From Arthrobacter globiformis (GTDB lineage: Bacteria; Actinomycetota; Actinomycetes; Actinomycetales; Micrococcaceae), in the NCBI RefSeq assembly GCF_030818015.1, contig NZ_JAUSZX010000001.1:3906001-3970000 (forward strand): a DNA stretch of 64,000 bases. Direction: 5' to 3'. Position numbers and translations under genes: made by a program. Position 1 is the first letter of the stretch. Each line of letters starts with the position of its first letter. Below the pieces are notes generated by a model. It worked only from the letters and a program-made list of their open reading frames with translations, had not been told where the DNA came from and made no database searches. Shown in pieces: positions 1 through 64,000 of this stretch.

Positions 1-506
1 GCCACCAGGACACCGGCGAGCAGCGGCCCCGCCGTCATGGACAGCCCGAACGTCACCATGTTCAGTGCGTTGGCGGCCGGCAGGAGCTCCTTCCGCAACA
101 GCGCGGGAATGATGGCGCTGCGGGCAGGCTGGTTGATCGCCTGGGCACCGCTTTGCACGGCCACGAGGGCGTACAGCAGCCATACATTGCCCACCTGCAG
201 CCAGGCCTGGAGGGCGAGCCCGCCCGTGGTCAGCCACAGCACTGCGGACGACAGAAGCGCCACCGTCCGGCGGTCATGGGAGTCGGCGATGGACCCGCCC
301 AGCAGGCCGCCCAGCACCAGCGGCACCAGGGCAAAGATACTCAGCAGCCCGACGTACAGGCTGTCCTGGGTGAGCCGGTATACCTCCAGGCCCACCGCCA
401 CGAGGGTGAGCTGGCTGCCCACATTGGAGACCGCCGACCCCAGCCAAAGCCGCCGGAAATCCGGGCTCTCGCGCAGCGGAGTGATGTCAGCCAGAAGTTT
501 TCCCAC
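1..506 (-). CDS. MFS transporter, N-terminal part (runs off the left edge)
   Basis: Reading leftwards from a GTG at 506 gives about 168 residues of a major facilitator protein; the rest lies outside the window. The start reads GKLLADITPLRESPDFRRL, followed by hydrophobic helices and the cytoplasmic loop between helices 2 and 3 (GGSIADSHDRR), the MFS signature motif. Layout resembles the EntS-like branch of multidrug or siderophore exporters; the substrate cannot be told. No strong ribosome binding site precedes the GTG, so the start is moderately sure. It is divergent from furA, and the 76-bp gap holds a Fur-type palindrome that could act on both genes. Confidence 0.8.
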   Translation of the reverse strand, partial: MGKLLADITPLRESPDFRRLWLGSAVSNVGSQLTLVAVGLEVYRLTQDSLYVGLLSIFALVPLVLGGLLGGSIADSHDRRTVALLSSAVLWLTTGGLALQAWLQVGNVWLLYALVAVQSGAQAINQPARSAIIPALLRKELLPAANALNMVTFGLSMTAGPLLAGVLV

Positions 507-542
507 CCGGCAACTCTAGCCTCAGCGAAAACTTAGCCCTGC

Positions 543-567
543 CTTATTGTGATCTAGTCAAAATAAG
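543..567. promoter_or_regulatory. Fur/FurA-type operator palindrome
   Basis: Two 10-base arms, CTTATTGTGA at 543-552 and TCAAAATAAG at 558-567, are inverted repeats with one mismatch around a 5-base centre (TCTAG). The site ends 15 bases before the furA start codon. Size, AT-richness and position match the operators with which actinobacterial FurA/CatR regulators repress their own furA-kat operons. Binding itself is inferred. Confidence 0.7.
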
Positions 568-582
568 TGTTTCAATAGTGTC

Positions 583-1056
583 ATGACCGATCACCTCGAA
601 AGCCACGAAGCATGGGCCGCGGCCCTACGCGCCCACGGCCGACGGGTGACCAAGCAGCGTCTGGCGGTCCTGGCCGCCGTCGAGCATCACCCGCACTCCC
701 CGGCGGAAAACATCCTTGCGGCTGCCCGCGAGGAACTGCCGGAACTGACGGCGCAGTCCGTGTATGTGGTGCTGGGTGATCTGACGGACCTGCACATGCT
801 GCGCAGGTTCGAACCTCCGCACTCCCCTGCACTGTATGAGACGCGGGTGGGCGACAACCATCACCACGCGATCTGCATCAGCTGCGGGCGGGTTGAGGAC
901 GTCGACTGTGCTGTCGGCCATGCCCCGTGCCTGACCCCGCACTGGAACGAGGATTCCCATCCCATGACCATCCAGATCGCGGATGTCATGTACCAGGGGA
1001 TCTGCGGCGAGTGCCAGCGGGCCCAAAAACTTCCTGCAAACGTAAATGACAAGTAG
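583..1056 (+). CDS. furA: Fur-family repressor (FurA/CatR type)
   Basis: A 157-residue Fur-family regulator. Residues 10-80 form the winged-helix DNA-binding part (RVTKQRLAVLAAV, then SVYVVLGDL, the equivalent of the family SVYRTL motif). The dimerisation part has the metal-binding HHH at 93-95 and two zinc cysteine pairs, C98/C101 and C141/C144. In actinobacteria, Fur proteins placed directly upstream of a catalase gene sense peroxide and repress furA and the catalase. The gene lies 18 bp before katA with one likely promoter at the Fur palindrome, so peroxide induction of both and autoregulation are expected. Inferred from family and context. Confidence 0.9.
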   Translation: MTDHLESHEAWAAALRAHGRRVTKQRLAVLAAVEHHPHSPAENILAAAREELPELTAQSVYVVLGDLTDLHMLRRFEPPHSPALYETRVGDNHHHAICISCGRVEDVDCAVGHAPCLTPHWNEDSHPMTIQIADVMYQGICGECQRAQKLPANVNDK

Positions 1057-1074
1057 CAAAGAAATAGGAGAACA

Positions 1075-2556
1075 ATGACTGCCATTTCGACGACCCAGTC
1101 GGGTGCCCCGGTTACGTCCGACGCCCACTCCAAGGCTGTCGGCGCTGACGGCGCGATCATCCTCACGGACCACTACCTGGTGGAGAAGCTCGCCCAGTTC
1201 AACCGCGAGCGGGTTCCGGAGCGTGTGGTGCACGCCAAGGGCGGCGGCGCGTTCGGCACGTTCAAGACCACCGAGGACATCTCCAAGTACACCAAGGCCG
1301 CGTTCCTGCAGCCCGGCGTCGAGACCGAGATGCTGATCCGTTTCTCCTCCGTTGCTGGCGAGAACGGCTCCCCCGACACCTGGCGTGACCCGCGCGGTTT
1401 CGCCGTGAAGTTCTACACCTCCGAGGGCAACTACGACCTCGTGGGCAACAACACCCCGGTGTTCTTCATCCGCGACGGCATCAAGTTCCCGGACTTCATC
1501 CACTCCCAGAAGCGCCTGCCCGGCACGCACCTGCGTGACGCCGACATGCAGTGGGACTTCTGGACCCTGTCCCCCGAGTCCGCGCACCAGGTCACCTGGC
1601 TGATGGGTGACCGCGGCCTGCCCGCGTCCTGGCGCGAAATGCAGGGCTACGGCTCGCACACCTACCAGTGGATCAACGCCGAAGGCGAGCGCTTCTGGGT
1701 CAAGTACCACTTCAAGTCCAACCAGGGCGTGAAGAACATCACCGGTGAAGAAGCCGAAGCCCTCGCCGGCTCGGACGCGGACTTCTACATCCGCGACCTG
1801 CACGAGAACATCGAAGCCGGCAACCTGCCCTCCTGGGACCTGCACGTTCAGGTCATGCCCTACGAGGACGCCAAGACCTACCGGTTCAACCCGTTCGACC
1901 TGACCAAGGTCTGGCCGCACGCGGACTACCCGCTGATCAAGGTCGGCACCATGGAACTGAACCGGAACCCGGAGAACTACTTCGCGCAGATCGAACAGGC
2001 TACCTTCGCGCCGTCGAACTTCGTGCCCGGCATCGCCGCGTCCCCGGACAAGATGCTCCAGGCCCGGATCTTCTCCTACGCCGACGCACACCGCTACCGT
2101 GTGGGCACCAACCACGCCCAGATCCCGGTGAACCAGCCGAAGAACCAGGTCAACAACTACAGCCAGGACGGTGCGGGACGCTTCCTGTTCAACGCTCCTT
2201 CCGTGCCGGTCTACGCACCGAACACGTTCGGTGGCCCGGCTGCGCTTGAGCCGGCCGCTGTTGGCGGCGGCTGGGAGAACGACGGCGAGCTGACGCACGC
2301 CGCGCACTCCCTGCACGCCGAGGACGGCGACTTCGTCCAGGCCGGCGCGCTGTACCGCGAGGTTTACAACGACGCCGAAAAGGCCCGCTTCCTGGACACC
2401 ATCACCGGTGCCGTGGGCGGCGTGAAGCGCTCCGACATCAAGGAACGTGCCATCCAGTACTGGACCAACGTCGACGCTGAGCTCGGCGCCAAGCTCCGCG
2501 CCAACCTCGGCGCAGCACCGCTCTCCGACGCCGAAGCCGCCAACAAGATCGGCTAA
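1075..2556 (+). CDS. katA: Monofunctional heme catalase KatA
   Basis: A 493-residue small-subunit catalase that disproportionates hydrogen peroxide to water and oxygen in the cytoplasm. Visible landmarks: distal His53 in [13 protein letters not shown], the distal Asn in [11 protein letters not shown] (around 125-126), and the proximal heme ligand Tyr335 in [12 protein letters not shown], followed by the conserved TNHAQIPVN. Length is usual for clade 3 catalases. The start codon has a good ribosome binding site (AGGAG, 1065-1069). It follows furA closely and is followed by a hairpin terminator, so furA-katA looks like a two-gene operon. Codon use is strongly biased, as expected for a highly expressed gene. 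Confidence 0.97.
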
Positions 2557-2576
2557 CAGCACCAGGTAGCAACAGG

Positions 2577-2622
2577 AACCCCGCCACGGCACGTGACCCG
2601 TTCACAGCCGCGGCGGGGTTTC
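2577..2622 (+). terminator. Hairpin terminator after katA
   Basis: AACCCCGCC (2577-2585) pairs perfectly with GGCGGGGTT (2612-2620), and after one mismatch CGGC (2587-2590) pairs with GCCG (2607-2610). Only a short T run follows. Position 20 bp after the katA stop supports the role. Confidence 0.65.
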
Positions 2623-2752
2623 CCTGCGTCCGGAGGTGTTCCCCGAGGCAGGCGCTCCGTTACGCCGTGTCGCTGCCGTAAATTCGGCAGAACCGGACGG
2701 CATGGCAAAATCAGCAAGACACTTCCGGCCGCAGCCTCGTCAAAAGGGATTC

Positions 2753-4873
2753 ATGAGCATCGTCAAGCAGGCACCGGGCAGGGCTGCCGCCGGGCCAATC
2801 GCCGCAGAACTCCGCCGCCGGCCGTCGTTTCGGGCCGACATCCAAGCCCTACGCGCCCTTGCGGTGTCCTTAGTGGTCCTGAACCACCTGTGGCCCAAGG
2901 AGCTGAGCGGAGGATATGTCGGGGTCGACGTCTTCTTCGTGATCTCGGGGTTCCTGATTACCTCGCATCTGCTCAGGGAACTCCTGGGAACCGGCCGGAT
3001 CCGCCTCGCTTCGTTCTATGCCCGCAGGATCCGGCGGCTGCTTCCGGCAGCCTTCCTGGTCCTGACAGCGTCGCTCATCGCCGCTATGGTGTGGCTGCCT
3101 TTTTCCCGCTGGGAGGACACAGCTCACGAAGTTTTGGCCAGCGCCCTGTACACAGAGAACTGGGTGCTGGCGGCCAAATCCGTCGACTACTCAGCGTCAA
3201 CATCATCGGCAACGGTGGTCCAACATTTCTGGTCGCTTTCCGTCGAGGAGCAGTTCTACCTGATCTGGCCTCTTCTGCTCCTAGCGCTGTCCTGGCTGGC
3301 CGGCCGCGGCAGCAGGCCCGGGGTCCCCATGGTGTTCGGGGGGATAGCCGCCGTGACGGCACTCGGGCTCGCGGCCTCGGTGCTCACGACGGAGTACTCG
3401 CCTAACCAGGCCTATTTCGTAACTCCTGTCCGCGCCTGGGAGTTCGGCGCGGGTGCGCTGACCGCTCTGGCCCTCGGGCGGCAGGGGTTGCCGTCGCCAG
3501 CCCTGAAGGGGAGCGGTCCCGCCGGATTCACACTGATCGTGTGCTCTGCCCTTGCCTTCAACGACGGGACCGCCTTCCCCGGCTTTCTCGCACTCCTTCC
3601 CGTCCTGGGGACTGTGATGGTCATCGTTGCCGGGAACAATAACCGCAGGCCTGCGTTCAAGCCACTGATCAGCCTGATTCCGCTGCAGTACCTCGGCAAC
3701 ATCTCCTATTCGCTGTACCTCTGGCACTGGCCGCTCATCGTCATTGCCCCGTTCGCCCTGGGGCACGCCCTGGACAACTTCGACAGGATCGGGATAGTCC
3801 TTCTCGCCGTTGTCCTGGCAGGCCTCACTAAAGCGTATGTAGAGGACCGCGGCCAGTTATCCGTGTATCTCACCGCGTCAGCGCGGCGGACGTTCGTCGC
3901 AATGGCCGTCGGCATGGCACTTGTTGCCGGGCTCGCCGGCCTTCAGCTGCACGTCAAGGAAATCCGTCAGGAGGCAGCGGAACAGGCGGCGGCAGCGGCC
4001 GCCCTGGAGCCCTGCCACGGTCCGCTGGCCCTGCTCCCCGGCGCCGACTGCGCCGATCCGTTCGGGCCGTCCGCTGCCCCTGTGATGTCGGATGCCAATG
4101 ACTACTGGAAAACGCCTCCTTCATGCGACCACCAAGACGACGAGCTGAAGGCCGCGGACACCAGGACGCACCAGCGCTGTGACTTCTCGGGCGGGAGGCG
4201 GGACGCCAAAACTGTGTGGCTAGTGGGCGACTCCCACGCACAGCAGTGGCAGGCGGCGGTCTTCGCGGCGGCCAAGCAACGGGGCTGGATCGTCAGGACG
4301 GCCCTGCTGGGAGGCTGTCCTGTGGCGGACGTCGAATTCACGGGTTACGAAGACAGCGCCGACCAGAACTCCGCCCGGACCTGCATGGACTGGGCGAAGA
4401 GGGTGACCGACGCCGTGGCGGCCGACCGACCCGCGGCGGTTTTCACGTCCATGTTCGCGCGGAGGCAGTCCGTTGACGACGGCTCCGGCCGTCCGGTCTC
4501 CGAACAGTTCACCACGGGCCTGCAGAGGACCTGGCAGCGGTGGACCGACGCAGGGTCCATGGTTTATGTCCTGGCTGATCCGCCGCTCAACCAGGCGGTG
4601 CGGCAGCCTGACTGTACCAATCTGCATATCCACGATCCGGCGTCCTGCGCTGTGGATCGCGCCGTTGCGCAGCCTGAAGACCCGCTCATCACGGCAGCCA
4701 AGTCGTCGTACAACCGCGACGTCCAGCTGGTGGACCTGACCGATTATTTCTGCGATCAGCGCAAGTGCTACACGGTTGTTGGCGGAGTCAATGTCTACTT
4801 CGACGCCAACCACCTCAACCGGGAGTACAGCGAGCTGTTGGCACCGCTGCTGCTGGACAGACTGGCGAAGTGA
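2753..4873 (+). CDS. Acyltransferase-3 / SGNH fusion (OafA-like) membrane protein
   Basis: A 706-residue integral membrane acyltransferase. The N-terminal part (about 25-410) is an acyltransferase-3 domain: RADIQALRALAVS, catalytic-type His45 in LNHLW, then GVDVFFVISGFLI and about ten membrane segments. The C-terminal extracytoplasmic part (about 480-706) is an SGNH hydrolase-like domain with the GDSH block at 492-495 (Ser494) and Asp684/His687 in DANH. Such fusions O-acetylate surface polysaccharide or peptidoglycan; the acceptor here is unknown. I chose ATG 2753 because AAAGGGA lies just upstream; longer reading back to 2636 is possible but lacks such a site. Confidence 0.88.
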   Translation: MSIVKQAPGRAAAGPIAAELRRRPSFRADIQALRALAVSLVVLNHLWPKELSGGYVGVDVFFVISGFLITSHLLRELLGTGRIRLASFYARRIRRLLPAAFLVLTASLIAAMVWLPFSRWEDTAHEVLASALYTENWVLAAKSVDYSASTSSATVVQHFWSLSVEEQFYLIWPLLLLALSWLAGRGSRPGVPMVFGGIAAVTALGLAASVLTTEYSPNQAYFVTPVRAWEFGAGALTALALGRQGLPSPALKGSGPAGFTLIVCSALAFNDGTAFPGFLALLPVLGTVMVIVAGNNNRRPAFKPLISLIPLQYLGNISYSLYLWHWPLIVIAPFALGHALDNFDRIGIVLLAVVLAGLTKAYVEDRGQLSVYLTASARRTFVAMAVGMALVAGLAGLQLHVKEIRQEAAEQAAAAAALEPCHGPLALLPGADCADPFGPSAAPVMSDANDYWKTPPSCDHQDDELKAADTRTHQRCDFSGGRRDAKTVWLVGDSHAQQWQAAVFAAAKQRGWIVRTALLGGCPVADVEFTGYEDSADQNSARTCMDWAKRVTDAVAADRPAAVFTSMFARRQSVDDGSGRPVSEQFTTGLQRTWQRWTDAGSMVYVLADPPLNQAVRQPDCTNLHIHDPASCAVDRAVAQPEDPLITAAKSSYNRDVQLVDLTDYFCDQRKCYTVVGGVNVYFDANHLNREYSELLAPLLLDRLAK

Positions 4874-4962
4874 GCCCCCGGTGAATGCTGGTCCGCGTGC
4901 GTGTTTTCCACATGGGCGAGGTGCCCGTAGCCTAGCTGGGTCAGCGTCCCTAGGCTTCATTC

Positions 4963-5598
4963 ATGAGCACATTCGAGGGCATTCCCGCAGCAGCAACGGA
5001 GTTCTATGCTGAGCTGGAAGAAAACAACAGCCGGGAGTGGTGGCAGGCCCACTCTGAGGTGTACCGCGAGTCCGTGAAAGAGCCCCTGGCCGCACTGCTC
5101 GCCACTCTTGAGCCCCGCTTTGGACCGGGGAAAATCTTCCGGCCCAACCGGGACGTTCGCTTTTCGCAGGATAAATCCCCGTACAAGACGGCCCAGGGCG
5201 CTTTCGCCTCGTACCAGGAAGGCGTGGGGTTCTACCTTCAGATCAGCGCGGACGGCCTGCTGGTCGGCGGCGGCTACCACTCACATTCTCCCGCACAGCT
5301 AGTCCGCTACCGGAACTCGGTAGACGCAGCAGGCAGCGGCGGACAGCTGCAGCGCATCGTGGACGCCGTCGCAGCAGCCGGCTTCGCCATTGAAGGCGAA
5401 AAGCTAAAGACGGTGCCGCGGGGCTTCCCGAAGGACCACCCGCGCGCCGAATTGCTCAAGCACAAGTCGCTGTCCGCAGGTGTTGCGCTTGGCGAGCCAG
5501 ACTGGCTCAGGTCATCGGAAGCGGAACGCGAGATCGCCGCCCGGTGGGAACGGCTCCGGCCGCTGGTGGACTGGGTGGGACGGCATGCCGCCCCGTAA
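4963..5598 (+). CDS. DUF2461 domain-containing protein
   Basis: A 211-residue soluble protein matching the DUF2461/TIGR02453 family over its whole length. Recognisable family stretches are the start (FEGIPAAATEFYAELEENN), RPNRDVRFSQDKSPYKT around 60-75 and GVGFYLQIS, with GFPKDHPRAELLKHKSL near residue 150. No enzymatic or structural role is firmly known for the family. Upstream, GCCTAG (4930-4935) and CTAGGC (4950-4955) form an inverted repeat 7 bases before the start codon, perhaps a control site. It converges on the amino-acid permease gene. Confidence 0.9.
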   Translation: MSTFEGIPAAATEFYAELEENNSREWWQAHSEVYRESVKEPLAALLATLEPRFGPGKIFRPNRDVRFSQDKSPYKTAQGAFASYQEGVGFYLQISADGLLVGGGYHSHSPAQLVRYRNSVDAAGSGGQLQRIVDAVAAAGFAIEGEKLKTVPRGFPKDHPRAELLKHKSLSAGVALGEPDWLRSSEAEREIAARWERLRPLVDWVGRHAAP

Positions 5599-5686
5599 CC
5601 AGAACCACCAGCGGATGATCGCCACCCGCATCGCGGTCAGACCAGATCCGGAGCTCACGTATACCACCCCGCTGGACAGGGCCAGG

Positions 5687-7240
5687 CTATACCTTGGTGA
5701 GTTCGTCCTCGACGTCGTCCCGGCCGTCGGGGCCACCTGCTGTGCCGTCAACCGCGGCCTTGGCAGCGGCGAACTTCTCGTTGAGGCGCGAGTGCCGCTG
5801 CCCGTAGGCGAAGTAGATGGCAATGCCAATCACCAGCCAGATGCCGAAGAAGATCCACGTCTCCACGGCGAGGTTGGTCATCAGGTACAGGCACAGTATC
5901 GCGGACACGACGGGAATTACCTTGCCGAGCGGCACGCGGAAGGCCGGCTTCAGGTCGGGGCGCTTCTTGCGCAGCACGATTATGCCAAGGCTGACCATCA
6001 CGAAGGCGGACAGTGTGCCGATGTTTATCATTTCCTCGAGCAGGTCCACGTTGGTGAGCCCGGCAACAAGAGCAACCGCGGCGCCGCAAATGATCTGCAG
6101 GCGCGCCGGCGTCGAACGCTTTTCGCTCGTCCTGGACAGCGAGCGCGGCAGCAGGCCGTCGCGGCTCATGGCCAGCACCACGCGGGCCAGGCCCATGAGC
6201 AGCACCATGATCACGGTGGTCAGGCCCACGAGGGAGCCAAAGGCGATCACCTTCGCGGCGTCAGTATTGCCCACAGCCTCGAAGGCCGTGGTGAGCGTAG
6301 GGCTCTCAGCCTCGGCAAGCTGCGTGTACGGGACCATGCCGGTCAGTGCCAGGGACACCAGGATGTACAGCAGCGTCACGAGAGCCAGGCCACCGAAGAT
6401 GCCGCGGGGCAGAGTCTTCTGCGGGTTCTTGACCTCCTCCGCGGAGGTGGCCACGACGTCGAAGCCGATGAAGGCGAAGAACACCAGCGCGGCGCCGGCG
6501 AAGATGCCCAGGGTGCCGTACTGCGCAGGGGCGGCACCGGTAAGGAAGCCGAAGAATGACTGCTTCATGACGTCGGCCGCGCCGGCATTTGCCGTCGGCT
6601 CGGAGGCCGGGACGAAGGGGGTGTAGTTGGAGAACTTCACATAGCTGAAGCCGACGATGATCACGAACACCACCACGGCGATCTTGATCAGCGTAAAGAT
6701 GTTGCCCACACGGGCGGACAGCTTGGTCCCGAGCACCAGCAGCACGGTGAAGACGGCCACGATGAGGAAGGCGCCCCAGTACAGGTCCACTCCGCCCAGC
6801 GAGATGGCAGGCGGCATTTCCACGCCCATGAGCGCGAAGACCTTGCTGAGGTAGATGCCCCAGTACTTGGCGATCACCGCAGCCGCGGTGAAGAGCTCCA
6901 GGATGAGATTCCAGCCGATGATCCAGGCCAGAATCTCGCCCATGGTGGCGTAGGTGAAGACGTATGCGGAGCCGGCCACCGGAATGGCGGTGGCGAACTC
7001 GGCGTAGCACATGATCGCCAGGGCGCAGGTGACGGCGGCGACCAGGAAGGAGATGGTGACAGCGGGGCCGGCGAAGTTTGCAGCGGCCTTGGCACCCACG
7101 GAGAAGATGCCGGCACCGACGGCAACAGCGACGCCCATGATCATGAGGTCCCAGCTGCTCAGGGAGCGCTTCAGCTTGCGTCCGGGCTCATCGGCGTCGG
7201 CTATTGACTGCTCGATGGATTTGGTCCGGAAAAGGTTCAT
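5687..7240 (-). CDS. APC-superfamily amino-acid permease
   Basis: A 517-residue, 12-helix cytoplasmic-membrane transporter of the amino acid/polyamine/organocation superfamily. Signature stretches are VGAGIFSVGAKAAANFAGP in helix 1 (unwound substrate-binding GAGIF), EFATAIPVAGSAYVFTY, FFAFIGFDVVATSAEEVKNP and RVVLAMSRDGLLP. This looks most like the CAT/YfnA branch moving cationic or branched amino acids, but the substrate is not readable from sequence. A reading frame extends upstream to 7474, but the protein resembles its family only from the ATG at 7240 (MNLFRTKS). The C-terminus is a hydrophilic acidic tail. Transcribed alone. Confidence 0.9.
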   Translation of the reverse strand: MNLFRTKSIEQSIADADEPGRKLKRSLSSWDLMIMGVAVAVGAGIFSVGAKAAANFAGPAVTISFLVAAVTCALAIMCYAEFATAIPVAGSAYVFTYATMGEILAWIIGWNLILELFTAAAVIAKYWGIYLSKVFALMGVEMPPAISLGGVDLYWGAFLIVAVFTVLLVLGTKLSARVGNIFTLIKIAVVVFVIIVGFSYVKFSNYTPFVPASEPTANAGAADVMKQSFFGFLTGAAPAQYGTLGIFAGAALVFFAFIGFDVVATSAEEVKNPQKTLPRGIFGGLALVTLLYILVSLALTGMVPYTQLAEAESPTLTTAFEAVGNTDAAKVIAFGSLVGLTTVIMVLLMGLARVVLAMSRDGLLPRSLSRTSEKRSTPARLQIICGAAVALVAGLTNVDLLEEMINIGTLSAFVMVSLGIIVLRKKRPDLKPAFRVPLGKVIPVVSAILCLYLMTNLAVETWIFFGIWLVIGIAIYFAYGQRHSRLNEKFAAAKAAVDGTAGGPDGRDDVEDELTKV

Positions 7241-7351
7241 TGGAAGTCCACAGTCCTGATAGGGGATGGAAACAGACCTATCAAGTGTAGTGTCCATCCA
7301 GTGGACGGCCATATTTGTCCCGAATACTGAGACGGGCCGCACCCAAGACCA

Positions 7352-7403
7352 CGCCCGGCCCTCCTCCGCGCTGCGGCTGCGCGGTGTGGTGGAGGGCCGG
7401 GCG
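7352..7403. other. Strong hairpin between permease and peroxidase genes
   Basis: CGCCCGGCCCTCC (7352-7364) and GGAGGGCCGGGCG (7391-7403) pair perfectly over 13 bp around a 26-base loop. No T run follows on either strand, so it may be a secondary terminator, an mRNA end-stabiliser or a DNA-level element. It is the distal one of three consecutive hairpins in this gap. Confidence 0.55.
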
Positions 7404-7414
7404 CGGGTCTGTAA

Positions 7415-7477
7415 CGCGTCAGCCGAAAGACTGACGCGGACCGATGCCCGAGTCCTTGAGAGGACTCGGGACATCGG
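7415..7477 (-). terminator. Tandem hairpins downstream of the heme peroxidase gene
   Basis: On the minus strand, just after the peroxidase stop, CCCGAGTCCT and AGGACTCGGG pair over 10 bp, extended by CCGATG/CATCGG with one bulged base (7441-7477). A second hairpin follows, CGCGTCAG (7415-7422) with CTGACGCG (7431-7438). The T run is poor, so termination is likely but not certain. Confidence 0.6.
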
Positions 7478-7488
7478 TTCGATTGTGA

Positions 7489-10400
7489 CTAACTGATGCG
7501 GTTCATGGTGTTCCAGCCTCCGCCGGCGGAGACCCGTGTCGGGAAGACACCGGTTCCGTTGCCGAAGTAGGACCAGAGCGTCCCATTCGACTGCCTGGCA
7601 ATCAGGTCAGCCCTGCCATCGCCATTGACGTCACCCGCTCCACTGATCACATTCATGATGTTCCAGCCGGCGCCGGCCCTGATGCGGCTCGGGAAGATTC
7701 CGGAGCCGTTCCCCGGATATGTCCACAGCACACCACTGGAATCCCGGGCCACGAGATCGCCCCGGCCATCACCGGTCAGGTCACCCGCGGCGCTGACGAC
7801 GTTCAAGGAGTTCCAGCCGGCACCGACCCTGATGCGGTTCGAGAAGATTCCCGCGCCGTTGCCCCGGTATGTCCACAGCACACCACTGGAATCCCGGGCC
7901 ACGAGATCGCCCCGGCCATCACCGGTCAGGTCACCCGCAACGCTGAAGGTATTCATTGCGTTCCATCCGCCACCAACCCGGATACGGGTCGGGAACAAAC
8001 CGGCACCGTTACCCTGGTAGGTCCACAGCACACCGCTGGAATCCCGCGCTACGAGATCGGCGCGGCCGTCACCGGTCAGGTCACCCGCGGCGCTGAAGGC
8101 GTTCATGGTGTTCCAGCCTGCACCGACCCTGATGCGGTTCGGGAAGGTTCCGGAGCCATTGCCCAGGTTCGTCCACAGCACACCGCTGGTGTCCCTCGTG
8201 ACGATGTCAGCGTTGCCGTCACCGTTGAAATCGCGGAGTGCGTTGGCCGCTACTACGGCCGGCGCCGCAACCGCTGCCGAAGTACGAGACACCGTCGGGA
8301 AACCGGCTTTGGAGCCTGTGACCGTGACCGTCAGGGACTTGCCCGCGTCCGCAGCTTTCACGGTGTACGTGGGCAGGTTGGCGCCGACTATCGCAACTCC
8401 GTTGCTGAACCACTGGAAGGACATGGTCACCGGCGCCGGCCCCCAGGTTCCCGTGTTCGCCTGCAGGGTGCTGCCCACTGTGGCGGCGCCTGTGATGCTG
8501 GGAACGGCCGTTACCAGCTCAGGGACCGCCGGGGTGACGGGGCTGGACAGTGCCGAGAAGCCGCTGGCTCCGATTGCGTTCAGCGCCTGTACCTGGAACC
8601 GGAACGACTGGTTGTTGGTCAGTCCTGTGACCACCAGGCTGGTGGCCCCGGCGTCTGCCGTTCGAAGTGCGCCTACCTGAGCTCCGTTGGCGTCCACAAC
8701 TCGTACCAGGAAGCTGGTGGCGGCGCCGCCTGCTGCCGGAATGAAGTTGACCGTCGCCTGGCCGTCGCCGGCCGTTACTGCGCCGATCACGGGAGCGGAT
8801 GGTGCAACCGTATCGGAGAACACGAGGCGTTCGACGTTGCGAAGGGTGTCCGTGCCGTCCGTGCCAGTGGTGTCAGTTACCGTGGTGGTTGACCCCGGCG
8901 CCCCAAGGGCGGCTGGGGCACCATTAGCGTCGACAGTGTTGACGGTGTAGTTGGCCTCAGGGCCGGAGAAACGTGCCGAGTCGGTGCCGCCGGAGCCCGT
9001 GAGGATCTCGCGGACCGCCACGATGTTGCCTGGGTTCACGGTTCCCGCGAAGACAGCTTCCTGGAGCGTCGGGCCTGTTAGGGCACCGTTGGCGTCCTTC
9101 AGGTACCGGCTGGTCATTGCGCTCTGGCCCGCTCCATCGGCAGATGCACTGCCGATTTCGGTTTCCGCGTTGTTCGGGTCCGTCCGGACACTGAGCCGGA
9201 CGCTGAGGTATGCGTCCCCGTCGATGACGTCGTTGGCTCCGCGGCCCTCGATTTCGTCGCTTCCGCCGCCGCCCAAGAGCACGTTGCCAGCACCCCAAAC
9301 CAGGGATCCGGCGGTAAGGAGCGGGCAATCCTTGGAGGCAGACGCTGCGATCACGGCGTCAGCGGACGTATCGAGATCAGGCACCAGGGCGTCAAGGCCC
9401 GTGATGCGGTTGAGCCCTGCCTGGTCCAAAACGTTGCAGCCGATAAAACCTCCACCGCCAACGCCGCTGGGAACAACGTCGTCGCCGCGGATCTTGTCAT
9501 CGAATTTCCAGCCGGAGGCTGCCTCAACTTCGTTGAACTTGTCGCGGACATCAGTCTGCAGGATGTCCAGCGGTACAAGGGGAAGGTCGAGATCCAGGTT
9601 CTGCGGCTGAGGGTCCCCGAGGCCGATCTCCCAGTCGTAGCCGGAGGCTCCAGCGACTTTCTCGATGCCGGGACCGCCGAGGCCGATGTCGTCGCCGCCT
9701 TCCATGTCGTAGTCGTCGTCGCCACCCTGGCCGATCAGGATGTCGTGTCCGGGCTTCTGTGAGTCATCCAGGAAGAACAGGTTGCCACTGTCCCCCTGCA
9801 TGAGGTCCGGCTGGTCGCCACCCTCTTCCCAGTCGTCGCCACTGTCGCCGAATGCGGCGTCAAGGCTCTGACCGAGCATGACGAAGTCGTCACCGGCTCC
9901 AGCGAAGGTTTCGTTGGCGTTGGCCCCACCGTTCGTGAAATCCTTGCCGTCTCCAGCCATGAGGATGTCCAGGCCGGGTCCGGCGTCGATCGCGTCGTTG
10001 CCGGGTCCGCCCTTCGGGACGTCGTCACCTGCGAGGTCCGTGATGATGTCGTCGCCTTCGCCGCCTAGTGCGATATCGGCTCCGTCCCCACCTTCGATGA
10101 TGTCGTTGCCTTCACCGCCCCAGAAGGTGTCGTTGTCGTTGCCGCCGTAGATGCGGTCGACGCCGGAAGTGCCGTTGTAGACGCTCTGTCCGTTGATTCC
10201 GGAGGGATCGACTGTGTTCCTCGCACGGTACTTGATCGTCCCGTCAGGCATGCGGATCAGCAGATCCGCCTCACTGCAGTCTGAGTCCGGGTCATCCGCT
10301 ACGGCGTTGCCGGAGGCTGCAAAGCCGGCGGTGGTGCCTGCCAGCTTCTTCAGTTCGAACTTGCAGTCCGCCGTCGCGAATGCATCGGCCTTCAGGCTCT

Positions 10401-13242
10401 GCACGTTCGTGTTGCGCATCATCAGTTCTGCGAATGAGTTGCCCTCAAGTTGCGCCCTCAGGTTCATGCCCGGGGTGCGCGCCAGGTAGTACAGGCGGTC
10501 GCCGTTCTGCAGGTCCGTCAGCTGGTTCTCGAAGACGTAGTTGAACGTGCTGCCCAGCAGGCCGCCAAACAGGTTCGTCCTCTCCGCGAGACCGCCGACC
10601 CAGAGGTCGACGTTGTCGAGGCCGGTCTTCGAGTTGACGCCGTCGTTGCTCCAGGTACTACCCGTGCTGTTCATGAAATCCGCCGCGTCAGCGGGAGGGA
10701 CCTCCCCTGCAGCGGGGCTGACGATTAGCCGTGCGGCGTCCCTCTTGCCTGCCAGCGTCGTAGCGCCCTTGATGGACGCGTGCTGGCCGTAGGCTGCGAC
10801 AAAGTTCACGAGGGACTCCGGGTGCTTGAGGTTCTCGCCGAAGTCGACCCAGCTGATGTATGGCTTCAACTGGCCGTCATTCGTTTTGTTGAAGAGCTCA
10901 CGGCGAAGAACATTCAGCCGCGGAATTCCTTCGGAACGGGCCCGTGTCATGTTGATCGCGGGAAGGTCCAGGGGCAGGCCCAGCAGGTTGTTGCGGAGCG
11001 TGTCGGTCACGAACTCATCCAGTTCGTTGCCGGCCTGGTCCGACATTCCCATGATGATGCTGCCGGCGGCCTCTTCCGAGGTCAGCGCGCCGGCAGGGCC
11101 GCCGTTGGTGTACTCCGGCGGGTTGAGGAAGCCGTCGAGCAGCGAGATGTCGTTCTGGCTGCCTTTGGTGTCATCAGACGTTCCGAACACGGTGTCGGAG
11201 CCGGCGCCGTCCTCATTCCTGCGGGAGATCGTTTCGGTCAGCATGGAGTGGCCGAAGCGGTACACGGCGTGCGCGAATTCCGCCTTGACTGCGGGGTTGA
11301 GCTCGGTCTGAGTGAACGCAAACGGCTCGAAGGGGTTGATTGCAGGCTGGACCTTGCGGGCGAATTCCTCGAAGACCAGGTGCTGGTACTCCATTTCGGT
11401 GATGAACCGGGCGGCCTGGAACAGGCGTTCACCGTTCCAGCCGTCTCCACCGTTTGCGCTACCTGCGCCGGTGGCCAGCTTCCACTCTGTCAGGGCTTTG
11501 ACGCCGCTGGGGGAAGTGTCGGTCGTCAGGACGTTCTCAATGTCGCCGACGAGCCGGTCGTGCTCGGAGTGGAAGATCTGGTGGATGGCCGTCAGACCGA
11601 TGTTCTCGTTGACCCGTCCGTCGCCGGCAATGAAGTGCGCGTCCAGCATTTCGTCGTCATAAGTGCCGGGGGGCTGGTGGGCGAAATCGGCCGATGCCGT
11701 CGCGGGGACCTCGGAGTCGGGAATCGGCGCCACCGGCGGCGTTGCCGGGTTGTGGTCGGCATCCTGCGGAGACGGGTCCGCGTTGTGGGCGATGTCCGTC
11801 AGGAACGGGGTGTCAAAGTACTTGACGTTCGCCGGCACCGGTACGGTCTCGTCCACCGTGGTCAACGGGTCGTCGCGTTGTCCCTCGACCAGACCCGTCG
11901 CCGTCACGTACTGCGGCAGTCCGCGGGCCGGACCGGGGATGAACTTGCCATAGGGGTCCGCTGCGATCATCGGAACGTTCAGGACGTCCTTGTCTTCGAG
12001 CCTGAGACCAAGCAAGGTCTTCGCCTGAAGCTTGGTCGTGGCCCAAGTTGCCATGCCACCAGCGGTGCGGCCAGCAGGGCCACCGAGTAGCTTGCCCGTC
12101 GAGACCGGCTTGCCGTCGGCGTTGTCGACGTACTCCCGCAGGAACACCTGGTGGGACGCGTGTGAAGTGTAGGTCTGGCTCTGGTCGACCCACGGCGAGT
12201 CCGTATTGTTCGCATCTTGGACATCATCCGCCGTGCCCCGGATACCGTCCGTACCGGGCTGGTTCTGGCCGCGGGTCAGCACCATGAAGGCCTGGCTGGC
12301 GGGGACTTCGTCGCCGGTGTTGGGTTTGCCATCGGGACCAACGGTGCGCAGCGGGTCGTCAGCCTTGAGCGGAACGAATACCGTTCCGCCGCCCTTGACC
12401 GTCTGGTCAACGCCGTGGTCGAAGAACTGGCCGAACAGCGTAAACATCGAGTTGTAGGGCGGGGAGAGGCCGACGTCGGTGGTCACGTTCTCGATGAACA
12501 GCGTGCTGTGGGACGGCACGCAGTCTGCGGGCGCGCCGACGACAGGCGGGGTGGCCAGGGGATCTGGGTCCGTTGTGCAGGGAACGACGCCCGTGTTGCC
12601 CTGTGTCCTTACCGGGTTACCGGCGGCGGCGACAGCTGCCGGGTTAGTCGAGGTCTGGTCCACGATCAGGTTGCTGATCACGCGAGGCTCGGAGTCCACG
12701 ACGGTCCCCGACTTCTGCGTGTACGACGAGGCGGCCGGACCGCCGAAGGCCGATGCATTCTCGGCACTCTTAAACACCGGTGTGGTCAGGCGGGGGAACT
12801 TCTGGTCGGCTGAACCGAACGTCTCCTGGCCCGGCTGCAGGTTGTTGCATGACCCGTCCACCGTCCGGAGCCCCGCCGAGACGAGGGGGCTCGGGATTTG
12901 GTTGGGACCTGTGCCGATCAGCGCACCACAGGGGCCGGTGGCTGAGGTCGTATTGGCCACATGTGCTTCAGCGATCTTGATCTGCTTCAGGATGAAAGAG
13001 AGATCGGAGGGGGTGATGGTAAAACCCTCCCCCACCGGTGCCTGCACCGCGTTGGCTGCCACCACGGGCAACCCCATGGCGATTGGCATCATGAGTGTGG
13101 TTACTGCTGCCATCGTCCGGAAGGAGATGGCCTGCTTGCCGCGCTTATTGCGTCGTTGACGCCGGTTTGTTGGTGGATCGGTGGGAGCTGCGGATCGACG
13201 TTGTTCCGCGCCCCCATCTGACTTCAAGGCTGAGAGATTCAT
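7489..13242 (-). CDS. Giant secreted heme peroxidase with RTX, Fn3/Ig-like and FG-GAP repeats
   Basis: A 1917-residue exported protein. Order of parts: basic N-region and signal peptide (about 28-68, cleavage after AVQA); animal-type heme peroxidase (about 100-900) with the distal-His motif GQFFDHGVD near 271, AIHQIFHSEHDRL and the proximal-His motif YRFGHSMLTE near 659; RTX nonapeptides (GGEGNDIIEGGDGAD and similar, about 1030-1200) expected to bind calcium; an Fn3 domain (about 1475-1575); an Ig-like repeat (FQWFSNGVAI); and five FG-GAP/VCBS-type repeats of 50 residues (DLTGDGRADLVARDSSG) to the C-terminus. Bacterial relatives oxidise halides, phenols or Mn; the substrate here is unknown. 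No sortase motif or anchor is seen. I chose ATG 13242 because the signal peptide fits; the frame is open 42 codons further up. Confidence 0.9.
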   Translation of the reverse strand: MNLSALKSDGGAEQRRSAAPTDPPTNRRQRRNKRGKQAISFRTMAAVTTLMMPIAMGLPVVAANAVQAPVGEGFTITPSDLSFILKQIKIAEAHVANTTSATGPCGALIGTGPNQIPSPLVSAGLRTVDGSCNNLQPGQETFGSADQKFPRLTTPVFKSAENASAFGGPAASSYTQKSGTVVDSEPRVISNLIVDQTSTNPAAVAAAGNPVRTQGNTGVVPCTTDPDPLATPPVVGAPADCVPSHSTLFIENVTTDVGLSPPYNSMFTLFGQFFDHGVDQTVKGGGTVFVPLKADDPLRTVGPDGKPNTGDEVPASQAFMVLTRGQNQPGTDGIRGTADDVQDANNTDSPWVDQSQTYTSHASHQVFLREYVDNADGKPVSTGKLLGGPAGRTAGGMATWATTKLQAKTLLGLRLEDKDVLNVPMIAADPYGKFIPGPARGLPQYVTATGLVEGQRDDPLTTVDETVPVPANVKYFDTPFLTDIAHNADPSPQDADHNPATPPVAPIPDSEVPATASADFAHQPPGTYDDEMLDAHFIAGDGRVNENIGLTAIHQIFHSEHDRLVGDIENVLTTDTSPSGVKALTEWKLATGAGSANGGDGWNGERLFQAARFITEMEYQHLVFEEFARKVQPAINPFEPFAFTQTELNPAVKAEFAHAVYRFGHSMLTETISRRNEDGAGSDTVFGTSDDTKGSQNDISLLDGFLNPPEYTNGGPAGALTSEEAAGSIIMGMSDQAGNELDEFVTDTLRNNLLGLPLDLPAINMTRARSEGIPRLNVLRRELFNKTNDGQLKPYISWVDFGENLKHPESLVNFVAAYGQHASIKGATTLAGKRDAARLIVSPAAGEVPPADAADFMNSTGSTWSNDGVNSKTGLDNVDLWVGGLAERTNLFGGLLGSTFNYVFENQLTDLQNGDRLYYLARTPGMNLRAQLEGNSFAELMMRNTNVQSLKADAFATADCKFELKKLAGTTAGFAASGNAVADDPDSDCSEADLLIRMPDGTIKYRARNTVDPSGINGQSVYNGTSGVDRIYGGNDNDTFWGGEGNDIIEGGDGADIALGGEGDDIITDLAGDDVPKGGPGNDAIDAGPGLDILMAGDGKDFTNGGANANETFAGAGDDFVMLGQSLDAAFGDSGDDWEEGGDQPDLMQGDSGNLFFLDDSQKPGHDILIGQGGDDDYDMEGGDDIGLGGPGIEKVAGASGYDWEIGLGDPQPQNLDLDLPLVPLDILQTDVRDKFNEVEAASGWKFDDKIRGDDVVPSGVGGGGFIGCNVLDQAGLNRITGLDALVPDLDTSADAVIAASASKDCPLLTAGSLVWGAGNVLLGGGGSDEIEGRGANDVIDGDAYLSVRLSVRTDPNNAETEIGSASADGAGQSAMTSRYLKDANGALTGPTLQEAVFAGTVNPGNIVAVREILTGSGGTDSARFSGPEANYTVNTVDANGAPAALGAPGSTTTVTDTTGTDGTDTLRNVERLVFSDTVAPSAPVIGAVTAGDGQATVNFIPAAGGAATSFLVRVVDANGAQVGALRTADAGATSLVVTGLTNNQSFRFQVQALNAIGASGFSALSSPVTPAVPELVTAVPSITGAATVGSTLQANTGTWGPAPVTMSFQWFSNGVAIVGANLPTYTVKAADAGKSLTVTVTGSKAGFPTVSRTSAAVAAPAVVAANALRDFNGDGNADIVTRDTSGVLWTNLGNGSGTFPNRIRVGAGWNTMNAFSAAGDLTGDGRADLVARDSSGVLWTYQGNGAGLFPTRIRVGGGWNAMNTFSVAGDLTGDGRGDLVARDSSGVLWTYRGNGAGIFSNRIRVGAGWNSLNVVSAAGDLTGDGRGDLVARDSSGVLWTYPGNGSGIFPSRIRAGAGWNIMNVISGAGDVNGDGRADLIARQSNGTLWSYFGNGTGVFPTRVSAGGGWNTMNRIS
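7495..8245 (-). repeat. Five tandem 150-bp FG-GAP coding repeats
   Basis: The 3' end of the peroxidase gene repeats a 150-bp unit about five times (50 residues each, ending RIRVGAGWN or similar). Two adjacent copies are identical at DNA level for over 60 bp (about 7721-7797 and 7871-7938), showing recent duplication or gene conversion. Copy number probably varies between strains. Confidence 0.85.
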
Positions 13243-13386
13243 GGCACACCTGCCGCTAGGAGGGATGTAACCGTGCCATCGTCTGTTGGCCTGCCCGTGA
13301 AAACCTTGTGGATGCGGCCGGACCGTAGCTCTTTGCCCTGTTGAGCCACCCAAATTGGGGGTTCCCAACCGCTTGGCTAATCAGTA

Positions 13387-13428
13387 ATGCCCGGGCCGGG
13401 CCGCTCATTTGCGGCCCCGCCCGGGCAT
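13387..13428 (-). terminator. Hairpin terminator after the adhP-DUF779 operon
   Basis: ATGCCCGGGC (13387-13396) pairs perfectly with GCCCGGGCAT (13419-13428). After one C-C mismatch seven further pairs follow, around a six-base loop TCATTT. It lies 36 bp past the DUF779 stop on the minus strand and upstream of the peroxidase promoter region. The following T content is low. Confidence 0.7.
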
Positions 13429-13464
13429 CCCCTAATTGCAGTGTTACAAGGTGTCAGAAGGGGG

Positions 13465-13923
13465 TCAGACCGGCCAGTCCATGAGCGTGGAGCGGATCAG
13501 GAACCGCTTGCCTTCCGGCGCCTCGACGGAAAATCCGCTCCCCCGTCCGTCGACCACATCCACCGTCAGGTGGGTGTGGCTCCAGTAGCCGAACTGTTCC
13601 CTGGACATCCAGAACTCAAGCGGCCGGCCGCCGTCGTCCTTGCTGTCAGAGCCGCCGTCGTCAGCGGAACCGGACCGGCCGTCATCGTCAGCGGAGAGAT
13701 CAAACCGCCCCAGCAGCACATCCGACTCCCCCGTGCGGAAGTCCCCCGCCGGGTAGCACATGGGCGCGGAGCCGTCGCAGCAGCCCCCGGACTGGTGGAA
13801 CATGAGCGGGCCGTGCTGCGTCCAGAGCTTCCGCAGCAGGCCCACGGCCTCGGCGGTGAGCGCCACCCGGGAGAAGTCCTCCCCGGGCAGCGTCACGGCG
13901 GCGTCCAGCCTGGTGCCCGGCAT
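13465..13923 (-). CDS. DUF779 protein of the alcohol/aldehyde oxidation operon
   Basis: A 152-residue soluble protein of the DUF779 family. Family marks are GPLMFHQSGGCCDGSAPMCYP near 38-58 and the C-terminal EFWMSREQFGYWSHTHLTVDVV. A Ser/Asp/Gly-rich insert (about 76-98) is an unusual addition. The gene starts within the adhP stop (shared base, TGATG), so the two are translationally coupled. DUF779 genes regularly accompany AcoD/ExaC-type aldehyde dehydrogenases; the two-cysteine motif hints at metal or redox binding, but the function is unknown. Confidence 0.88.
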   Translation of the reverse strand: MPGTRLDAAVTLPGEDFSRVALTAEAVGLLRKLWTQHGPLMFHQSGGCCDGSAPMCYPAGDFRTGESDVLLGRFDLSADDDGRSGSADDGGSDSKDDGGRPLEFWMSREQFGYWSHTHLTVDVVDGRGSGFSVEAPEGKRFLIRSTLMDWPV

Positions 13924-14945
13924 CAGAACCTCAGCACCACGCGGCCGTCGATTTTCGCGTGCTTCATCTCGTTGAAGACCGCGTTGACTTCCGAGAGTTC
14001 ACGCGTGGAGACGGTGGGGTGGATCTTGCCCTGTGCGTAGAAGTCCAGCGCTTCCTCGAGGTCCTGCCGTGTCCCAACGATGGAGCCGCGGACGGTCAGG
14101 CCCTTGAGCACGATCTCGAAGATCGGTGCGGGGAAGTCGCCCGGCGGCAGGCCGTTGAACACGATGGTGCCGCCGCGGCGGGCCATGCCGATGGCCTGGC
14201 CGAAGGCCGACGGGTGCACCGCCGTGACCAGGACGCCGTGGCAGCCTCCGGTTTTCCGCTGGATGACTTCGGCGGGATCCTCGTGCAGCGCGTTGACGGT
14301 GAGTTCGGCGCCGTGCTTCCTCGCCAGCGCGAGTTTGTCGTCCGCGATGTCGACGGCGGCGACGCGCAAGCCCATGGCGACGGCGTACTGGACGGCGATG
14401 TGCCCCAGACCGCCGATGCCGGAGATGGTGACCCACTCCCCCGGCTTTGCTTCAGTCATCTTCAGCCCCTTGTAGACAGTGACGCCGGCACAGAGCACCG
14501 GGGCGACTTCCACGGGATCCGAGCCGGCCGGAATCCGCGCGGCAAACCGGCTGTCCACCAGCATGTACTCGCCGAAGGAGCCATCCACGCTGTAGCCGGC
14601 GTTCTGCTGGGCCTCGCACAGCGTTTCCCAGCCGGTGCGGCAGTACTGGCAGTCGCCGCAGGCGGACCAGAGCCAGGCGTTGCCCACCAGGTCCCCGACG
14701 GCGAGGTCTGTGACGCCCTCGCCGAGGGCCACCACCTCGCCCACGCCTTCGTGGCCGGGTACAAAGGGAGGCGACGGCTTGACCGGCCAGTCCCCTTCCG
14801 CGGCGTGGAGGTCGGTGTGGCAGACCCCGCTGGTGATCACCTTGACCAGCCCCTGTCCGCGGCCGGGCGTGGGGACGGGGATGTCCTGGATCTGGAGGTC
14901 CTTGGCGAATTCGGATACTACGGCTGCTTGCATTGTCGTCGTCAT
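13923..14945 (-). CDS. adhP: Zinc-dependent alcohol dehydrogenase AdhP
   Basis: A 340-residue medium-chain alcohol dehydrogenase, oxidising ethanol and similar primary alcohols with NAD+. Catalytic zinc ligands are visible as Cys42 (SGVCHTD) and His65/Glu66 (PGHEGVGE). The structural zinc has the spacing C96-C99-C102-C110 (CGDCQYCRTGWETLC). The cofactor-binding motif is GIGGLGHIAVQYA near 175. Length is standard for AdhP. It sits 68 bp downstream of the acetaldehyde dehydrogenase gene in the same direction, so alcohol and aldehyde oxidation are jointly expressed. Confidence 0.95.
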   Translation of the reverse strand: MTTTMQAAVVSEFAKDLQIQDIPVPTPGRGQGLVKVITSGVCHTDLHAAEGDWPVKPSPPFVPGHEGVGEVVALGEGVTDLAVGDLVGNAWLWSACGDCQYCRTGWETLCEAQQNAGYSVDGSFGEYMLVDSRFAARIPAGSDPVEVAPVLCAGVTVYKGLKMTEAKPGEWVTISGIGGLGHIAVQYAVAMGLRVAAVDIADDKLALARKHGAELTVNALHEDPAEVIQRKTGGCHGVLVTAVHPSAFGQAIGMARRGGTIVFNGLPPGDFPAPIFEIVLKGLTVRGSIVGTRQDLEEALDFYAQGKIHPTVSTRELSEVNAVFNEMKHAKIDGRVVLRF

Positions 14946-15013
14946 TGGCGAAATCCTTGCGTCGTTGGTGCGTTTGGTTGAACTGAGTGCGGTGACGGGT
15001 GGTGAAGTTCGGC

Positions 15014-16537
15014 TTAGAAGAATCCGAGCTTGTTCTCGTTGTAGCTGACCAGGAGGTTCTTGGTCTGCTGGTAGTGGTCCAGCATCATGGCGTGGTTTTC
15101 ACGTCCGATGCCGGAGGACTTGTAGCCGCCGAACGCGGCGCCGGCGGGGTAAGCGTGGTAGTTGTTGATCCAGACGCGGCCGGCCTGGATTTCGCGGCCT
15201 GCCCGGTACGCGACGTTGCCGTTGCGGGACCAGACGCCGGCGCCTAGACCGTAGAGGGTGTCGTTGGCAATGCCCATGGCGTCGTTGTAGTCGGTGAACC
15301 GGGTCACGGACACCACGGGGCCGAAGATCTCCTCCTGGAAGATGCGCATCCGGTTGTGGCCCTCGAAGATCGTGGGCTGGACGTAGTAGCCGCCGGCCAG
15401 GTCCCCGGACAGTTCGGCACGGGCGCCGCCCGTGAGCGCCTTGGCGCCCTCCTGATTGCCGATGTCGATGTAGGAGAGGATCTTTTCCAGCTGATCGTTG
15501 GAGGCCTGGGCGCCGATCTGGGTTCCGGTGTCCAGCGGGTTGCCCTGGATGATCTTCTGGGTACGGGCCAGGGCGTCGGCCATGAAGGAGTCGTAGATGC
15601 CCTCCTGGACCAGGGCGCGGGACGGGCAGGTGCAGACTTCGCCCTGGTTGAACGCGAACAGCGCGAAGCCTTCCAGTGCTTTGTCGTAGAACGCGTCATT
15701 GGAGTCGGCGACGTCGTTGAAGAAGATGTTGGGGCTCTTGCCGCCGAGTTCCAGCGTCACGGGGATCAGGTTGTTGGAGGCATACTGGCTGATCAGGCGT
15801 CCGGTGGTGGTCTCACCGGTGAAGGCGATCTTGCGGATCCGGGGGCTGGAGGCCAGCGGCTTGCCTGCCTCGACTCCGAAGCCGTTGACCACGTTGACCA
15901 CGCCGGCCGGCAGCAGCTCGCTGATCAGTTCGATCAGGACCAGGATGGACGTCGGCGTCTGTTCCGCGGGTTTGAGGACGACGGCGTTGCCCGCCGCGAG
16001 CGCGGGGGCCAGCTTCCAGACGGCCATCAGGATCGGGAAGTTCCACGGGATGATCTGTCCCACGACGCCGAGCGGCTCGTGGAAGTGGTACGCCGTGGTG
16101 TCGTCGTCGAGCTGCGACAGGCGGCCTTCCTGGGCGCGGACGGCGGAGGCGAAGTAGCGGAAGTGGTCGGCAGCCAGCGGGATGTCCGCGTTGAGGGTCT
16201 CGCGGACCGGCTTGCCGTTGTCCCAGGCCTCCGCGACGGCGAGCAGTTCGACGTTCTCATCAATGCGGTCGGCGATCTTGTTCAGGATCGCGGCGCGTTC
16301 GGCCACCGAGGTCCGGCCCCAGGGGGAAGCCACCTTGTGCGCGGCGTCGAGGGCGAGTTCGATGTCCTCGGCGGTGCCGCGCGCCACCTCGCAGAACGGT
16401 TTGCCGGTGACGGGGGTGATGTTCTCGAAGTACTGGCCCTTCACGGGTGCAACCCATTCGCCGCCGATCCAGTTCTCGTAGCGGTCCTTGAACGTGACCT
16501 TCGAACCCTCGGTGCCCGGCTGTGCGTAAACGGTCAT
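15014..16537 (-). CDS. NAD-dependent (acet)aldehyde dehydrogenase, AcoD/ExaC type
   Basis: A 507-residue aldehyde dehydrogenase that would oxidise acetaldehyde to acetate. Features: NAD-binding [14 protein letters not shown] and TGETTTGR, the active-site glutamate in LELGGKSPN, and catalytic Cys302 within [12 protein letters not shown]; the CTC pair is typical of the AcoD/ExaC group. It is the first gene of aldehyde dehydrogenase-adhP-DUF779. Upstream are a CRP-like palindrome and tandem CAGGTTGCA repeats, and the GAF regulator gene is next door. A good ribosome site (AGGAG) precedes the ATG. Confidence 0.94.
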
Positions 16538-16611
16538 TGCTAGCTCCTTTGCTGTGCAACACGGTGGCGATGTGTCATGGTGATCGCCGATGCATCGAGC
16601 CTAGGAGCGGG

Positions 16612-16631
16612 CAGGTTGCAGCCAGGTTGCA
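16612..16631 (-). promoter_or_regulatory. Tandem CAGGTTGCA direct repeats upstream of the aldehyde dehydrogenase operon
   Basis: CAGGTTGCA occurs at 16612-16620 and again at 16623-16631, an 11-bp period that puts both copies on one face of the helix. They lie 75-94 bp before the aldehyde dehydrogenase start. They may be binding sites for the neighbouring GAF-type regulator; this is inference from place and periodicity. Confidence 0.5.
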
Positions 16632-16635
16632 ACTC

Positions 16636-16651
16636 TGTGACCCGGGTCACC
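16636..16651. promoter_or_regulatory. CRP/GlxR-like site upstream of the ethanol oxidation operon
   Basis: GTGACCCGGGTCAC (16637-16650) is a perfect palindrome. With its flanks it matches TGTGA-N6-TCACA, the consensus for CRP and its actinobacterial relative GlxR, with one mismatch. It stands about 100 bp before the aldehyde dehydrogenase start, next to the CAGGTTGCA repeats. In Corynebacterium, ald and adhA are known to be under GlxR and other carbon regulators. Confidence 0.6.
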
Positions 16652-16689
16652 CTTGATTGAGCCTCGCAAAATCCCGGCTGGGCCGACGG

Positions 16690-18066
16690 TTAGGCGCTCA
16701 GCTCCGTTTCCAGCCGCTCCAGGTCGGCGACGACGGCGGCCCGCTTGGGCGAGCGCGGCGGCAGGAGCTTCAGGGCGGCACGGCGGACGTCGACGTCGTC
16801 CGCCGCCTCAGGCAGATCCGCGTACTTGAGCAGCGACTCGGCGCTGCCGTCCGTCAGGACGGCCTCGCGCAGCAGCGCGGACACGCGATTCCGGAGCTCG
16901 ACGATGCCGGGCGCCTCCGAGCGGGGCAGGACGGCGCCGCGGTAAATATCCAGGGCGATCCGGTGGGCGCCGCGCTGCAGGCAGGTGAGCACCTGGCTGC
17001 TGTCCGGCAAGAGCTCCACAGCCAGCCTGTACGGCCGCGACTCCGGCACCGCAGCGGGGTTCAGCTGCTGCAGGACCTTCCGGAGCCGCACCATCTCGGC
17101 GCGCAGGGTGATCGTAGAGCCGTCCCCCGGGTACAAAAGGACGCTCAGTTCCTCGGCGCTGAGGCCGTCCGGGCGGGTGCTGAGCAGGGCCAGGATCTCG
17201 CTGTGGCGGGCGGACAGCACCACGCTGCGGCCCTCGATGCTGAGCAGGGCCTGGTCGCGGCCCAGCAGCTGCAGGCTGTTGCGGTACAGGCTGCCTTCCC
17301 GCACGGAACCGCCGGCCGCCCCGGAATCCGGGTGCCGCCGTCGTGCTTTGACGCGTTCGTGGGCAGCCGCGAACTGCAGGCGTTCCACGCGCAACTGGGC
17401 CTGGGCCGCCGCCACGGTGGCCTCCACGAGGGAGAGCGTGTGCGGTGCCACCGCCGCCTCCGTGCCCGTGATGTCCACGACCCCCAGCAGCGCGCCCGAA
17501 TCGGGGTCCTGGAACGGTACCGCCGTGCAGCTCCACGGGTGGACTGAACGTTTGTAGTGCTCGGCGCCGGAAATCTGGATGCCGCGGCCCAACGCGAGGG
17601 CGGTCCCCGGGGCACTGGTCCCCACGGTCGCCTCCGACCAGTCGGCACCGGGAACGAACATCATGCCCTCGGCGCGGCTGCGCACGCCGGTATCGCCTTC
17701 CACCCAGAGCAGCCTGCCCACCTCGTCGCCGACGGCAACCAGCAGGCCGCAGTCGTGGCTGGGCCGGACCAGGAGCTTCTGGATGACGGGCATGATGGCG
17801 GCCAGGGGGTGCTGGCGGCGGTATTCCTCCAGTTCGTCCGCGGCAATGGCCAGCGGCGCCTCGGGGTTGTCCGGGTTGGCCCGGAGCTTGGCGGACCGCT
17901 GCCAAGATTCGCGGATCAGGCGGCGCAGGCCGGGGATCTCTTCGGCATCCGGAAACGCTTCGCTCTGCACGTGGCTGTCCAGGAATTCGTGGCTTGCCAG
18001 GGCGTGGCGCTGCACCAGCGCCGAATCTTTGGTTTCAGGTGTCGCCGGCTGGATCAGGTTCTTCAT
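16690..18066 (-). CDS. GAF-domain transcriptional regulator (AcoR-like sensor, winged-helix output)
   Basis: A 458-residue protein without a sigma-54 activation module. The N-terminal third resembles the AcoR sensory region (IRESWQRSAKL near 50). A GAF-type domain follows (about 95-230: LLVAVGDEVGRLLWVEGD, GTSAPGTALALGRGIQI, CTAVPFQDPDSGALLGVVDITG). The C-terminal part (about 265-400) looks like a winged-helix DNA-binding domain (RHSEILALLSTRPDGLSAEELSVLL, then TLRAEMVRLRKVLQ). Such regulators are typically found beside AcoD-type aldehyde dehydrogenases in actinobacteria, so it probably activates the adjacent operon. The effector is unknown. Confidence 0.82.
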   Translation of the reverse strand: MKNLIQPATPETKDSALVQRHALASHEFLDSHVQSEAFPDAEEIPGLRRLIRESWQRSAKLRANPDNPEAPLAIAADELEEYRRQHPLAAIMPVIQKLLVRPSHDCGLLVAVGDEVGRLLWVEGDTGVRSRAEGMMFVPGADWSEATVGTSAPGTALALGRGIQISGAEHYKRSVHPWSCTAVPFQDPDSGALLGVVDITGTEAAVAPHTLSLVEATVAAAQAQLRVERLQFAAAHERVKARRRHPDSGAAGGSVREGSLYRNSLQLLGRDQALLSIEGRSVVLSARHSEILALLSTRPDGLSAEELSVLLYPGDGSTITLRAEMVRLRKVLQQLNPAAVPESRPYRLAVELLPDSSQVLTCLQRGAHRIALDIYRGAVLPRSEAPGIVELRNRVSALLREAVLTDGSAESLLKYADLPEAADDVDVRRAALKLLPPRSPKRAAVVADLERLETELSA

Positions 18067-18111
18067 CGAACTCCCACTCGCCCAAACGCTTGCCCGCGAC
18101 AGTCTAGTCCA

Positions 18112-18177
18112 CCCAACTAGGTAGCAGTAGAGGGCGTTCCCGGCGCTGGGAACGCCCAGTGCTGCTACCTAGTTGGG
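18112..18177. repeat. 66-bp two-step perfect palindrome after the first fpr gene
   Basis: CCCAACTAGGTAGCAG (18112-18127) pairs with CTGCTACCTAGTTGGG (18162-18177) over 16 bp without mismatch. After a symmetrical 4-base internal loop, GGGCGTTCCC (18132-18141) pairs with GGGAACGCCC (18148-18157). It starts one base past the fpr stop. No T run follows on the minus strand. It could be a terminator, or a dispersed palindromic (REP-like) element. Confidence 0.75.
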
Positions 18178-18178
18178 T

Positions 18179-19612
18179 TTAGCCGCGGGAGATTTGGATC
18201 ATCTCCTCGCGCGGCACCACCTTGATGCGTTCACGCACGACGCCGTCGGACTCGGCGGATTCCGTCCACGATGCACCAAGGGCGGCCTCGTGGGCGTTCA
18301 GCTTGTTCCAGCCTTCCCACGTGGTGTACTCGATGCCGCGCTCCTCGAGCAGGTCGATGATCGCCTGCGGGTCGGGGTTCTGTGCCGGCGGCAGCGTGAA
18401 CCTGTCCTCGAGGAGGAAGCCGATGGTTTCCAGGGCGTCGCCCTTCGTGTGCCCAATCAGGCCGACGGGCCCGCGCTTGATCCAGCCGGTTGTGTAAATG
18501 CCGGGGACAGGGTTCCCGTCGGCGTCGAGGACGCGGCCGCCGTCGTTGGGGATGACCCCGCGCTTGACGTCGTATTCAAGTTCGTCCAGAGCAGAGCCGT
18601 GGTAGCCGATGGCGCGGTAAACGGCCTGCACCGGGTAGTCGATGAACTCCCCCGTGCCCTTGACGTTGCCGGTGCCGTCAAGCTGCATGCGCTCGAACTT
18701 GATGCCGGCAACCTTGCCGGACCCGCCGTCGTCGTAAATCTCTACCGGTCTGTGCAGGAAGTGCAGGTGCAGGCGGCGCGACGACGGCTGTTCAGACTCG
18801 GCGTGCTCCTCAACCAGCCAGTTGGTCATGGTGTTCACCATGGTCTTGGTCTGGTTGTTGCTCCGGATCGCGTCGTCGGAGGCCTCGTCGAATTCGAAGT
18901 CCTCCGGGTAGAGCACGATGTCGACGTCGCGGGCATGGCTCAGTTCGCGCAGCTCCAGCGGGGTGAACTTGACCTGGGCGGGGCCGCGGCGGCCGAAGAC
19001 GTGGACGTCAGTGACCGGTGAGTTCTTCAGGCCCTGGTAGACATTGTCCGGGATCTCGGTGACGAGGAGCTCGTCGGCGTGCTTCACCAGCATCCGCGCG
19101 ACGTCCAGGGCGACGTTGCCGTTGCCAATGACTGCGATTTCCTTGGCGTCCAGCGGCCATTCGCGGGAAACGTCCGGGTGGCCGTCGTACCAGGACACGA
19201 AGTCGGCGGCACCGAAGGAGCCCTCGAGGTCGATGCCGGGGATGTCCATATCGGCGTCCTTGATGGCTCCGGTGGAGAAGATGACGGCGTCGTAGAAGGC
19301 GCGGAAGTCGTGCAGCGTGAGGTCGCGGCCGTAGGTGACGTTGCCCAGGAACCGGATGTCGCCGCGGTCCAGGACCTTGTGCAGGGCGTTGACGATGCCC
19401 TTGATGCGCGGGTGGTCCGGGGCCACGCCGTAGCGGATCAGGCCGTACGGTGCCGGGTGGGCCTCGAAGAGGTCGATGCTGACCTCGAAGTCGCCGTCCT
19501 TGACCTCGTTGGACTTGGTCAGGATGTCCGCGGCATAGACGCCTGCGGGTCCGGCGCCGACGATCGCGACGCGGAGCGGGCGCTTGGCCGTGGATTCAGC
19601 TGTGTTGGACAC
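18179..19612 (-). CDS. Ferredoxin-NADP reductase, FprA-like (copy 1)
   Basis: A 477-residue adrenodoxin-reductase-type flavoprotein moving electrons between NADPH and ferredoxin. The FAD-binding motif is VAIVGAGPAGVYAAD at the N-terminus, the NADP-binding motif is IGNGNVALDVARML near 165, and the C-terminal TGWIKRGPVGLIGHTKGDA is typical of mycobacterial FprA. The GTG start is preceded by GGAAGG. It is transcribed alone. A close paralogue lies at 37655-39145, downstream of cobA; this copy has no sulfur-gene neighbour and may serve general redox supply, such as P450s or Fe-S assembly. Confidence 0.92.
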   Translation of the reverse strand: MSNTAESTAKRPLRVAIVGAGPAGVYAADILTKSNEVKDGDFEVSIDLFEAHPAPYGLIRYGVAPDHPRIKGIVNALHKVLDRGDIRFLGNVTYGRDLTLHDFRAFYDAVIFSTGAIKDADMDIPGIDLEGSFGAADFVSWYDGHPDVSREWPLDAKEIAVIGNGNVALDVARMLVKHADELLVTEIPDNVYQGLKNSPVTDVHVFGRRGPAQVKFTPLELRELSHARDVDIVLYPEDFEFDEASDDAIRSNNQTKTMVNTMTNWLVEEHAESEQPSSRRLHLHFLHRPVEIYDDGGSGKVAGIKFERMQLDGTGNVKGTGEFIDYPVQAVYRAIGYHGSALDELEYDVKRGVIPNDGGRVLDADGNPVPGIYTTGWIKRGPVGLIGHTKGDALETIGFLLEDRFTLPPAQNPDPQAIIDLLEERGIEYTTWEGWNKLNAHEAALGASWTESAESDGVVRERIKVVPREEMIQISRG

Positions 19613-19846
19613 CGTAAGCCCTTCCGGAACGGGAGACCGCGCCCCACCGGCGCGCAGTTTTCAATTCTAATTGTCCGCCCGGCCGGGCGTCCCACCCGTG
19701 ACGGCACACGGCGGTCCGTGACGGCCTGCGGCCCCCCGGACCGGTTCGCGGCCACTGGCGCGGCCGCGGCCACGGGCGCGCCCGGGTCCCGAGGCGGATG
19801 CGCGGGTCGCGAGGCCGAACGCCCGCGCGTCCCGGGCACGCCCGGG

Positions 19847-20845
19847 TCAGCCGCTCTTGCGCAGGGCCACCACGTCGCCCTCGCGGTACAGCAGTGCCCG
19901 CAGCTCCGACTCCGCCGAGTCCAGCCGCTTGGGGTCTATGGTCTCGCCGGCCGCGAAGTGGTCCAGCAGCCGGGGGTCCACGTAGCTCTTGCGGGCGATC
20001 GACGGCGTGTTGCCCAGCACCGCTGCCGCCTCCATCATGGCGACGCTGATGGCCCGCTTCCTCTTGGCCTCGGTTTTCTGCGGCCCGCTCCGGGCCAGGC
20101 TGACGGCGGCCGCTGCGGTGCCGCGCAGGGTCCGGAAGTCCTTCGCGGTGAAGTCGTCGCCCGTGCGCTCCTTGACGTAGCCGTTGATGTCGGCGCTCGT
20201 CACAGGGTGCCACGTCCGGCCGTTCTTGTAGGCCAGCAGCCGCGCGTTGCCGCCGCGCCGCTTCAGGGCCCGGGCCAGAGGCGCAAGGTCGGGGTCATCA
20301 ATACGGGACTCCCAGGTTTTGCCGCTCTTGGCCGGGAAACTGAGGAACAGGCATTCCTTGCGGACACGGACGTGGGCGCAGAGCAGGGTGGCGAGCCCGT
20401 GGCTACCGTTTTCGTTCGTGTACCGTTCCGACCCCACCCGCAGGGAACCGCTGTCCAGCATCCTGAACGCGGCGGCCAAGACGCGCTGGCGGGTGACGCC
20501 GTCGGACCTCAGGTCGATGGTGACCAGGCGGCGGGCGGTGGGCAGCGATTCGGCGAGCTGGAGCGCGCGGTCGAATTTCACGCGGTCTTTCCGTTCGCGC
20601 CACTCCGGATGGTAGATGTACTGCCGCCGGCCGACGGCGTCCAGCCCCGTGGCCTGGATATGCCCATTGTCGAAGGGAGCTATCCACACGTCCGTCCAAG
20701 CGGGCGGGATGCCGATGCTCTCCAGCCGGTCCCGGACCGGACCGGGCGGCAGCGTGGAGCCGTCCAGGTCCCTGTAGCTGAAGCCGGTACCGGCGCGCAC
20801 CCGCCGGTAACCGCGGCCGGAAGCGTTGCTGTGGCGGAGCCTCAC
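19847..20845 (-). CDS. Type IB DNA topoisomerase
   Basis: A 332-residue bacterial (poxvirus-like) topoisomerase IB that relaxes supercoils by nicking one strand through a 3'-phosphotyrosine. The N-terminal domain has GTGFSYRDLDGS and IPPAWTDVWIAP. The catalytic domain shows the Arg in LRVGSERYTNENGS, Lys in SFPAKSGKTWE, Arg in KDFRTLRGTAAA and the nucleophile Tyr in RKSYVDPRLLDHF. Length matches the family. The start used is GTG 20845; no upstream ATG is in frame. Widespread in soil actinobacteria, probably as an accessory repair or stress enzyme. It stands alone. Confidence 0.93.
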   Translation of the reverse strand: MRLRHSNASGRGYRRVRAGTGFSYRDLDGSTLPPGPVRDRLESIGIPPAWTDVWIAPFDNGHIQATGLDAVGRRQYIYHPEWRERKDRVKFDRALQLAESLPTARRLVTIDLRSDGVTRQRVLAAAFRMLDSGSLRVGSERYTNENGSHGLATLLCAHVRVRKECLFLSFPAKSGKTWESRIDDPDLAPLARALKRRGGNARLLAYKNGRTWHPVTSADINGYVKERTGDDFTAKDFRTLRGTAAAAVSLARSGPQKTEAKRKRAISVAMMEAAAVLGNTPSIARKSYVDPRLLDHFAAGETIDPKRLDSAESELRALLYREGDVVALRKSG

Positions 20846-20960
20846 GGAGCCGCCGTCCCGCGTTGAGTCGTACCCATAATTGCAAGCCTACTGACTAATT
20901 GCCTCCCGAAGGCAGCCTTTAGTCTGCACCAGGCGGAATACCGCTCCCTAGCATGATGTT

Positions 20961-22052
20961 ATGGATCGTGTGCCTAACCCCGACGGATCCGTCTCCTCCG
21001 CTGTTCCAGCTGCCTCTTCACCCGGCGCCGCGCCCCTCGGCGTGACCAGCCCCGGCACCCCAAACGCCGGCAAGCCTGCGGCACCCGGCAAGTCCGGTTC
21101 GCCCGGCGCACCCAAGGCTGTGGATAAAGAGACGACGGCGGGCATCCTGTTCGGCATCGGCGCTTACGGGCTGTGGGGGCTGCTTCCGCTATACTTCTTC
21201 GTTCTGCAGCCGGCAGGTGCCGTGGAAATCGTGGCCAACCGGGTGGTCTGGTCCCTGATCTTCTGCGCCCTCCTGATCACGGTGACCCGGGCGTGGCGGG
21301 TCTTGGGTGATGCCCTGCGGAACCGCTCCGTGCTCTGGACCCTGGCGGCCGCCGCCGGCCTCATCGCGGTGAACTGGCTGACCTACACCTACGGCGTCAC
21401 CACCGGGCAGGCGGTCGAGGCCTCGCTTGGCTACTTCATCAACCCGCTGGTGTCCGTTCTCCTCGGCGTGTTCGTCCTCAAGGAGACGCTCCGGCCGCTG
21501 CAGTGGGCCGCCGTCGGAATCGGTTTCATCGCCGTCGGCGTGCTCACCGTGTCCTACGGTAAGCTGCCCTGGATCGCCCTGACGCTGGCCGTCAGCTTCG
21601 GCCTGTACGGCTTCGTGAAGAAGCGGGTGGGGCCGCGTGCCGACGCCATAACCAGCCTCACCGTCGAGACGATCGTCCTTACTCCCCTTGCGGCCGCCAC
21701 GATGATCTTCCTCGCGGCCAGCGGCACCGCCTCGCTGACAACCCACGGCCCCGGGCACTTCTGGCTGCTTCTGGCATCCGGCGTCATCACGGCCGTGCCG
21801 CTGGTATTCTTCGGTGCTTCCGCCCGCCGGCTGCCCATGACCACCATCGGGCTGCTGCAGTACTTCGCACCGGTGCTGCAGTTCATCGTGGCGCTTGTGG
21901 TGTTCCGCGAGGCCATGACGCTGGACCGGTGGATCGGCTTCGGCGTTGTGTGGCTTGCCCTGCTGGTGCTCACCGTGGACATGCTGGCTGCGACGCGGAA
22001 GAGTTCAGCAGCCAAGCGGCTCGCCCGCAGGGAAGCGCGAACGAACACTTAA
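20961..22052 (+). CDS. rarD: RarD-type EamA family transporter
   Basis: A 363-residue membrane protein of the drug/metabolite transporter superfamily. Ten hydrophobic segments follow an unusual 55-residue Pro/Gly/Ala/Ser-rich hydrophilic N-terminus. The RarD branch is recognised from AYGLWGLLPLYF in the first helix, EIVANRVVWS and NWLTYTYGVTTGQAVEASLGYFINPL. The transported compound is not known for the family (the name comes from chloramphenicol sensitivity). It is convergent with the UspA gene; its last codons belong to a short tandem duplication that continues past the stop. Confidence 0.9.
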   Translation: MDRVPNPDGSVSSAVPAASSPGAAPLGVTSPGTPNAGKPAAPGKSGSPGAPKAVDKETTAGILFGIGAYGLWGLLPLYFFVLQPAGAVEIVANRVVWSLIFCALLITVTRAWRVLGDALRNRSVLWTLAAAAGLIAVNWLTYTYGVTTGQAVEASLGYFINPLVSVLLGVFVLKETLRPLQWAAVGIGFIAVGVLTVSYGKLPWIALTLAVSFGLYGFVKKRVGPRADAITSLTVETIVLTPLAAATMIFLAASGTASLTTHGPGHFWLLLASGVITAVPLVFFGASARRLPMTTIGLLQYFAPVLQFIVALVVFREAMTLDRWIGFGVVWLALLVLTVDMLAATRKSSAAKRLARREARTNT

Positions 22053-22149
22053 GGCCCCGGGGGCAGCCCGAGCGAACACTTAAGCCCCCGGGGGGCAGGC
22101 CCCAACTGTCCGTGCGCGCCGGGCCGGGGCCCCAACTGTCCGTTCGCGC
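22042..22149. repeat. Two nested tandem repeats between rarD and the UspA gene
   Basis: CGAACACTTAAG followed by a CCCCGGGGG tract occurs at 22042 and again at 22073; the first copy includes the rarD stop codon. Then CCCCAACTGTCCGT plus a GCGCGC-like tail occurs at 22100-22119 and 22130-22149, exactly 30 bp apart. Between two convergent genes these may serve as hairpin-forming terminators; the repetition suggests slippage duplication. Confidence 0.65.
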
Positions 22150-22166
22150 TCGGCGGGGCAAGACGA

Positions 22167-23033
22167 TCAGGGCGCCGAGTCCGCACGGTCGTAGTCGCGC
22201 GGCACAACCACCATGGGCACCGGCAGCGCGCGCAGGACCTTGTTGGCCGTGCTGCCAAGGAACATGCGGTTCTTCTCGGCCAGGCGCGAGGACCCGACGA
22301 TGAGGATCTCGCCGTCGTCCCATTCGAGTCCGTCGATGGCTTCCTCAATGGTGCGGCCGTGGGCCACAGCCACGCCGACCTCGTGCCCGGCCGGCACCTT
22401 TCCCGATGCTGCCGTCAGGACGGTGTTCGCGTGGATGTGCGCGGCGTTGATGGCCTCCCCGGCGTCACCGGCGGCGTCGAGCTCCACCAGCGACACCAGC
22501 CGCAGCGGCACGCCCCGCCGCTTCGCTGCCCTAATGGCGGTCTCGATTGCAGCCTCGGCGCCGGCGCGCTGCCCCACGGCCAGCGTCAGGCGGGTGACGG
22601 GTGCCGTCCGCTGGTAGCCGCGCGGCGCGAGTGCCACCGGAACCGGTGAGGCGTGCAGCAGCGCGTTGGCCACCGATCCCACGGTGTAGCGCTTGAACAG
22701 CCCCGTGCTGGCCGCTCCCACAGCGATGAGTCCGGCTTCGAACTCCACCGCCGCGTCGATGAGCCCGCCGGCGAAGGAATCGGCCTCCCGCACATGGAAT
22801 TTCGCGGGCAACCCCTGCGGAACCAGGGCCAGGCCCTCCCGTTCTGCCGTCAGCACCTCCTGCTCCGCGGCGCTGACCCGACTGCCCTCCGGATTCAGGG
22901 CCACGTACGGCGTGCCCGGCTTCACCACGTAGACCAGATCCAGTTCGGCGCCCTGGGCCAGGGCCAGTGATGTGGCCAAAGCGACGGCGTCAGCGCCCCG
23001 CTCGGTGGGTGTGTAACCGACTACGTATCGCAT
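22167..23033 (-). CDS. Tandem-domain universal stress protein (UspA family)
   Basis: A 288-residue protein made of two UspA domains. Each half ends with the ATP-binding pattern G-2x-G-9x-G(S/T): GAASTGLFKRYTVGS (around 110) and GSSRLAEKNRMFLGS (around 258). This indicates an ATP-binding Usp of the actinobacterial double-domain kind, acting in the cytoplasm under starvation, hypoxia or oxidative stress. It begins with the classical beta-strand MRYVVGYTPTERG. Transcribed leftwards, convergent with rarD. Confidence 0.9.
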   Translation of the reverse strand: MRYVVGYTPTERGADAVALATSLALAQGAELDLVYVVKPGTPYVALNPEGSRVSAAEQEVLTAEREGLALVPQGLPAKFHVREADSFAGGLIDAAVEFEAGLIAVGAASTGLFKRYTVGSVANALLHASPVPVALAPRGYQRTAPVTRLTLAVGQRAGAEAAIETAIRAAKRRGVPLRLVSLVELDAAGDAGEAINAAHIHANTVLTAASGKVPAGHEVGVAVAHGRTIEEAIDGLEWDDGEILIVGSSRLAEKNRMFLGSTANKVLRALPVPMVVVPRDYDRADSAP

Positions 23034-23190
23034 GCGAAACCCCTCTTTGGGTAGTGCAGGCCGGCGCCCGTTCCCGGCGGCGCTCCCCGGCCTGCGGCGT
23101 GAAATGCAGTGGTGAGGATGACTCTACCGCGGCGCCCGCGCCCGCGGGCGGGAACACAACGGGGAGTGAGACGGCAGCGAGAACGACGGC

Positions 23191-23218
23191 GGGCCGGGCA
23201 CCTTTTGGTACCCGGCCC
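23191..23218 (-). terminator. Hairpin terminator after gabT
   Basis: GGGCCGGG (23191-23198) pairs with CCCGGCCC (23211-23218). After one mismatch, ACC pairs with GGT around a TTTT loop. It is 65 bp beyond the gabT stop in the direction of transcription. Confidence 0.6.
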
Positions 23219-23282
23219 GTCGTCGTCGTACGCCCCACACGGTGGGGGCCTTATCTGTCCGCTCGCGCTAAAGCGGCCTGAA

Positions 23283-24638
23283 CTACGCGTTGGCCTTGAT
23301 GGCCGCGGCGAGCACCTCCAGGCCGTCCAGCAGCAGCTCGTCGCTGATCACCAGCGGGGGCAGCAGGCGGATGACGTTGCCGTAGGTTCCGCAGGTGAGG
23401 ATGATGACGCCTTCCTTGAGGCAGGCGGCGGCAACGGCCTTGGTGAGCTCCGGGTTGGGCTCCTTGGAACCGGCCTGGACCAGCTCGATGGCCAGCATGG
23501 CACCGCGGCCACGGATGTCGCCGATGACGGAAACTTCGGAGGCAAGTTCGCGCAGCTTGCCGAAGGACAGTCCCTCGATGTGCTTGGCGCGGGCGTTGAG
23601 GTCGTACTCCTGCATGGAACCGATGGAGGCCAGGGCGGCGGCGCATGCCACCGGGTTGCCACCGTAGGTGCCGCCGAGGCCACCGGGGTGGACGGCGTCC
23701 AGCAGGTCCGCACGGCCGGTGATGGCGGACAGCGGCATGCCGCCGGCGATGCCCTTGGCCATGGTGATGATGTCCGGAACGATGCCCTCGTGGTCCACGG
23801 CGAACCATTCGCCGGTGCGGCAGAAGCCGGACTGGACCTCATCGGCGATGAAGACGATGCCCTTTTCCTTGGCCCAGGCGGACAGCGCCGGCAGGAAGCC
23901 CTCGGCCGGGACGATGAAGCCGCCCTCGCCCTGGATCGGTTCGATGATGATGGCGGCCACCTGGTCGCCGCCGATCTGCTTCTCGATCGCGGTGATGGCG
24001 CGCTTGGCGGCCTCGGCACCGGTGATCTCCGGGTTTTCTTCGCGGAACGGGTAGCTCATGGGCATGCGGTAGACCTCGGGCGCGAACGGGCCGAAGTTGG
24101 TCTTGTACGGCATGGCCTTGGCGGTCAGCGCCATGGTCAGGTTGGTGCGGCCGTGGTAGGCGTGGTCAAAAGCGACGACGGCGTCCCGGCCGGTGGCCAG
24201 GCGGGCCACCTTGATGGCGTTTTCCACGGCTTCGGCGCCCGAGTTGAAGAGGACGGTGCGCTTCTCGTGGGTGCCGGGGGTGAGCTTGTTCAGCTGCTCG
24301 GCGACCGCGACGTAGCCCTCGTACGGGGTGACCATGAAGCAGGTGTGGGTGAAGTGCTCCACCGCCTCCTTCACGGCACCGACGACGGCGGGGTCGGACG
24401 CGCCGACGCTGGTCACCGCGATGCCCGAGCCGAGGTCGATGAAGGAGTTGCCGTCGACGTCGTGGATGATGCCGCCGTCGGCGTCTGCGACGTAGACCGG
24501 AACGCTGGAGGCGACGCCGGCGGCCACCACTGCCTTGCGGCGTTCGGTCAGGGCCACTGACTTGGGGCCCGGGAAGTCGGCCTGGACGCGGCGCTTCTGC
24601 TCGAGGCGGTAGGTGATTTCGTTGGCGGTGGTGGTCAT
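23283..24638 (-). CDS. gabT: 4-aminobutyrate aminotransferase GabT
   Basis: A 451-residue class-III PLP aminotransferase converting GABA and 2-oxoglutarate to succinate semialdehyde and glutamate. Landmarks: SGAEAVENAIKVAR near 125, the PLP-contacting FIADEVQSGFCRTG and the PLP lysine Lys295 in MAKGIAGGMPLS. Start ATG 24638 is chosen because MTTTANEITYRLEQKRRV matches actinobacterial GabT proteins; the frame is open ten codons further up. It follows the aldehyde dehydrogenase gene in the same direction, separated by a 50-bp tandem repeat, and is probably controlled by the PucR regulator. Confidence 0.94.
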   Translation of the reverse strand: MTTTANEITYRLEQKRRVQADFPGPKSVALTERRKAVVAAGVASSVPVYVADADGGIIHDVDGNSFIDLGSGIAVTSVGASDPAVVGAVKEAVEHFTHTCFMVTPYEGYVAVAEQLNKLTPGTHEKRTVLFNSGAEAVENAIKVARLATGRDAVVAFDHAYHGRTNLTMALTAKAMPYKTNFGPFAPEVYRMPMSYPFREENPEITGAEAAKRAITAIEKQIGGDQVAAIIIEPIQGEGGFIVPAEGFLPALSAWAKEKGIVFIADEVQSGFCRTGEWFAVDHEGIVPDIITMAKGIAGGMPLSAITGRADLLDAVHPGGLGGTYGGNPVACAAALASIGSMQEYDLNARAKHIEGLSFGKLRELASEVSVIGDIRGRGAMLAIELVQAGSKEPNPELTKAVAAACLKEGVIILTCGTYGNVIRLLPPLVISDELLLDGLEVLAAAIKANA

Positions 24639-24660
24639 GGGGTTTCTTTCTCTACTGAGT

Positions 24661-24769
24661 GGGGCCACGCCGGCAGGGTTCCCTGGCCGAAGCGGAGCGA
24701 GGTTAGGGCGCCGGTGGATGGGGCCACGCCGGCAGGGTTCCCTGGCCGAAGCGGAGCGAGGTTAGGGCG
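24661..24769. repeat. Perfect 50-bp tandem duplication between the gab genes
   Basis: A 50-bp unit beginning GGGGCCACGCCGGCAGGG is present twice without a difference (24661-24710 and 24720-24769), 59 bp apart. It contains the inverted repeat CAGGG-TT-CCCTG. The second copy ends 10 bp before the dehydrogenase stop region and is thus transcribed. A related third copy lies inverted at 37581-37640. Confidence 0.9.
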
Positions 24770-24779
24770 CGGGTGGGGA

Positions 24780-26210
24780 TTATGCGTCAAGTGCGGACAT
24801 GACGTGCTTGATGCGCGTGTAGTCCTCGACGCCGTACATGGAGAGGTCCTTGCCGTAGCCGGACTGTTTGAAGCCGCCGTGGGGCATTTCGGCGGTGAGG
24901 AGGATGTGCGTGTTGATCCAGACCGCACCGAAGTCAAGGTCCCGGCTGAGCCGCATGGCCGTGCCGTGGTCGCTGGTCCAGACGCTGGAGGCCAAGGCGT
25001 ACTCGACGTCGTTGGCCAGGTCCACGGCTTCCTGTTCCGTGCTGAACTTCTGCACGGTGATGACCGGGCCGAAGGTTTCCTTCTGCACGATGTCGTCCGA
25101 CTGCTTGGCGCCGGTGACGATGGTGGGCTCGAAGAAGAAGCCCTTCTCGCCGGCGCGGTGGCCGCCGGTCTCGATCCGGCAGTGTGCCGGCAGTGAATCG
25201 ACGACGGCGCTGACGGCCTTGAAGTGATTGACGTTGTTCAGCGGACCGAAGTAGTTGTCCTCGTCGTTCTGGGAGCCGGTGTGCAGGGTCTTGGTGTGTT
25301 CCACCATGGCGGCCACGACGTCGTCGTGCACCGAGTCCTCCACCAGGACACGGGTGATGGCCGTGCAGTCCTGGCCGGCGTTGAAGAAGGCGAACTCGGC
25401 GATGGCCGCGGCGCTCTTCTTGATGTCGGCGTCCTTGAAGACGATGGCCGGGGCCTTGCCGCCCAGTTCCAGGTGCGCGCGCTTGAGGCCCTTCGCGGCG
25501 CCCGAGGCGACGGCGATGCCGGCGCGGACGGACCCGGTGATGGACACGAGTCCCGGGACCTTGTGTTCCACCATCAGCGCGCCGGTTTGGCCGGTGCCGA
25601 GGATGACGTTCAGGACGCCGGCCGGCAGGATGTCCGCGGCCAGGCGCGCCAGGACCAGCGTGGATTCGGGCGTGGTGTCGGAGGGCTTCAGGACCACGGT
25701 GTTGCCGGCGGCGAGCGCGGGGCCGATCTTCCAGATGGCCATCAGGAACGGGTAGTTCCATGGGGCCACCTGGGCCACGACGCCGATCGGCTCGCGGCGG
25801 ACGAAGGAGGTGTGGCCCTCGAAGTACTCGCCGGCGGACTTGCCTTCGAGAATGCGGGCGGCGCCGGCGAAGAAGCGCAGCTGGTCGGCGCCTGCCGCCA
25901 CTTCCTCGGACGCGATCAGGGAACGGACCTGGCCGGTGTTGCGGTGCTGGGCATCGACGAGTTCGTCGCTGTTGGCCTCGATGGCGTCGGCGAGCTTGAG
26001 CAGCATGAGCTGCCGCTGTCCGGGGGTCACGTGCTTCCAGGTCTTGAAGGCGTCCTTGGCGGCGGCCATGGCGGCGTCGACGTCAGCCTCTACGGACACG
26101 GGTGACTTGGCCACCACGTCGCCGGTCACGGGGTTCACGATGTCGATCAGGCCCGTGCCCGCAGGCGTGACAAACTCTCCGTTGATGAAGTTCTGCAAGG
26201 TTTGAACCAC
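24780..26210 (-). CDS. Gamma-aminobutyraldehyde dehydrogenase (PatD/YdcW type)
   Basis: A 476-residue NAD-dependent aldehyde dehydrogenase. VAPWNYPFLMAIWK and GSVRAGIAVA bind cofactor, LELGGKAPAIVF holds the catalytic glutamate, and Cys282 in NAGQDCTAITR is the nucleophile; GQDCTA is typical of aminobutyraldehyde dehydrogenases. It would convert 4-aminobutanal (from putrescine) to GABA, which the adjacent gabT then uses. GTG 26210 gives MVQTLQNFINGEF, the usual start of the family, with GAGG nine bases upstream; the longer frame to 26300 looks spurious. Succinate semialdehyde as substrate cannot be excluded. Divergent from the PucR regulator. Confidence 0.88.
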   Translation of the reverse strand: MVQTLQNFINGEFVTPAGTGLIDIVNPVTGDVVAKSPVSVEADVDAAMAAAKDAFKTWKHVTPGQRQLMLLKLADAIEANSDELVDAQHRNTGQVRSLIASEEVAAGADQLRFFAGAARILEGKSAGEYFEGHTSFVRREPIGVVAQVAPWNYPFLMAIWKIGPALAAGNTVVLKPSDTTPESTLVLARLAADILPAGVLNVILGTGQTGALMVEHKVPGLVSITGSVRAGIAVASGAAKGLKRAHLELGGKAPAIVFKDADIKKSAAAIAEFAFFNAGQDCTAITRVLVEDSVHDDVVAAMVEHTKTLHTGSQNDEDNYFGPLNNVNHFKAVSAVVDSLPAHCRIETGGHRAGEKGFFFEPTIVTGAKQSDDIVQKETFGPVITVQKFSTEQEAVDLANDVEYALASSVWTSDHGTAMRLSRDLDFGAVWINTHILLTAEMPHGGFKQSGYGKDLSMYGVEDYTRIKHVMSALDA

Positions 26211-26259
26211 GGTGTACAACCTCTTTCGTCCTGAATGGTGTGATGCGGCTGACTCGAGC

Positions 26260-26288
26260 CTATTCCAGCCCGACACCGCGGGGAATAG
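26260..26288. promoter_or_regulatory. Inverted repeat between the gab operon and pucR-like gene
   Basis: CTATTCC (26260-26266) and GGAATAG (26282-26288) are perfect 7-base arms with a 15-base spacer, midway in the 142-bp divergent promoter region. A likely operator for the PucR-family regulator, acting on both directions; not a published consensus that I can cite. Confidence 0.5.
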
Positions 26289-26352
26289 CCACCTGCACAC
26301 CCTTGAACCGGTGCTTTAGTGCGATCGGCCAGCCTCCCGCTACGCTTGATCC

Positions 26353-27789
26353 ATGGCAATTTCCCTCGCGGCGCTGCTGGCCGTGCAGTCCCTGGGACTC
26401 AAGAAATCCAGCCTGGCGGAGACCACTTCACACCAGGACATCCGCTGGGTTGCGGTCACCGAACTGGAGGACCCGCAGCGCTTCCTCAACGGCGGCGAAC
26501 TCGTGCTGACCACCGGGCTTCGGATGAAAAGTGCGCCCGAACAGCGCCGCTTTGTGCGCCAGGTCCAGCGCGCCGGCGCCGTCGGCATCGGTTTCGGCGT
26601 GGGCCTCTCGCACGACGCCGTTCCACCGGCTTTGGTCGCGGAAGCGAACCGGTGGGGGCTGCCGGTGGTCGAAGTGCCCTATGGCACCCCGTTCATCGCC
26701 ATCAGCAAGCTCGTGGCCGACGCGCAGTCCGCGGACCACTATTCGAAGCTCGAGCGGCTCATCGCCGGGCACCAGATCCTGGCCCGCGCCCTGCTGACCG
26801 GCGGCGGGCTGGCCGAACTCCTGCGGCACCTCGGCGGCATGCTCCGCACGGAGATCGCGCTCACCCAGTTCACCGCCCAGCTGTACAACAGCGGAAGCGA
26901 GCCGCCCACTGCGGGCTCCTGGACCACATACCCCATCCCCACGGGCCGCCGCGATGCCTGCACCCTCTGGGTGAAGCAGCCGTTCGAGGACTCCGGCATC
27001 ATCGGCTACGCGCAGAATCTCATCAGCGTGGAACTCAACAACATGGTCAAACAGCGCCAGGCCGAGCGGGCGCTCTGCGGGCAGGTGCTCGAGGACGTCA
27101 TCCACGGAACCCTGGACCCCAGCGAGGCCCAGCGCCGCCTCGCCGGCACGGGCATCAACAGCACGCGCAAAAACGTGGTGATTCTGGCCGGTTCCGAGGC
27201 GCACCACAAGCAGCTGGTCAGCTCCTCACTGCCGCAGGCGCTGGAGGACGCGGTGACCGCCGTCGTAGGAAAGGACCTGGTGACGGTGGTGGCCGACGAC
27301 GGACGCGGCGCCACCGCAATGGCCAGGAGCCTCAGCGACCACCTCGCCGAGGCCGGCATCCACGCCACCATCGGCATCGGCGGCGCGTACACCAAGCCGA
27401 ACGGACTGCGCTGGAGCTACTTCGAGGCGCGCGACGCCGCCAGTCACGGGCTGCCGGTGAATGAGCCCGAACGGCTCAGCCTGACCTCCCTGCTCCTGGC
27501 CAGTGAGGACGTGCCGCTGGCGGACATGGCCAACGAATCGCTGGATCCGCTCCGGAGCTTCGACGCCGCCCACGGCGCCGAACTGATGGCCACGCTGGAG
27601 AGCTACCTGAACAACAACGGCTCCGTCGCAGCCGTCGCAGAGGCGCTCACCCTGCACCGGAACACGGTCCGCTACCGGCTGGCGCAGATCACCGAGCTCA
27701 CTGGGTACGACCCCTCCGTCACCGCCGACCGGGTGCAGCTATGGCTCGCCCTGGCGGTGGCCCGGCTCGGGGCGCGGCACGCCGGCTGA
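26353..27789 (+). CDS. PucR-family transcriptional regulator of GABA/putrescine genes
   Basis: A 478-residue regulator. The N-terminal PucR sensory domain (about 1-125) includes LQSLGLKKSSLAET and GELVLTTGLRMKS. A GGDEF-like middle region follows, and the C-terminal PucR-type helix-turn-helix (about 415-465) reads NNNGSVAAVAEALTLHRNTVRYRLAQI. Relatives placed divergently from gabT/gabD-type genes act as GABA-responsive activators (GabR-like). The arrangement here is the same, with a shared intergenic palindrome. The ligand is inferred. It ends 10 bp from the convergent hydrolase gene. Confidence 0.9.
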   Translation: MAISLAALLAVQSLGLKKSSLAETTSHQDIRWVAVTELEDPQRFLNGGELVLTTGLRMKSAPEQRRFVRQVQRAGAVGIGFGVGLSHDAVPPALVAEANRWGLPVVEVPYGTPFIAISKLVADAQSADHYSKLERLIAGHQILARALLTGGGLAELLRHLGGMLRTEIALTQFTAQLYNSGSEPPTAGSWTTYPIPTGRRDACTLWVKQPFEDSGIIGYAQNLISVELNNMVKQRQAERALCGQVLEDVIHGTLDPSEAQRRLAGTGINSTRKNVVILAGSEAHHKQLVSSSLPQALEDAVTAVVGKDLVTVVADDGRGATAMARSLSDHLAEAGIHATIGIGGAYTKPNGLRWSYFEARDAASHGLPVNEPERLSLTSLLLASEDVPLADMANESLDPLRSFDAAHGAELMATLESYLNNNGSVAAVAEALTLHRNTVRYRLAQITELTGYDPSVTADRVQLWLALAVARLGARHAG

Positions 27790-27799
27790 GCCGGTTCCG

Positions 27800-28483
27800 T
27801 CACAGGGGTCCGCGGGCGAAGCCATCCAGCCGGCCTGCGAGTTCAACCGGGTTGCTCAGGGCGACCAGGTGTCCGCCCGGGATTTCGTCAATCCCCAGGC
27901 CAAGCCGGGTCCGGACCACGCCCCGTTGAAAGTCCAAAGGGAAAAAGCGGTCATCCCGGCCAACCAGGACCCTGGTGGGCACGTCGGGCCAGCGGTCGAT
28001 CTCGCAGGGCTGCCCGAAGGGCGTGTCGGATGGAGCGCGCTGCTCGCCGGCGCCCGCGGCGATTACCTCCGGGGGAACGTCGTGCAGGAAGTGCACGCGC
28101 TCATCGAAATCGCCGGTGCGTCCATTCAGCCTGTCATTGAGCTCACGGGCCTGGGGCTGGCCGGTGGCCTCCCACCACTCGCCGGGCGTCTCACCCGGAA
28201 GAGGAACCATCGGATTGAGCAGGACGATTAGCTCCACTGGCACCCGCCCCGCGACGACCGGGACCGTGAAGGCGCCAAGGGATTGGCCCACGAGCACCAC
28301 ATCGCGATGATCACCGATAGCCGCGACGACGATGTCGGCGTAGTCCTGCAGTCCCAGACGGGGATCGTCCTCGCGGATATCGACCGCAATGGCCTGGTGC
28401 CCCAGCCGTTCCAGCTCCGGAACCAGCCGGTGCCAGTACCAGCCCGCTCCCCCGGCGCCCGGGACAAGAACGAAGGTGCTCAC
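27800..28483 (-). CDS. Alpha/beta hydrolase
   Basis: A 227-residue alpha/beta-hydrolase-fold protein, esterase or related, of the salicylate-esterase-like group. The start VSTFVLVPGAGGAGWYW carries the oxyanion-hole region, the nucleophile elbow is LVGQSLGAF (Ser) near 82, the acidic region is VLVGRDDRFFPLD, and the catalytic His is in EIPGGHLVALSNP. GTG 28483 is preceded by a strong AGGAGGG. The reading frame is however open upstream and continues into the remnant of a PEP-synthase-like gene, so an N-terminally longer product is possible. Substrate unknown. Confidence 0.85.
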   Translation of the reverse strand: MSTFVLVPGAGGAGWYWHRLVPELERLGHQAIAVDIREDDPRLGLQDYADIVVAAIGDHRDVVLVGQSLGAFTVPVVAGRVPVELIVLLNPMVPLPGETPGEWWEATGQPQARELNDRLNGRTGDFDERVHFLHDVPPEVIAAGAGEQRAPSDTPFGQPCEIDRWPDVPTRVLVGRDDRFFPLDFQRGVVRTRLGLGIDEIPGGHLVALSNPVELAGRLDGFARGPL

Positions 28484-29143
28484 GTGCCCTCCTGCCTCTC
28501 CCACGTGGCGCTGAAGCGCCTCGCCGAGTCCGGGCGCGGCGTCGATCACGGTTTCCTTGCGCCGGCCGGTCAGCGGGTTCGCCGTGAACATCACCCCGGC
28601 CACGCCGGCGTCCACCTTTTCCTGACAACGACGGCGACGCCGACCGAACGCTGGTCAATCCCGTGATCTGCGCGGTAGGCCACGGCCCGGTCCGTCCACA
28701 GGGAGGCCCAGCAGCGGCGGACCGCATCCAACAGCGCGTCGGGGCCGACGACATTGAGGTACGTGTCCAGCTGGCCGGCGAAGCTGGCTTCGGGGAGATC
28801 CTCGGCGGGTGGCGGAGGAACGCACGGCCACCGGGGTGCTCCCGCCCAGATCGGCGTAGGCGGCAAGGATGGCTTCGACGATGTCCCCGGGCAAGGAAGC
28901 CGACGCCAGCCTGCTGCGGGTCTGCTCCGCCGGCTCGGACGGTTCCACTCCTGCCGCGGCCGCTACCCGCCGGTAGGCGGCGGTGGTGACGCAGAAGCCA
29001 CGCGGAGCCGGCAATCCGGCGGCCAGGAGCACACCGAGGTTGGCAGCCTTGCCGCCCACCTCAGGCACCATGTCCGCGTCCACGTGGGGCCAGGCTGATG
29101 ACTGTGTTCCCCGGGCGCGCTGCATGCCGGTCTGCGTGCTCAT
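28484..29143 (-). pseudogene. Remnant of a PEP synthase / rifampicin-phosphotransferase-like gene (ATP-grasp N-lobe), two frameshifts
   Basis: Conceptual translation gives the N-terminal pyruvate phosphate dikinase/PEP-binding domain: VGGKAANLGVLLAAGLPAPRGF, then AVRSSAT, EDLPEASFAGQLDTYLN, ASLWTDRAVAYR and GVMFTANPLTGRR, ending at APGLGEAL. One extra G in the run at 28806-28808 shifts the frame after AVRSSAT. One base missing near 28626 (GTC-AG for GTC-CAG) shifts it back; the piece between carries a stop at 28655. The phosphohistidine and PEP-utilising parts, several hundred residues, are absent: the alpha/beta hydrolase begins where the domain breaks off. A decayed gene, unless the two shifts are sequencing errors. 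Confidence 0.85.
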
Positions 29144-29158
29144 CCACTGGCCGCCCCG

Positions 29159-30823
29159 CTATCCCACGCCGCGCCGAATTGCCTTCCGGGACTTCCGGTG
29201 CGCCTTGCGGTACTTGGCTTCGGCCTTGGCGGCGCTCTTCTGTTCCCGCTTCAGGAGCGAGCCGTAGGCCGCGTCCACCGGCTCCGGCAGGTCGGGGCCG
29301 CCGGCGAGCTTCCCCAGGAAAATCCGCGCCATCACACTGTCGTGGTGGTCGCCGAGGATCTTCTGCTGCTTGTGCGCGGCCTTGGCGAGCCTCGTGGCGC
29401 GCTTGCCGAAGACGGGATCGACGGTCTCGGCGGCGTGCCTCAGCCGCTTGGCGTCCTTCCGCACCTGGTGCAGCGCCGTTTCGTGTGCCGTGGCATCTTT
29501 GAGTTCCATGCCAGGCTTTTCGCCGGCGCCGTCCTTGACCCGCAGAGCCGACTTGTGGGCGCGGCGCAGCCGTTTGGCCGACCTGCCCACCAGTTTGCGG
29601 GCGGCCTTGCGCGCGGGTGCCGAAGCCGCCGGGCGGACGGGCGGGTGGTCACGGAAGTCTTCGAGGTCGCCGAGGAGGCGGAAGTAGCGGTCGGTCAGGA
29701 GCACCTCCTGCGCCTTGCGGTAACCGGCGTCCAGCCTGGCGCCCAGCTCCCGCTCGATCCGCCGTCTCACGTCGTCGGCCGCCTCCCCCGGCGGTAGCTT
29801 GCCGGTGTGGGCCCGCAGCCGGTTTTGCATGACTTCGGCGTCGCGGGGCGTGCCGAGGATCCGTCCCAGCCACTTGAGCTCGTCGCGCAGCCTGCCCACG
29901 GCGCCCAGGCCGTAGAGCTTCCGGTAAACCGCCAGGGCCGACCGCACGCGGCGCGTGGCCGAGCGCATCGCGTGGACCGCATCGGGTTCCTCCAGCCGCA
30001 CCCGGGCGTCGTTGGCCAGGATTTCGCTGATCTGCCCGGCCAGGTACGCGCTTACGACGGCGGACGCCGGCCACTTCTTGCCGGGCTTCCTGCCGCCGGG
30101 CTGTTTTGCCCCGCCTTCAGTTGTGGCCGTTCCTTCAGTTTCGGCAGTGCCTTCAGTTTCAGCAGTGACGGGGGCTTTCGGCGCCGCCGGCCCCAGTGCG
30201 CGCCGCAGCTTGGACTCGTGCGCTGACGGCCGACCACCGGCCCCGGCCAGGACCGCTGCGGCTGCCTTGAACACCCCCGGCTGGCCGTGAACCAGCTCGA
30301 GTTCCCATTCGCGCCACTGCTGCTTCCCGCCCGCCCCCTGCAGAAGTTCCGCTTCCACGGTGTCATCGGCAAAGTCGGCGAGGTGCACGCCGTCGACCCC
30401 ATAGAGTGCATGGGTGGTGCGCCGGGTATTCAGGCGGGCCACAGGCACGGGATCGGCTCCGCGAAGGAAGGCGTGAAGGTGGGCCAGCAGTTTCTCGGGA
30501 ACGACGTCGGCCTGGCCCAGCGGGGCGTGGATCTCCCGGCGGGGTCCCGGCCATTCCTCCGGCGCGGACCCGCTCCCGGCCGCAGCCAGGGCATCTGGTG
30601 GCAGCTTTACGTGCCAGCCGGCGTCGGCTCCGCCGCTCCTGCGCCGCAAGGTGATGCGGCGGGAGGCGAGAACCAGGTCCTCGGTGTCGAAGTAGACGGC
30701 TTCAAGTTCAGCATCGTGCGGTTCACCCACGCCGCCCACGCCGGGGATGGCGGCCAGGTCGGGCAACACCGCGCCGGCGTCGACGTCGTACTTTTTCTCG
30801 GTCTCAAGGCCTTCGGCAGTCAT
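29159..30823 (-). CDS. CYTH-CHAD domain protein (polyphosphate-related)
   Basis: A 554-residue two-domain cytoplasmic protein. The N-terminal CYTH domain (about 1-215) starts with the ExExK motif in LETEKKYDV and has YFDTEDLVL, HVKLP and ELELV; these residues line a triphosphate-binding tunnel. The C-terminal CHAD domain (about 260-540) is helical and rich in conserved His and Lys/Arg (VHAMRSATRRVRSAL, HQVRKDAKRLRHAAE, LGDHHD), which bind polyphosphate. A Lys/Glu/Thr-rich linker joins them. CHAD proteins localise to polyphosphate granules; a triphosphatase activity is possible but unproven. Stands alone behind the divergent CynX promoter. Confidence 0.9.
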   Translation of the reverse strand: MTAEGLETEKKYDVDAGAVLPDLAAIPGVGGVGEPHDAELEAVYFDTEDLVLASRRITLRRRSGGADAGWHVKLPPDALAAAGSGSAPEEWPGPRREIHAPLGQADVVPEKLLAHLHAFLRGADPVPVARLNTRRTTHALYGVDGVHLADFADDTVEAELLQGAGGKQQWREWELELVHGQPGVFKAAAAVLAGAGGRPSAHESKLRRALGPAAPKAPVTAETEGTAETEGTATTEGGAKQPGGRKPGKKWPASAVVSAYLAGQISEILANDARVRLEEPDAVHAMRSATRRVRSALAVYRKLYGLGAVGRLRDELKWLGRILGTPRDAEVMQNRLRAHTGKLPPGEAADDVRRRIERELGARLDAGYRKAQEVLLTDRYFRLLGDLEDFRDHPPVRPAASAPARKAARKLVGRSAKRLRRAHKSALRVKDGAGEKPGMELKDATAHETALHQVRKDAKRLRHAAETVDPVFGKRATRLAKAAHKQQKILGDHHDSVMARIFLGKLAGGPDLPEPVDAAYGSLLKREQKSAAKAEAKYRKAHRKSRKAIRRGVG

Positions 30824-30930
30824 GGCTGGGCGGCGTCCTTTCCCGTTGCCGGGTTGCTGCGCTCAAAGCGCCTGCTGGCCTGAGTCTATGCCGGGGCCGG
30901 GGTGCCCGCGAGAGTTTCCCCACAAAGTTC

Positions 30931-30958
30931 TAGACATCAAACGTCAAACGTCTAACGT
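30931..30958 (+). promoter_or_regulatory. Promoter of the cynX-gntR operon with AAACGTC repeats
   Basis: TAGACA (30931-30936) and TAACGT (30953-30958), 16 bp apart, form a -35/-10 pair. The -10 ends only 6 bases before the ATG at 30965, so the mRNA is probably leaderless. In the spacer CAAACGT occurs twice in direct repeat, and TAGAC/GTCTA (30931-30935, 30950-30954) are inverted arms: a likely operator for the operon's GntR protein. Confidence 0.5.
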
Positions 30959-30964
30959 TAAGGA

Positions 30965-32248
30965 ATGGCGACCACTTCCTCAGCACCCCCGACCTCAGCC
31001 ACGTACCCGACCAAGCCGCGCACCGCCGTCGTCGCCGGCGTCATTGCCCTGGTGCTCATTGGCCTGAACCTGAGGGCCGGCATCACCGGCGCCTCGGCCC
31101 TGCTGCACGATTTGCAGCAGGTTCTGGGCTACGGCCCGCTGGTTGCCTCGCTGATCCCCTCCATCCCCACGCTGTGCTTCGCCGTGGCCGGAGCTGCGAC
31201 GTCGTGGCTGACCGGGAAGCTCGGGGTCGAGAAGGCCATCCTGCTCTCGCTAGGCATGCTGGCAGCCGGACTGCTGGTCCGGGGCATTCCCACCACCGGC
31301 ATGCTGGTGGTGGGCACGGTGGTGGGGATGTCCGGCCTGGCTGTCTGCAACGTGTCCATGCCGTCCTTCATTCGGGAGCACTTCGCCGCGCGTACATCGC
31401 TCATGACGGCCGTCTACACGGTGACCATGACCAGCGGCGCCACCGTCATGGCTGTAGTCGTGGTTCCGCTGTCACAGCTGCTGGGGTCGCCGTCCGCCGG
31501 GCTGGGCACCATCGGGATCCTCGCCCTGTCCGCGTTCCTGGGCTTCCTGCCCGTGACACTGCACGCCCACCGAAACTCTGTCCGGAAAGCGGCCGGACCC
31601 ATCTCCCCGTGGCCGCTGCTGCGCACCAAGACCGGGCTGCTGCTCACCGGCATCTTCACCCTGCAGGCACTGCTCGCCTATGCGCTGCTCAGCTGGTTCC
31701 CGTACATGCTCACCACCATGGGCCTCAGCGCGGCGGACAGCGCCCTCATGTTCGGCGTCATGCAGCTGGTCTCGGTCCCTGCCGGCATGACGCTGATCGC
31801 CATCGGTTCCCGGCCGCGGATGCTGCGTCCCGCCGTCTACCTGGCCACCCTCACCATGACGGCCGGCATCGCCGCGCTCCTCTTGCTTCCCGTTTCGCTG
31901 GCCGTCATCCCGGCGGTGCTGCTGGGCTTCGGCCTGGGCATCTTCCCCCTGGTGATGGTGATCATCAGCCGCAGCGGCCGGAACACCGCCGAGACCACCG
32001 CCCTGTCCACGCTGGCTCAGTCCACCGGTTACCTCCTGGCCACCGTCGGCCCGTTCGGCATGGGCCTGCTGCACAGCGCGACGGGAAGTTGGACGCTGCC
32101 GCTGGCACTGCTCCTGGTCATCGCCCTGGTTCAGATAGTTGTGGCGCACCTGCTCAGCAGCGGCCGGGCTGGCGGAGTGAGCGCCACCGGCGCCAGCACA
32201 GCAGGAACGAGCGCCGCAGGAACCGACGCCGCCGGAATGAAAGAATAG
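30965..32248 (+). CDS. CynX/NimT-type MFS transporter
   Basis: A 427-residue, 12-helix major facilitator of the CynX/NimT branch (cyanate or 2-nitroimidazole transport in E. coli). Typical stretches are LVLIGLNLRAGITGASALL, ASLIPSIPTLCFAVAG and FGLGIFPLVMVIISRSGR. The real substrate is unknown. The last 30 residues are a hydrophilic Gly/Ala/Ser/Thr tail. Only 6 bp separate it from the GntR-type gene downstream, so the regulator probably controls its own transporter operon. No Shine-Dalgarno at a good distance, in keeping with a leaderless start. Confidence 0.88.
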   Translation: MATTSSAPPTSATYPTKPRTAVVAGVIALVLIGLNLRAGITGASALLHDLQQVLGYGPLVASLIPSIPTLCFAVAGAATSWLTGKLGVEKAILLSLGMLAAGLLVRGIPTTGMLVVGTVVGMSGLAVCNVSMPSFIREHFAARTSLMTAVYTVTMTSGATVMAVVVVPLSQLLGSPSAGLGTIGILALSAFLGFLPVTLHAHRNSVRKAAGPISPWPLLRTKTGLLLTGIFTLQALLAYALLSWFPYMLTTMGLSAADSALMFGVMQLVSVPAGMTLIAIGSRPRMLRPAVYLATLTMTAGIAALLLLPVSLAVIPAVLLGFGLGIFPLVMVIISRSGRNTAETTALSTLAQSTGYLLATVGPFGMGLLHSATGSWTLPLALLLVIALVQIVVAHLLSSGRAGGVSATGASTAGTSAAGTDAAGMKE

Positions 32249-32254
32249 GACGCC

Positions 32255-32935
32255 ATGACCCTGAGCACGTCGCACCGCCCGCCGCTGGCGGACGAAGTCA
32301 CCGCCAAACTCCGCGAAATGATCCAGACGGGCGAATGGCCGCTGCAGCAGCGCATCCCTTCCGAAACCGAGCTCATGTCCGGGCTGGGCGTGTCCCGCGG
32401 GACGCTCCGGGAAGCGGTTAAGGCATTGGCCCACAGCGGGATGCTCGAAGTCCGCCGCGGCGACGGAACTTACGTCCGTGCCACCAGCGAAATCTCCGGA
32501 GCCGCCCGGCGGCTCTACAAGGAACACACGGACGAACACGTCCTCGAGGTCCGCGTGGGACTCGACACGCAGGCGGCCCGCCTCGCCGCCCGGCATGCAA
32601 CGGCCGACGACGTTGCCGCGATGCGCGCGCTGCTCACCGAACGTGGGGACGCCTGGAACGCCGAGGAGTACGCGCGGTGGGCCCGCGCGGACTGGGGCTT
32701 TCACGAGCGGGTGGCGCAGGCCTCCGGCAATCCCCTCCTGCACGAGCTCTATGTCAGCTTCGGCGACGTGTTCCACGCCGATCTGCTGAAGCAGCACCGG
32801 CGCCCCGGCTTCAACGGCCTGCCGCAGGCCGGCCACGGGGACCTCGTCGACGCCATCGAAGCACACGACGGCGATGCCGCCGTGGCCAGCGTGCACCGGA
32901 ACCTCAACTCCTGCGCGGAGTGGCTGCGGGAGTAA
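32255..32935 (+). CDS. GntR/FadR-family transcriptional regulator
   Basis: A 226-residue regulator. The N-terminal GntR winged helix (about 10-75) reads LQQRIPSETELMSGLGVSRGTLREAVKALA, and the C-terminal FCD domain (about 85-220) is all-helical with the metal-binding pattern typical of FadR/VanR members, including WGFHERVAQASGNPLL. It binds a small organic acid in relatives. It is the second gene of a two-gene operon with the CynX-type transporter and may repress it through the palindrome and repeats upstream of 30965. Good AGGA ribosome site. Confidence 0.9.
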   Translation: MTLSTSHRPPLADEVTAKLREMIQTGEWPLQQRIPSETELMSGLGVSRGTLREAVKALAHSGMLEVRRGDGTYVRATSEISGAARRLYKEHTDEHVLEVRVGLDTQAARLAARHATADDVAAMRALLTERGDAWNAEEYARWARADWGFHERVAQASGNPLLHELYVSFGDVFHADLLKQHRRPGFNGLPQAGHGDLVDAIEAHDGDAAVASVHRNLNSCAEWLRE

Positions 32936-33017
32936 CGGGCTTTCGCCTCAACCGGAAACGTCAGTAGGCTTACTAATCAAGCCAGTCGACTGATTGACCT
33001 GATGAGTAGGAGTTCCC

Positions 33018-34208
33018 GTGGCCCGAACAGCCCGCCTGTCCGAGCAAGATTCAGCCCAAGAGCTCGCGTCGGGTCCGCTCACGCCCCGAAACGCAGCCCG
33101 GCGGCCGGAGCACAAACCGTCCCGGGAGCTGTGGTCCGACAACCTCGGCAGAGTGGGTATCCGGTGCGCGCAGATCCTGCTGGTCCTTGCCGTGGCAGCC
33201 GTGTCCGCGTACGGCCTCCTGCAGGTGCGGCTGCTGGTCATTCCGGTGCTGATCGCACTGATCCTCGCGGCCGCCATCGGCCCGTTTGTCAACCTGCTGC
33301 GGCGCCGCGGACTGCCCGGCGGGATCGCCACGGCCGTGGCATTCGTGGGCCTGCTGCTCCTGCTGGCGGGCGTGGGCACCGTGATCTACTTTTCTGTCCG
33401 CAGCCAGTGGGGCGAGCTGGTCCAGCAGGCCTCCGAGGGGCTCAGCGAACTTGAGAAGTTCCTCCTCTCGGGCCCGGTCCCCATTGACCGCGAACAGCTG
33501 AACCAGGCCCGGGACGGCGCCGTCCAGTTCGCCGCGAGCAGCCAGGTCCGGTCCGGCGCCATCACCGGCCTGTCCGTGGTCACGGAGTTCCTGGCCGGCG
33601 CGAGCCTCATGGTGGTGATCCTCTTCTTCTTCCTCAAGGACGGCGCGAAGATCTGGAATTTCCTCCTGCGGCCCTTCTCCGGGGAGCGGGAAGCCAGGCT
33701 GCGGCGCGTGGGCAGGCGGACGCTGGAGGTCCTGGGCGGTTACGTCCGCGGCACGGCCATCGTTGCACTGGTGGACACCGTGGCCATCGGCGCCGCGCTG
33801 CTGATCATGCAGGTGCCGCTGGCCATCCCGCTGGCCATCATCGTCTTCATCGGCGCCTTCATTCCGCTCGTCGGGGCAACCGTGGCCGGGATCCTCGCCG
33901 CCCTGGTGGCGCTCGTCGCCAACGGGCCGGTCGTGGCGCTGATCGTGGTGGCAGTGGTCATCGCGGTCAACCAGCTCGAAGGCGACCTGCTGCAGCCAAT
34001 CGTCATGGGCAAGTCGCTGCAGCTCCACGCCCTCGTCATCCTCATGGCCCTGACGGCGGGCACCATCCTGGCAGGCATCATCGGCGCCGTCCTGTCCGTT
34101 CCGCTGGCGGCCGTGACGTGGGCGATCATCCAGGTGTGGACCGCCGAGGACCCGCATCTTCAGGACATAAACCCGGATCTTCCGCCCGTGAACAGCCAGC
34201 CAGCGTAA
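33018..34208 (+). CDS. AI-2E family transporter (PerM/UPF0118)
   Basis: A 396-residue membrane protein of the AI-2E (formerly UPF0118) family. It has a basic hydrophilic N-terminus of about 55 residues, then eight predicted helices with a long extracellular loop (about 130-195). Family motifs are AAAIGPFVNLLRRRGLPGG, VVILFFFLKDGAKIW, GYVRGTAIVALVDTVAIG and EGDLLQPIVMGKSLQLHALVIL. Family members export autoinducer-2 or act as Na+/H+ antiporters; the role here is open. Upstream, the palindrome CAGTCGACTG (32983-32992) and AGTA-GGCT-TACT lie within 60 bp of the start. Confidence 0.9.
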   Translation: MARTARLSEQDSAQELASGPLTPRNAARRPEHKPSRELWSDNLGRVGIRCAQILLVLAVAAVSAYGLLQVRLLVIPVLIALILAAAIGPFVNLLRRRGLPGGIATAVAFVGLLLLLAGVGTVIYFSVRSQWGELVQQASEGLSELEKFLLSGPVPIDREQLNQARDGAVQFAASSQVRSGAITGLSVVTEFLAGASLMVVILFFFLKDGAKIWNFLLRPFSGEREARLRRVGRRTLEVLGGYVRGTAIVALVDTVAIGAALLIMQVPLAIPLAIIVFIGAFIPLVGATVAGILAALVALVANGPVVALIVVAVVIAVNQLEGDLLQPIVMGKSLQLHALVILMALTAGTILAGIIGAVLSVPLAAVTWAIIQVWTAEDPHLQDINPDLPPVNSQPA

Positions 34209-34230
34209 GGCACGACGGCGGGACGAGCGC

Positions 34231-34267
34231 GACGCCGGCCGGGCACCCAAGGTGCCCGGCCGGCGTC
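34231..34267. terminator. Bidirectional hairpin terminator
   Basis: A 17-bp perfect stem (34231-34247 with 34251-34267, arms beginning GACGCCGGCC) around a three-base CAA loop lies between the convergent AI-2E and 34298 genes. Very stable; it lacks a pronounced T run on either side, as is common in high-GC actinobacteria. Confidence 0.75.
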
Positions 34268-34297
34268 GTTCGCGTTAAGGCCCCTTCCCAGCCGCCG

Positions 34298-34831
34298 TCA
34301 GCGCAGGCCCTTGAACACGTTCTTGGGCCGCTGCATTTCGCCGTGCTTGGCGCCCAGGATAATGACCGAGGCGGCGAAGGCGGGAATGGTCCACTGCAGC
34401 GCCTTCAGCTGCTTCTGCGCCGACTGCAGCTTCTGCGAAGCTCCCGGCCGGGGTTCGGTGGCACCTTCACCACCCTCGTCGGCCAGCTTGTCCACTTTCT
34501 TTCCCAGCACGCCGGCGTACAGGGTAACCGCCGCTCCCGCTAGCGTGACCGCCGTCTTGTAGAGGGTGTCCCGGGCAACGCCCTCCTGCTGCGCGATCCG
34601 GTCCTTGTTTTCCAGTGCGATGAACAGGTCCGCCAGCAAGTGCGTGGCGAAGGCGGCCGTCTGCACCGGGGCCCACTTCATCCAGCCGCGGCTCGACAGC
34701 CGGGTCCGTTCGGCCGGGTCCTTAGCTTCCGCCGTGGCTCCATTGAGGCCAATCGCGCCCATTAGCGAGCCGCCAAACCAGGCCGCTGCCGTCAGGTCAT
34801 GAACAGACCGCGCCAAAAGATTTCCAGCCAT
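34298..34831 (-). CDS. Conserved actinobacterial membrane protein of unknown function
   Basis: A 177-residue protein I do not recognise by name. It has probably four hydrophobic segments: near 14-32 (TAAAWFGGSLMGAIGLNG), 56-72, 88-108 and 148-165, with a charged Glu/Gly/Lys-rich loop at about 112-140. The N-terminus MAGNLLARSVHDLTAAAWFGG resembles proteins seen in many Arthrobacter genomes beside stress-linked membrane genes. It is divergent from the 34999 gene across a 167-bp region with a palindromic GTAAG-CACA-CTTAC site, suggesting co-control. No function is proposed. Confidence 0.75.
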   Translation of the reverse strand: MAGNLLARSVHDLTAAAWFGGSLMGAIGLNGATAEAKDPAERTRLSSRGWMKWAPVQTAAFATHLLADLFIALENKDRIAQQEGVARDTLYKTAVTLAGAAVTLYAGVLGKKVDKLADEGGEGATEPRPGASQKLQSAQKQLKALQWTIPAFAASVIILGAKHGEMQRPKNVFKGLR

Positions 34832-34932
34832 GATGTCCTTCCTAATACGCGAGGTTCAATCCGGAACAGTGGCTGCCGCGGACCTTGCAAACAGGTTCCC
34901 GCCAGCCGCACCAAAGACATGGTCCCCATATG

Positions 34933-34946
34933 GTAAGCACACTTAC
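34933..34946. promoter_or_regulatory. GTAAG-N4-CTTAC palindrome in a divergent promoter
   Basis: GTAAG (34933-34937), CACA, CTTAC (34942-34946) is a perfect inverted repeat followed by TAACGTTAC, itself near-palindromic. It lies 52-66 bp before the 34999 start and about 100 bp before the divergent 34831 start. The similar string GGCTTACTAA occurs upstream of the AI-2E gene (around 32968). A possible shared regulator site. Confidence 0.45.
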
Positions 34947-34998
34947 TAACGTTACGATAGCCCGTAATATCAATGGTTCTGTGCGTAAAATCAACGCC

Positions 34999-35289
34999 AT
35001 GGGATCAACAGGAACACTGTTCGGCTGGGCATTCGGCGACTCCGAACGCGAGGACGACCAGTCGTACGTGGACGGGCTGAAGCGTGAGGCCCTTGCGAAT
35101 GCCACGCAGGCCGCCAGGAGCAAGGGCTTCGATGTCGAGGCTGGCTCGGAAGTATTCACCGTCCTCAGCGCGGGCGAAGCGCTCGTCGACATCGACACGG
35201 CACCCGACGACCTCGTGGTGCGCTGCACGGTGAGGCTCGTGGGTGAGGGCTCCGAGAGCGTCCACGCGGAAGGGCCGATGAACGGCTAA
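34999..35289 (+). CDS. Small hypothetical protein (96 aa)
   Basis: A 96-residue soluble acidic protein beginning MGSTGTLFGWAFGDSERED, with alternating helix (YVDGLKREALANATQAARSKG) and strands (EVFTVLSAGEALVDI, DLVVRCTVRLVGEG). I do not recognise a family. The frame is open upstream to 34885, but the region before 34999 looks like promoter (TAATAT near 34964). It is followed 26 bp later by the DUF1206 gene's ribosome site, so the two are probably co-transcribed. Confidence 0.6.
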   Translation: MGSTGTLFGWAFGDSEREDDQSYVDGLKREALANATQAARSKGFDVEAGSEVFTVLSAGEALVDIDTAPDDLVVRCTVRLVGEGSESVHAEGPMNG

Positions 35290-35411
35290 AAGTACAACCG
35301 CTACCGGAGGGCACCACGGACAACGACTCAACGATCAGCGAGGCGGCCGACGCCGCGGAGGCTGCATCGAACACCAAGGCGCTCGACGTCGTCGCGCGTT
35401 CCGGTTTTGCT

Positions 35412-36140
35412 GTGATGGCCCTGCTGCACATCATCGTGGGCGCCATTGCGATTGCCCTGGCCTTCGGGTATCCCGGCGAGGCCGAACCCACCGGTGCCAT
35501 CGAACAGCTGGCAGCCAGTCCCTGGGGGCCGGCACTCATGTGGGCCGGCATGATCGGGTGCGCCGGGCTCTCCCTCTGGCAGCTGAGCGAGGCCACCCTC
35601 CGGGCCCGCCCCCTGCCCCGCAAGGAACGGATCGGGAAGCTGATCTCCTCGGGCTTCCTTGCGATCGCCTACGGCAGCGTCGGGCTCAGTTTCGGCGGCT
35701 TTGCGGTGGGGCTTCGCGGTGACTCCGGCGAGTCCACAAGGGACGTGAGCGCGGCCCTCCTCACCAGTCCCTTTGGCGGCGTGATCCTCAGTGCCCTGGG
35801 CCTGACCGTCATTGGCGTGGGCATCTACTTCGTGGTGAAGGGCTTCCGGCGGGGCTTCAAGGAGGAGCTCTTCCACTTCGACGGCACGCGCCGCGGCAAG
35901 ATCATCGATTCCCTGGGCGTGACTGGACACGTGGCCAAAGGCATCGCGCTGTTCCTGGCCGGCCTGCTCTTCGCCATCGCGGCCGCCAAACACACCCCTG
36001 AGGAATCCACCGGCCTCGACGGCAGCCTGAAGGCCCTCCGCGACCACGAGTACGGGCCCTACCTCCTGTTTGCCATCGGCGCAGGCTTCATTTGCTACGG
36101 AATCTTCGCCCTGGTCCGGTCAAAGTTCGGCAGGATGTAG
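35412..36140 (+). CDS. DUF1206 membrane protein
   Basis: A 242-residue (from the first standard start, GTG 35412) integral membrane protein with three repeats of a two-helix unit, as usual for DUF1206. Each repeat has the pattern ARxGFxxMALLHIIVG, KLISSGFLAIAYGSVGLSFGG, GHVAKGIALFLAGLLF. Homology clearly extends upstream through AADAAEAASNTKALDVVARSGFA, where no ATG, GTG or TTG is in frame. A perfect GGAGG (35306-35310) stands 5 bases before an in-frame ACG at 35316, so the true start may be this ACG (274 residues). Function unknown; often stress-associated in actinobacteria. Confidence 0.8.
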   Translation: MMALLHIIVGAIAIALAFGYPGEAEPTGAIEQLAASPWGPALMWAGMIGCAGLSLWQLSEATLRARPLPRKERIGKLISSGFLAIAYGSVGLSFGGFAVGLRGDSGESTRDVSAALLTSPFGGVILSALGLTVIGVGIYFVVKGFRRGFKEELFHFDGTRRGKIIDSLGVTGHVAKGIALFLAGLLFAIAAAKHTPEESTGLDGSLKALRDHEYGPYLLFAIGAGFICYGIFALVRSKFGRM

Positions 36141-36142
36141 TC

Positions 36143-37498
36143 ATGGAAAGGCGACGCATGAGGGGACAATCAAGCACTGGCACGGGAACGCAGGCAGAAG
36201 GGGCGACGGAGCGGGCAGCCGAGGTCGCCGGGCGCGGTTTTGCCGCGGTATTCCGGGCCGTCAAGGCAGTGCGCCCCTTCCGCCCCATTCATCCGCGGGG
36301 CATCAGCCTGGTTGGGGAACTGACCCTCACCGGTGCCACGGGCCGCACAGCAGCAGGTCTCCCGGGGCGCAGCGGAATCTCCTGGCTCGACGACGCCGGG
36401 ACGCGGCAGGTGCGCGGGCGGTTTTCCCGCTCGGTCGGGCTCCCTGAGTCGCTGCCGGACATTCTGGGCCTGGCGCTACGGTTGGGTGCCGGTGTCGGCG
36501 ACTCCGACGACGTCGCCGATGTCCTGTTCGCCTCGACCGGCTGGGGCGTGCCGGCCCGGTTCATGCTGCTGCCCAAGCTGGATGCTGGCACCGCAAAGTT
36601 CACCACGCTGATGCCCTACAAGGGTGCCAACGGCCCCGTCCTCCTGGGGCTGCGGACGCTGTCCCTGCCGGCGCGCGCCACAGGCAGGGCGGACACGGAC
36701 GGAAACTTCAAGGAGTCGCTGGCCACCGGTGATTGGACCCTGGCGTTGTCGTACGCCACCCCGGCTGGCCGGTGGGTGCAGGCCGGCCTGCTGCACCTGA
36801 GGGCCGCTCCCGACGGCGGGCGAACGGACGGCGGAGACAGGGCCGGCGGGGACACGGCCATCCGCTTCGATCCGCTGAAGCACCCCCTGCCCGGCGCCGG
36901 GACATACGCCTGGGCCCGCCGGCTCCGGGAGCGCTCGTACCGTGCCGCGCGGCGCCCCGCTCCGCGCGTTTCCGGCGACCCTCATCCCGCCGGGCTCAAA
37001 GCTGCAGACCGAAGCTCCGCCGCCCGGCGCCAGGGTTCGGCCGACGAAAGGAACACCATGTCAACCGTCACGCAGGTCTTCAATTCACCGGCATCGGCAG
37101 TCTGGACAGTGATAGCGGACGGCTGGCTCTATTCCGGCTGGGTGGTCGGAGCCTCGAGAATCCGCTCCGTGGACGCGCGCTGGCCGGAGGTCGGTGCCCT
37201 GCTCCACCACTCCGTGGGCGCCTGGCCGCTGCTCCTCAACGATTCCACCAGGGTGACGGCGGCCGAACCGGGCCAGCGGCTGGAGATGATCGCACGTGGC
37301 TGGCCAATCGGCGAGGCCAAGGTGATCCTCACCATTGAAGACCTCGGCGAACAGTGCAGGGTCACGATGGCCGAGGACGCGGTCCGCGGCCCGGGCTTGG
37401 CGGTTCCCAAGGCGCTGCGCGACCCGATCATCACGGTGCGCAACCGGGAAACGCTCCAGCGCCTCGAGCTCATGGCCGCCGGCGGCGCGGGAGCTTAA
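36143..37498 (+). CDS. Two-part protein: unknown actinobacterial domain fused to SRPBCC domain
   Basis: A single open frame of 451 residues begins 2 bp after the DUF1206 stop. Residues about 1-270 are a conserved domain (VRPFRPIHPRGISLVGELT, LPDILGLALRLG, FDPLKHPLPGAGTYAWARRLRERSYRAA) loosely reminiscent of the catalase fold but without heme ligands that I can identify. Residues 306-451 are a START/SRPBCC-type domain (STVTQVFNSPASAVWTVIADGWLY) like those binding hydrophobic ligands. An internal ATG at 37058 with AAAGGA upstream would give the 146-residue SRPBCC protein alone. There is no stop between the parts, so either a true fusion or two proteins from one frame. The 3' end is tandemly duplicated. 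Confidence 0.75.
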   Translation: MERRRMRGQSSTGTGTQAEGATERAAEVAGRGFAAVFRAVKAVRPFRPIHPRGISLVGELTLTGATGRTAAGLPGRSGISWLDDAGTRQVRGRFSRSVGLPESLPDILGLALRLGAGVGDSDDVADVLFASTGWGVPARFMLLPKLDAGTAKFTTLMPYKGANGPVLLGLRTLSLPARATGRADTDGNFKESLATGDWTLALSYATPAGRWVQAGLLHLRAAPDGGRTDGGDRAGGDTAIRFDPLKHPLPGAGTYAWARRLRERSYRAARRPAPRVSGDPHPAGLKAADRSSAARRQGSADERNTMSTVTQVFNSPASAVWTVIADGWLYSGWVVGASRIRSVDARWPEVGALLHHSVGAWPLLLNDSTRVTAAEPGQRLEMIARGWPIGEAKVILTIEDLGEQCRVTMAEDAVRGPGLAVPKALRDPIITVRNRETLQRLELMAAGGAGA

Positions 37499-37540
37499 AC
37501 CAACGGGGAGCCGGCGGCGCGGGAGCTTAAACCAACGGGG
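37478..37540. repeat. 31-bp tandem duplication of a gene end including its stop codon
   Basis: The 31-bp unit starting GCCGGCGGCGCGGGAGCTTAA (positions 37478-37508) is repeated exactly at 37510-37540. The first copy contains the last codons and stop of the SRPBCC gene; the second is a silent copy behind it. Slippage-type duplication; a similar event is seen behind rarD. Confidence 0.9.
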
Positions 37541-37543
37541 GCC

Positions 37544-37582
37544 ACTTCGCGCCCAATATTCCATCTGGAACGGGCGCGAAGT
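37544..37582. terminator. Inverted repeat between convergent genes
   Basis: ACTTCGCGCCC (37544-37554) and GGGCGCGAAGT (37572-37582) pair perfectly over 11 bp around a 17-base loop. The position between the SRPBCC gene end (37498) and the fpr copy 2 end (37655) suits a bidirectional terminator. Confidence 0.65.
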
Positions 37583-37640
37583 CCCCACCCGCACCCTAGC
37601 CTCGCAAGCTCGGCCAGGGAACCCTGCGGGTGTGGCCCCC
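37581..37640 (-). repeat. Dispersed copy of the 24.7-kb intergenic repeat
   Basis: Read on the minus strand this 60-bp stretch follows the gab-region repeat: GGGGGCCAC, then GCAGGGTTCCCTGGCCGA (18 bases identical), GCGAGG, TAGGG and GCGGGTGGGGA in the same order. It contains the same CAGGG-TT-CCCTG inverted repeat. So the repeat is a family dispersed in intergenic DNA, here just downstream of fpr copy 2. Confidence 0.75.
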
Positions 37641-37654
37641 GTCTCCGTCAGAGG

Positions 37655-39145
37655 TTAGACGCTGGCGGCGATCCCGTCGCGGGAGATGGAGACCATGTCC
37701 TCGCGCGGCACCACCTTGATGCGCTCACGCACAACCTCAACGCCGTGGGAGCCGCCGGCGGCGGTGGCCTCGGCGCCGAGGGCGAGTTCGTGGGCGTCCA
37801 GTGCCAGCCAGCCTTCCCAGGTGGTGTATTCCACGCCCCGGCTTTCGAGCAGGTCGACGACGGCGCTGGCAGCGGGCGCCTCGGCAACCGGCAGGTTCTC
37901 GCGGTCTTCCAGCAGGAAGGTCACGGTCTCCAGGGCATCGCCCTTGGTGTGGCCGATCAGGCCCACCGGTCCGCGCTTGATCCAGCCGGTGGCGTAGATG
38001 CCGGGGACGTGCTCGCCGGAGGCGTCCAGGACGCGGCCGCCGGCGTTCGGGACGACGCCCTTCTTGTGGTCGAACTCGATCTCCGGCAGGGCCGAACCGA
38101 AATAGCCGATGGCGCGGTAGACGGCCTGGACCGGGTAGTCGATGTACTCGCCGGTGCCACGGGCGTTGCCCGTGCCGTCCAGTTCGGTGCGCTCAAACTT
38201 AATGCCGCTGACACGCCCGGGGTTCTCGGCGTCGTCGTAAATTTCGACCGGGCTGTGCAGGAAGTGCAGGTGCAGGCGGCGGGAGGCCTTGAGCTCGGAG
38301 ACGTCCTCGGGCTGCTCGGCGATCCAGTTGGTGAGCGTGCCCACCATGGTTTTGATCTGATTGTTGCTCTGGATCTGCCGGTCCGATTCCTCGTCGAACT
38401 CGAAGTCCTCCGGGTACAGGATGATGTCCACGTCCTTGGAGTGGGACAGTTCGCGGAGCTCCAGCGGGGTGAACTTGACCTGGGCTGGGCCGCGGCGGCC
38501 GAAGACATGGACGTCGGTGACGGGCGATGCCTTCAGGCCGGCGTAGACGTTGTCCGGGATCTCGGAGACCAGCAGGTCGTCGGCGTGCTTGGAGAGGACG
38601 CGGGCCACGTCGAGGGCGACGTTGCCGTTGCCGATCACGGCGATTTCCTTGGCGTCCAGCGGCCATTCGCGGGAAACGTCCGGGTGGCCGTCGTACCAGG
38701 AGACGAAGTCCGCGCCGCCGAAGGAGCCCTCGAGTTCGATGCCCGGGATGTTCAGGTCGGCGTCCTTGATGGCGCCGGTGGCGAAGATGACGGCGTCATA
38801 GTGCGCGCGCAGGTCCTCGATGGAGAGGTCCGTGCCGTAGTCGACGTTTCCGAAGAAGCGGATGTCGCCGCGGTCCAGGACCTTGTGCAGGGCGTTGACG
38901 ATGCCCTTGATGCGCGGGTGGTCCGGGGCCACGCCGTAGCGGATCAGGCCGTAGGGTGCCGGGTAGCGGTCAAAGAGGTCGATGCTCACGGTCAGCTCGC
39001 CGCTCTTGACGGCCTCGCTCTTGGTGAGGATGTCCGCTGCGTAGACGCCGGCCGGGCCGGATCCGATGACGGCCACGCGCAACGGGCGGGCGGCGGTTCC
39101 TACGGTGGTGCTGGTTGACACGGCTGTGTTCCTTTTCTTCTGCAT
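37655..39145 (-). CDS. Ferredoxin-NADP reductase, FprA-like (copy 2, in the cobA operon)
   Basis: A 496-residue adrenodoxin-reductase-type flavoprotein, closely similar to the copy at 18179-19612 along its whole length. FAD motif VAVIGSGPAGVYAAD, NADP motif IGNGNVALDVARVL, C-terminal TGWIKRGPVGLIGHTKGDA. It follows cobA by 63 bp in the same direction and should supply electrons through ferredoxin to the siroheme sulfite reductase encoded at 50.7 kb. Two starts are possible: ATG 39145, whose ribosome site and AUG lie in the 3' arm of a leader hairpin, or GTG 39121 with AAAGGA upstream, which fits copy 1 better. Confidence 0.92.
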   Translation of the reverse strand: MQKKRNTAVSTSTTVGTAARPLRVAVIGSGPAGVYAADILTKSEAVKSGELTVSIDLFDRYPAPYGLIRYGVAPDHPRIKGIVNALHKVLDRGDIRFFGNVDYGTDLSIEDLRAHYDAVIFATGAIKDADLNIPGIELEGSFGGADFVSWYDGHPDVSREWPLDAKEIAVIGNGNVALDVARVLSKHADDLLVSEIPDNVYAGLKASPVTDVHVFGRRGPAQVKFTPLELRELSHSKDVDIILYPEDFEFDEESDRQIQSNNQIKTMVGTLTNWIAEQPEDVSELKASRRLHLHFLHSPVEIYDDAENPGRVSGIKFERTELDGTGNARGTGEYIDYPVQAVYRAIGYFGSALPEIEFDHKKGVVPNAGGRVLDASGEHVPGIYATGWIKRGPVGLIGHTKGDALETVTFLLEDRENLPVAEAPAASAVVDLLESRGVEYTTWEGWLALDAHELALGAEATAAGGSHGVEVVRERIKVVPREDMVSISRDGIAASV

Positions 39146-39204
39146 CGGTTGCTCCGTAGACGCCCTTTTGAACCTTCATAAGGGCAGTTATGGAGCAATC
39201 GATG
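39143..39204 (-). promoter_or_regulatory. Leader hairpin that hides the fpr copy 2 start, between cobA and fpr
   Basis: In the mRNA, CAUCGAUUGCUCC pairs with GGAGCAACCGAUG (12 of 13 positions). Inside, after symmetrical 6-base loops, GCCCUU pairs with AAGGGC. The 3' arm holds the GGAG ribosome site and the AUG of fpr. The 5' arm starts 4 bases after the cobA stop codon, so a ribosome ending cobA would open it: a translational coupling device is likely. A terminator or attenuator is the alternative. Confidence 0.6.
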
Positions 39205-39208
39205 GGTT

Positions 39209-40480
39209 TCAGGGGGTGAGAACGCGGGTGGTGCTGGTGCGGGGCTTGTTGGGGCTGGTGGTGCTGTAGTCAGCGGTTTTGAAGTGCGACGGCGCGAAGG
39301 GGCTGACGCGGACAACGTCACCGATGACGATCACTGCTGGATTGGCGACGCCGGCGGCCTCAGCCTGGTCGGCTATGGTGCCGAGGGTGCCGATGGTGAC
39401 GCGCTGGTCCGGCAGGTAGCCGTTTTCAACAATACCAACTGGTGTGTCATCGGGCAGGCCGGCGTTGCCGAGGGCGGACGCGGATTCGCGCAGCTGGCCC
39501 ACGCCCATGAGGAGCACCACGGTGTGGTCGGCGCGGGCCGGGATCTCGGACAGTTCCTCGTGGCCGGTGACAACGCTGAAGCCCTTGGCCAGGCCGCGGT
39601 GCGTGACCGGGATACCGGCGGCCGCGGGGACGGAGATCGCGGATGTCACACCGGAAACCACTTCCACCTCGACGCCGTGCTGGCGGCAGAATTCTGCTTC
39701 CTCGCCGCCGCGGCCCAGGACGTAGGGGTCGCCGCCTTTGAGGCGCACCACGCGGTGGCCTTGCAGCGCCTCCTCGACCAAGATTCGGTTGATCTCGGCC
39801 TGGGGCACGGGGTGGTGGCCGGGGGTCTTGCCGACCTCGATGACGCGGACATCCGGCGCGAGTTCGTTGAGCAGTTCACGCGGACCGAGTCGGTCGGCGA
39901 CGACAACGTCGGCCTGGCCCAGCAGCCGGCGGCCGCGGACGGTGATGAGGCCGGTGTCGCCGGGGCCGCCGCCGACGAGGGCTACCGATCCCCGGTGGGC
40001 GCGCCGGCGGCGCAGCGGCAGGTCGCCGGACTCCAGGGCGGTGGCGACTGCGTCGCGCAGGGCCATGGCACGGCGAGGGTCTCCCCCGGCATTGACGGCG
40101 ATCTTGACGTCGTCCACCACGGCGACGGCGGGCGTCCAGGCGGCGGAGGACTCATGGTCGGAGGCATTGACGCACCAGACGCGCTGCGCCTCGGCGTCGC
40201 CCGCTACGCGGGTGTCGACGGCGGGATCGCCGGTGGCGGTCTGGACGAACCAGACGCCGTCGACGTCGTCGGAGCGGTAGGTGCGGGGCTGCCAGATGAG
40301 CAGGCCGGCGTCGGCGAGTTCGCGGAGCGCGGCGGTGGCCTCGGGGGCTACCACGGTGACGCGGGCACCGGCGTCGAGCAGGCCCTTCGCGCGGCGCGCA
40401 GCAACGCGTCCGCCGCCCACTACCAGCACGGGGCGGCCAAGGAGGCGCAACGCCGTGGGGTAAATGTCCTGAATTGCCAT
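39209..40480 (-). CDS. cobA: Siroheme synthase: precorrin-2 dehydrogenase / uroporphyrinogen-III methyltransferase fusion
   Basis: A 423-residue two-domain enzyme. Residues 1-160 are a Met8/CysG-N-like precorrin-2 dehydrogenase (RPVLVVGGGRVAARRAKGLLDAGARVTVVAPE). Residues about 165-415 are the SAM-dependent uroporphyrinogen-III C-methyltransferase (VALVGGGPGDTGLITVRG, RLKGGDPYVLGRGGEE, GVTSAISVPAAAGIPVTHRG). Together they turn uroporphyrinogen III into sirohydrochlorin; iron insertion would be done by the CbiX-like protein at 52551. Siroheme is the cofactor of the sulfite reductase here. First gene of cobA-fpr. Its promoter carries the sulfur block described at 40487-40557, and its start is probably leaderless. 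Confidence 0.93.
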   Translation of the reverse strand: MAIQDIYPTALRLLGRPVLVVGGGRVAARRAKGLLDAGARVTVVAPEATAALRELADAGLLIWQPRTYRSDDVDGVWFVQTATGDPAVDTRVAGDAEAQRVWCVNASDHESSAAWTPAVAVVDDVKIAVNAGGDPRRAMALRDAVATALESGDLPLRRRRAHRGSVALVGGGPGDTGLITVRGRRLLGQADVVVADRLGPRELLNELAPDVRVIEVGKTPGHHPVPQAEINRILVEEALQGHRVVRLKGGDPYVLGRGGEEAEFCRQHGVEVEVVSGVTSAISVPAAAGIPVTHRGLAKGFSVVTGHEELSEIPARADHTVVLLMGVGQLRESASALGNAGLPDDTPVGIVENGYLPDQRVTIGTLGTIADQAEAAGVANPAVIVIGDVVRVSPFAPSHFKTADYSTTSPNKPRTSTTRVLTP

Positions 40481-40486
40481 GGATCA

Positions 40487-40557
40487 ACGGTAGGGCCGCG
40501 TCACATTCCCCAACAACGCAACGGAAACACCAGTTCACGCAAGGTAACGCTGCGTCA
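40487..40557 (-). promoter_or_regulatory. Sulfur-regulon promoter of cobA-fpr
   Basis: Minus strand, upstream to downstream: TGACG (40553-40557), 13 nt, CGTGA, 7 nt, TTTCCG, 5 nt, TTG (40514-40516). The TTG begins a -35 box, followed by 18 nt and the -10 TACCGT (40487-40492), which ends 6 nt before the ATG. The block of 44 bp ends 33 nt before the start, exactly as at the ssu-type and sir promoters in this window. Confidence 0.7.
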
Positions 40558-40680
40558 CATTAGTTTCTCCCAAGGTTTAAGCCCTGCGCGTGCATTCGGG
40601 ACGAAGAATGTCTGTGGCCAGCCCTACAATAACTGGGATCGGGATCGCCGATCGGTCTCAACATGGGGGAAGGGGACTAG

Positions 40681-42846
40681 TTGTCTCTGCACGAAAACGT
40701 CCATCCGCGGACGCGCCCTGGTCTTCTGACCAGGAGCATTGCCACAGCCGGCAGCATCGCGTTGCTTGCCGGACTTCTGATGGCTCCGGCAGCCCAGGCG
40801 CTGCCGATGGAAACAGGCACTGTCACGGAGCCCGCACCGGCTCCGGTTGAGCCGGTACCGGTAGACCCGGCACCGGCCGACCCGGCTCCGGCAGGAGAGC
40901 CGTCAGCCGAGGCCACGCCGACGGAAACCGCACCCGCCGACGCCGCGCCGGTGGAAACCGCACCCGCCGAGGTGCTTCCCGCGGAAGTTGTGCCCACGGA
41001 GGTGACACCAGCCGCACCGGAAAACATCAGCTTGCCGGTAATCGAAGGGGATCCCGTCGTAGACGGCAACCTCACCTCCACGGGCGGTCAGTGGAGCGGC
41101 GCCGGCTGGATCCAATACACCTGGATCATCGACGGGGTTCCCGTCCAGACCGCCGGTCACGTGGTTGGCGAAGCTGATGTCCTCAAAATCATCCCCGCCA
41201 TGGCCGGCAAGAGCGTCCAGCTCACTGTGACGGCATCATCGGACGCACAGGCCGCCGGAACCGAAGCATCAGCCGTGGCCGTCAGTGTGAGACCGGCGGC
41301 CTTCACTGTTGCCTGGAGCAACGCGGTGACCGGCAGGCCCGCAGTCGGGCAGGAACTGCGGTTGAACCCGCTGACCACCCAGGGAACCGTGACCTACCAG
41401 TGGTTCCGCGGAGCCGTGGCCATCACGTCGGCGACAGCCCCACGCTATACAGTCACCCCTGGCGACGTGGGACAGAAGCTGTGGGCCAAGGTGACCCTGT
41501 CTGCCCCGGGCTACTTATCCAAGCAACTCTCGTCCGTTCAGGTCGTAGGTGTCACCGCGACATTCGTGGCAGCACCTGTGCCCACCATTGGCGGAACCGC
41601 ACGCGTGGGCCAGGTGCAGACGGCGAATGCAGGAGCGTGGGCTCCCGGCGGTGCAGCGCTGTCCTACCAGTGGTACCGGGGAACAACGGCTATCGCAGGA
41701 GCCGTCGGCTATAGGTACACCGCGACGGCGGCTGACTACGGCAAGGCCCTCAAGGTGCGGGTGCGGGCAACCAAGGCCGGCTTCGTAACACTGGACCGCT
41801 ACTCCACTGCCCGCACAATTGGTGCGGGAACAATCGTGGCCACCAAATCTCTCCTCGTGACAGGTGTACACCGGTACGGACAGACGCTTCGCATATCGCA
41901 GGGCTGGACGCCCGGAGTCACACTCAAATACCAGTGGTACCGGAACGGCGTGGCGATCCGGGGAGGAACGGCTTCGTCGCTTTACCTCAATCCCGGTTTT
42001 ATCGGTTCCAGGGTGAACGTGAAGGTCACCGTCTCCAAGGCCGGCTACGCGAGCCGCGCGGCCAGTACCAAGCTCGTCACGGTGGGCAAGGCCGTGATCA
42101 CGCCAAGAACAGCACCGAAGGTCACCGGAGGCCAGTGGCTAGGGGCGACACTCACGGCGAACCCGGGCACCTACTCGCCGGCACCTTCCGCCTACGGATA
42201 CCAGTGGTACCGGAATGGCGTGGCAATCTCCGGCGCACGGTACAAGACCTACCGGATAGCCGCCGCAGATAACGGGAAGTCTCTTTCGGTAAGAGTCTGG
42301 GCCAGCAAGACCCACTACGACACCCGCGCGGCAGGGAGCCCCGCAGTGAAACTGCCCACTTGGGCGGTGACCGTTCTTCGCGGTGACGGCACTTACAGGG
42401 TGGGAACCCAGATCAAGCCGGGCCTGTACAAATCCACTGGCGGATCCTTCTGCTACTGGGCACGTCTTCGCGGGTTCTCGGGAAACGTTAGTGACATCAA
42501 CGCGAACGACATCGTCTCAGGTGTGACCTACGTGCAGATCCTTCCTGGTGACGTTGGCTTCGAAAGCGATGGTTGTGGAGCGTGGACCACTGTCCCGTCA
42601 ACTGGGGCAAGGGCTACAAGCATCACCCGGGACGGCACCTACCGGGTGGGGATCGACATCCTGCCGGGAACGTACTACGGATTCGCTTCGGGGGACTTCT
42701 GCTACTGGGAAACCTTGAGCGGGTTTACCGGAACGTTTAACGAAATCTATGACAACGACATCCCCTCCGGGTGGATCGTCGTGACCATTCCGTCGTGGGC
42801 CAGGGGCTTCTCAGTCCATGGCTGCGGGACATTGACCCGCGGCTAA
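40681..42846 (+). CDS. Secreted protein with Ig-like repeats and twin C-terminal Cys domains
   Basis: A 721-residue exported protein starting at TTG 40681 with AAGGGG five bases upstream. A signal peptide (about 1-40, ending AAQA) precedes a Pro/Ala/Glu-rich low-complexity stalk (about 45-115). About five Ig-like repeats follow (each with YQWYRNGVAI or similar and a KAGY/KAGF strand), related to the Ig-like repeat in the heme peroxidase. At the end are two copies of a 70-residue unit with DGTYRVG, FCYWxxLxGF and GC, each with two cysteines. No anchor or catalytic motif is seen, so it may be a surface or adhesion protein. Divergent from cobA; TACAAT at 40625-40630 is a good -10. Confidence 0.82.
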   Translation: MSLHENVHPRTRPGLLTRSIATAGSIALLAGLLMAPAAQALPMETGTVTEPAPAPVEPVPVDPAPADPAPAGEPSAEATPTETAPADAAPVETAPAEVLPAEVVPTEVTPAAPENISLPVIEGDPVVDGNLTSTGGQWSGAGWIQYTWIIDGVPVQTAGHVVGEADVLKIIPAMAGKSVQLTVTASSDAQAAGTEASAVAVSVRPAAFTVAWSNAVTGRPAVGQELRLNPLTTQGTVTYQWFRGAVAITSATAPRYTVTPGDVGQKLWAKVTLSAPGYLSKQLSSVQVVGVTATFVAAPVPTIGGTARVGQVQTANAGAWAPGGAALSYQWYRGTTAIAGAVGYRYTATAADYGKALKVRVRATKAGFVTLDRYSTARTIGAGTIVATKSLLVTGVHRYGQTLRISQGWTPGVTLKYQWYRNGVAIRGGTASSLYLNPGFIGSRVNVKVTVSKAGYASRAASTKLVTVGKAVITPRTAPKVTGGQWLGATLTANPGTYSPAPSAYGYQWYRNGVAISGARYKTYRIAAADNGKSLSVRVWASKTHYDTRAAGSPAVKLPTWAVTVLRGDGTYRVGTQIKPGLYKSTGGSFCYWARLRGFSGNVSDINANDIVSGVTYVQILPGDVGFESDGCGAWTTVPSTGARATSITRDGTYRVGIDILPGTYYGFASGDFCYWETLSGFTGTFNEIYDNDIPSGWIVVTIPSWARGFSVHGCGTLTRG

Positions 42847-42860
42847 CCTCCGGACAGCAG

Positions 42861-42898
42861 AAAGCCCGACGGCGATTACCGCCGTCGGGCTTTTCTTA
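42861..42898 (+). terminator. Rho-independent terminator after the Ig-repeat gene
   Basis: AAAGCCCGACGGCG (42861-42874) pairs perfectly with CGCCGTCGGGCTTT (42880-42893) around ATTAC, followed by TTCTT. A textbook terminator 15 bp past the stop codon. Confidence 0.93.
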
Positions 42899-42971
42899 TG
42901 CCCTCGGAGCGGTTGGTCCGGTACCGCCGCGGGGCACTTTGACGGCAAGAACGGCCAGAATCCTCCTCATC

Positions 42972-43005
42972 CTCGGCGTGTCCCATGTCTCGGCGTGTCC
43001 CATGT
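42972..43005. repeat. 17-bp perfect tandem repeat
   Basis: CTCGGCGTGTCCCATGT occurs twice head to tail (42972-42988, 42989-43005) in the gap between the Ig-repeat gene and the ABC permease gene. A partial third echo (GTCAATGTG) follows. No role is evident. Confidence 0.9.
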
Positions 43006-43059
43006 CAATGTGCCCCGGTTGGGTCGCGGAGAAGGCACCTCAGGGACAACAGACAGCAG

Positions 43060-43092
43060 AAAGCCCGACGGCGGGAGTCGCCGTCGGGCTTT
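43060..43092 (-). terminator. Terminator after the ABC transporter operon, identical arms to 42861
   Basis: The same 14-base arms as at 42861-42893 occur again (43060-43073 and 43079-43092), even with the same ACAGCAG lead, but with loop GGAGT. On the minus strand the right-arm complement ends in TTTCTG, suiting termination of the operon that stops at 43113. Confidence 0.85.
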
Positions 43093-43112
43093 CGGGTTCA
43101 GTGCGGAGGTCC

Positions 43113-44159
43113 TTAGCGGGTGCTGCCTGCCAGGAGGCCGCGACGCTGAAGCAGTCGCTTCTCAATCGGCGCGAACACCAGCAGCTCGATCAGGATGCCG
43201 ACGGCCAGGATCAGGAGGATCGCGGACATCACGATGGTCATATCGGCGAGGTCGCGGCCCTGGTTCAGCATGGAGCCCAGGCCGAAGCCGATGGTGCCGC
43301 CCACCGCAATGATTTCTGCGGCCATGAGCGAACGCCACGAGAAGGCCCAGCCCTGCTTGAGGCCGCTGAGGTAGCCGGGAAGTGCTGCAGGGAGGATGAT
43401 CTGCACGGCCATCTGCAGCCGTGAGGCGCCGAGGACGGTGCCCACGCTGCGGTACTGCGGCGGGATCTGGTCAACACCGGAGATCAGGCCGTTGATGATC
43501 GACGGGATCGCGCCCATGAACACCACGAAGTACACGGTGGCGTCGGTAAGTCCGAACCAGATGATGGCGGCCGGCACCCAGGCGACCGATGGGAGAACCT
43601 GCAGGCCGGAAATCAGCGGGCCGAACGCCCTGCGCAGCGGCGCCACCTGGGCCAGGAGCAGACCGACCGGCGTGGCGATCGCGACGCTGATCAGGAACCC
43701 CAGGAGCCCGCGCTGCAGCGACGTCCAGACGGCCTCCTGCAACGATCCCTCAGCCCATAGCGTGCCGAACTGCTCCAGCACATCCATGGGGCCGGGCACC
43801 TGGTCGCGGCGCTTGAGGCCCAGCGAAACGTAGAACTGCCAGATGATGATGAGCACCACGACAGCGGCGACCGGCAGCAGAATGCGGCTCCAGTCGATGC
43901 GCGCCTTGCGGACCGCATCCGACTGCAGCGAGTCCAGTCCGGATTCGAGTTCGCGCAGGTCCGCCGAGCCGGTGGAGGACCTGGTCAGCGCCGCGTGCAC
44001 CTTGGCAGCAGGGCTGGTTGAGCCCTTGGTCTCGCTCCCCACCCCCTCCCCAGGCTCGACCAGCGTTGACTCGGGCTCGCCCAGCATGGGCTCGGGCTCG
44101 CCCAGCGGGGACTCGGTCGCCTCGGGCGACTCGGCCACGGGAGATGAATTACTTGGCAT
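43113..44159 (-). CDS. ABC transporter permease, sulfonate/nitrate/taurine type (SsuC-like)
   Basis: A 348-residue inner-membrane permease. An unusual hydrophilic, Glu/Pro/Ser-rich N-terminal extension of about 85 residues precedes a six-helix core with the EAA motif (GASRLQMAVQIILPAALPGYLSGLKQGWAFSW) that docks to the ATPase. This is the SsuC/TauC/NrtB family. It overlaps the ATPase gene by 11 bp. The substrate is not visible, but the operon carries the same promoter block as the cys and siroheme operons, so an organosulfur compound is the best guess. Confidence 0.88.
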   Translation of the reverse strand: MPSNSSPVAESPEATESPLGEPEPMLGEPESTLVEPGEGVGSETKGSTSPAAKVHAALTRSSTGSADLRELESGLDSLQSDAVRKARIDWSRILLPVAAVVVLIIIWQFYVSLGLKRRDQVPGPMDVLEQFGTLWAEGSLQEAVWTSLQRGLLGFLISVAIATPVGLLLAQVAPLRRAFGPLISGLQVLPSVAWVPAAIIWFGLTDATVYFVVFMGAIPSIINGLISGVDQIPPQYRSVGTVLGASRLQMAVQIILPAALPGYLSGLKQGWAFSWRSLMAAEIIAVGGTIGFGLGSMLNQGRDLADMTIVMSAILLILAVGILIELLVFAPIEKRLLQRRGLLAGSTR

Positions 44160-44874
44160 GGCGGCGGATCTCCTCTCGCAGCCGGGCGGTGATGACCCCG
44201 GTCAGCTGTCCGGCAAGACCGGCGTCGGTACGGTGTTCTTCGGTGACTTCCCATTCCTGCACAACGCGGCCGGGCCGGGAGGACAGCAGCAGGACGCGCT
44301 GGCCCAGCCGGACTGCCTCGCGGACGTTGTGGGTCACAAAGACGATGGTGCGTCCGGTTTCCTTCCAGATGCGCTCAAGTTCGTCGTGCAGCAGGTCGCG
44401 CGTGATGGCGTCCAGGGCCGCGAACGGCTCATCCATGAGGAGCAGCTGGCGGTCCTGCGCGAGTGAGCGGGCCAGGGCCACACGCTGGCGCATGCCGCCG
44501 GACAGTTCGTGCGGCCGGCGGTCCGCGGCCTCGGAAAGATGGACCAGGTCCAGCAGTTCGGCAGCCTTCACCCGCCGCTCGGCCTTGCCGAGACCGCGCA
44601 GTTTCAGCGCCAGCTCCACGTTTTCGCGGGCGGTGAGCCACGGAAACAGGGCGGAGTCCTGGAACATGAAGGCGGCGCCGTCGCTGGGCACCTCCAGGGC
44701 GCCCGACGTCGGGAGCTCCAGTCCCGCCATGATGTTCAGCAGGGTGGACTTGCCGCAGCCGGACGCACCGAGGAGCGCGACGAACTCGCCCCTGCCGATG
44801 GTGGCGTTGACGTCGTCCAGCACCGGGGCGCCTTCGCCGAAGCGCTTGCCCAGGTTTTCCAGTACGACTGGCAT
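44149..44874 (-). CDS. ABC transporter ATPase, sulfonate/nitrate/taurine type (SsuB-like)
   Basis: A 241-residue ATP-binding subunit. Walker A LLGASGCGKSTLL, Q-loop MFQDSALFPWLT, signature LSGGMRQRVALARSLA, Walker B LLLMDEPFAALD and switch His VTHNVREAV are all intact. It belongs to the SsuB/TauB/NrtD family by length and by the short C-terminus. Middle gene of binding protein-ATPase-permease, powering uptake through the overlapping permease. Confidence 0.92.
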   Translation of the reverse strand: MPVVLENLGKRFGEGAPVLDDVNATIGRGEFVALLGASGCGKSTLLNIMAGLELPTSGALEVPSDGAAFMFQDSALFPWLTARENVELALKLRGLGKAERRVKAAELLDLVHLSEAADRRPHELSGGMRQRVALARSLAQDRQLLLMDEPFAALDAITRDLLHDELERIWKETGRTIVFVTHNVREAVRLGQRVLLLSSRPGRVVQEWEVTEEHRTDAGLAGQLTGVITARLREEIRRHAK

Positions 44875-44929
44875 GGTCCCGTCCTTTGTTCGTGGTGCGT
44901 TAAATGCGGCGGTGCAGATGCGGGCCGGG

Positions 44930-46084
44930 CTAGTCCTGGCCCAGCCCTGCAGCTGTGGTTTTTTCCGTGGCCACTGAGTTCAGCGCCCGGAGGTCGAAGA
45001 GGCCGTTGAGGTCGGCCTGCTTCGTGGTGCCGGCATCCACGCCGTCCTGCAGCAGCTTCTTGTACGTTCCCGCCAGCGGGTCCACCGTGAACACGATGTT
45101 CTTCAGCGAACGGTCAACGACATTTTGGGCCAATGCCTTGCCGGCGTCCTGTTTCAGGGCGGCGTTGACGACGGCGGCCTTCTCGGCGGCCGGGGCGTCG
45201 TTGAGCCACTTCACGGCCTCGACGTGGCCCTTGAGCAGCGCCTCGACAGTCTGCGGGTGCTCCGCAGCGAACTTCTTGTTCACGATCAGGATGGTGGTGG
45301 GGAACTCGCCCGGCTTGCCCGTTAGCGACCCGTCCCACAGGTCCTTCTCATCCACCAGTACCTTCGCGCCAGCCTGGAGCACCAGACGGGAGGCCCACGG
45401 CTCAGGCAACCACGCGCCGTCGAGCTTACCGTCCTGGAACAGCTTCAGGGTCTGGGCGTTCTCGGTGGGGTTGATCGCAACGTCCCCGCCGCCGTCGGTG
45501 TTGGTTTTGTAGCCCTGCTTACCCAGCCAGGCGCGCAGTGCCACGTCCTGGGTGCCGCCCAGCTGCGGGGAGGCCAGGGTCTTGCCCTTCAAATCGGCCG
45601 CGGTCCTGATCTCGGGCTTGACCACCAGCTGCGCGCCGCCGGAGGCTGCCCCGGCGATGATGCTGATGGACTCGCCCTTGCTCTTGACGAACGAGTTGAT
45701 GGCAGGGTTAGGGCCGATGTACGTGGCATCGATCGCGCCGGCATTCAGCGCCTCGATCGCGGCCGGGCCCGCGTTGAACACCTGGGTGCTCAACTTAGTG
45801 TCGCCCAGCTCCTTCGCGATGAAGCCCTGCTTCACTCCGACCAGCGCCGGCGCGTGGGTGATGTTCCCGAAGTAGCCCAGCTTCAGCTCGGCCGCGGGGC
45901 TGCCCGCTGCGTCAGGGGCCGCCGAGGCATTGGAATCCCGGGCCACGGCCGACGCAACAACGGCACCCACACTGATCAGCAGGACGAGGCCGACGGCCAG
46001 CGCGACTTCCAAGGCGCGGCGGCGCTTGGGCGTCTGGCTTTCGCCGGCCACAATGCGGGTCATGCCCGGCCTGGAAGTACTCAT
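44930..46084 (-). CDS. ABC transporter substrate-binding protein, SsuA/NrtA-like
   Basis: A 384-residue binding protein of the NMT1/SsuA family. Residues about 23-45 form an uncleaved or signal-anchor helix (ALEVALAVGLVLLISVGAVVASAVA); no lipobox is evident, unusual for a Gram-positive binding protein. The core starts ELKLGYFGNITHAPALVGVKQGF and contains GPNPAINSFVKS and LPEPWASRLV. ATG 46084 is supported because the conserved sulfur promoter block ends 33 nt before it, as at cobA and sir; a TTG-started frame reaches 46120 but would run into the promoter. First gene of the transporter operon. Confidence 0.88.
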   Translation of the reverse strand: MSTSRPGMTRIVAGESQTPKRRRALEVALAVGLVLLISVGAVVASAVARDSNASAAPDAAGSPAAELKLGYFGNITHAPALVGVKQGFIAKELGDTKLSTQVFNAGPAAIEALNAGAIDATYIGPNPAINSFVKSKGESISIIAGAASGGAQLVVKPEIRTAADLKGKTLASPQLGGTQDVALRAWLGKQGYKTNTDGGGDVAINPTENAQTLKLFQDGKLDGAWLPEPWASRLVLQAGAKVLVDEKDLWDGSLTGKPGEFPTTILIVNKKFAAEHPQTVEALLKGHVEAVKWLNDAPAAEKAAVVNAALKQDAGKALAQNVVDRSLKNIVFTVDPLAGTYKKLLQDGVDAGTTKQADLNGLFDLRALNSVATEKTTAAGLGQD

Positions 46085-46090
46085 GGATTC

Positions 46091-46161
46091 ACCATAGGGA
46101 CTGGCATAAACGGGGTTCAACGGAGCGGAAACCCGGGGTCACGCAGGTTCATGCAACGTCA
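46091..46161 (-). promoter_or_regulatory. Sulfur-regulon promoter of the ssu-type transporter
   Basis: Minus strand: TGACG (46157-46161), 13 nt, CGTGA, 7 nt, TTTCCG, 5 nt, TTG (46118-46120), 18-nt spacer after the -35 hexamer, and -10 TATGGT (46091-46096), ending 6 nt before ATG 46084. Aligned without gaps to the cobA promoter about two thirds of positions are identical over 46 bp. Confidence 0.7.
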
Positions 46162-46210
46162 TATTCGGCCACAAAAATCCGCCTACCCGCGGGCCCCTGG
46201 AATTTCGGGG

Positions 46211-47377
46211 CTAATCCCCCTTGACATTGACCAGCTGGCGAAGCCGGTGCCGCACCTTCACCAGATCCGCGGCGTCGCGCATGACCTGATCGATGGGTTT
46301 GTAGGCTGCCGGGATCTCGTCGATGAACGCCTCGCTGGCCCGGAACTCGATGCCGTGCATGGCCTCCTTGAGCTGCGCCAGCGAGAAGGCCTTGCGCGCG
46401 GCATTACGCGAATACTCCCGGCCGGCACCGTGCGGCGAGGAGTTCAGGGAAGTCGTGTTGCCGAGTCCCTCCACAACGTAGGACGCCGTTCCCATGGACC
46501 CCGGAATCAGGCCGGGGTCGCCGGCTTCGGCCTTGATGGCGCCCTTGCGCGACACCCAGACGGACTTCCCGTAATGCGTTTCCTGCTGGGTGAAGTTGTG
46601 GTGGCAGTTGATCCGCTCGGTCTCCTTGACTGCTCCACCGACCCAGTCACTAAACTGCCGGATCAGGCGGTCCATCATCTCCTCGCGGTTCAGCAGGGCG
46701 AAGTGCTGGGCCCAGCGCAGCTCCTTGATGTACCGGGTGAACGCCGCCGTGCCCTCCTCCAGGTAGGCGAGGTCCGGGTCCTCCAGCGTGATGCGTTTGT
46801 CCCGTGCCACGCCCTGCGCCACCTTGATGTGGTGCTGGGCTATCTTGTTCCCGATGCCGCGTGAGCCGGAATGCAAGAACAGCCAGACGGCGTCGGTCTC
46901 GTCCGTGCACACCTCGATGAAGTGGTTGCCGGAGCCGAGGGAGCCAAGCTGGAGGTCCCATTTCGCCACGTACTGTGCGGGGTTGAACCCGGCCTTTTCG
47001 GCCCGCCTGTGCAGTTCGGCGATGCGTGGCTGCGCCGTGGCCGTCACCTTGCGGTTGTTGTGGCCGGCGGACAGCGGGATGGCGCGCTCGATGTTCTCGC
47101 GGAGCGGCTTCCGGTCCCGCGGAAGCTCTTTAAGGTTGTACTGGGTCCGCACCGCGATCATGCCGCACCCGATATCCACGCCGACGGCGGCCGGAATGAT
47201 CGCGCCGAGCGTCGGGATGACGGACCCCACGGTTGCTCCCTTGCCCAGATGCGCGTCCGGCATCAGGGCCAGATGCGGGTAGATGAAGGGCAGTCGGGAG
47301 GTGGTCAGTGCCTGCTCACGGGTCCTGTCGTCCAGGATCGATGCCCAGTTGATGAGCCGGCTGGTGATGGTTTCCAT
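46211..47377 (-). CDS. rtcB: RtcB-family RNA ligase-like protein
   Basis: A 388-residue RtcB-family protein. E. coli RtcB joins 2',3'-cyclic phosphate or 3'-phosphate to 5'-OH RNA ends with GTP and Mn2+. Metal and active-site motifs are intact: MPDAHLGKGATVG, GVDIGCGM, LGSGNHFIEV, LHSGSRGIGNKIAQ, NCHHNF, and SPHGAGREYSR with the guanylylated His. ATG 47377 has GGGAGG upstream; the frame continues to 47491 through a palindrome and is unlikely coding. No tRNA-splicing or Rtc partner genes are nearby; it may act in RNA repair. Flanked by sulfur genes without obvious connection. Confidence 0.92.
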   Translation of the reverse strand: METITSRLINWASILDDRTREQALTTSRLPFIYPHLALMPDAHLGKGATVGSVIPTLGAIIPAAVGVDIGCGMIAVRTQYNLKELPRDRKPLRENIERAIPLSAGHNNRKVTATAQPRIAELHRRAEKAGFNPAQYVAKWDLQLGSLGSGNHFIEVCTDETDAVWLFLHSGSRGIGNKIAQHHIKVAQGVARDKRITLEDPDLAYLEEGTAAFTRYIKELRWAQHFALLNREEMMDRLIRQFSDWVGGAVKETERINCHHNFTQQETHYGKSVWVSRKGAIKAEAGDPGLIPGSMGTASYVVEGLGNTTSLNSSPHGAGREYSRNAARKAFSLAQLKEAMHGIEFRASEAFIDEIPAAYKPIDQVMRDAADLVKVRHRLRQLVNVKGD

Positions 47378-47440
47378 GCTTCGCCTCCCACTCTTGATGA
47401 TGGTGGGCCGGGCGTGGGGCGGCAAGGGCCCGGAAACAGC

Positions 47441-47506
47441 GAGGTCGCCGGAAGCGTGTGAAGTCGCCGCAAATTTGCGGCGATCTCGCACGTTTCCGGC
47501 GACCTC
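47441..47506. repeat. 66-bp long palindrome between cysN and rtcB
   Basis: GAGGTCGCCGGAA (47441-47453) pairs with TTCCGGCGACCTC (47494-47506). The centre TCGCCGCAAATTTGCGGCGA (47464-47483) is a perfect 20-bp palindrome, and the 10-base stretches between are partly complementary. It lies 13 bp past the cysN stop. It may terminate the sir-cysHDN operon or be a repeated intergenic element; the unit GAxxTCGCCGxAA recurs within it. Confidence 0.8.
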
Positions 47507-47518
47507 AGTGCACAGACT

Positions 47519-48940
47519 TTAGATCGAGTAGCGCTCGTCCTCGTGGTCGCCCGGGTGGTCCTTGACCAGGCCGGCGGCGAGGGTGTTGCCGTCGAGCGGG
47601 TCAATCACCAGGAACGCGCCTGTGCGGCGGTGGTGCAGGTAGTTCTCGAGCGGCAGCGCGGCGGCGAGCCGGAGCTGAGCGTGCCCGATGTCGTTGAGCT
47701 CCAGGCTGGATGCGCCCTCGAGGTTGAAGGTGGCAAGGTCCAGCTTGCCGTTGACGCTGCGGACCAGGGCCTGCACGGTGCGGGTGCCGTGCTTGACCAG
47801 GACCTTGGCGCCCTCGCGGAGCGGCTTCGGGGACAGCCAGCATAGCTGCGCGTACAGGTCGGCCGAGCTTTCGCGGACCGTGCCTGCGGCGGCGATGGTG
47901 TCACCGCGGGCGACGTCGAACTCGTCGGCCAAACGGATCGCCACCGACTGCGGGGCGGAGGCTTCCTCCAGCGAGGCGCCGGCGAAGTCGATGCCGGTGA
48001 CCGTGGTGGTGCGCGGGTCCTGGCCGGGGGTCAGCACGCTGACCTTGTCCCCCACCTTCACGGAACCCTCGGTGATCTGTCCGGCGTAGGCACGGTAGTC
48101 GCGGTATTTCTCGACGTCGAGCCCGCCGGCAACGGCGTCGGGTGCCAGCGCACCCTGCGGGCGGATGACCAGCTGCACCGGGAAGCGGAAGCTCTCCAGG
48201 TGGCTTTCGAGTTCATCGGCGGCGGGCAGCGTCTCGAGCACCTCGAGCAGCGCGGGGCCGGTGTACCAGGGGGTACGCTCCGAGCGCTCCACCACGTTGT
48301 CGCCGTCGAGCGCGGAAACCGGAACCACCAGCAGGTCGGTGATCCCATCGGATCCGAGGCCCAGCTCGCGGCCCACCTGCTGCACGTCGGCCTCGATGTC
48401 GCGGAACACGGTCTCGCTGAAGTCCACGAGGTCGATCTTGTTCACGGCCACAATCACGTGGGCCACGCGCAGCAGCTGCAGCACAGACAGGTGCCGGCGG
48501 GTCTGCTCCAGGACACCCTTGCGGGCGTCAATGAGTACGACGACGGCATCCGCGGTGGACGCGCCGGTCACCGTGTTCTTGGTGTACTGCACGTGCCCGG
48601 GGCAGTCCGCGAGGATGAAGCTGCGGCGGTCCGTGGCGAAGTAGCGGTAGGCGACGTCGATGGTGATGCCCTGCTCGCGCTCGGCACGCAGGCCATCGGT
48701 CAGCAGGGCCAGGTCAATGCCGCCCTTGTCGCCGCCGAAGCCGCGGTCGGCCGAGGTGCGGGCAACGGCGTCGAGCTGGTCGGCGAGGATGGCCTTGGAG
48801 TCGTGCAGGAGGCGGCCCACCAGCGTGGACTTCCCGTCGTCGACCGATCCTGCGGTGGCGAAGCGGAACAGCGAGGCGGAAGCGAGCGGGGCCTCGTCCA
48901 GGAGCGCCGCGGCGCGGGCGGTGTCAATGTCGGTAGTCAT
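47519..48940 (-). CDS. cysN: Sulfate adenylyltransferase subunit 1 (GTPase) CysN
   Basis: A 473-residue EF-Tu-like GTPase that drives the CysD adenylyltransferase, forming APS from sulfate and ATP. G motifs: GSVDDGKSTLVGRLL, DVAYRYFAT, ADCPGHVQYTKN, NKIDL. The APS kinase domain (CysC) fused in some CysN proteins is absent, and no cysC is seen nearby, in agreement with direct APS reduction by the CysH here. Overlaps the cysD stop by one base. Last gene of sir-cysH-cysD-cysN. Confidence 0.95.
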   Translation of the reverse strand: MTTDIDTARAAALLDEAPLASASLFRFATAGSVDDGKSTLVGRLLHDSKAILADQLDAVARTSADRGFGGDKGGIDLALLTDGLRAEREQGITIDVAYRYFATDRRSFILADCPGHVQYTKNTVTGASTADAVVVLIDARKGVLEQTRRHLSVLQLLRVAHVIVAVNKIDLVDFSETVFRDIEADVQQVGRELGLGSDGITDLLVVPVSALDGDNVVERSERTPWYTGPALLEVLETLPAADELESHLESFRFPVQLVIRPQGALAPDAVAGGLDVEKYRDYRAYAGQITEGSVKVGDKVSVLTPGQDPRTTTVTGIDFAGASLEEASAPQSVAIRLADEFDVARGDTIAAAGTVRESSADLYAQLCWLSPKPLREGAKVLVKHGTRTVQALVRSVNGKLDLATFNLEGASSLELNDIGHAQLRLAAALPLENYLHHRRTGAFLVIDPLDGNTLAAGLVKDHPGDHEDERYSI

Positions 48941-49887
48941 TAGAAGTAGCCGTCCTTCTTGCGGTCTTCCATGGCGGCCTCGGAGATGCGGTCATCCGCA
49001 CGGGTGGCGCCACGTTCGGTGATGGTGGAGGCAGCAACTTCGATCACGACGTCGCGCACGGTGGCGGCGGCCGATTCGACGGCGCCGGTGCAGGACATGT
49101 CACCGACGGTCCGGTAGCGGACGGTCTTGGTGATGACTTCCTCGTGCGGCAGCGGCTGGGACACCTCGCCCACCGCACGCCACATGCCGTCGCGGGCGAA
49201 GACCTCGCGGTCGTGGGCGTAGTACAGGCCCGGAAGTTCAATGTTTTCGCGCTCGATGTAGCGCCACACGTCCAGCTCGGTCCAGTTGCTGATGGGGAAC
49301 GCACGCACGTGCTGGCCCACCGTGTGGCGGCCGTTGTAGAGGTTCCACAGTTCGGGGCGCTGGTTGCGCGGGTCCCACTGGCCGAACTCGTCGCGCAGGC
49401 TCAGGATGCGCTCCTTGGCGCGGGCCTTGTCCTCGTCGCGGCGGCCGCCGCCGAAGACGGCGTCGAACTTGTTGGACTGGATGGCGTCCAGCAGCGGAAC
49501 GGTCTGCAGCGGGTTGCGGGTGCCGTCGGCACGCTCCGCCAGCTCGCCGCGGTCGATGAATTCCTGAACGCTGCCGACGACGAGCTTCAGTCCCAGCCGC
49601 TCCACCGTCCGGTCGCGGAAGTCGATGACCTCGGGGAAGTTGTGGCCGGTGTCCACGTGCAGCACCGGGAAGGGGACCTTGCCCGGCCAGAACGCCTTGG
49701 TGGCCAGGTGCAGCATGACCACGGAATCCTTGCCGCCGGAGAACAGCAGCGCCGGCTTCTCGAACTCGGCAACAACCTCGCGGATGATGTGGATCGCTTC
49801 GGATTCGAGGGTGTCCAGGCTGGAGAGGCGCGTTGAGGCAGCTGCGTCGGTCACCAGGGTGGACTCCTCAGTTAGGAAAGTGCTCAT
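48940..49887 (-). CDS. cysD: Sulfate adenylyltransferase subunit 2 CysD
   Basis: A 315-residue ATP sulfurylase catalytic subunit of the PAPS-reductase-like fold. The PP-loop motif is LLFSGGKDSVVML near 48, followed by HVDTGHNFPEVIDFRD, AVFGGGRRDEDKARAKER and PISNWTELDVWRYIERE, ending with the typical DRKKDGYF. ATG 49887 overlaps the cysH stop (ATGA), and its own stop overlaps cysN, so translation is coupled throughout. Works with CysN to activate sulfate. Confidence 0.96.
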   Translation of the reverse strand: MSTFLTEESTLVTDAAASTRLSSLDTLESEAIHIIREVVAEFEKPALLFSGGKDSVVMLHLATKAFWPGKVPFPVLHVDTGHNFPEVIDFRDRTVERLGLKLVVGSVQEFIDRGELAERADGTRNPLQTVPLLDAIQSNKFDAVFGGGRRDEDKARAKERILSLRDEFGQWDPRNQRPELWNLYNGRHTVGQHVRAFPISNWTELDVWRYIERENIELPGLYYAHDREVFARDGMWRAVGEVSQPLPHEEVITKTVRYRTVGDMSCTGAVESAAATVRDVVIEVAASTITERGATRADDRISEAAMEDRKKDGYF

Positions 49888-50669
49888 ACGTGTAATCCGC
49901 ATTCTGTCTTGTTGGTTCCTGCCCAGCGGCCGGCGCGGGGGTCCTCGCCGGGTGCCACCTTGCGGGTGCAAGGCTGGCAACCGATGGAGGGGTAGCCCTG
50001 GGACAGGAGCGGGTTGACGGGCAGGAGGTTGTCGTCGGAGTACTGGACCAGCTGGTCGAACGTCCAGGCGGCCATTGGGTTGACCTTGACCAGGCCGTTG
50101 GCCTCGTCCCACGTCACCAGCGGAGTGTTGGTGCGGGTGGGGGCCTCGTCGCGGCGGACGCCGGTGAACCACAGTTCGTAGCCGGAGAGGGTGCGGCGCA
50201 GCGGAGCCACCTTGCGGAGGGCGCAGCACTGGGCGGCGTCGCGGGCGAACAGGTCCTTGCCCAGGAGGCGGTCCTGCTGCTCCACAGTGTTCTCGGGGAG
50301 CACGTCCACCACGTTGACGCGGAGGTTCGCGGCCACCTCGTCACGTGTGGCGTAGGTTTCCGGGAAGTGGTAGCCGGTCTCGAGGAACAGGACGTCAACG
50401 CCGGGAAGCTGGTCCGCGACGAGCGCGGGCAGCACGGCGTCGGCCATGGAGCAGGCGACGGCGACGGCGGGCATGTCGAAGTTGCGCTCGACCCAGGCAA
50501 TGACGTCGCGGGCCGGGGCGTCCCAGCCGAGCTCGGCGGCGCCGGCCTCGGCCAGGGCCTTCAGCTCCTCGGTGGAGCGCTTCGCGGGTGACCCGGTGCT
50601 GGCAGGCGATGCCGCCGCCGCCCCTTCAGACCCAACCACCGGGTTTACTCCGAGTGCGTGCTTGCTCAC
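49884..50669 (-). CDS. cysH: Adenylylsulfate (APS) reductase CysH
   Basis: A 261-residue assimilatory reductase converting APS to sulfite with thioredoxin. The iron-sulfur ligands C148, C149 (AQCCALRK) and C231, C234 (CQPC) are present, which marks the APS-using [4Fe-4S] type rather than the PAPS type. The catalytic Cys257 lies in KTECGLHV at the C-terminus. LETGYHFPETY and FTGVRRDEAPTR are substrate-binding. It overlaps sir by 4 bp and cysD by 4 bp. The first 30 residues are a variable Ala/Ser/Pro-rich lead. Confidence 0.95.
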   Translation of the reverse strand: MSKHALGVNPVVGSEGAAAASPASTGSPAKRSTEELKALAEAGAAELGWDAPARDVIAWVERNFDMPAVAVACSMADAVLPALVADQLPGVDVLFLETGYHFPETYATRDEVAANLRVNVVDVLPENTVEQQDRLLGKDLFARDAAQCCALRKVAPLRRTLSGYELWFTGVRRDEAPTRTNTPLVTWDEANGLVKVNPMAAWTFDQLVQYSDDNLLPVNPLLSQGYPSIGCQPCTRKVAPGEDPRAGRWAGTNKTECGLHV

Positions 50670-52405
50670 TGAAGTGCCTCCTCGTCAGCTGCGTGGGCCC
50701 ACTCGGCGAAGGTCTGGCCTTCGGCGCGGTCGGCTACGAAGCGTCGGACAACCCGCTCCACGTAGTCGGGCAGGTCCGCGACGTAGACCTTGAGGCCGCG
50801 GACGGTGCGTCCCAGGCCAGCCTCTTCGCGGTCGGTGGAAGCCAGCCCGCCACCCAGGTGGACCTGGAAACCCGGGGTGGGATCGCCGTCGGGCGTCGGG
50901 AGCATCATGCCCTTGAGTCCGATGTCCGCGGTCTGGATGCGGGCGCAGGAGTTGGGGCAGCCGTTGATGTGCAGGGACAGCGCGTGCGGGAGCTGGCCGC
51001 TGTCTGCGAGGTCGGCCAGGCGGCGTTCCAGCCCGGCCACGGCGGTTGCTGCGGTCATCTTGGTTTCCACGATGGCCAGCTTGCAGTATTCGATGCCGGT
51101 GCACGCGATGGTGCCGCGGCGGAACACGGACGGGCGTGCGGACAGGCCCAGCGCGTCGAGTTCGGCCACGAGCGGCTCCACCTCGTTCTTCTCCACGTCC
51201 AGCACCACGATCTTCTGGTGCGGGGTGGTGCGCAGGCGGTAGGAGCCGCGGGCCTCGAGGGTGTCCGCCAGCTTCACCAGCTGCGCGCCGGAGAGGCGGC
51301 CGGCAATGGGGGTGGCGCCGATGAAGAACTTGCCGTCCTTCTGCTCGTGCACGCCCACGTGGTCGCCCGGGGTGGACGGCTTGGGTGCGGCGGGACCGTC
51401 GGCGAGCTTGTAGCCGAGGTATTCGTCCTCGAGGATCTGGCGGAACTTCTCCGGACCCCAATCGGCCAAAAGGAACTTCAGGCGAGCCTTGGTGCGCATC
51501 CGGCGGTAGCCGTAGTCACGGAAGATGCTGGTAACGCCGAGCCACACGTCCGCGGCCTGCTCCGGCGTGACGAACGCGCCGAGGCGCTTGCCGAGCATCG
51601 GGTTGGTGGACAGGGCACCGCCGACCCACAGGTCGTAGCCCACGCCGAGTTCGGGGTGGCGGACGCCCACCAGGGCGCAGTCGTTGATCTCGTGCACCAC
51701 GTCCTGGCTCGGGTGGCCGGTGATGGCGGTCTTGTACTTGCGCGGCAGGTTGGAGAGCAGCGGGTTGCCAATGAATCGCTCCCCCAGCTCTTCGATGAGC
51801 GGGGTGGGGTCGATGATCTCGTCCTTGGCGATGCCTGCTACCGGGGAGCCGAGGATGACACGCGGAACGTCGCCGCAGGCCTCGGTGGTGGACAGGCCGT
51901 TGCTCTCGAGGCGGCGCCAGATCTCGGGGATGTCCTCCACGCGGATCCAGTGCAGCTGGATGTTCTGGCGGTCTGTGAGGTCCGCGGAATCGCGTGCGAA
52001 GTCCACGGAGATCTGGCCGATGACGCGCAACTGCTCGGTGGTCAGCGCACCGCCGTCGATGCGGACGCGGAGCATGAAGTACTTGTCCTCAAGCTCGTGC
52101 GGCTCCAGCGTTGCGGTCTTGCCGCCGTCGATCCCGGGCTTGCGCTGCGTGTACAGGCCCCACCAGCGGAAACGGCCGTGCAGGTCCTGGCCGGGGATGG
52201 CGTCGAAGCCTTCCTTGGCATAGATGGACTCGATACGCTCGCGGACGTTGAGGCCGTCGTCTTCCTGTTTCCAGGTTTCGTTGGCGTTAAGCGGGGTGGT
52301 TCCGTCCACCTTCCACTGGCCGTGAGGCTTGGCGGCGGGTCGGGAGGCACGGGCGGGGCGCGCGGGCTTGTCCGTGGACGCTCCGGCTAGAGCTGTATCA
52401 GTCAT
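50666..52405 (-). CDS. Ferredoxin-dependent assimilatory sulfite reductase (NirA/Sir type)
   Basis: A 579-residue siroheme/[4Fe-4S] enzyme reducing sulfite to sulfide with six electrons from ferredoxin. Two nitrite/sulfite reductase half-domains are visible (DLTDRQNIQLHWIRVEDIP; HQKIVVLDVE) and the cluster/siroheme cysteines fall in CTGIEYCKLAIVETK and GCPNSCARIQ, as in mycobacterial NirA. First gene of the sulfate operon and the likely consumer of siroheme from cobA and of ferredoxin reduced by FprA. No Shine-Dalgarno is present; its promoter carries the sulfur block with a -10 that predicts a leaderless mRNA. Nitrite reduction cannot be excluded but the neighbours argue for sulfite. Confidence 0.94.
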   Translation of the reverse strand: MTDTALAGASTDKPARPARASRPAAKPHGQWKVDGTTPLNANETWKQEDDGLNVRERIESIYAKEGFDAIPGQDLHGRFRWWGLYTQRKPGIDGGKTATLEPHELEDKYFMLRVRIDGGALTTEQLRVIGQISVDFARDSADLTDRQNIQLHWIRVEDIPEIWRRLESNGLSTTEACGDVPRVILGSPVAGIAKDEIIDPTPLIEELGERFIGNPLLSNLPRKYKTAITGHPSQDVVHEINDCALVGVRHPELGVGYDLWVGGALSTNPMLGKRLGAFVTPEQAADVWLGVTSIFRDYGYRRMRTKARLKFLLADWGPEKFRQILEDEYLGYKLADGPAAPKPSTPGDHVGVHEQKDGKFFIGATPIAGRLSGAQLVKLADTLEARGSYRLRTTPHQKIVVLDVEKNEVEPLVAELDALGLSARPSVFRRGTIACTGIEYCKLAIVETKMTAATAVAGLERRLADLADSGQLPHALSLHINGCPNSCARIQTADIGLKGMMLPTPDGDPTPGFQVHLGGGLASTDREEAGLGRTVRGLKVYVADLPDYVERVVRRFVADRAEGQTFAEWAHAADEEALQ

Positions 52406-52411
52406 GCATCG

Positions 52412-52482
52412 ACTGTAGAGCCGCGCCGAAATACGTCACAAAGGACCGGAAATGCTAAGTCACCTAAGGAAACATTTCGTCA
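52412..52482 (-). promoter_or_regulatory. Sulfur-regulon promoter of sir-cysHDN
   Basis: Minus strand: TGACG (52478-52482), 13 nt, GGTGA, 7 nt, TTTCCG, 5 nt, TTG (52439-52441), then an 18-nt spacer and -10 TACAGT (52412-52417) ending 6 nt before ATG 52405. Same elements, same spacings and same 33-nt distance to the start as at cobA and the ssu-type operon. Confidence 0.72.
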
Positions 52483-52550
52483 TGACTCGCCGGGAAGCCT
52501 TGAACGGCGCCGCCGGCTGTGCTTTCCGACGGCCTGCTTCCCGGCGTTTT

Positions 52551-53303
52551 TCAGGACTTGACTGCGTGGGCGGCCAGGGCGGCGTCGTACCGTTCCAGCG
52601 CGATCTCCGCGAGCACTGGCGAGGGCAGCAGCGGCTCGGTCACGAGGTCCGCCCCGGCCTTCGCGAGCTGGTCGTGGAAGAAGCCCGGCGCCAAGAGGTA
52701 CGAGGCCACCACCACGCGCCCGCCAACGCTCACGCCCCCGGCCGACTCCCCCGCCCCGGCGCCGCCCGCGGCTTCCTCGCGGAGCATGGCGACGGCTTCC
52801 GGCACCGACGGTTTGGCTGAGGCGCCATACGCGGGCACAATCCGGTTGGAGCGCAGGTCCCTCAGCTGCCCGGCCAGTTCCTCGACGCTGACGGCGGCGT
52901 TCGGGTTGGATGAGCCCGCGGCAGCGAGGACGATGGCGTCGTTGTCCGTAACGCCCGCCTCCCGCAGCCGCTGGTCCAGCAGGGCAGCGAGGCGGGGGTC
53001 GGGCCCCAGCGGCGCCGCAGCCACCGTGCCCGGCCGGCTCTTAACGGCCTTCGCGATGTCCACCTTCACGTGGTAGCCCACACTTAGCAGCAAGGGAACG
53101 ACGACGGCGGAGGCACCGGCGGGGTCCGCGGGGAGCCCGGCCACCACGTCCACCAGATCGGGCTGCTGGACGTCCACATACGCTTCGCGGACGTCAAGCC
53201 CGGGACGCAGCGCGGCAATGGCGTCACGGAGGGCGTTGACCTCGGCGGCTCCCTGCGCGTTGGAGGTCCCATGGGCACAGGCGATCAGGATCGGGCTATT
53301 CAT
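52551..53303 (-). CDS. Sirohydrochlorin chelatase (CbiX/SirB-like)
   Basis: A 250-residue chelatase-family protein with two halves of the CbiX fold. The N-terminal ILIACAHGTSNAQGAAEV carries the metal-binding His, LSVGYHVKVDIAK a second His, and the C-terminal half has VVASYLLAPGFFHDQL. It would insert iron into sirohydrochlorin from CobA to complete siroheme. A Gly/Ala-rich insert is found near 195-205. It lies upstream of sir in the same direction but 145 bp away with the sulfur promoter between. ATG 53303 fits the family; TACGCT seven bases upstream may be a -10 (leaderless). Confidence 0.9.
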   Translation of the reverse strand: MNSPILIACAHGTSNAQGAAEVNALRDAIAALRPGLDVREAYVDVQQPDLVDVVAGLPADPAGASAVVVPLLLSVGYHVKVDIAKAVKSRPGTVAAAPLGPDPRLAALLDQRLREAGVTDNDAIVLAAAGSSNPNAAVSVEELAGQLRDLRSNRIVPAYGASAKPSVPEAVAMLREEAAGGAGAGESAGGVSVGGRVVVASYLLAPGFFHDQLAKAGADLVTEPLLPSPVLAEIALERYDAALAAHAVKS

Positions 53304-53363
53304 AGGGGCTAGCGTAACGTTGGAGCTGCACTGTCCGCCCCTTGAAATATGCCGGGACACCCC

Positions 53364-54035
53364 ATGACTTTCTCTTTTGACATCGCCCTGGCATGGCTGG
53401 ACCTGGCCGGCATCTTCTTTTTCGCAGTGTCCGGATCGCTGCTCGCCGCACGGAAGCAGTTCGACCTCCTCGGGTCCCTTCTGCTCGCCTCCCTGGTCTC
53501 CCTGGGCGGCGGCGTGATTCGCGACATCATCCTCAACTCCGGCCCACCTGCTGCGTTCAGCAACCCTGCCTATCTAGTGCCGCCGCTGCTGGCCACCGGG
53601 CTGGTGTACTACCTGTTCTCCAGCGTCCAGCGTTTCACCTCACTCCTCATCCTGTTCGACGCCGCCGGCCTCGCCCTCTTCTGCATCACGGGGACGCTCA
53701 AGGCGCTGTCCTTCGGAATGAATCCCGTCGCCGCCGTGCTGCTCGGCGTTACGACGGCGGTGGGCGGCGGGCTGCTGCGCGACATCACGGCCAACGAAGT
53801 GCCGCAGCTGTTCGATGCCCGGGACCTCTACGCACTGCCGGCCTTCTCGGGCGCCGCACTCACCACCATCCTGTGGGTCCTTGGCGCCTTCAATCCCCTC
53901 TCGGCGTGCGTAGTGGCGGCCCTGGTCTTCGCGTTCCGGGTGGTGGCATGGCGCCGCTCCTGGCGCATTCCGCTGGCGGTCCGCGGGTGGCACCGGCTGG
54001 GGCTCGAGAGCGGGAATTCGAGGGGCCGGGATTAG
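53364..54035 (+). CDS. TRIC-type channel family membrane protein (UPF0126/YadS-like)
   Basis: A 223-residue protein with seven hydrophobic segments arranged as two repeats of the UPF0126/TRIC domain. Family signatures are GIFFFAVSGSLLAARKQFDLLG, LGGGVIRDIILNSGPP and the second-repeat equivalent VGGGLLRDITANEVPQLF. Bacterial TRIC channels conduct monovalent cations; YadS-like members have been proposed to move glycine. Start ATG 53364 (MTFSFDIALAWLDLAG) matches the family; an ATG five codons earlier (53349) is possible. Divergent from the chelatase gene. Confidence 0.9.
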   Translation: MTFSFDIALAWLDLAGIFFFAVSGSLLAARKQFDLLGSLLLASLVSLGGGVIRDIILNSGPPAAFSNPAYLVPPLLATGLVYYLFSSVQRFTSLLILFDAAGLALFCITGTLKALSFGMNPVAAVLLGVTTAVGGGLLRDITANEVPQLFDARDLYALPAFSGAALTTILWVLGAFNPLSACVVAALVFAFRVVAWRRSWRIPLAVRGWHRLGLESGNSRGRD

Positions 54036-54049
54036 CTAGGATAAGAGCC

Positions 54050-54472
54050 ATGACTGACATGTTCCTCGAGAAGTTCCGTGCGCTTGTTCCGAAGTATCTC
54101 GAAGACGAATGGCAGGAAGAGGACGGGCTGTCCGCCGAGGAGTTGGACGCGGAGCTCTCCGATCACCAGTTCACCATTCCCCTGGTGCTGCGCGAGTTCT
54201 ACCTGGCGCTCGGAGGATGCGAGGACCTAATGGAGGCTTACCACTACTTCTGGGACCCCGAGGAACTCGAGGTGGACGACGAAGGCTTCCTCATGTTCCT
54301 CGAGGACGAGGAGGAAAACTTCACCTGGGGCTTCCGCATCGGCGACCTGAGCATCCCGGACCCCATCGTGTACCGCCGGAACAACGCCCGCGGCCAGTGG
54401 AAGAGCGAAGAAGGCACCTTCTCGGAGTTCGTCTTCGACATGTTCGACTGGGCCTTCAACGACGAGGACTAG
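54050..54472 (+). CDS. Small acidic SMI1/KNR4 (SUKH)-like protein
   Basis: A 140-residue very acidic protein. The central part TIPLVLREFYLALGGCEDLMEAYHYFWDPEELEVDDEGFL and the following NFTWGFRIGDL look like the SUKH fold, in which a helix with a conserved FY and Gly precedes a beta sheet. SUKH proteins are mostly immunity proteins against secreted toxins, or general partner-binding proteins. No polymorphic toxin gene is next to it, so it is an orphan here. The start 14 bp after the TRIC stop suggests co-transcription. Family assignment is by eye and moderate. Confidence 0.65.
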   Translation: MTDMFLEKFRALVPKYLEDEWQEEDGLSAEELDAELSDHQFTIPLVLREFYLALGGCEDLMEAYHYFWDPEELEVDDEGFLMFLEDEEENFTWGFRIGDLSIPDPIVYRRNNARGQWKSEEGTFSEFVFDMFDWAFNDED

Positions 54473-54499
54473 GGTCCTCGCCTCCACTTCGTCTCTGGC

Positions 54500-54684
54500 G
54501 CGCCGCCCTGACCCCGTTTGGCTGCCGACGGATGGCGACTCGCCGCTGAGTACAGCAGACCGGCTTCAACGTGCACAAAGCAGCCCGGTCCGTCGTGACC
54601 CGCGTCCGCGGCCAACTCCTGCCGGTGAGGCGCCGCATTGGCGTGTCCGTTGCCGCGGGAAGCCAAACAGGGTCAGGAAGGCGC
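54500..54684. repeat. MITE-like element with 27-bp terminal inverted repeats
   Basis: The ends 54500-54526 (starting GCGCCGCCCTGACC) and 54658-54684 are inverted repeats matching at 23 of 27 positions. The 185-bp interior has further internal complementarity (GACCGG with CCGGTC) and no convincing coding frame. No clear target duplication is seen. It could be a miniature inverted-repeat element or a degraded structured RNA; it fills the first half of a 455-bp gene-free stretch (54473-54927). Confidence 0.5.
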
Positions 54685-54729
54685 CCGAATTGGCCCAGGA
54701 GCTGTGTGACACGCCGGTTAACAAGAGAA

Positions 54730-54759
54730 TTGGCGGATGTGACAAAACTGTCATAGAGT
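54730..54759 (+). promoter_or_regulatory. Promoter with operator palindrome in the gene-free stretch
   Basis: TTGGCG (54730-54735), an 18-nt spacer and TAGAGT (54754-54759) form a plausible sigma-70-type promoter on the plus strand. The spacer contains the perfect inverted repeat TGACA-AAAC-TGTCA (54740-54753). No coding gene follows on this strand, only the hairpin-rich segment below. Confidence 0.5.
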
Positions 54760-54765
54760 GTTTCT

Positions 54766-54873
54766 TGGATCCACTGAATGCCTCCGGTGGATTTGATGCG
54801 AACGGAGAGGCGGCCCTGGTTCCGCGCAGCGTATGACTCGTGACGCTGTTTGGAACCGGGGCCGTTCCGTTTT
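54766..54873 (+). ncRNA. Candidate small RNA with three hairpins and U-tract
   Basis: Downstream of the promoter at 54730-54759 come three successive stems: ATCCAC/GTGGAT (54769-54774, 54787-54792), CAGCGT/ACGCTG (54827-54832, 54843-54848) and GGAAC/GTTCC (54852-54856, 54864-54868), the last followed by GTTTT. Size about 108 nt. No start codon with a ribosome site is seen. I recognise no known RNA family; it points toward the 3' end of the convergent polyprenyl synthase gene. Prediction only. Confidence 0.4.
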
Positions 54874-54890
54874 AGCCGATTAGGCCAGAA

Positions 54891-54919
54891 GGGCCCGCCA
54901 CCTTAAGGGTGCCGGGCCC
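54891..54919 (-). terminator. Hairpin terminator after the polyprenyl synthase gene
   Basis: GGGCCCGCCACC (54891-54902) pairs with GGTGCCGGGCCC (54908-54919) with one mismatch around TTAAG, 9 bp past the stop codon of the minus-strand gene. Confidence 0.7.
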
Positions 54920-54927
54920 CACCAAAC

Positions 54928-56028
54928 CTAGCTGGCGCGGTCCACCACAGCGTGCGCGAAGCTGGAGAGCGAGGCCTTCACAACCCCCTCGGGAAGCGGG
55001 GCCAGCGCGGCGATGGCGTCGGCCGCCCAGGCGCGGGCCACCACCCAGGATTCCGCCGTGACGGGGTGCTCACGCAGCCCGGCGACGGCTTCGGCGAGGG
55101 CCTCGTCGGAGGAGAGGTCGCCGTCAATCAGCTTGAGAAGTTCGACGGCGGACTGGTCGCCGTCCGCTGCGGCCTTGCGGAGCAGCAGCACGGGAAGGGT
55201 GGGGACGCCTTCGCGCAGGTCGGTGCCCGGGGACTTGCCGGACTTGACCTTGACGCCCGTGACGTCGATGACGTCGTCGGCGAGCTGGAACGCGACGCCC
55301 ACCTTCTCGCCGTACTCCACCAGGACGTTCTCGTAAGCCTCATCGGCGCCGGAGAAGATGGCACCGAACTGGCCGGATGCCGCCACCAGCGAACCGGTCT
55401 TGTCCGCGATCACCGACAGGTAGTGCTCCACCGGGTCCTCGTCCGGGCGCGGGCCGACGGTTTCGTGCAGCTGGCCGAGGCACAGCCGCTCGAAGGTCCG
55501 GGCTTGGATGCCGAGCGCGCGGGAGCCGAGCTCGGACACGAGGATGGAGGCGCGGGCGAAAATGAGGTCGCCGGTGAGGACGGCCACGGAGTTGCCCCAG
55601 ACCTCGTGGGCCGTGGGGGCGCCGCGGCGGAAGGGCGCGGAGTCCATGACGTCGTCGTGGTACAGGGTGGCCAGGTGGGTCAGCTCAACCACGACGGCGG
55701 CCTGCACCACGGCGGGCAGCGACGCGTCACCCAGATGGGCGCAGAGCAGGGTCAGCAGGGGACGGATACGCTTGCCTCCGGCCTCCACGAGGTGACGCGA
55801 CGTTGCGTCAGCCAGGGGGTCTGAGTTGGCGATCGCTTCGCGGAGTTTCTTCTCCACCCGGGCCAGGTTCGTGGTGAGGGCAGGACCCAGGTCGGGGTCT
55901 TCCGCGATGGCCGCGAAGCCTGCCGGCAGCTGCAGTCCGGTGGCGATGGCGGTGGTGTTGAGGCTGGGTTCGGAGTCCGGCAGGCCGTGCCCGGCATGCG
56001 TCCAGCTATGGTTCGCGGAGTTGGTCAC
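54928..56028 (-). CDS. Polyprenyl diphosphate synthase (menaquinone side chain)
   Basis: A 366-residue trans-prenyltransferase. The first Asp-rich motif is LYHDDVMDSA (D125-D129), the second QLADDVIDVTG; GGKRIRPLL near 85 is also conserved. It condenses IPP units onto an allylic primer to make the C40-C45 chain of menaquinone (IspB/HepT/GrcC family); chain length is not readable. It begins 10 bp after the geranylgeranyl-reductase-like gene ends, so menG, that gene and this one form one operon. An N-terminal extension of about 40 residues is variable. Confidence 0.92.
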   Translation of the reverse strand: MTNSANHSWTHAGHGLPDSEPSLNTTAIATGLQLPAGFAAIAEDPDLGPALTTNLARVEKKLREAIANSDPLADATSRHLVEAGGKRIRPLLTLLCAHLGDASLPAVVQAAVVVELTHLATLYHDDVMDSAPFRRGAPTAHEVWGNSVAVLTGDLIFARASILVSELGSRALGIQARTFERLCLGQLHETVGPRPDEDPVEHYLSVIADKTGSLVAASGQFGAIFSGADEAYENVLVEYGEKVGVAFQLADDVIDVTGVKVKSGKSPGTDLREGVPTLPVLLLRKAAADGDQSAVELLKLIDGDLSSDEALAEAVAGLREHPVTAESWVVARAWAADAIAALAPLPEGVVKASLSSFAHAVVDRAS

Positions 56029-56037
56029 GGGTTAACC

Positions 56038-57372
56038 CTAACTTTTTGTTGCGGAAACCGCTGATTTGACGCCGGAGGAGGCAAGGGCGGAGGTGTTGGA
56101 GGTGGCCGGGACCAGCAGTTCGAGCACGCGGATCACACGGTCCTCGAAGCCCTTGGCCGACGGGTCGGTCAGGTTGGCCAGCAGCCGGACCACAAAGCGC
56201 ATCAGCACGGGAATGGGCATCCCGGTCCGCAGGGCGAGCTTCATGACAGCGGGCTTGCCGATCAGCGCTGCGAAGGCACGCCCCAGCGTGAAGTGGGATC
56301 CCCACTGTTCCCGAACATAGTCCGCGTACCCCGCGAGCCGGGTGTCGGCGTCGGACGCGTTCCAGCCGCCTGAAGCGGAACGGGAGCTGGCGTCAATAAT
56401 GAACTCGGCCGCGAAGCGGGCGGACTCCATGGCGTAGGAGATGCCCTCGCCGTTGAACGGGGACACCATGCCCCCGGCGTCGCCGAGGAGCAGCAGGCCG
56501 GGCGAGTAGTGCGGGGTCCGGTTGAATCCCATGGGCAGGGCGGCGCCGCGGATCTCCCCCACCTGGTTCTCCGGAGTGAAGCCCCACTCGGCGGGCATGC
56601 CGGCGGTCCACTCGCGGAGGACCTGCTTGTAGTCGAGCTTGCCGAATTCCTTGGACGAGTTGAGGATGCCGAGGCCCACGTTGGACGTGCCATCGCCGAC
56701 GCCGAACACCCAGCCGTAGCCCGGCAGCAGCTTGCCGTCGCGGCCGGGAAGTTCCAGCCAGCCTTCCATCCAGTCGTCCTCGTGCCGCGGGCTCTGGAAA
56801 TAGGTGCGGACGGCTACGCCCAGGGGCCGGTCGTCGCGCTTCTGGATACCGAGGGAGACGGCGGTGCGGGTCGAGTTGCCGTCGGCGGCCAGGACGACGT
56901 CGGCGGTGAAGTCGAGCGTCTCCCCTGTCTTCCGTCCGGACTCGTCCAGGATCGCTGCCCGCACGCCGGTCACCCGGCCGTCACCGCTGCGGATGGCCCC
57001 GGTCACGCTGTGCCGTTCAAGGACGGTGGCACCGGCGGCCTGGGCGTGCCGGGCGAGTTCCTCGTCGAAGCCCAGGCGGGTGCGGATCAGGCCGTACTGC
57101 GGAAAGTCGGACACCTCGGGCCATGGCAGTTCGAGGCTGCGGCCGCCGGCAAGGAGGCGCAGCCCCTTGTTCCGGCGCCAGCCGTCCTGCTCAGGGTGCG
57201 GCAGGCCGAGCTTCTGGATCTCGCGGACAGCCCGCGGGGTGAGTCCGTCGCCGCACACTTTTTCGCGCGGGAAGCTGGTCTTTTCCAGGACCGTGACGTC
57301 GATGCCGGCTTTGGCGAGGTAATACGCGGCGGTGGATCCGGCCGGACCCGCGCCAACAATCAGTACTTTCAC
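56038..57372 (-). CDS. Geranylgeranyl reductase family flavoprotein (MenJ-like)
   Basis: A 444-residue FAD-dependent oxidoreductase. FAD motif VLIVGAGPAGSTAAYYLAKAG, then KVCGDGLTPRAV, a signature of the geranylgeranyl reductase family, VVLAADGNST, and GDAGGMVSPFNGEGISYAM. In Mycobacterium the homologue MenJ saturates one isoprene unit of menaquinone, and the position between menG and the prenyl synthase supports that role. The GTG start at 57372 is 4 bp after the menG stop; a longer frame overlaps menG and is rejected. The C-terminal hydrophobic helix may touch the membrane. Confidence 0.88.
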   Translation of the reverse strand: MKVLIVGAGPAGSTAAYYLAKAGIDVTVLEKTSFPREKVCGDGLTPRAVREIQKLGLPHPEQDGWRRNKGLRLLAGGRSLELPWPEVSDFPQYGLIRTRLGFDEELARHAQAAGATVLERHSVTGAIRSGDGRVTGVRAAILDESGRKTGETLDFTADVVLAADGNSTRTAVSLGIQKRDDRPLGVAVRTYFQSPRHEDDWMEGWLELPGRDGKLLPGYGWVFGVGDGTSNVGLGILNSSKEFGKLDYKQVLREWTAGMPAEWGFTPENQVGEIRGAALPMGFNRTPHYSPGLLLLGDAGGMVSPFNGEGISYAMESARFAAEFIIDASSRSASGGWNASDADTRLAGYADYVREQWGSHFTLGRAFAALIGKPAVMKLALRTGMPIPVLMRFVVRLLANLTDPSAKGFEDRVIRVLELLVPATSNTSALASSGVKSAVSATKS

Positions 57373-57376
57373 AGTG

Positions 57377-58156
57377 TCAGCGGGCGGTCCGCGGGAGGTT
57401 GCGGCGCAGCTTGGCCACGGGGCCGGTGTGGGCAGCGATGGCTTCCGCCGAGCCGTTGCCGGTGAGCGGCTTGTGGGCGCGGTGGACGGCCACGATGCCG
57501 CCGCTGAGGTTGCGGTAGGTGACCTCTTCCCAGCCGGCTTCCTGCAGCCATCCGGCGAGGTGGTCCTGGTCCGGCCAGGCGCGGATGGATTCGGCGAGGT
57601 ACACGTAGGCGTCCGGGTTGGAGGAGACCTTGGTGGCAATGGCCGGCAGCGCGCGCATCAGGTATTCGGTGTACATGGTGCGCCAGAGCGGGACCACGGG
57701 CTGGGAGAACTCGGCGATGACCAGCTTGCCGCCCGGCTTGGTCACCCGGAGCATCTCGGCCAGTGCCTTCTTGGGCTCGTTCACGTTGCGCAGGCCGAAG
57801 GAGATGGTGCTGGCGTCGAAGGTGTTGTCGGCGAAGGGCAGGTTGGTGGCGTCCCCGGCGATGAAGTCAATGTCGGGACGGCGGCGCTTGCCCACCTTGA
57901 GCATGCCGAGGGAGAAGTCGCAGGCCACCACGTTTATGCCAGCATCGGCATATGGCTCACTGGAGGTTCCCGTTCCGGCGGCCAGGTCCAGCACCCACTG
58001 GCCGGCCCGGACGTCCACGGCCTCCACCACGACCTTGCGCCAGCGGCGGGTCTGTCCCATCGAGAGGACATCGTTGACGACATCGTATTTCGGTGCGACG
58101 TCGTCAAACATCGTGGCTACTTCGTCCGGACGCTTTTCCAAGGATGCTCGGTTCAC
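57377..58156 (-). CDS. menG: Demethylmenaquinone methyltransferase MenG (UbiE)
   Basis: A 259-residue class-I SAM methyltransferase performing the last step of menaquinone synthesis. UbiE signatures: [28 protein letters not shown] near the N-terminus, the SAM motif [16 protein letters not shown], and [26 protein letters not shown]. The start is a GTG. It is first in an operon with the MenJ-like gene and the prenyl synthase, divergent from menF across 119 bp, so the two men transcripts may share control. Confidence 0.95.
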
Positions 58157-58275
58157 CCTGTCATTGTCTCAAAAGTTCCGCAGGCTCCGTGACACGGGCG
58201 CCGCCGGGCGTGGTGGCCCGGCCGTTCCGCCGGGAAACGCCCCCAACTTGCTGCGCGGAGTACTGTTGACCCATC

Positions 58276-59661
58276 ATGACCAGCACGCTCCGCACCCTGA
58301 CAGTCCCTTTGCATGGAGAATCGGCTCCCGAGGGGCTGCCGTCGTATCTGGTCCGCGATGACGTTCTGTGCTGGACCCGGCGCGAGGCCGGCCTGGTGGG
58401 CTACGGCGAGGTGGCGCGCTTCACAGCCACCGGCCCCGAGCGGTTCCTCGAAGCGGACATCTGGTGGCGTCATCTGGTCATCGAGGCAGACATCACCGAC
58501 CATGTGGAGTGCCCCGGCACCGGCCCGGTGGCGTTCGGGTCCTTCGCGTTCTCCAAAGCTTCGGACCATGAATCCCGCCTGATCGTGCCGGAGATGGTGG
58601 TGGGCGTCCGGGACGGCCGCGCCTGGCTCACCCAGATAACGGCCGACGACGGCGAGCTCACCGAGGCGGGCGCGTTCGCCGCCCTGAAGGGGTGGCTGGA
58701 GTCGGGCCTGGCCCCCGCTGTCGCCTCAGATACGGCCGGCGTCCCCACGGAAGGCGGGCCGACCGCGGACCCGACTGCCGCCGTCGTGCTTCCGGACCGA
58801 GCCTCGCTGCCGGACCGGGCCACGCTGAAGACCGGTTCCCTTAGCGAGGAGGGCTGGATGGACGCCGTTACCGCCGGTGTTGCCGAAATCCGCACCGGGA
58901 AACTGGAAAAGCTGGTCCTGGCCCGGGACATTGTGGCCACCGTTCCGGAGGGTGTGAACGCGGCCGAGGTGCTGCGGCAGCTGGCCGGGCGGTACCGGGA
59001 ATGCTGGACCTATGGCGTGGACGGCCTCGTGGGCGCGACGCCGGAAATGCTCATCCAGGTGGAGGGCCGCACCGCCCAGGCCAGGGTGCTCGCCGGGACG
59101 CTGGACCGCCGGGACGCCGTGGGCGAGGCGGGGCTGCCGCTGGACTACGCCGAGCGGGTCCTGGCCGGCTCGGAGAAGCAGCGGCACGAGCACGAGATCG
59201 CCATCCAGTCCCTGACCACCCAGCTCGCGCCCTTCTCCGAGGCCATGAATGCCCACGACGAACCGTTCATCCTGGAGCTGCCCAACGTGTGGCACCTCGC
59301 CTCCGACGTCAAGGCCGAGCTCGCCGAGGTGGAGGGCCACGTCCCCACATGCCTTGCGCTGATCAACGCGCTGCACCCCACCGCCGCCGTATGCGGCACG
59401 CCCACACAGGTGGCGGGGGCACTCATCCGAAAACTCGAGCACCTGGACCGGGGGCCGTACGCCGGTCCGGTCGGCTGGCTGGACGCCGCAGGCAATGGCG
59501 AGTGGGGCATCGCGCTGCGTGGCGCCGTTATCGAGTCCCCTACTACCGTCCGGCTATATGCCGGCTGCGGAATTGTCGAGGGCTCGCAGCCCGAAGCGGA
59601 GCTTGCGGAAACGTGGGCTAAGTTCCGGCCGATGCTGGAGGCGCTAGGGATCAGCAGCTGA
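58276..59661 (+). CDS. menF: Isochorismate synthase MenF
   Basis: A 461-residue chorismate-using enzyme making isochorismate, the first committed step to menaquinone. The catalytic half (about 190-461) shows LEKLVLARDI, GATPEMLIQVEG, RVLAGTLDRR, EKQRHEHEIAI, HLASDVKAEL, LHPTAAVCGTP and the Mg-binding GPYAGPVGWLDAAGNGEW. An isochorismate synthase for a siderophore is the alternative, but no siderophore genes are present and the men genes adjoin. The N-terminal half is diverged as usual. Followed by a hairpin (59708-59731). Confidence 0.93.
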   Translation: MTSTLRTLTVPLHGESAPEGLPSYLVRDDVLCWTRREAGLVGYGEVARFTATGPERFLEADIWWRHLVIEADITDHVECPGTGPVAFGSFAFSKASDHESRLIVPEMVVGVRDGRAWLTQITADDGELTEAGAFAALKGWLESGLAPAVASDTAGVPTEGGPTADPTAAVVLPDRASLPDRATLKTGSLSEEGWMDAVTAGVAEIRTGKLEKLVLARDIVATVPEGVNAAEVLRQLAGRYRECWTYGVDGLVGATPEMLIQVEGRTAQARVLAGTLDRRDAVGEAGLPLDYAERVLAGSEKQRHEHEIAIQSLTTQLAPFSEAMNAHDEPFILELPNVWHLASDVKAELAEVEGHVPTCLALINALHPTAAVCGTPTQVAGALIRKLEHLDRGPYAGPVGWLDAAGNGEWGIALRGAVIESPTTVRLYAGCGIVEGSQPEAELAETWAKFRPMLEALGISS

Positions 59662-59707
59662 TCTCAGCCCGGCATGCATGGCCCCTATCGTCGGTGCAAG
59701 GGGATGA

Positions 59708-59731
59708 GCCTGTCTCGGATTCCGGACAGGC
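59708..59731 (+). terminator. Hairpin after menF
   Basis: GCCTGTC (59708-59714) and GACAGGC (59725-59731) pair perfectly, with CGG/CCG inside. It is 47 bp past the menF stop. No T run follows, so termination is only probable. Confidence 0.5.
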
Positions 59732-59746
59732 CTACGATTAAGGCCC

Positions 59747-59774
59747 TTGAAAATCGCTGTGGTTTAGTTATCAA
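59747..59774 (+). promoter_or_regulatory. Probable promoter of the amino-acid ABC operon
   Basis: TTGAAA (59747-59752) and TATCAA (59769-59774), 16 bp apart, stand at the head of a 120-bp AT-rich stretch (59745-59870) that is unusual for this genome. The long untranslated leader before ATG 59872 may carry further control, but I see no known riboswitch. Confidence 0.4.
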
Positions 59775-59871
59775 ATAGTGAAACTTAGTTTTCTGTGATG
59801 CACATCTCCTCTTCGGCGATACACTATGAACCGATTTAGTTCCGCATACCCCTGCAACAAAAGGTAAAGAA

Positions 59872-60678
59872 ATGCAGCTCAAGTCCCGTGCCACGGCCAA
59901 ATTCAGCGCCAAGGCAGCCGCAATCCTCGCCGTCGGGGCCATCAGCCTCACCGCTTGCGGCGGCGGCAGCTCCACCCCGGCTGCCACCAGCAGCGGCGGC
60001 GTGCAGCTCATCAATGGCGGCAAGCTCACCGTCTGCTCCGACGTCCCCTACGAGCCCTTCGAATTCCAGAAGGATGGCAAGATCGTCGGCTTCGACATGG
60101 ACATCGCAGGCGAGCTCGCCAAGGACATGAACGCCGAACTCAACGTGGTGGACAGCTCCTTTGAGGCCATCGAGACCGGCACCGCACTCACCGGTTGCGA
60201 CGTTTCCATCTCCTCCATTTCCATCACGGATACGCGCAAGGCCGTCATGGACTTCTCCGATCCGTACCTGAACGATGACTTGACGCTCGTGGCAACCGAG
60301 GCGTCCGGCATCACGAACCTCGACGGCGCCAAGGGCAAGAAGGTGGGCGTCCAGCAGGCCACCACGGGTGCCAAGTACGCCAAGGACAAGGGCCTCGACG
60401 CACAGCAGTTTGAGGACACCGGCCTCCTGGTCCAGGCGCTCAAGGCCGGCACCATCGATGCCGCTTTGGGCAACCAGTCGGTCCTCGGCTACGCCATCAA
60501 GGATGACGCCAAGTTCAAGCGCGTCGAGAACTACGCCACCGGGGAAAAGCTCGGCATCGCGGTTAAGAAGGGCAACACCGCCATGCTCGACAAGGTCAAC
60601 ACGACGCTGAAGCGCCTGACCGACGACGGAAGCCTGAAGAAGTTCGAGACCAGCTGGTTCGGCGAAGCCACCAAGTAA
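59872..60678 (+). CDS. Amino-acid ABC transporter substrate-binding lipoprotein
   Basis: A 268-residue extracellular binding lipoprotein (SBP family 3). The signal sequence ends in the lipobox LTAC (Cys at 29), followed by a Gly/Ser/Thr linker. The mature domain has LTVCSDVPYEPFEFQKDGKIVGFDMDIAGELA, SITDTRKAVMDFSDPY and GKKVGVQQATTGAKYAKD. The family binds polar amino acids or cystine; the specific ligand is uncertain. A hairpin behind its stop probably protects this part of the message so the binding protein is made in excess over the permease. Confidence 0.92.
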   Translation: MQLKSRATAKFSAKAAAILAVGAISLTACGGGSSTPAATSSGGVQLINGGKLTVCSDVPYEPFEFQKDGKIVGFDMDIAGELAKDMNAELNVVDSSFEAIETGTALTGCDVSISSISITDTRKAVMDFSDPYLNDDLTLVATEASGITNLDGAKGKKVGVQQATTGAKYAKDKGLDAQQFEDTGLLVQALKAGTIDAALGNQSVLGYAIKDDAKFKRVENYATGEKLGIAVKKGNTAMLDKVNTTLKRLTDDGSLKKFETSWFGEATK

Positions 60679-60704
60679 CCGGCGCGCCTGACACCTACGT
60701 GGCA

Positions 60705-60747
60705 GGGGCCCCGTCCGGGATCTGTTCGACAGTCCGTGCGGGGCCTC
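60705..60747 (+). other. Intra-operon hairpin between binding protein and permease
   Basis: GGCCCCG (60707-60713) pairs with CGGGGCC (60739-60745), extended by a G-U and a G-C pair. Such a stem in the 97-bp gap after a binding-protein gene commonly stabilises the upstream mRNA or partially terminates. Confidence 0.5.
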
Positions 60748-60775
60748 AACTGCGCAAAACGAATGTGAGTACACC

Positions 60776-61567
60776 ATGGCAATGACCGCACGACAGCGGG
60801 CCAGAGTAAGTCTGTACGTCCAGGCCGGGATTTTCGTTGTGGCTGTGGCCGCGCTGATCCTGGCCACCGACTGGAAGACCGTCACCACCAACGTCTTCAA
60901 CTTCGGCAAGATCGGCCCGATGTTCCCGGACATCTTCTTCTCGGGTCTGAAAAACACCCTGATCTACACGTTCCTCGGGTTCATTGTGGGTCTGTCCGGA
61001 GGGCTGCTGCTGGCCCTCATGAAGCTCTCCAGCTTCCCGCTGTACCGCTGGATCGCCACGGGCTACATCGAATTCTTCCGCGGCATCCCGGCGCTGCTGG
61101 TGTTTATCGCCTTCGGCTACGGTGTTCCGTTGGCGTTCGGTGTGCAGTGGAATGTGGCCGTTGTCGTGATGGTGTCGCTAGGCATGGTGGCGGCCGCCTA
61201 CATCGCCGAGACGCTCCGCGCCGGCCTGCAGGCCGTGCCCAAGGGCCAGACGGAAGCCGCGCGGTCGCTGGGCATGCCGCAGTGGCGGGCCATGGTGACG
61301 ATCGTCATCCCCCAGGCCTTCAGGATTGTCCTGCCGCCGCTGACCAACGAGGTCATCCTGCTGACCAAGGACTCGTCGCTGATCTACGTGCTGGGTCTGA
61401 CGGCGTCGCAGTACGAGCTCACCAAGTTCGGCCGCGACGGCATCTCCAGCCTCGGCGCAGGGCTCACCCCGCTCTTGGTGGCGGGCGCGTTCTACCTCGT
61501 GGTCACCATCCCGCTGAGCCTCCTGGCCCGGAAGTTCGAAAGCCGCTCCGCGCGGACCAAGCGTTAG
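60776..61567 (+). CDS. Amino-acid ABC transporter permease
   Basis: A 263-residue HisM/GlnP-family permease. Five or six membrane helices, the conserved [19 protein letters not shown], and the EAA loop [32 protein letters not shown] that contacts the ATPase; [18 protein letters not shown] marks the first core helix. An N-terminal helix (about 15-30) precedes the core. A single permease gene is present, so it probably works as a homodimer. Second gene of the operon; the ATPase follows 10 bp later. Confidence 0.93.
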
Positions 61568-61577
61568 GCAGAGAGTC

Positions 61578-62381
61578 ATGAACGACGTCGAAATTCACTC
61601 CCGCGCCCAAAGCGGGCGCGTCCACGCCGCCGGTGTGGCCATCAAGGACCTGCGCAAGTCGTACGGCTCCAACGAGGTCCTCAAGGGCATCAGCCTGGAC
61701 GTCGCACCGGGCGAAGTGGTGTGCCTGATCGGTCCGTCCGGTTCCGGCAAGTCCACGCTCCTGCGGTGCGTCAACCTGCTGGAACAGCCAAATGAGGGCA
61801 ACATCCACGTGGGCGGCTTCGACGCCACTGATCCAGACGTGGACATCGACAAGATGCGCCGCAAGGTGGGCATGGTGTTCCAGCAGTTCAACCTGTTTCC
61901 GCACCTCAACGCGCTGCGAAACTGCACGGTCGCCCAGACCAAGGTGCTGAAGCGCCCGCAGGCCGAAGCGGACAAGATCGCCCGGGCCAACCTTGAGCGT
62001 GTGGGGCTCGGGCACCTTTCCGACCGGTACCCCGACCAGCTCTCCGGCGGCCAGCAGCAGCGTGTGGCCATCGCCCGGGCGCTGAGCATGGATCCCGAGC
62101 TGATGCTCTTCGACGAGCCCACTTCCGCCCTCGACCCTGAAACCGTGGGCGACGTACTCTCGGTCATGCGGAACCTGGCCAAGGAAGGCATGACCATGCT
62201 CGTTGTCACGCACGAAATGGGCTTTGCCCGTGAAGTGGCTGACCGCGTGGTGTTCATGGACGGCGGCGTAGTGGTCGAGGAAGGGATTGCCGAACACGTC
62301 ATCTCCTCCCCCACTCAGAGCCGTACCAAGGAATTCCTCCGCCGCGTACTGGACCCTACCCACATCGAGATCGCCGAGTAG
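61578..62381 (+). CDS. Amino-acid ABC transporter ATPase
   Basis: A 267-residue GlnQ/HisP-type ATPase. Walker [16 protein letters not shown]-loop [12 protein letters not shown], signature [15 protein letters not shown], Walker [13 protein letters not shown] and switch His VTHEMGF are complete. It powers the transporter formed with the two preceding genes. The first 20 residues are a hydrophilic extension. The operon ends at the strong terminator 62403-62442. Confidence 0.95.
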
Positions 62382-62402
62382 TCACTCCTGCGACGCGCAA
62401 TC

Positions 62403-62443
62403 GGTCCGGGGACACTCATATTCGGGTATCCCCGGACCTTTTC
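62403..62443 (+). terminator. Rho-independent terminator of the amino-acid ABC operon
   Basis: GGTCCGGGGA (62403-62412) pairs perfectly with TCCCCGGACC (62429-62438), followed by TTTTC. It overlaps the last codons of the convergent AbiEi-like gene. Confidence 0.88.
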
Positions 62444-63417
62444 TGCGTCGCGGCACCGTTTGCGCGTCCCAGCGAAGAAAGACGACGGCGCGGCACACCC
62501 GCCGCCGACAGTTTCCGCTCGAGTTCACCGGGCGACCAAAGGTCAGCCCACACCCACCGAACGACATTTCGGCCGGTCGCCCGGATACGGTCCTCGCGCA
62601 GCTTCTCGTCGACTACCACCTGCCCCGGCGTGCGCCCCTTGAGATATTCGGGCTTCTGGTACTTGGCTATGCCATCGAACTCGCCAACCGTCCGGCTACC
62701 CTCCCAGTAAAAGTCCGAGTAGCCCACGCGCCCCGTGGAGTTCCGCACTTCATACTGCAGGGCCGGCGGTGCAAATCCGGCCGCGTGTATTAGGCCGCGG
62801 CTGTAGGACTCTCCGGCCGATTCTGCCTGCGGATCGGCGAACTCGATGGCAATACGTACCCGCCTTTCAACCGCCGGGACATACCGGCCCGGCAGCTCCC
62901 CGAGCAACTGCTCCTTGCTGAGAGCAGGAAGGCCGCGCGCGCTGTCCGGCCTGAGCACGTGATCCAGGGGCACGAGCGCCTCAGCGAACGGGACGAAGGC
63001 GGCGAGGTCCAGCACGGTGGTGATGCGTGAAGTAACCAGTAGCCCGTCCAGTTCCTCGGCTTCGATCTTTTCGGGATCAGCCAGGTGGCGCCGCACGCCG
63101 GCCCGAGATCGCCCGCCCCCGTGGAAGGTGGTCAGCGCGTGAACCGGCTGGCCCCGCTGAATGGTGGGCACACCCCATGGCGACGCTGCAGAGTGATGCG
63201 AGAAGATCGTGGGAGCCACGCAGGTCTCGGCGACGGCTTCGATCCGCAGCCTGTACCGCTCTGATCCGTGCAGCCTGTTCCATTCCGCCGCATCAACATA
63301 GACGCCCTGGCGGATGCGCACCAGTTTGCCCGACTTGGCGTCAGCGGACAGTGGGCGGGGGCTGGCGCCGATCTGGGTCAGGTGCTTGGTCAGAATCAGC
63401 CGGGGAAGTGTCGTCAT
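62416..63417 (-). CDS. AbiEi-like / DUF559-type protein
   Basis: A 333-residue protein of a kind common in actinobacteria. The N-terminal part (about 1-60) resembles the winged-helix of AbiEi-type antitoxins (SGKLVRIRQGVYVDAAEWN, then FSHHSAASPWGVP). The C-terminal part (about 215-300) resembles a Vsr/DUF559 PD-(D/E)XK nuclease-like fold (GYSDFYWEGSRTVGEFDG, then DEKLREDRIRATGRNVVRWVWADL). The cognate AbiEii nucleotidyltransferase is absent, so it is not a complete abortive-infection pair. Function unknown. It sits, out of place, between the amino-acid transporter and menD. Confidence 0.72.
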   Translation of the reverse strand: MTTLPRLILTKHLTQIGASPRPLSADAKSGKLVRIRQGVYVDAAEWNRLHGSERYRLRIEAVAETCVAPTIFSHHSAASPWGVPTIQRGQPVHALTTFHGGGRSRAGVRRHLADPEKIEAEELDGLLVTSRITTVLDLAAFVPFAEALVPLDHVLRPDSARGLPALSKEQLLGELPGRYVPAVERRVRIAIEFADPQAESAGESYSRGLIHAAGFAPPALQYEVRNSTGRVGYSDFYWEGSRTVGEFDGIAKYQKPEYLKGRTPGQVVVDEKLREDRIRATGRNVVRWVWADLWSPGELERKLSAAGVPRRRLSSLGRANGAATQKRSGDTRI

Positions 63418-63619
63418 GCTGAGACAATTCCATGGCAGCCAGGCTGGCTGAAGCGCCGGCTGCGCCTATGTGCAGAATTGCCGCTAAGTGGACAAACGGC
63501 CAGCGGCTGATGACACGGATCTGGCCTGAGGACTGCGATCCGGCCGTGGGACAGCCAAATTTGCGTGTCCCGGCACCGGATCCGCGTCGCGAGGCCGGAT
63601 CCGCATCCCGCGCCGCGTT

Positions 63620-64000
63620 CTAGCCGGCGAGCACCCCGGCCACTGCCGCGCCCACTGCCGCCTTGATCCTGCCGTGCAGGGCCCGGAGTTCGTGCCGGTC
63701 CGTGCGGACCTCAATGATGGTCCGCCCGGTGAAGGGCGCGGCAAGCGCCTCGGCGAGTCCCGCCGTCGTACTCACCGAGCAATGCCCGACGCCGTAGGCT
63801 GCGGCGAGCGCCGCAATGTCCACTGAGTGCGGGGTACTGAAAAGACGTTCGACGGCGTCCCCGTAGCCGCCGGCCTCGGCGACCGCGCCGTGTTCCAGGA
63901 GGCTGAAGATGGCCCCGCCGGAGTCATTGAGCACGACGATGCGCAGCTGCGGCTGTTCCTCGCCGGCGCCAAGGAAGAGGCCGCCGGCGTCGTGCAGGAA
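63620..64000 (-). CDS. menD: MenD, C-terminal part (runs off the right edge)
   Basis: The last 126 residues of a thiamine-diphosphate enzyme: FLHDAGGLFLGAGEEQPQLRIVVLNDSGGAIFSLLEHG contains the Mg/TPP-binding segment (LNDSGGAIF) of 2-succinyl-5-enolpyruvyl-6-hydroxy-3-cyclohexene-1-carboxylate synthase, followed by TPHSVDIAALAAAYGVGH, typical of MenD. It uses the isochorismate made by MenF nearby. The N-terminal three quarters lie outside the window. Assignment rests on the C-terminal pattern plus men neighbours. Confidence 0.88.
   Translation of the reverse strand, partial: FLHDAGGLFLGAGEEQPQLRIVVLNDSGGAIFSLLEHGAVAEAGGYGDAVERLFSTPHSVDIAALAAAYGVGHCSVSTTAGLAEALAAPFTGRTIIEVRTDRHELRALHGRIKAAVGAAVAGVLAG

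Follow-up and report, generated by a model that had tools for sequence, protein, structure and literature searches.

A predicted four-decamer operator upstream of three sulfur assimilation operons in Arthrobacter globiformis

Within the window (the whole stretch of 64,000 nucleotides of A. globiformis DNA that was analysed), three minus-strand operons with functions in sulfur assimilation are each preceded by a conserved 40-bp block. This block is likely to be the operator of a sulfur-assimilation regulon with one shared regulator (probability of about 0.72, judged from sequence). The regulator is probably an activator, which would bind head-to-tail on one face of the DNA. A compact sulfur regulon with an unusually regular operator and predicted leaderless promoters would thereby be defined for a soil-dwelling genus with many members. 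Searches of an open-access literature library showed no description of this operator.

Three sulfur operons and the architecture of their promoters

An initial annotation had placed a shared 44-bp promoter block in front of three sulfur operons. Family matches agree with this designation, giving a siroheme synthase with a reductase, an operon of SsuA-B-C type and sir-cysH-cysD-cysN. The minus-strand starts behind the three promoters lie at 40480 (cobA), 46084 (ssuA) and 52405 (sir). The genes are as follows:

37655..39145, minus strand: FAD/NAD(P) reductase, putative ferredoxin reductase (fprA); Pyr_redox_2, with glutamate-synthase-type families below cut-off
39209..40480, minus strand: CysG-type siroheme synthase (cobA of the initial annotation); TIGR01469 and TIGR01470 over cut-off
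43113..44159, minus strand: SsuC/TauC-type permease; best NCBIfam matches below cut-off
44149..44874, minus strand: SsuB/TauB-type ATPase; best NCBIfam matches below cut-off
44930..46084, minus strand: SsuA-family substrate-binding protein with a predicted leaderless start; TIGR01728 over cut-off
47519..48940, minus strand: CysN; TIGR02034 over cut-off
48940..49890, minus strand: CysD; TIGR02039 over cut-off
49884..50669, minus strand: CysH, (phospho)adenylyl-sulfate reductase; PRK02090 over cut-off
50666..52405, minus strand: ferredoxin-type nitrite/sulfite reductase (sir); NIR_SIR domains, with NirA and sir families below cut-off

According to its family matches, the gene designated cobA encodes a CysG-type fusion of a siroheme synthase N-terminal domain and a uroporphyrinogen-III methyltransferase. 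We infer a ferredoxin role for the fprA reductase and, from linkage to cysHDN, a sulfite role for the sir product. The fusion nature of cobA had been overlooked in the initial annotation, as had a TANNNT −10 box and four 10-bp direct repeats, which are included in the promoter features below as read from the sequence:

40519..40558, minus strand: putative operator of cobA(cysG)-fprA, GTGACGCAGC GTTACCTTGC GTGAACTGGT GTTTCCGTTG; profile E 1.9e-11
40511..40516, minus strand: −35 box TTGTTG of cobA
40487..40492, minus strand: −10 box TACCGT of cobA, 6 nt before ATG
46163-46172, minus strand: weak fifth unit GTGGCCGAAT, upstream of the ssu operator, from a looser repeat pattern
46123..46162, minus strand: putative operator of ssuA-B-C, ATGACGTTGC ATGAACCTGC GTGACCCCGG GTTTCCGCTC; profile E 1.1e-10
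46115..46120, minus strand: −35 box TTGAAC of ssuA
46091..46096, minus strand: −10 box TATGGT of ssuA, 6 nt before ATG
52444..52483, minus strand: putative operator of sir-cysH-cysD-cysN, ATGACGAAAT GTTTCCTTAG GTGACTTAGC ATTTCCGGTC; profile E 4.5e-9
52436..52441, minus strand: −35 box TTGTGA of sir
52412..52417, minus strand: −10 box TACAGT of sir, 6 nt before ATG

The 40-bp block reads as four 10-bp direct repeats of the form RTKWMC-N4; in an alignment of 52 sites, position 2 of every decamer is a T. When lags of 1 to 30 were compared, column similarity was greatest at lag 20 (0.51) and lag 10 (0.33), followed by lag 30 (−0.23), with lower values at the remaining lags (−1.22 at lag 11 versus 0.33 at lag 10); in 20000 column permutations the lag-10 value was never reached. 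Repeats 1 and 3 (RTGAC-like) alternate with repeats 2 and 4 (RTTWCC-like) in the cobA and sir blocks, and the ssu block has ATGAAC at repeat place 2. Across 58 distinct sir promoters, the information content of the decamers is 1.44-1.82 bits per column, compared with 0.96 for the spacer and 0.74 for the sequence upstream; across 139 distinct sites it is 1.15-1.32 bits per column, compared with 0.25 for the upstream flank.

With its repeats on one face of the helix, the block spans approximately −78 to −39 and lies immediately in front of the −35 box. The core promoter consists of a minimal, poor −35 element (TTG), an 18-nt spacer and TANNNT. Among 188 sites in this and related loci (see below), TTG follows the block by 2 or 3 nt at 183, and the gap between TANNNT and ATG is exactly 6 nt at all 188, the ATG nearest to 6 having been used where several fitted. 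As a background, 288 of 5431 TANNNT sequences have an ATG at a 6-nt gap in the loci longer than 15 kb, most of the motif sites being included in this count. In some relatives the block has moved by one base (offsets 25, 26 and 27) with TANNNT-N6-ATG remaining constant.

By a general rule of actinobacterial leaderless promoters, TANNNT ends 6 nt before the start codon, and the usual spacing from −10 box to start site then puts the start of transcription at or beside the A of the ATG. As TANNNT lies 6 nt upstream of the ATG in the three promoters, their mRNAs are predicted to start at or next to this A, and all three promoters should be leaderless. The initial annotation was correct in its coordinates, its spacing and its distance of 33 nt from block to ATG on direct reading of the three promoters; this constant distance would be fixed by the leaderless promoter rather than by the regulator.

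Specificity and conservation of the block

The exact 44-bp pattern, allowing up to three mismatches, was found four times in the 5,085,937-base genome, namely at the three named promoters with 0 mismatches and at 446-489 of the window with 3 mismatches; read backwards, it had no matches in the same genome. The shared block of the initial annotation is confirmed, and the case for it is stronger than was claimed there. A less strict search of the window for four RTKWMC decamers (2 mismatches allowed) gave four matches, all at the three promoters, two of them being registers of the ssu site (shuffle mean 0.03). A sequence-only profile (R1) was built from 52 sites, none of them from the window but some rows being from near relatives. 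In the genome scan, a check suggested in the initial annotation, it recovered the three promoters at E 1.5e-9 to 3.6e-7, and the next matches had E values of 0.19, 0.21, 0.77 and 0.79. Matches beyond the three promoters are at chance level. Three good decamers are present in the site with E 0.19 (G000:C1:395991-396017). An ABC ATPase begins 81 nt behind its end and is followed by an SsuC-like permease (by reading) and a luciferase-like monooxygenase, so that this site is possibly a fourth, weak target.

Related loci were the best 80 of 569 stretches encoding a sir relative, and therefore represent closest relatives and no random draw; their record titles name Arthrobacter, Pseudarthrobacter, Paenarthrobacter or Psychromicrobium. 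These loci and the window were scanned with a position weight matrix from 146 distinct sites, collected by a loose regular expression which itself fixes some letters. There were 189 matches of at least 13 bits and none in the reversed sequences. By label, 79 matches belonged to sir, 51 to ssuA and 36 to cobA, and 23 were unlabelled. On reading, the latter proved to be leader ORFs of ssuA, one start of ssuA that the labelling had overlooked, starts of cobA at the ends of loci, and a single antisense match. This antisense match (L061, 17.6 bits) lies over the end of cysN and was excluded from later counts, leaving 188 sites, each of which precedes sir, cobA or ssuA, in the last case sometimes with a leader ORF in between.

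Counting the window, and taking as testable those loci with the start and 150 nt upstream present, a site precedes sir in 79 of 80 loci (absent from L066, with L031 not testable), cobA/cysG in 36 of 39 (absent from L078, L079 and L080) and ssuA in 66 of 67 (absent from L082). The elements are therefore kept in orthologous promoters, the second check suggested in the initial annotation, although the matrix was trained on the same promoters, so that model and conservation are not independent of each other. The site-less cobA genes of L078 and L080 lie approximately 1.7 kb past ssuA; that of L080 is directly behind the ssu permease frame, so that its own promoter may be dispensable.

Across 121 genomes of the genus, the best R1 match had an E value of 3.1e-6 or lower in 118. 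At E 0.05, 90 genomes had exactly three matches, 26 had more, one had two, three had one and one had none. The three exceptions were G223 (68% complete), G169 and G214. In neither G169 nor G214 was sir found at E 0.001, and the sole match in G169 (E 0.03) is where an open frame begins which reads like the end of cobA. In a set of 198 genomes of the order, three sites were present in six of the seven from the genus, none of the eight from other genera of the family had any R1 site, and four of the remaining 183 gave weak matches. These four were rejected on reading as tandem repeat, coding sequence or chance. Among 13 genomes outside the genus that were checked, sir was detected in four (E 1e-60), none of which had an R1 match.

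The 26 genomes with more than three matches were rescanned together with G169 and G214, 28 in all, and 20 hand-picked sites were fetched among the matches listed. Nine of these lie before sulfur-type genes or within an ssu promoter:

L113 and L114: before second ssuA-like genes (L113 by Pfam, L114 by reading)
L115: before an ssuA-like remnant (by reading)
L120-L122: before a flavin reductase (L120 by Pfam, the others by reading)
L123 and L124: before another ssu-type operon (L123 by Pfam, L124 by reading)
L131: second block before ssuA (by reading)

A further site, L126, shares its contig with an ssuA promoter some 900 nt away. The other ten of the 20 are in coding or unrelated places: L116-L119 represent a single conserved intergenic site in four copies, behind which no sulfur gene was seen, and six were assigned by reading (L125, L127, L128, L129, L130 and L132). 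The weak R1 matches in other genomes are thus of mixed kind.

The proposal in the initial annotation that the conserved part is the site of a regulator is supported by these comparisons, in which neither of the two refuting outcomes named there occurred. The upstream 40 bp are more conserved than the spacer between −35 and −10 and the flank, which favours a binding site for a regulator over a promoter alone. The presence of some extra sites before further ssu-type genes and the absence of the motif from two genomes without sir point to the same reading.

Candidate regulators and mode of action

It is proposed that four identical DNA-binding units of one regulator occupy the repeats, either as two head-to-tail dimers or as a short cooperative filament. 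When reduced sulfur is short, with O-acetylserine or sulfide as possible effectors, for example, the bound regulator would recruit RNA polymerase to an intrinsically poor promoter. The output would be leaderless mRNAs for sulfate reduction (sir-cysHDN), sulfonate uptake (ssuABC) and the supply of siroheme and reductase (cysG-type cobA and fprA). The likeliest kind of binder is a pleiotropic winged-helix protein of OmpR/PhoB type, which is put forward as a candidate.

The remark in the initial annotation that no regulator is encoded nearby was borne out by reading of the region from 37.6 to 54 kb, where none was noticed. It should also be noted that a GntR-like frame is present at 32249-32932. 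The families PF00486, PF12728 and PF12833 were searched in the genome (G000), and proteins were compared by presence and absence with up to four hand-picked genomes, namely the motif-bearing G297 and G300 and the motif-less G169 and G214. None of the 16 PF00486 proteins of G000 was present in both G297 and G300 while absent from both G169 and G214; the nearest candidate, L141, was found in G300 and not in G297, G169 or G214. As no PF00486 protein tracks the motif in this small comparison, a dedicated OmpR-type regulator is not supported. For HTH_17, 30 of 34 matches were compared and none gave a full fit; one pair, L231/L217 of G000 and G297, had no reciprocal partner in G300, G169 or G214. 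The two AraC-type proteins (HTH_18) of G297 did not fit either, both having reciprocal partners in the motif-less G214. Since the motif is absent from two sir-less genomes and otherwise near-universal among those sampled, presence/absence profiling of all transcription factors could name the regulator.

It is unlikely that GlnR itself or another pleiotropic OmpR-type regulator binds directly with sulfur as one of its tasks. Proteins resembling GlnR, MtrA and RegX3 as well as an orphan winged-helix protein (names by reading) are kept in all four compared genomes, and GlnR boxes (PMC10704036) are direct a-b-a-b repeats (gTnAc-n6-GaAAc) like the alternation observed here. However, their period is 11 instead of 10, and the box of a global regulator would be expected at many genes, whereas only three strong sites occur in the genome.

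That the bound protein is instead a repressor, released on sulfur shortage, appears rather unlikely. Sequence alone does not give the sign of the control, but the block lies wholly upstream of a minimal −35 element, a position typical of activators.

An orthologue of the ROK-type CysR/SsuR of Corynebacterium glutamicum is quite unlikely to bind the block. According to PMC2580772, its targets are similar (cysIXHDNYZ, fpr2 and ssuR), its box lies 3 bp upstream of the −35 region in activated promoters and the cysR and ssuR mRNAs are leaderless; the CysR box, however, is a 10-bp inverted repeat with TGAAtnnAAt, in contrast to direct repeats of period 10.

Control by NnaR, a HemD-winged-helix fusion which regulates siroheme-dependent nitrite reductase, is very unlikely. 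An open frame of 411 aa that reads as an nnaR-like gene does lie beside cysG- and nirB-like genes in the same genome, a chance-level R1 match (E 0.77) is found just past the end of this frame, and NnaR occurs in both G297 and G300 but not in G214. It is, however, retained in G169, which is without sir, and R1 gives no site before nirB. In the review PMC10704036, nirA (SCO6102, a putative nitrite/sulfite reductase) is an NnaR target in Streptomyces. The NnaR box, as given in PMC6277429 and PMC11162112, is the inverted CTCAC[A/C]-N16-[T/G]GTGAG, which does not occur in the window at 0 or 1 mismatch; at up to 3 mismatches there are 65 matches against a chance mean of 94, one 3-mismatch match touching the upstream edge of the cobA block.

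Finally, recent copying among the three promoters with no regulatory meaning is hardly credible, for although all three lie within 12 kb, their flanks are unrelated (0.25 bits per column against 1.15-1.32 in the decamers of the 139 distinct sites), and the site-less cobA of L078 and L080 lies behind ssuA as described above, directly behind the ssu permease in L080.

Cys-codon leader ORFs and comparison with known systems

At 27 of the 188 sites, the leaderless-type ATG opens an ORF of 15-22 codons which ends before ssuA. A TGT Cys codon is present in all 27; in 26 of them it forms part of Gly-Arg-Cys, and in L081 of Gln-Arg-Cys. The window has no such leader ORF, the ATG 6 nt behind TANNNT being that of ssuA. 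Outside the genus, a Cys-codon ORF precedes sir in two of the four genes read (L203, ...MCSCQCSCR; L204, ...ICRGC). The leader ORFs of L042, L053, L081 and L203 had no match in NCBIfam, that of L204 matched NF042934 below its cut-off, and Rfam gave no match at the gathering threshold in 39000-53500. RNAalifold analysis of 24 of the 27 leader regions gave seven pairs, two with two-sided changes, at −4.31 kcal/mol, which lends weak support to a hairpin at the leader stop codon.

Mycobacterial leaderless polycysteine attenuators were reportedly described by Canestrari in 2020. The short Cys-codon ORFs before sulfur genes in relatives are like these and like the actinobacterial cys leader peptides (PMC1262725), but the ssu leader of relatives has a single CGA-TGT (Gly-Arg-Cys) near its stop and the window has none. 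Some other actinobacterial families seem to regulate sir by attenuation of this kind, whereas in the Arthrobacter lineage its control may be exerted on the DNA. It is tentatively proposed, and somewhat doubtful, that a transcription factor whose family is not known to regulate sulfur genes, and which would bind the four decamers head-to-tail and cooperatively, has replaced Cys leader-peptide attenuation in this lineage, with both layers coexisting on one leaderless ssu transcript in part of it.

From its sequence features, the predicted regulon would be a functional analogue of the CysB and CysR regulons and, as far as tested, a member of neither. CysB and Cbl of E. coli, which are of LysR type, activate sulfate and sulfonate assimilation and so share its function, but LysR operators are dyads, unlike the direct decamers. 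The BldC operators resemble the block in having four head-to-tail direct repeats in one promoter but are AT-rich (AATTXXXX(C)) and belong to developmental genes, in contrast to RTKWMC at period 10 (PMC5859096). The GlnR box likewise has tandem direct a-b-a-b half-sites, with GTnAC/GAAAC cores, but serves nitrogen genes at period 11 (PMC10704036). The CysR/SsuR regulon of C. glutamicum differs in its ROK regulator and in the inverted repeat TGAAtnnAAt, in place of four direct decamers; it is alike in combining sulfite reductase and sulfate activation, ferredoxin reductase and sulfonate genes, and in having its box just upstream of the −35 region (PMC2580772).

Further matches to the operator profile

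A further site of three decamers was detected in the A. globiformis genome (L134, G000:C1:395991-396017; profile E 0.19), standing before genes for a second ssu-type ATPase, a permease and a luciferase-like monooxygenase, and possibly represents a weak fourth operator. Three genomes also carry a degenerate four-repeat block in front of a gene for a flavin reductase (L120-L122; E ~0.03 to 0.13), with the Pfam check of this gene being for L120 only. At L116-L119, a conserved intergenic match (E 0.006-0.012) adjoined a GC-rich hairpin, with no sulfur gene seen downstream. A partial block was accompanied by a cobA-like remnant at L133 of G169, a genome that lacks sir; the locus looks like pathway decay.

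Regulator-like and intervening genes

Window 32249-32932, plus strand: open frame of a putative GntR-like regulator (by reading), ~5 kb away from where fprA ends
Window 46211-47491, minus strand: RtcB-type RNA ligase gene, between cysN and ssuA; family matches below cut-off
G000:C1:1654034-1655266 (L092): NnaR-like gene (HemD-winged-helix), adjoining cysG- and nirB-like genes
G000:C1:1028300-1029400 (L143): orphan winged-helix protein, by reading
G000:C1:4708700-4709800 (L146): orphan winged-helix protein, by reading

Near the NnaR-like gene, the profile gave a single chance-level match (E 0.77) beyond the gene end. Both orphan proteins terminate in EYSI, with no receiver domain recognisable by reading, and L143 was retained in all four compared genomes.

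Short ORFs with Cys codons

Upstream of ssuA in relatives, leaderless ORFs of 15-22 codons were predicted (loci L033, L038, L042-L046, L048, L051, L053, L054, L056, L058, L060-L065, L067-L073 and L081), with a conserved Arg-Cys (CGA-TGT) close to the stop and ssuA next. They are candidates for a cysteine-sensing leader peptide. Three of these ORFs (L042, L053 and L081) were searched against NCBIfam with zero matches.

Short ORFs with Cys codons also precede sir at L203 and L204, which belong to two other families. The L204 ORF, with a score under the family cut-off, resembles the NCBIfam putative leader peptide NF042934.
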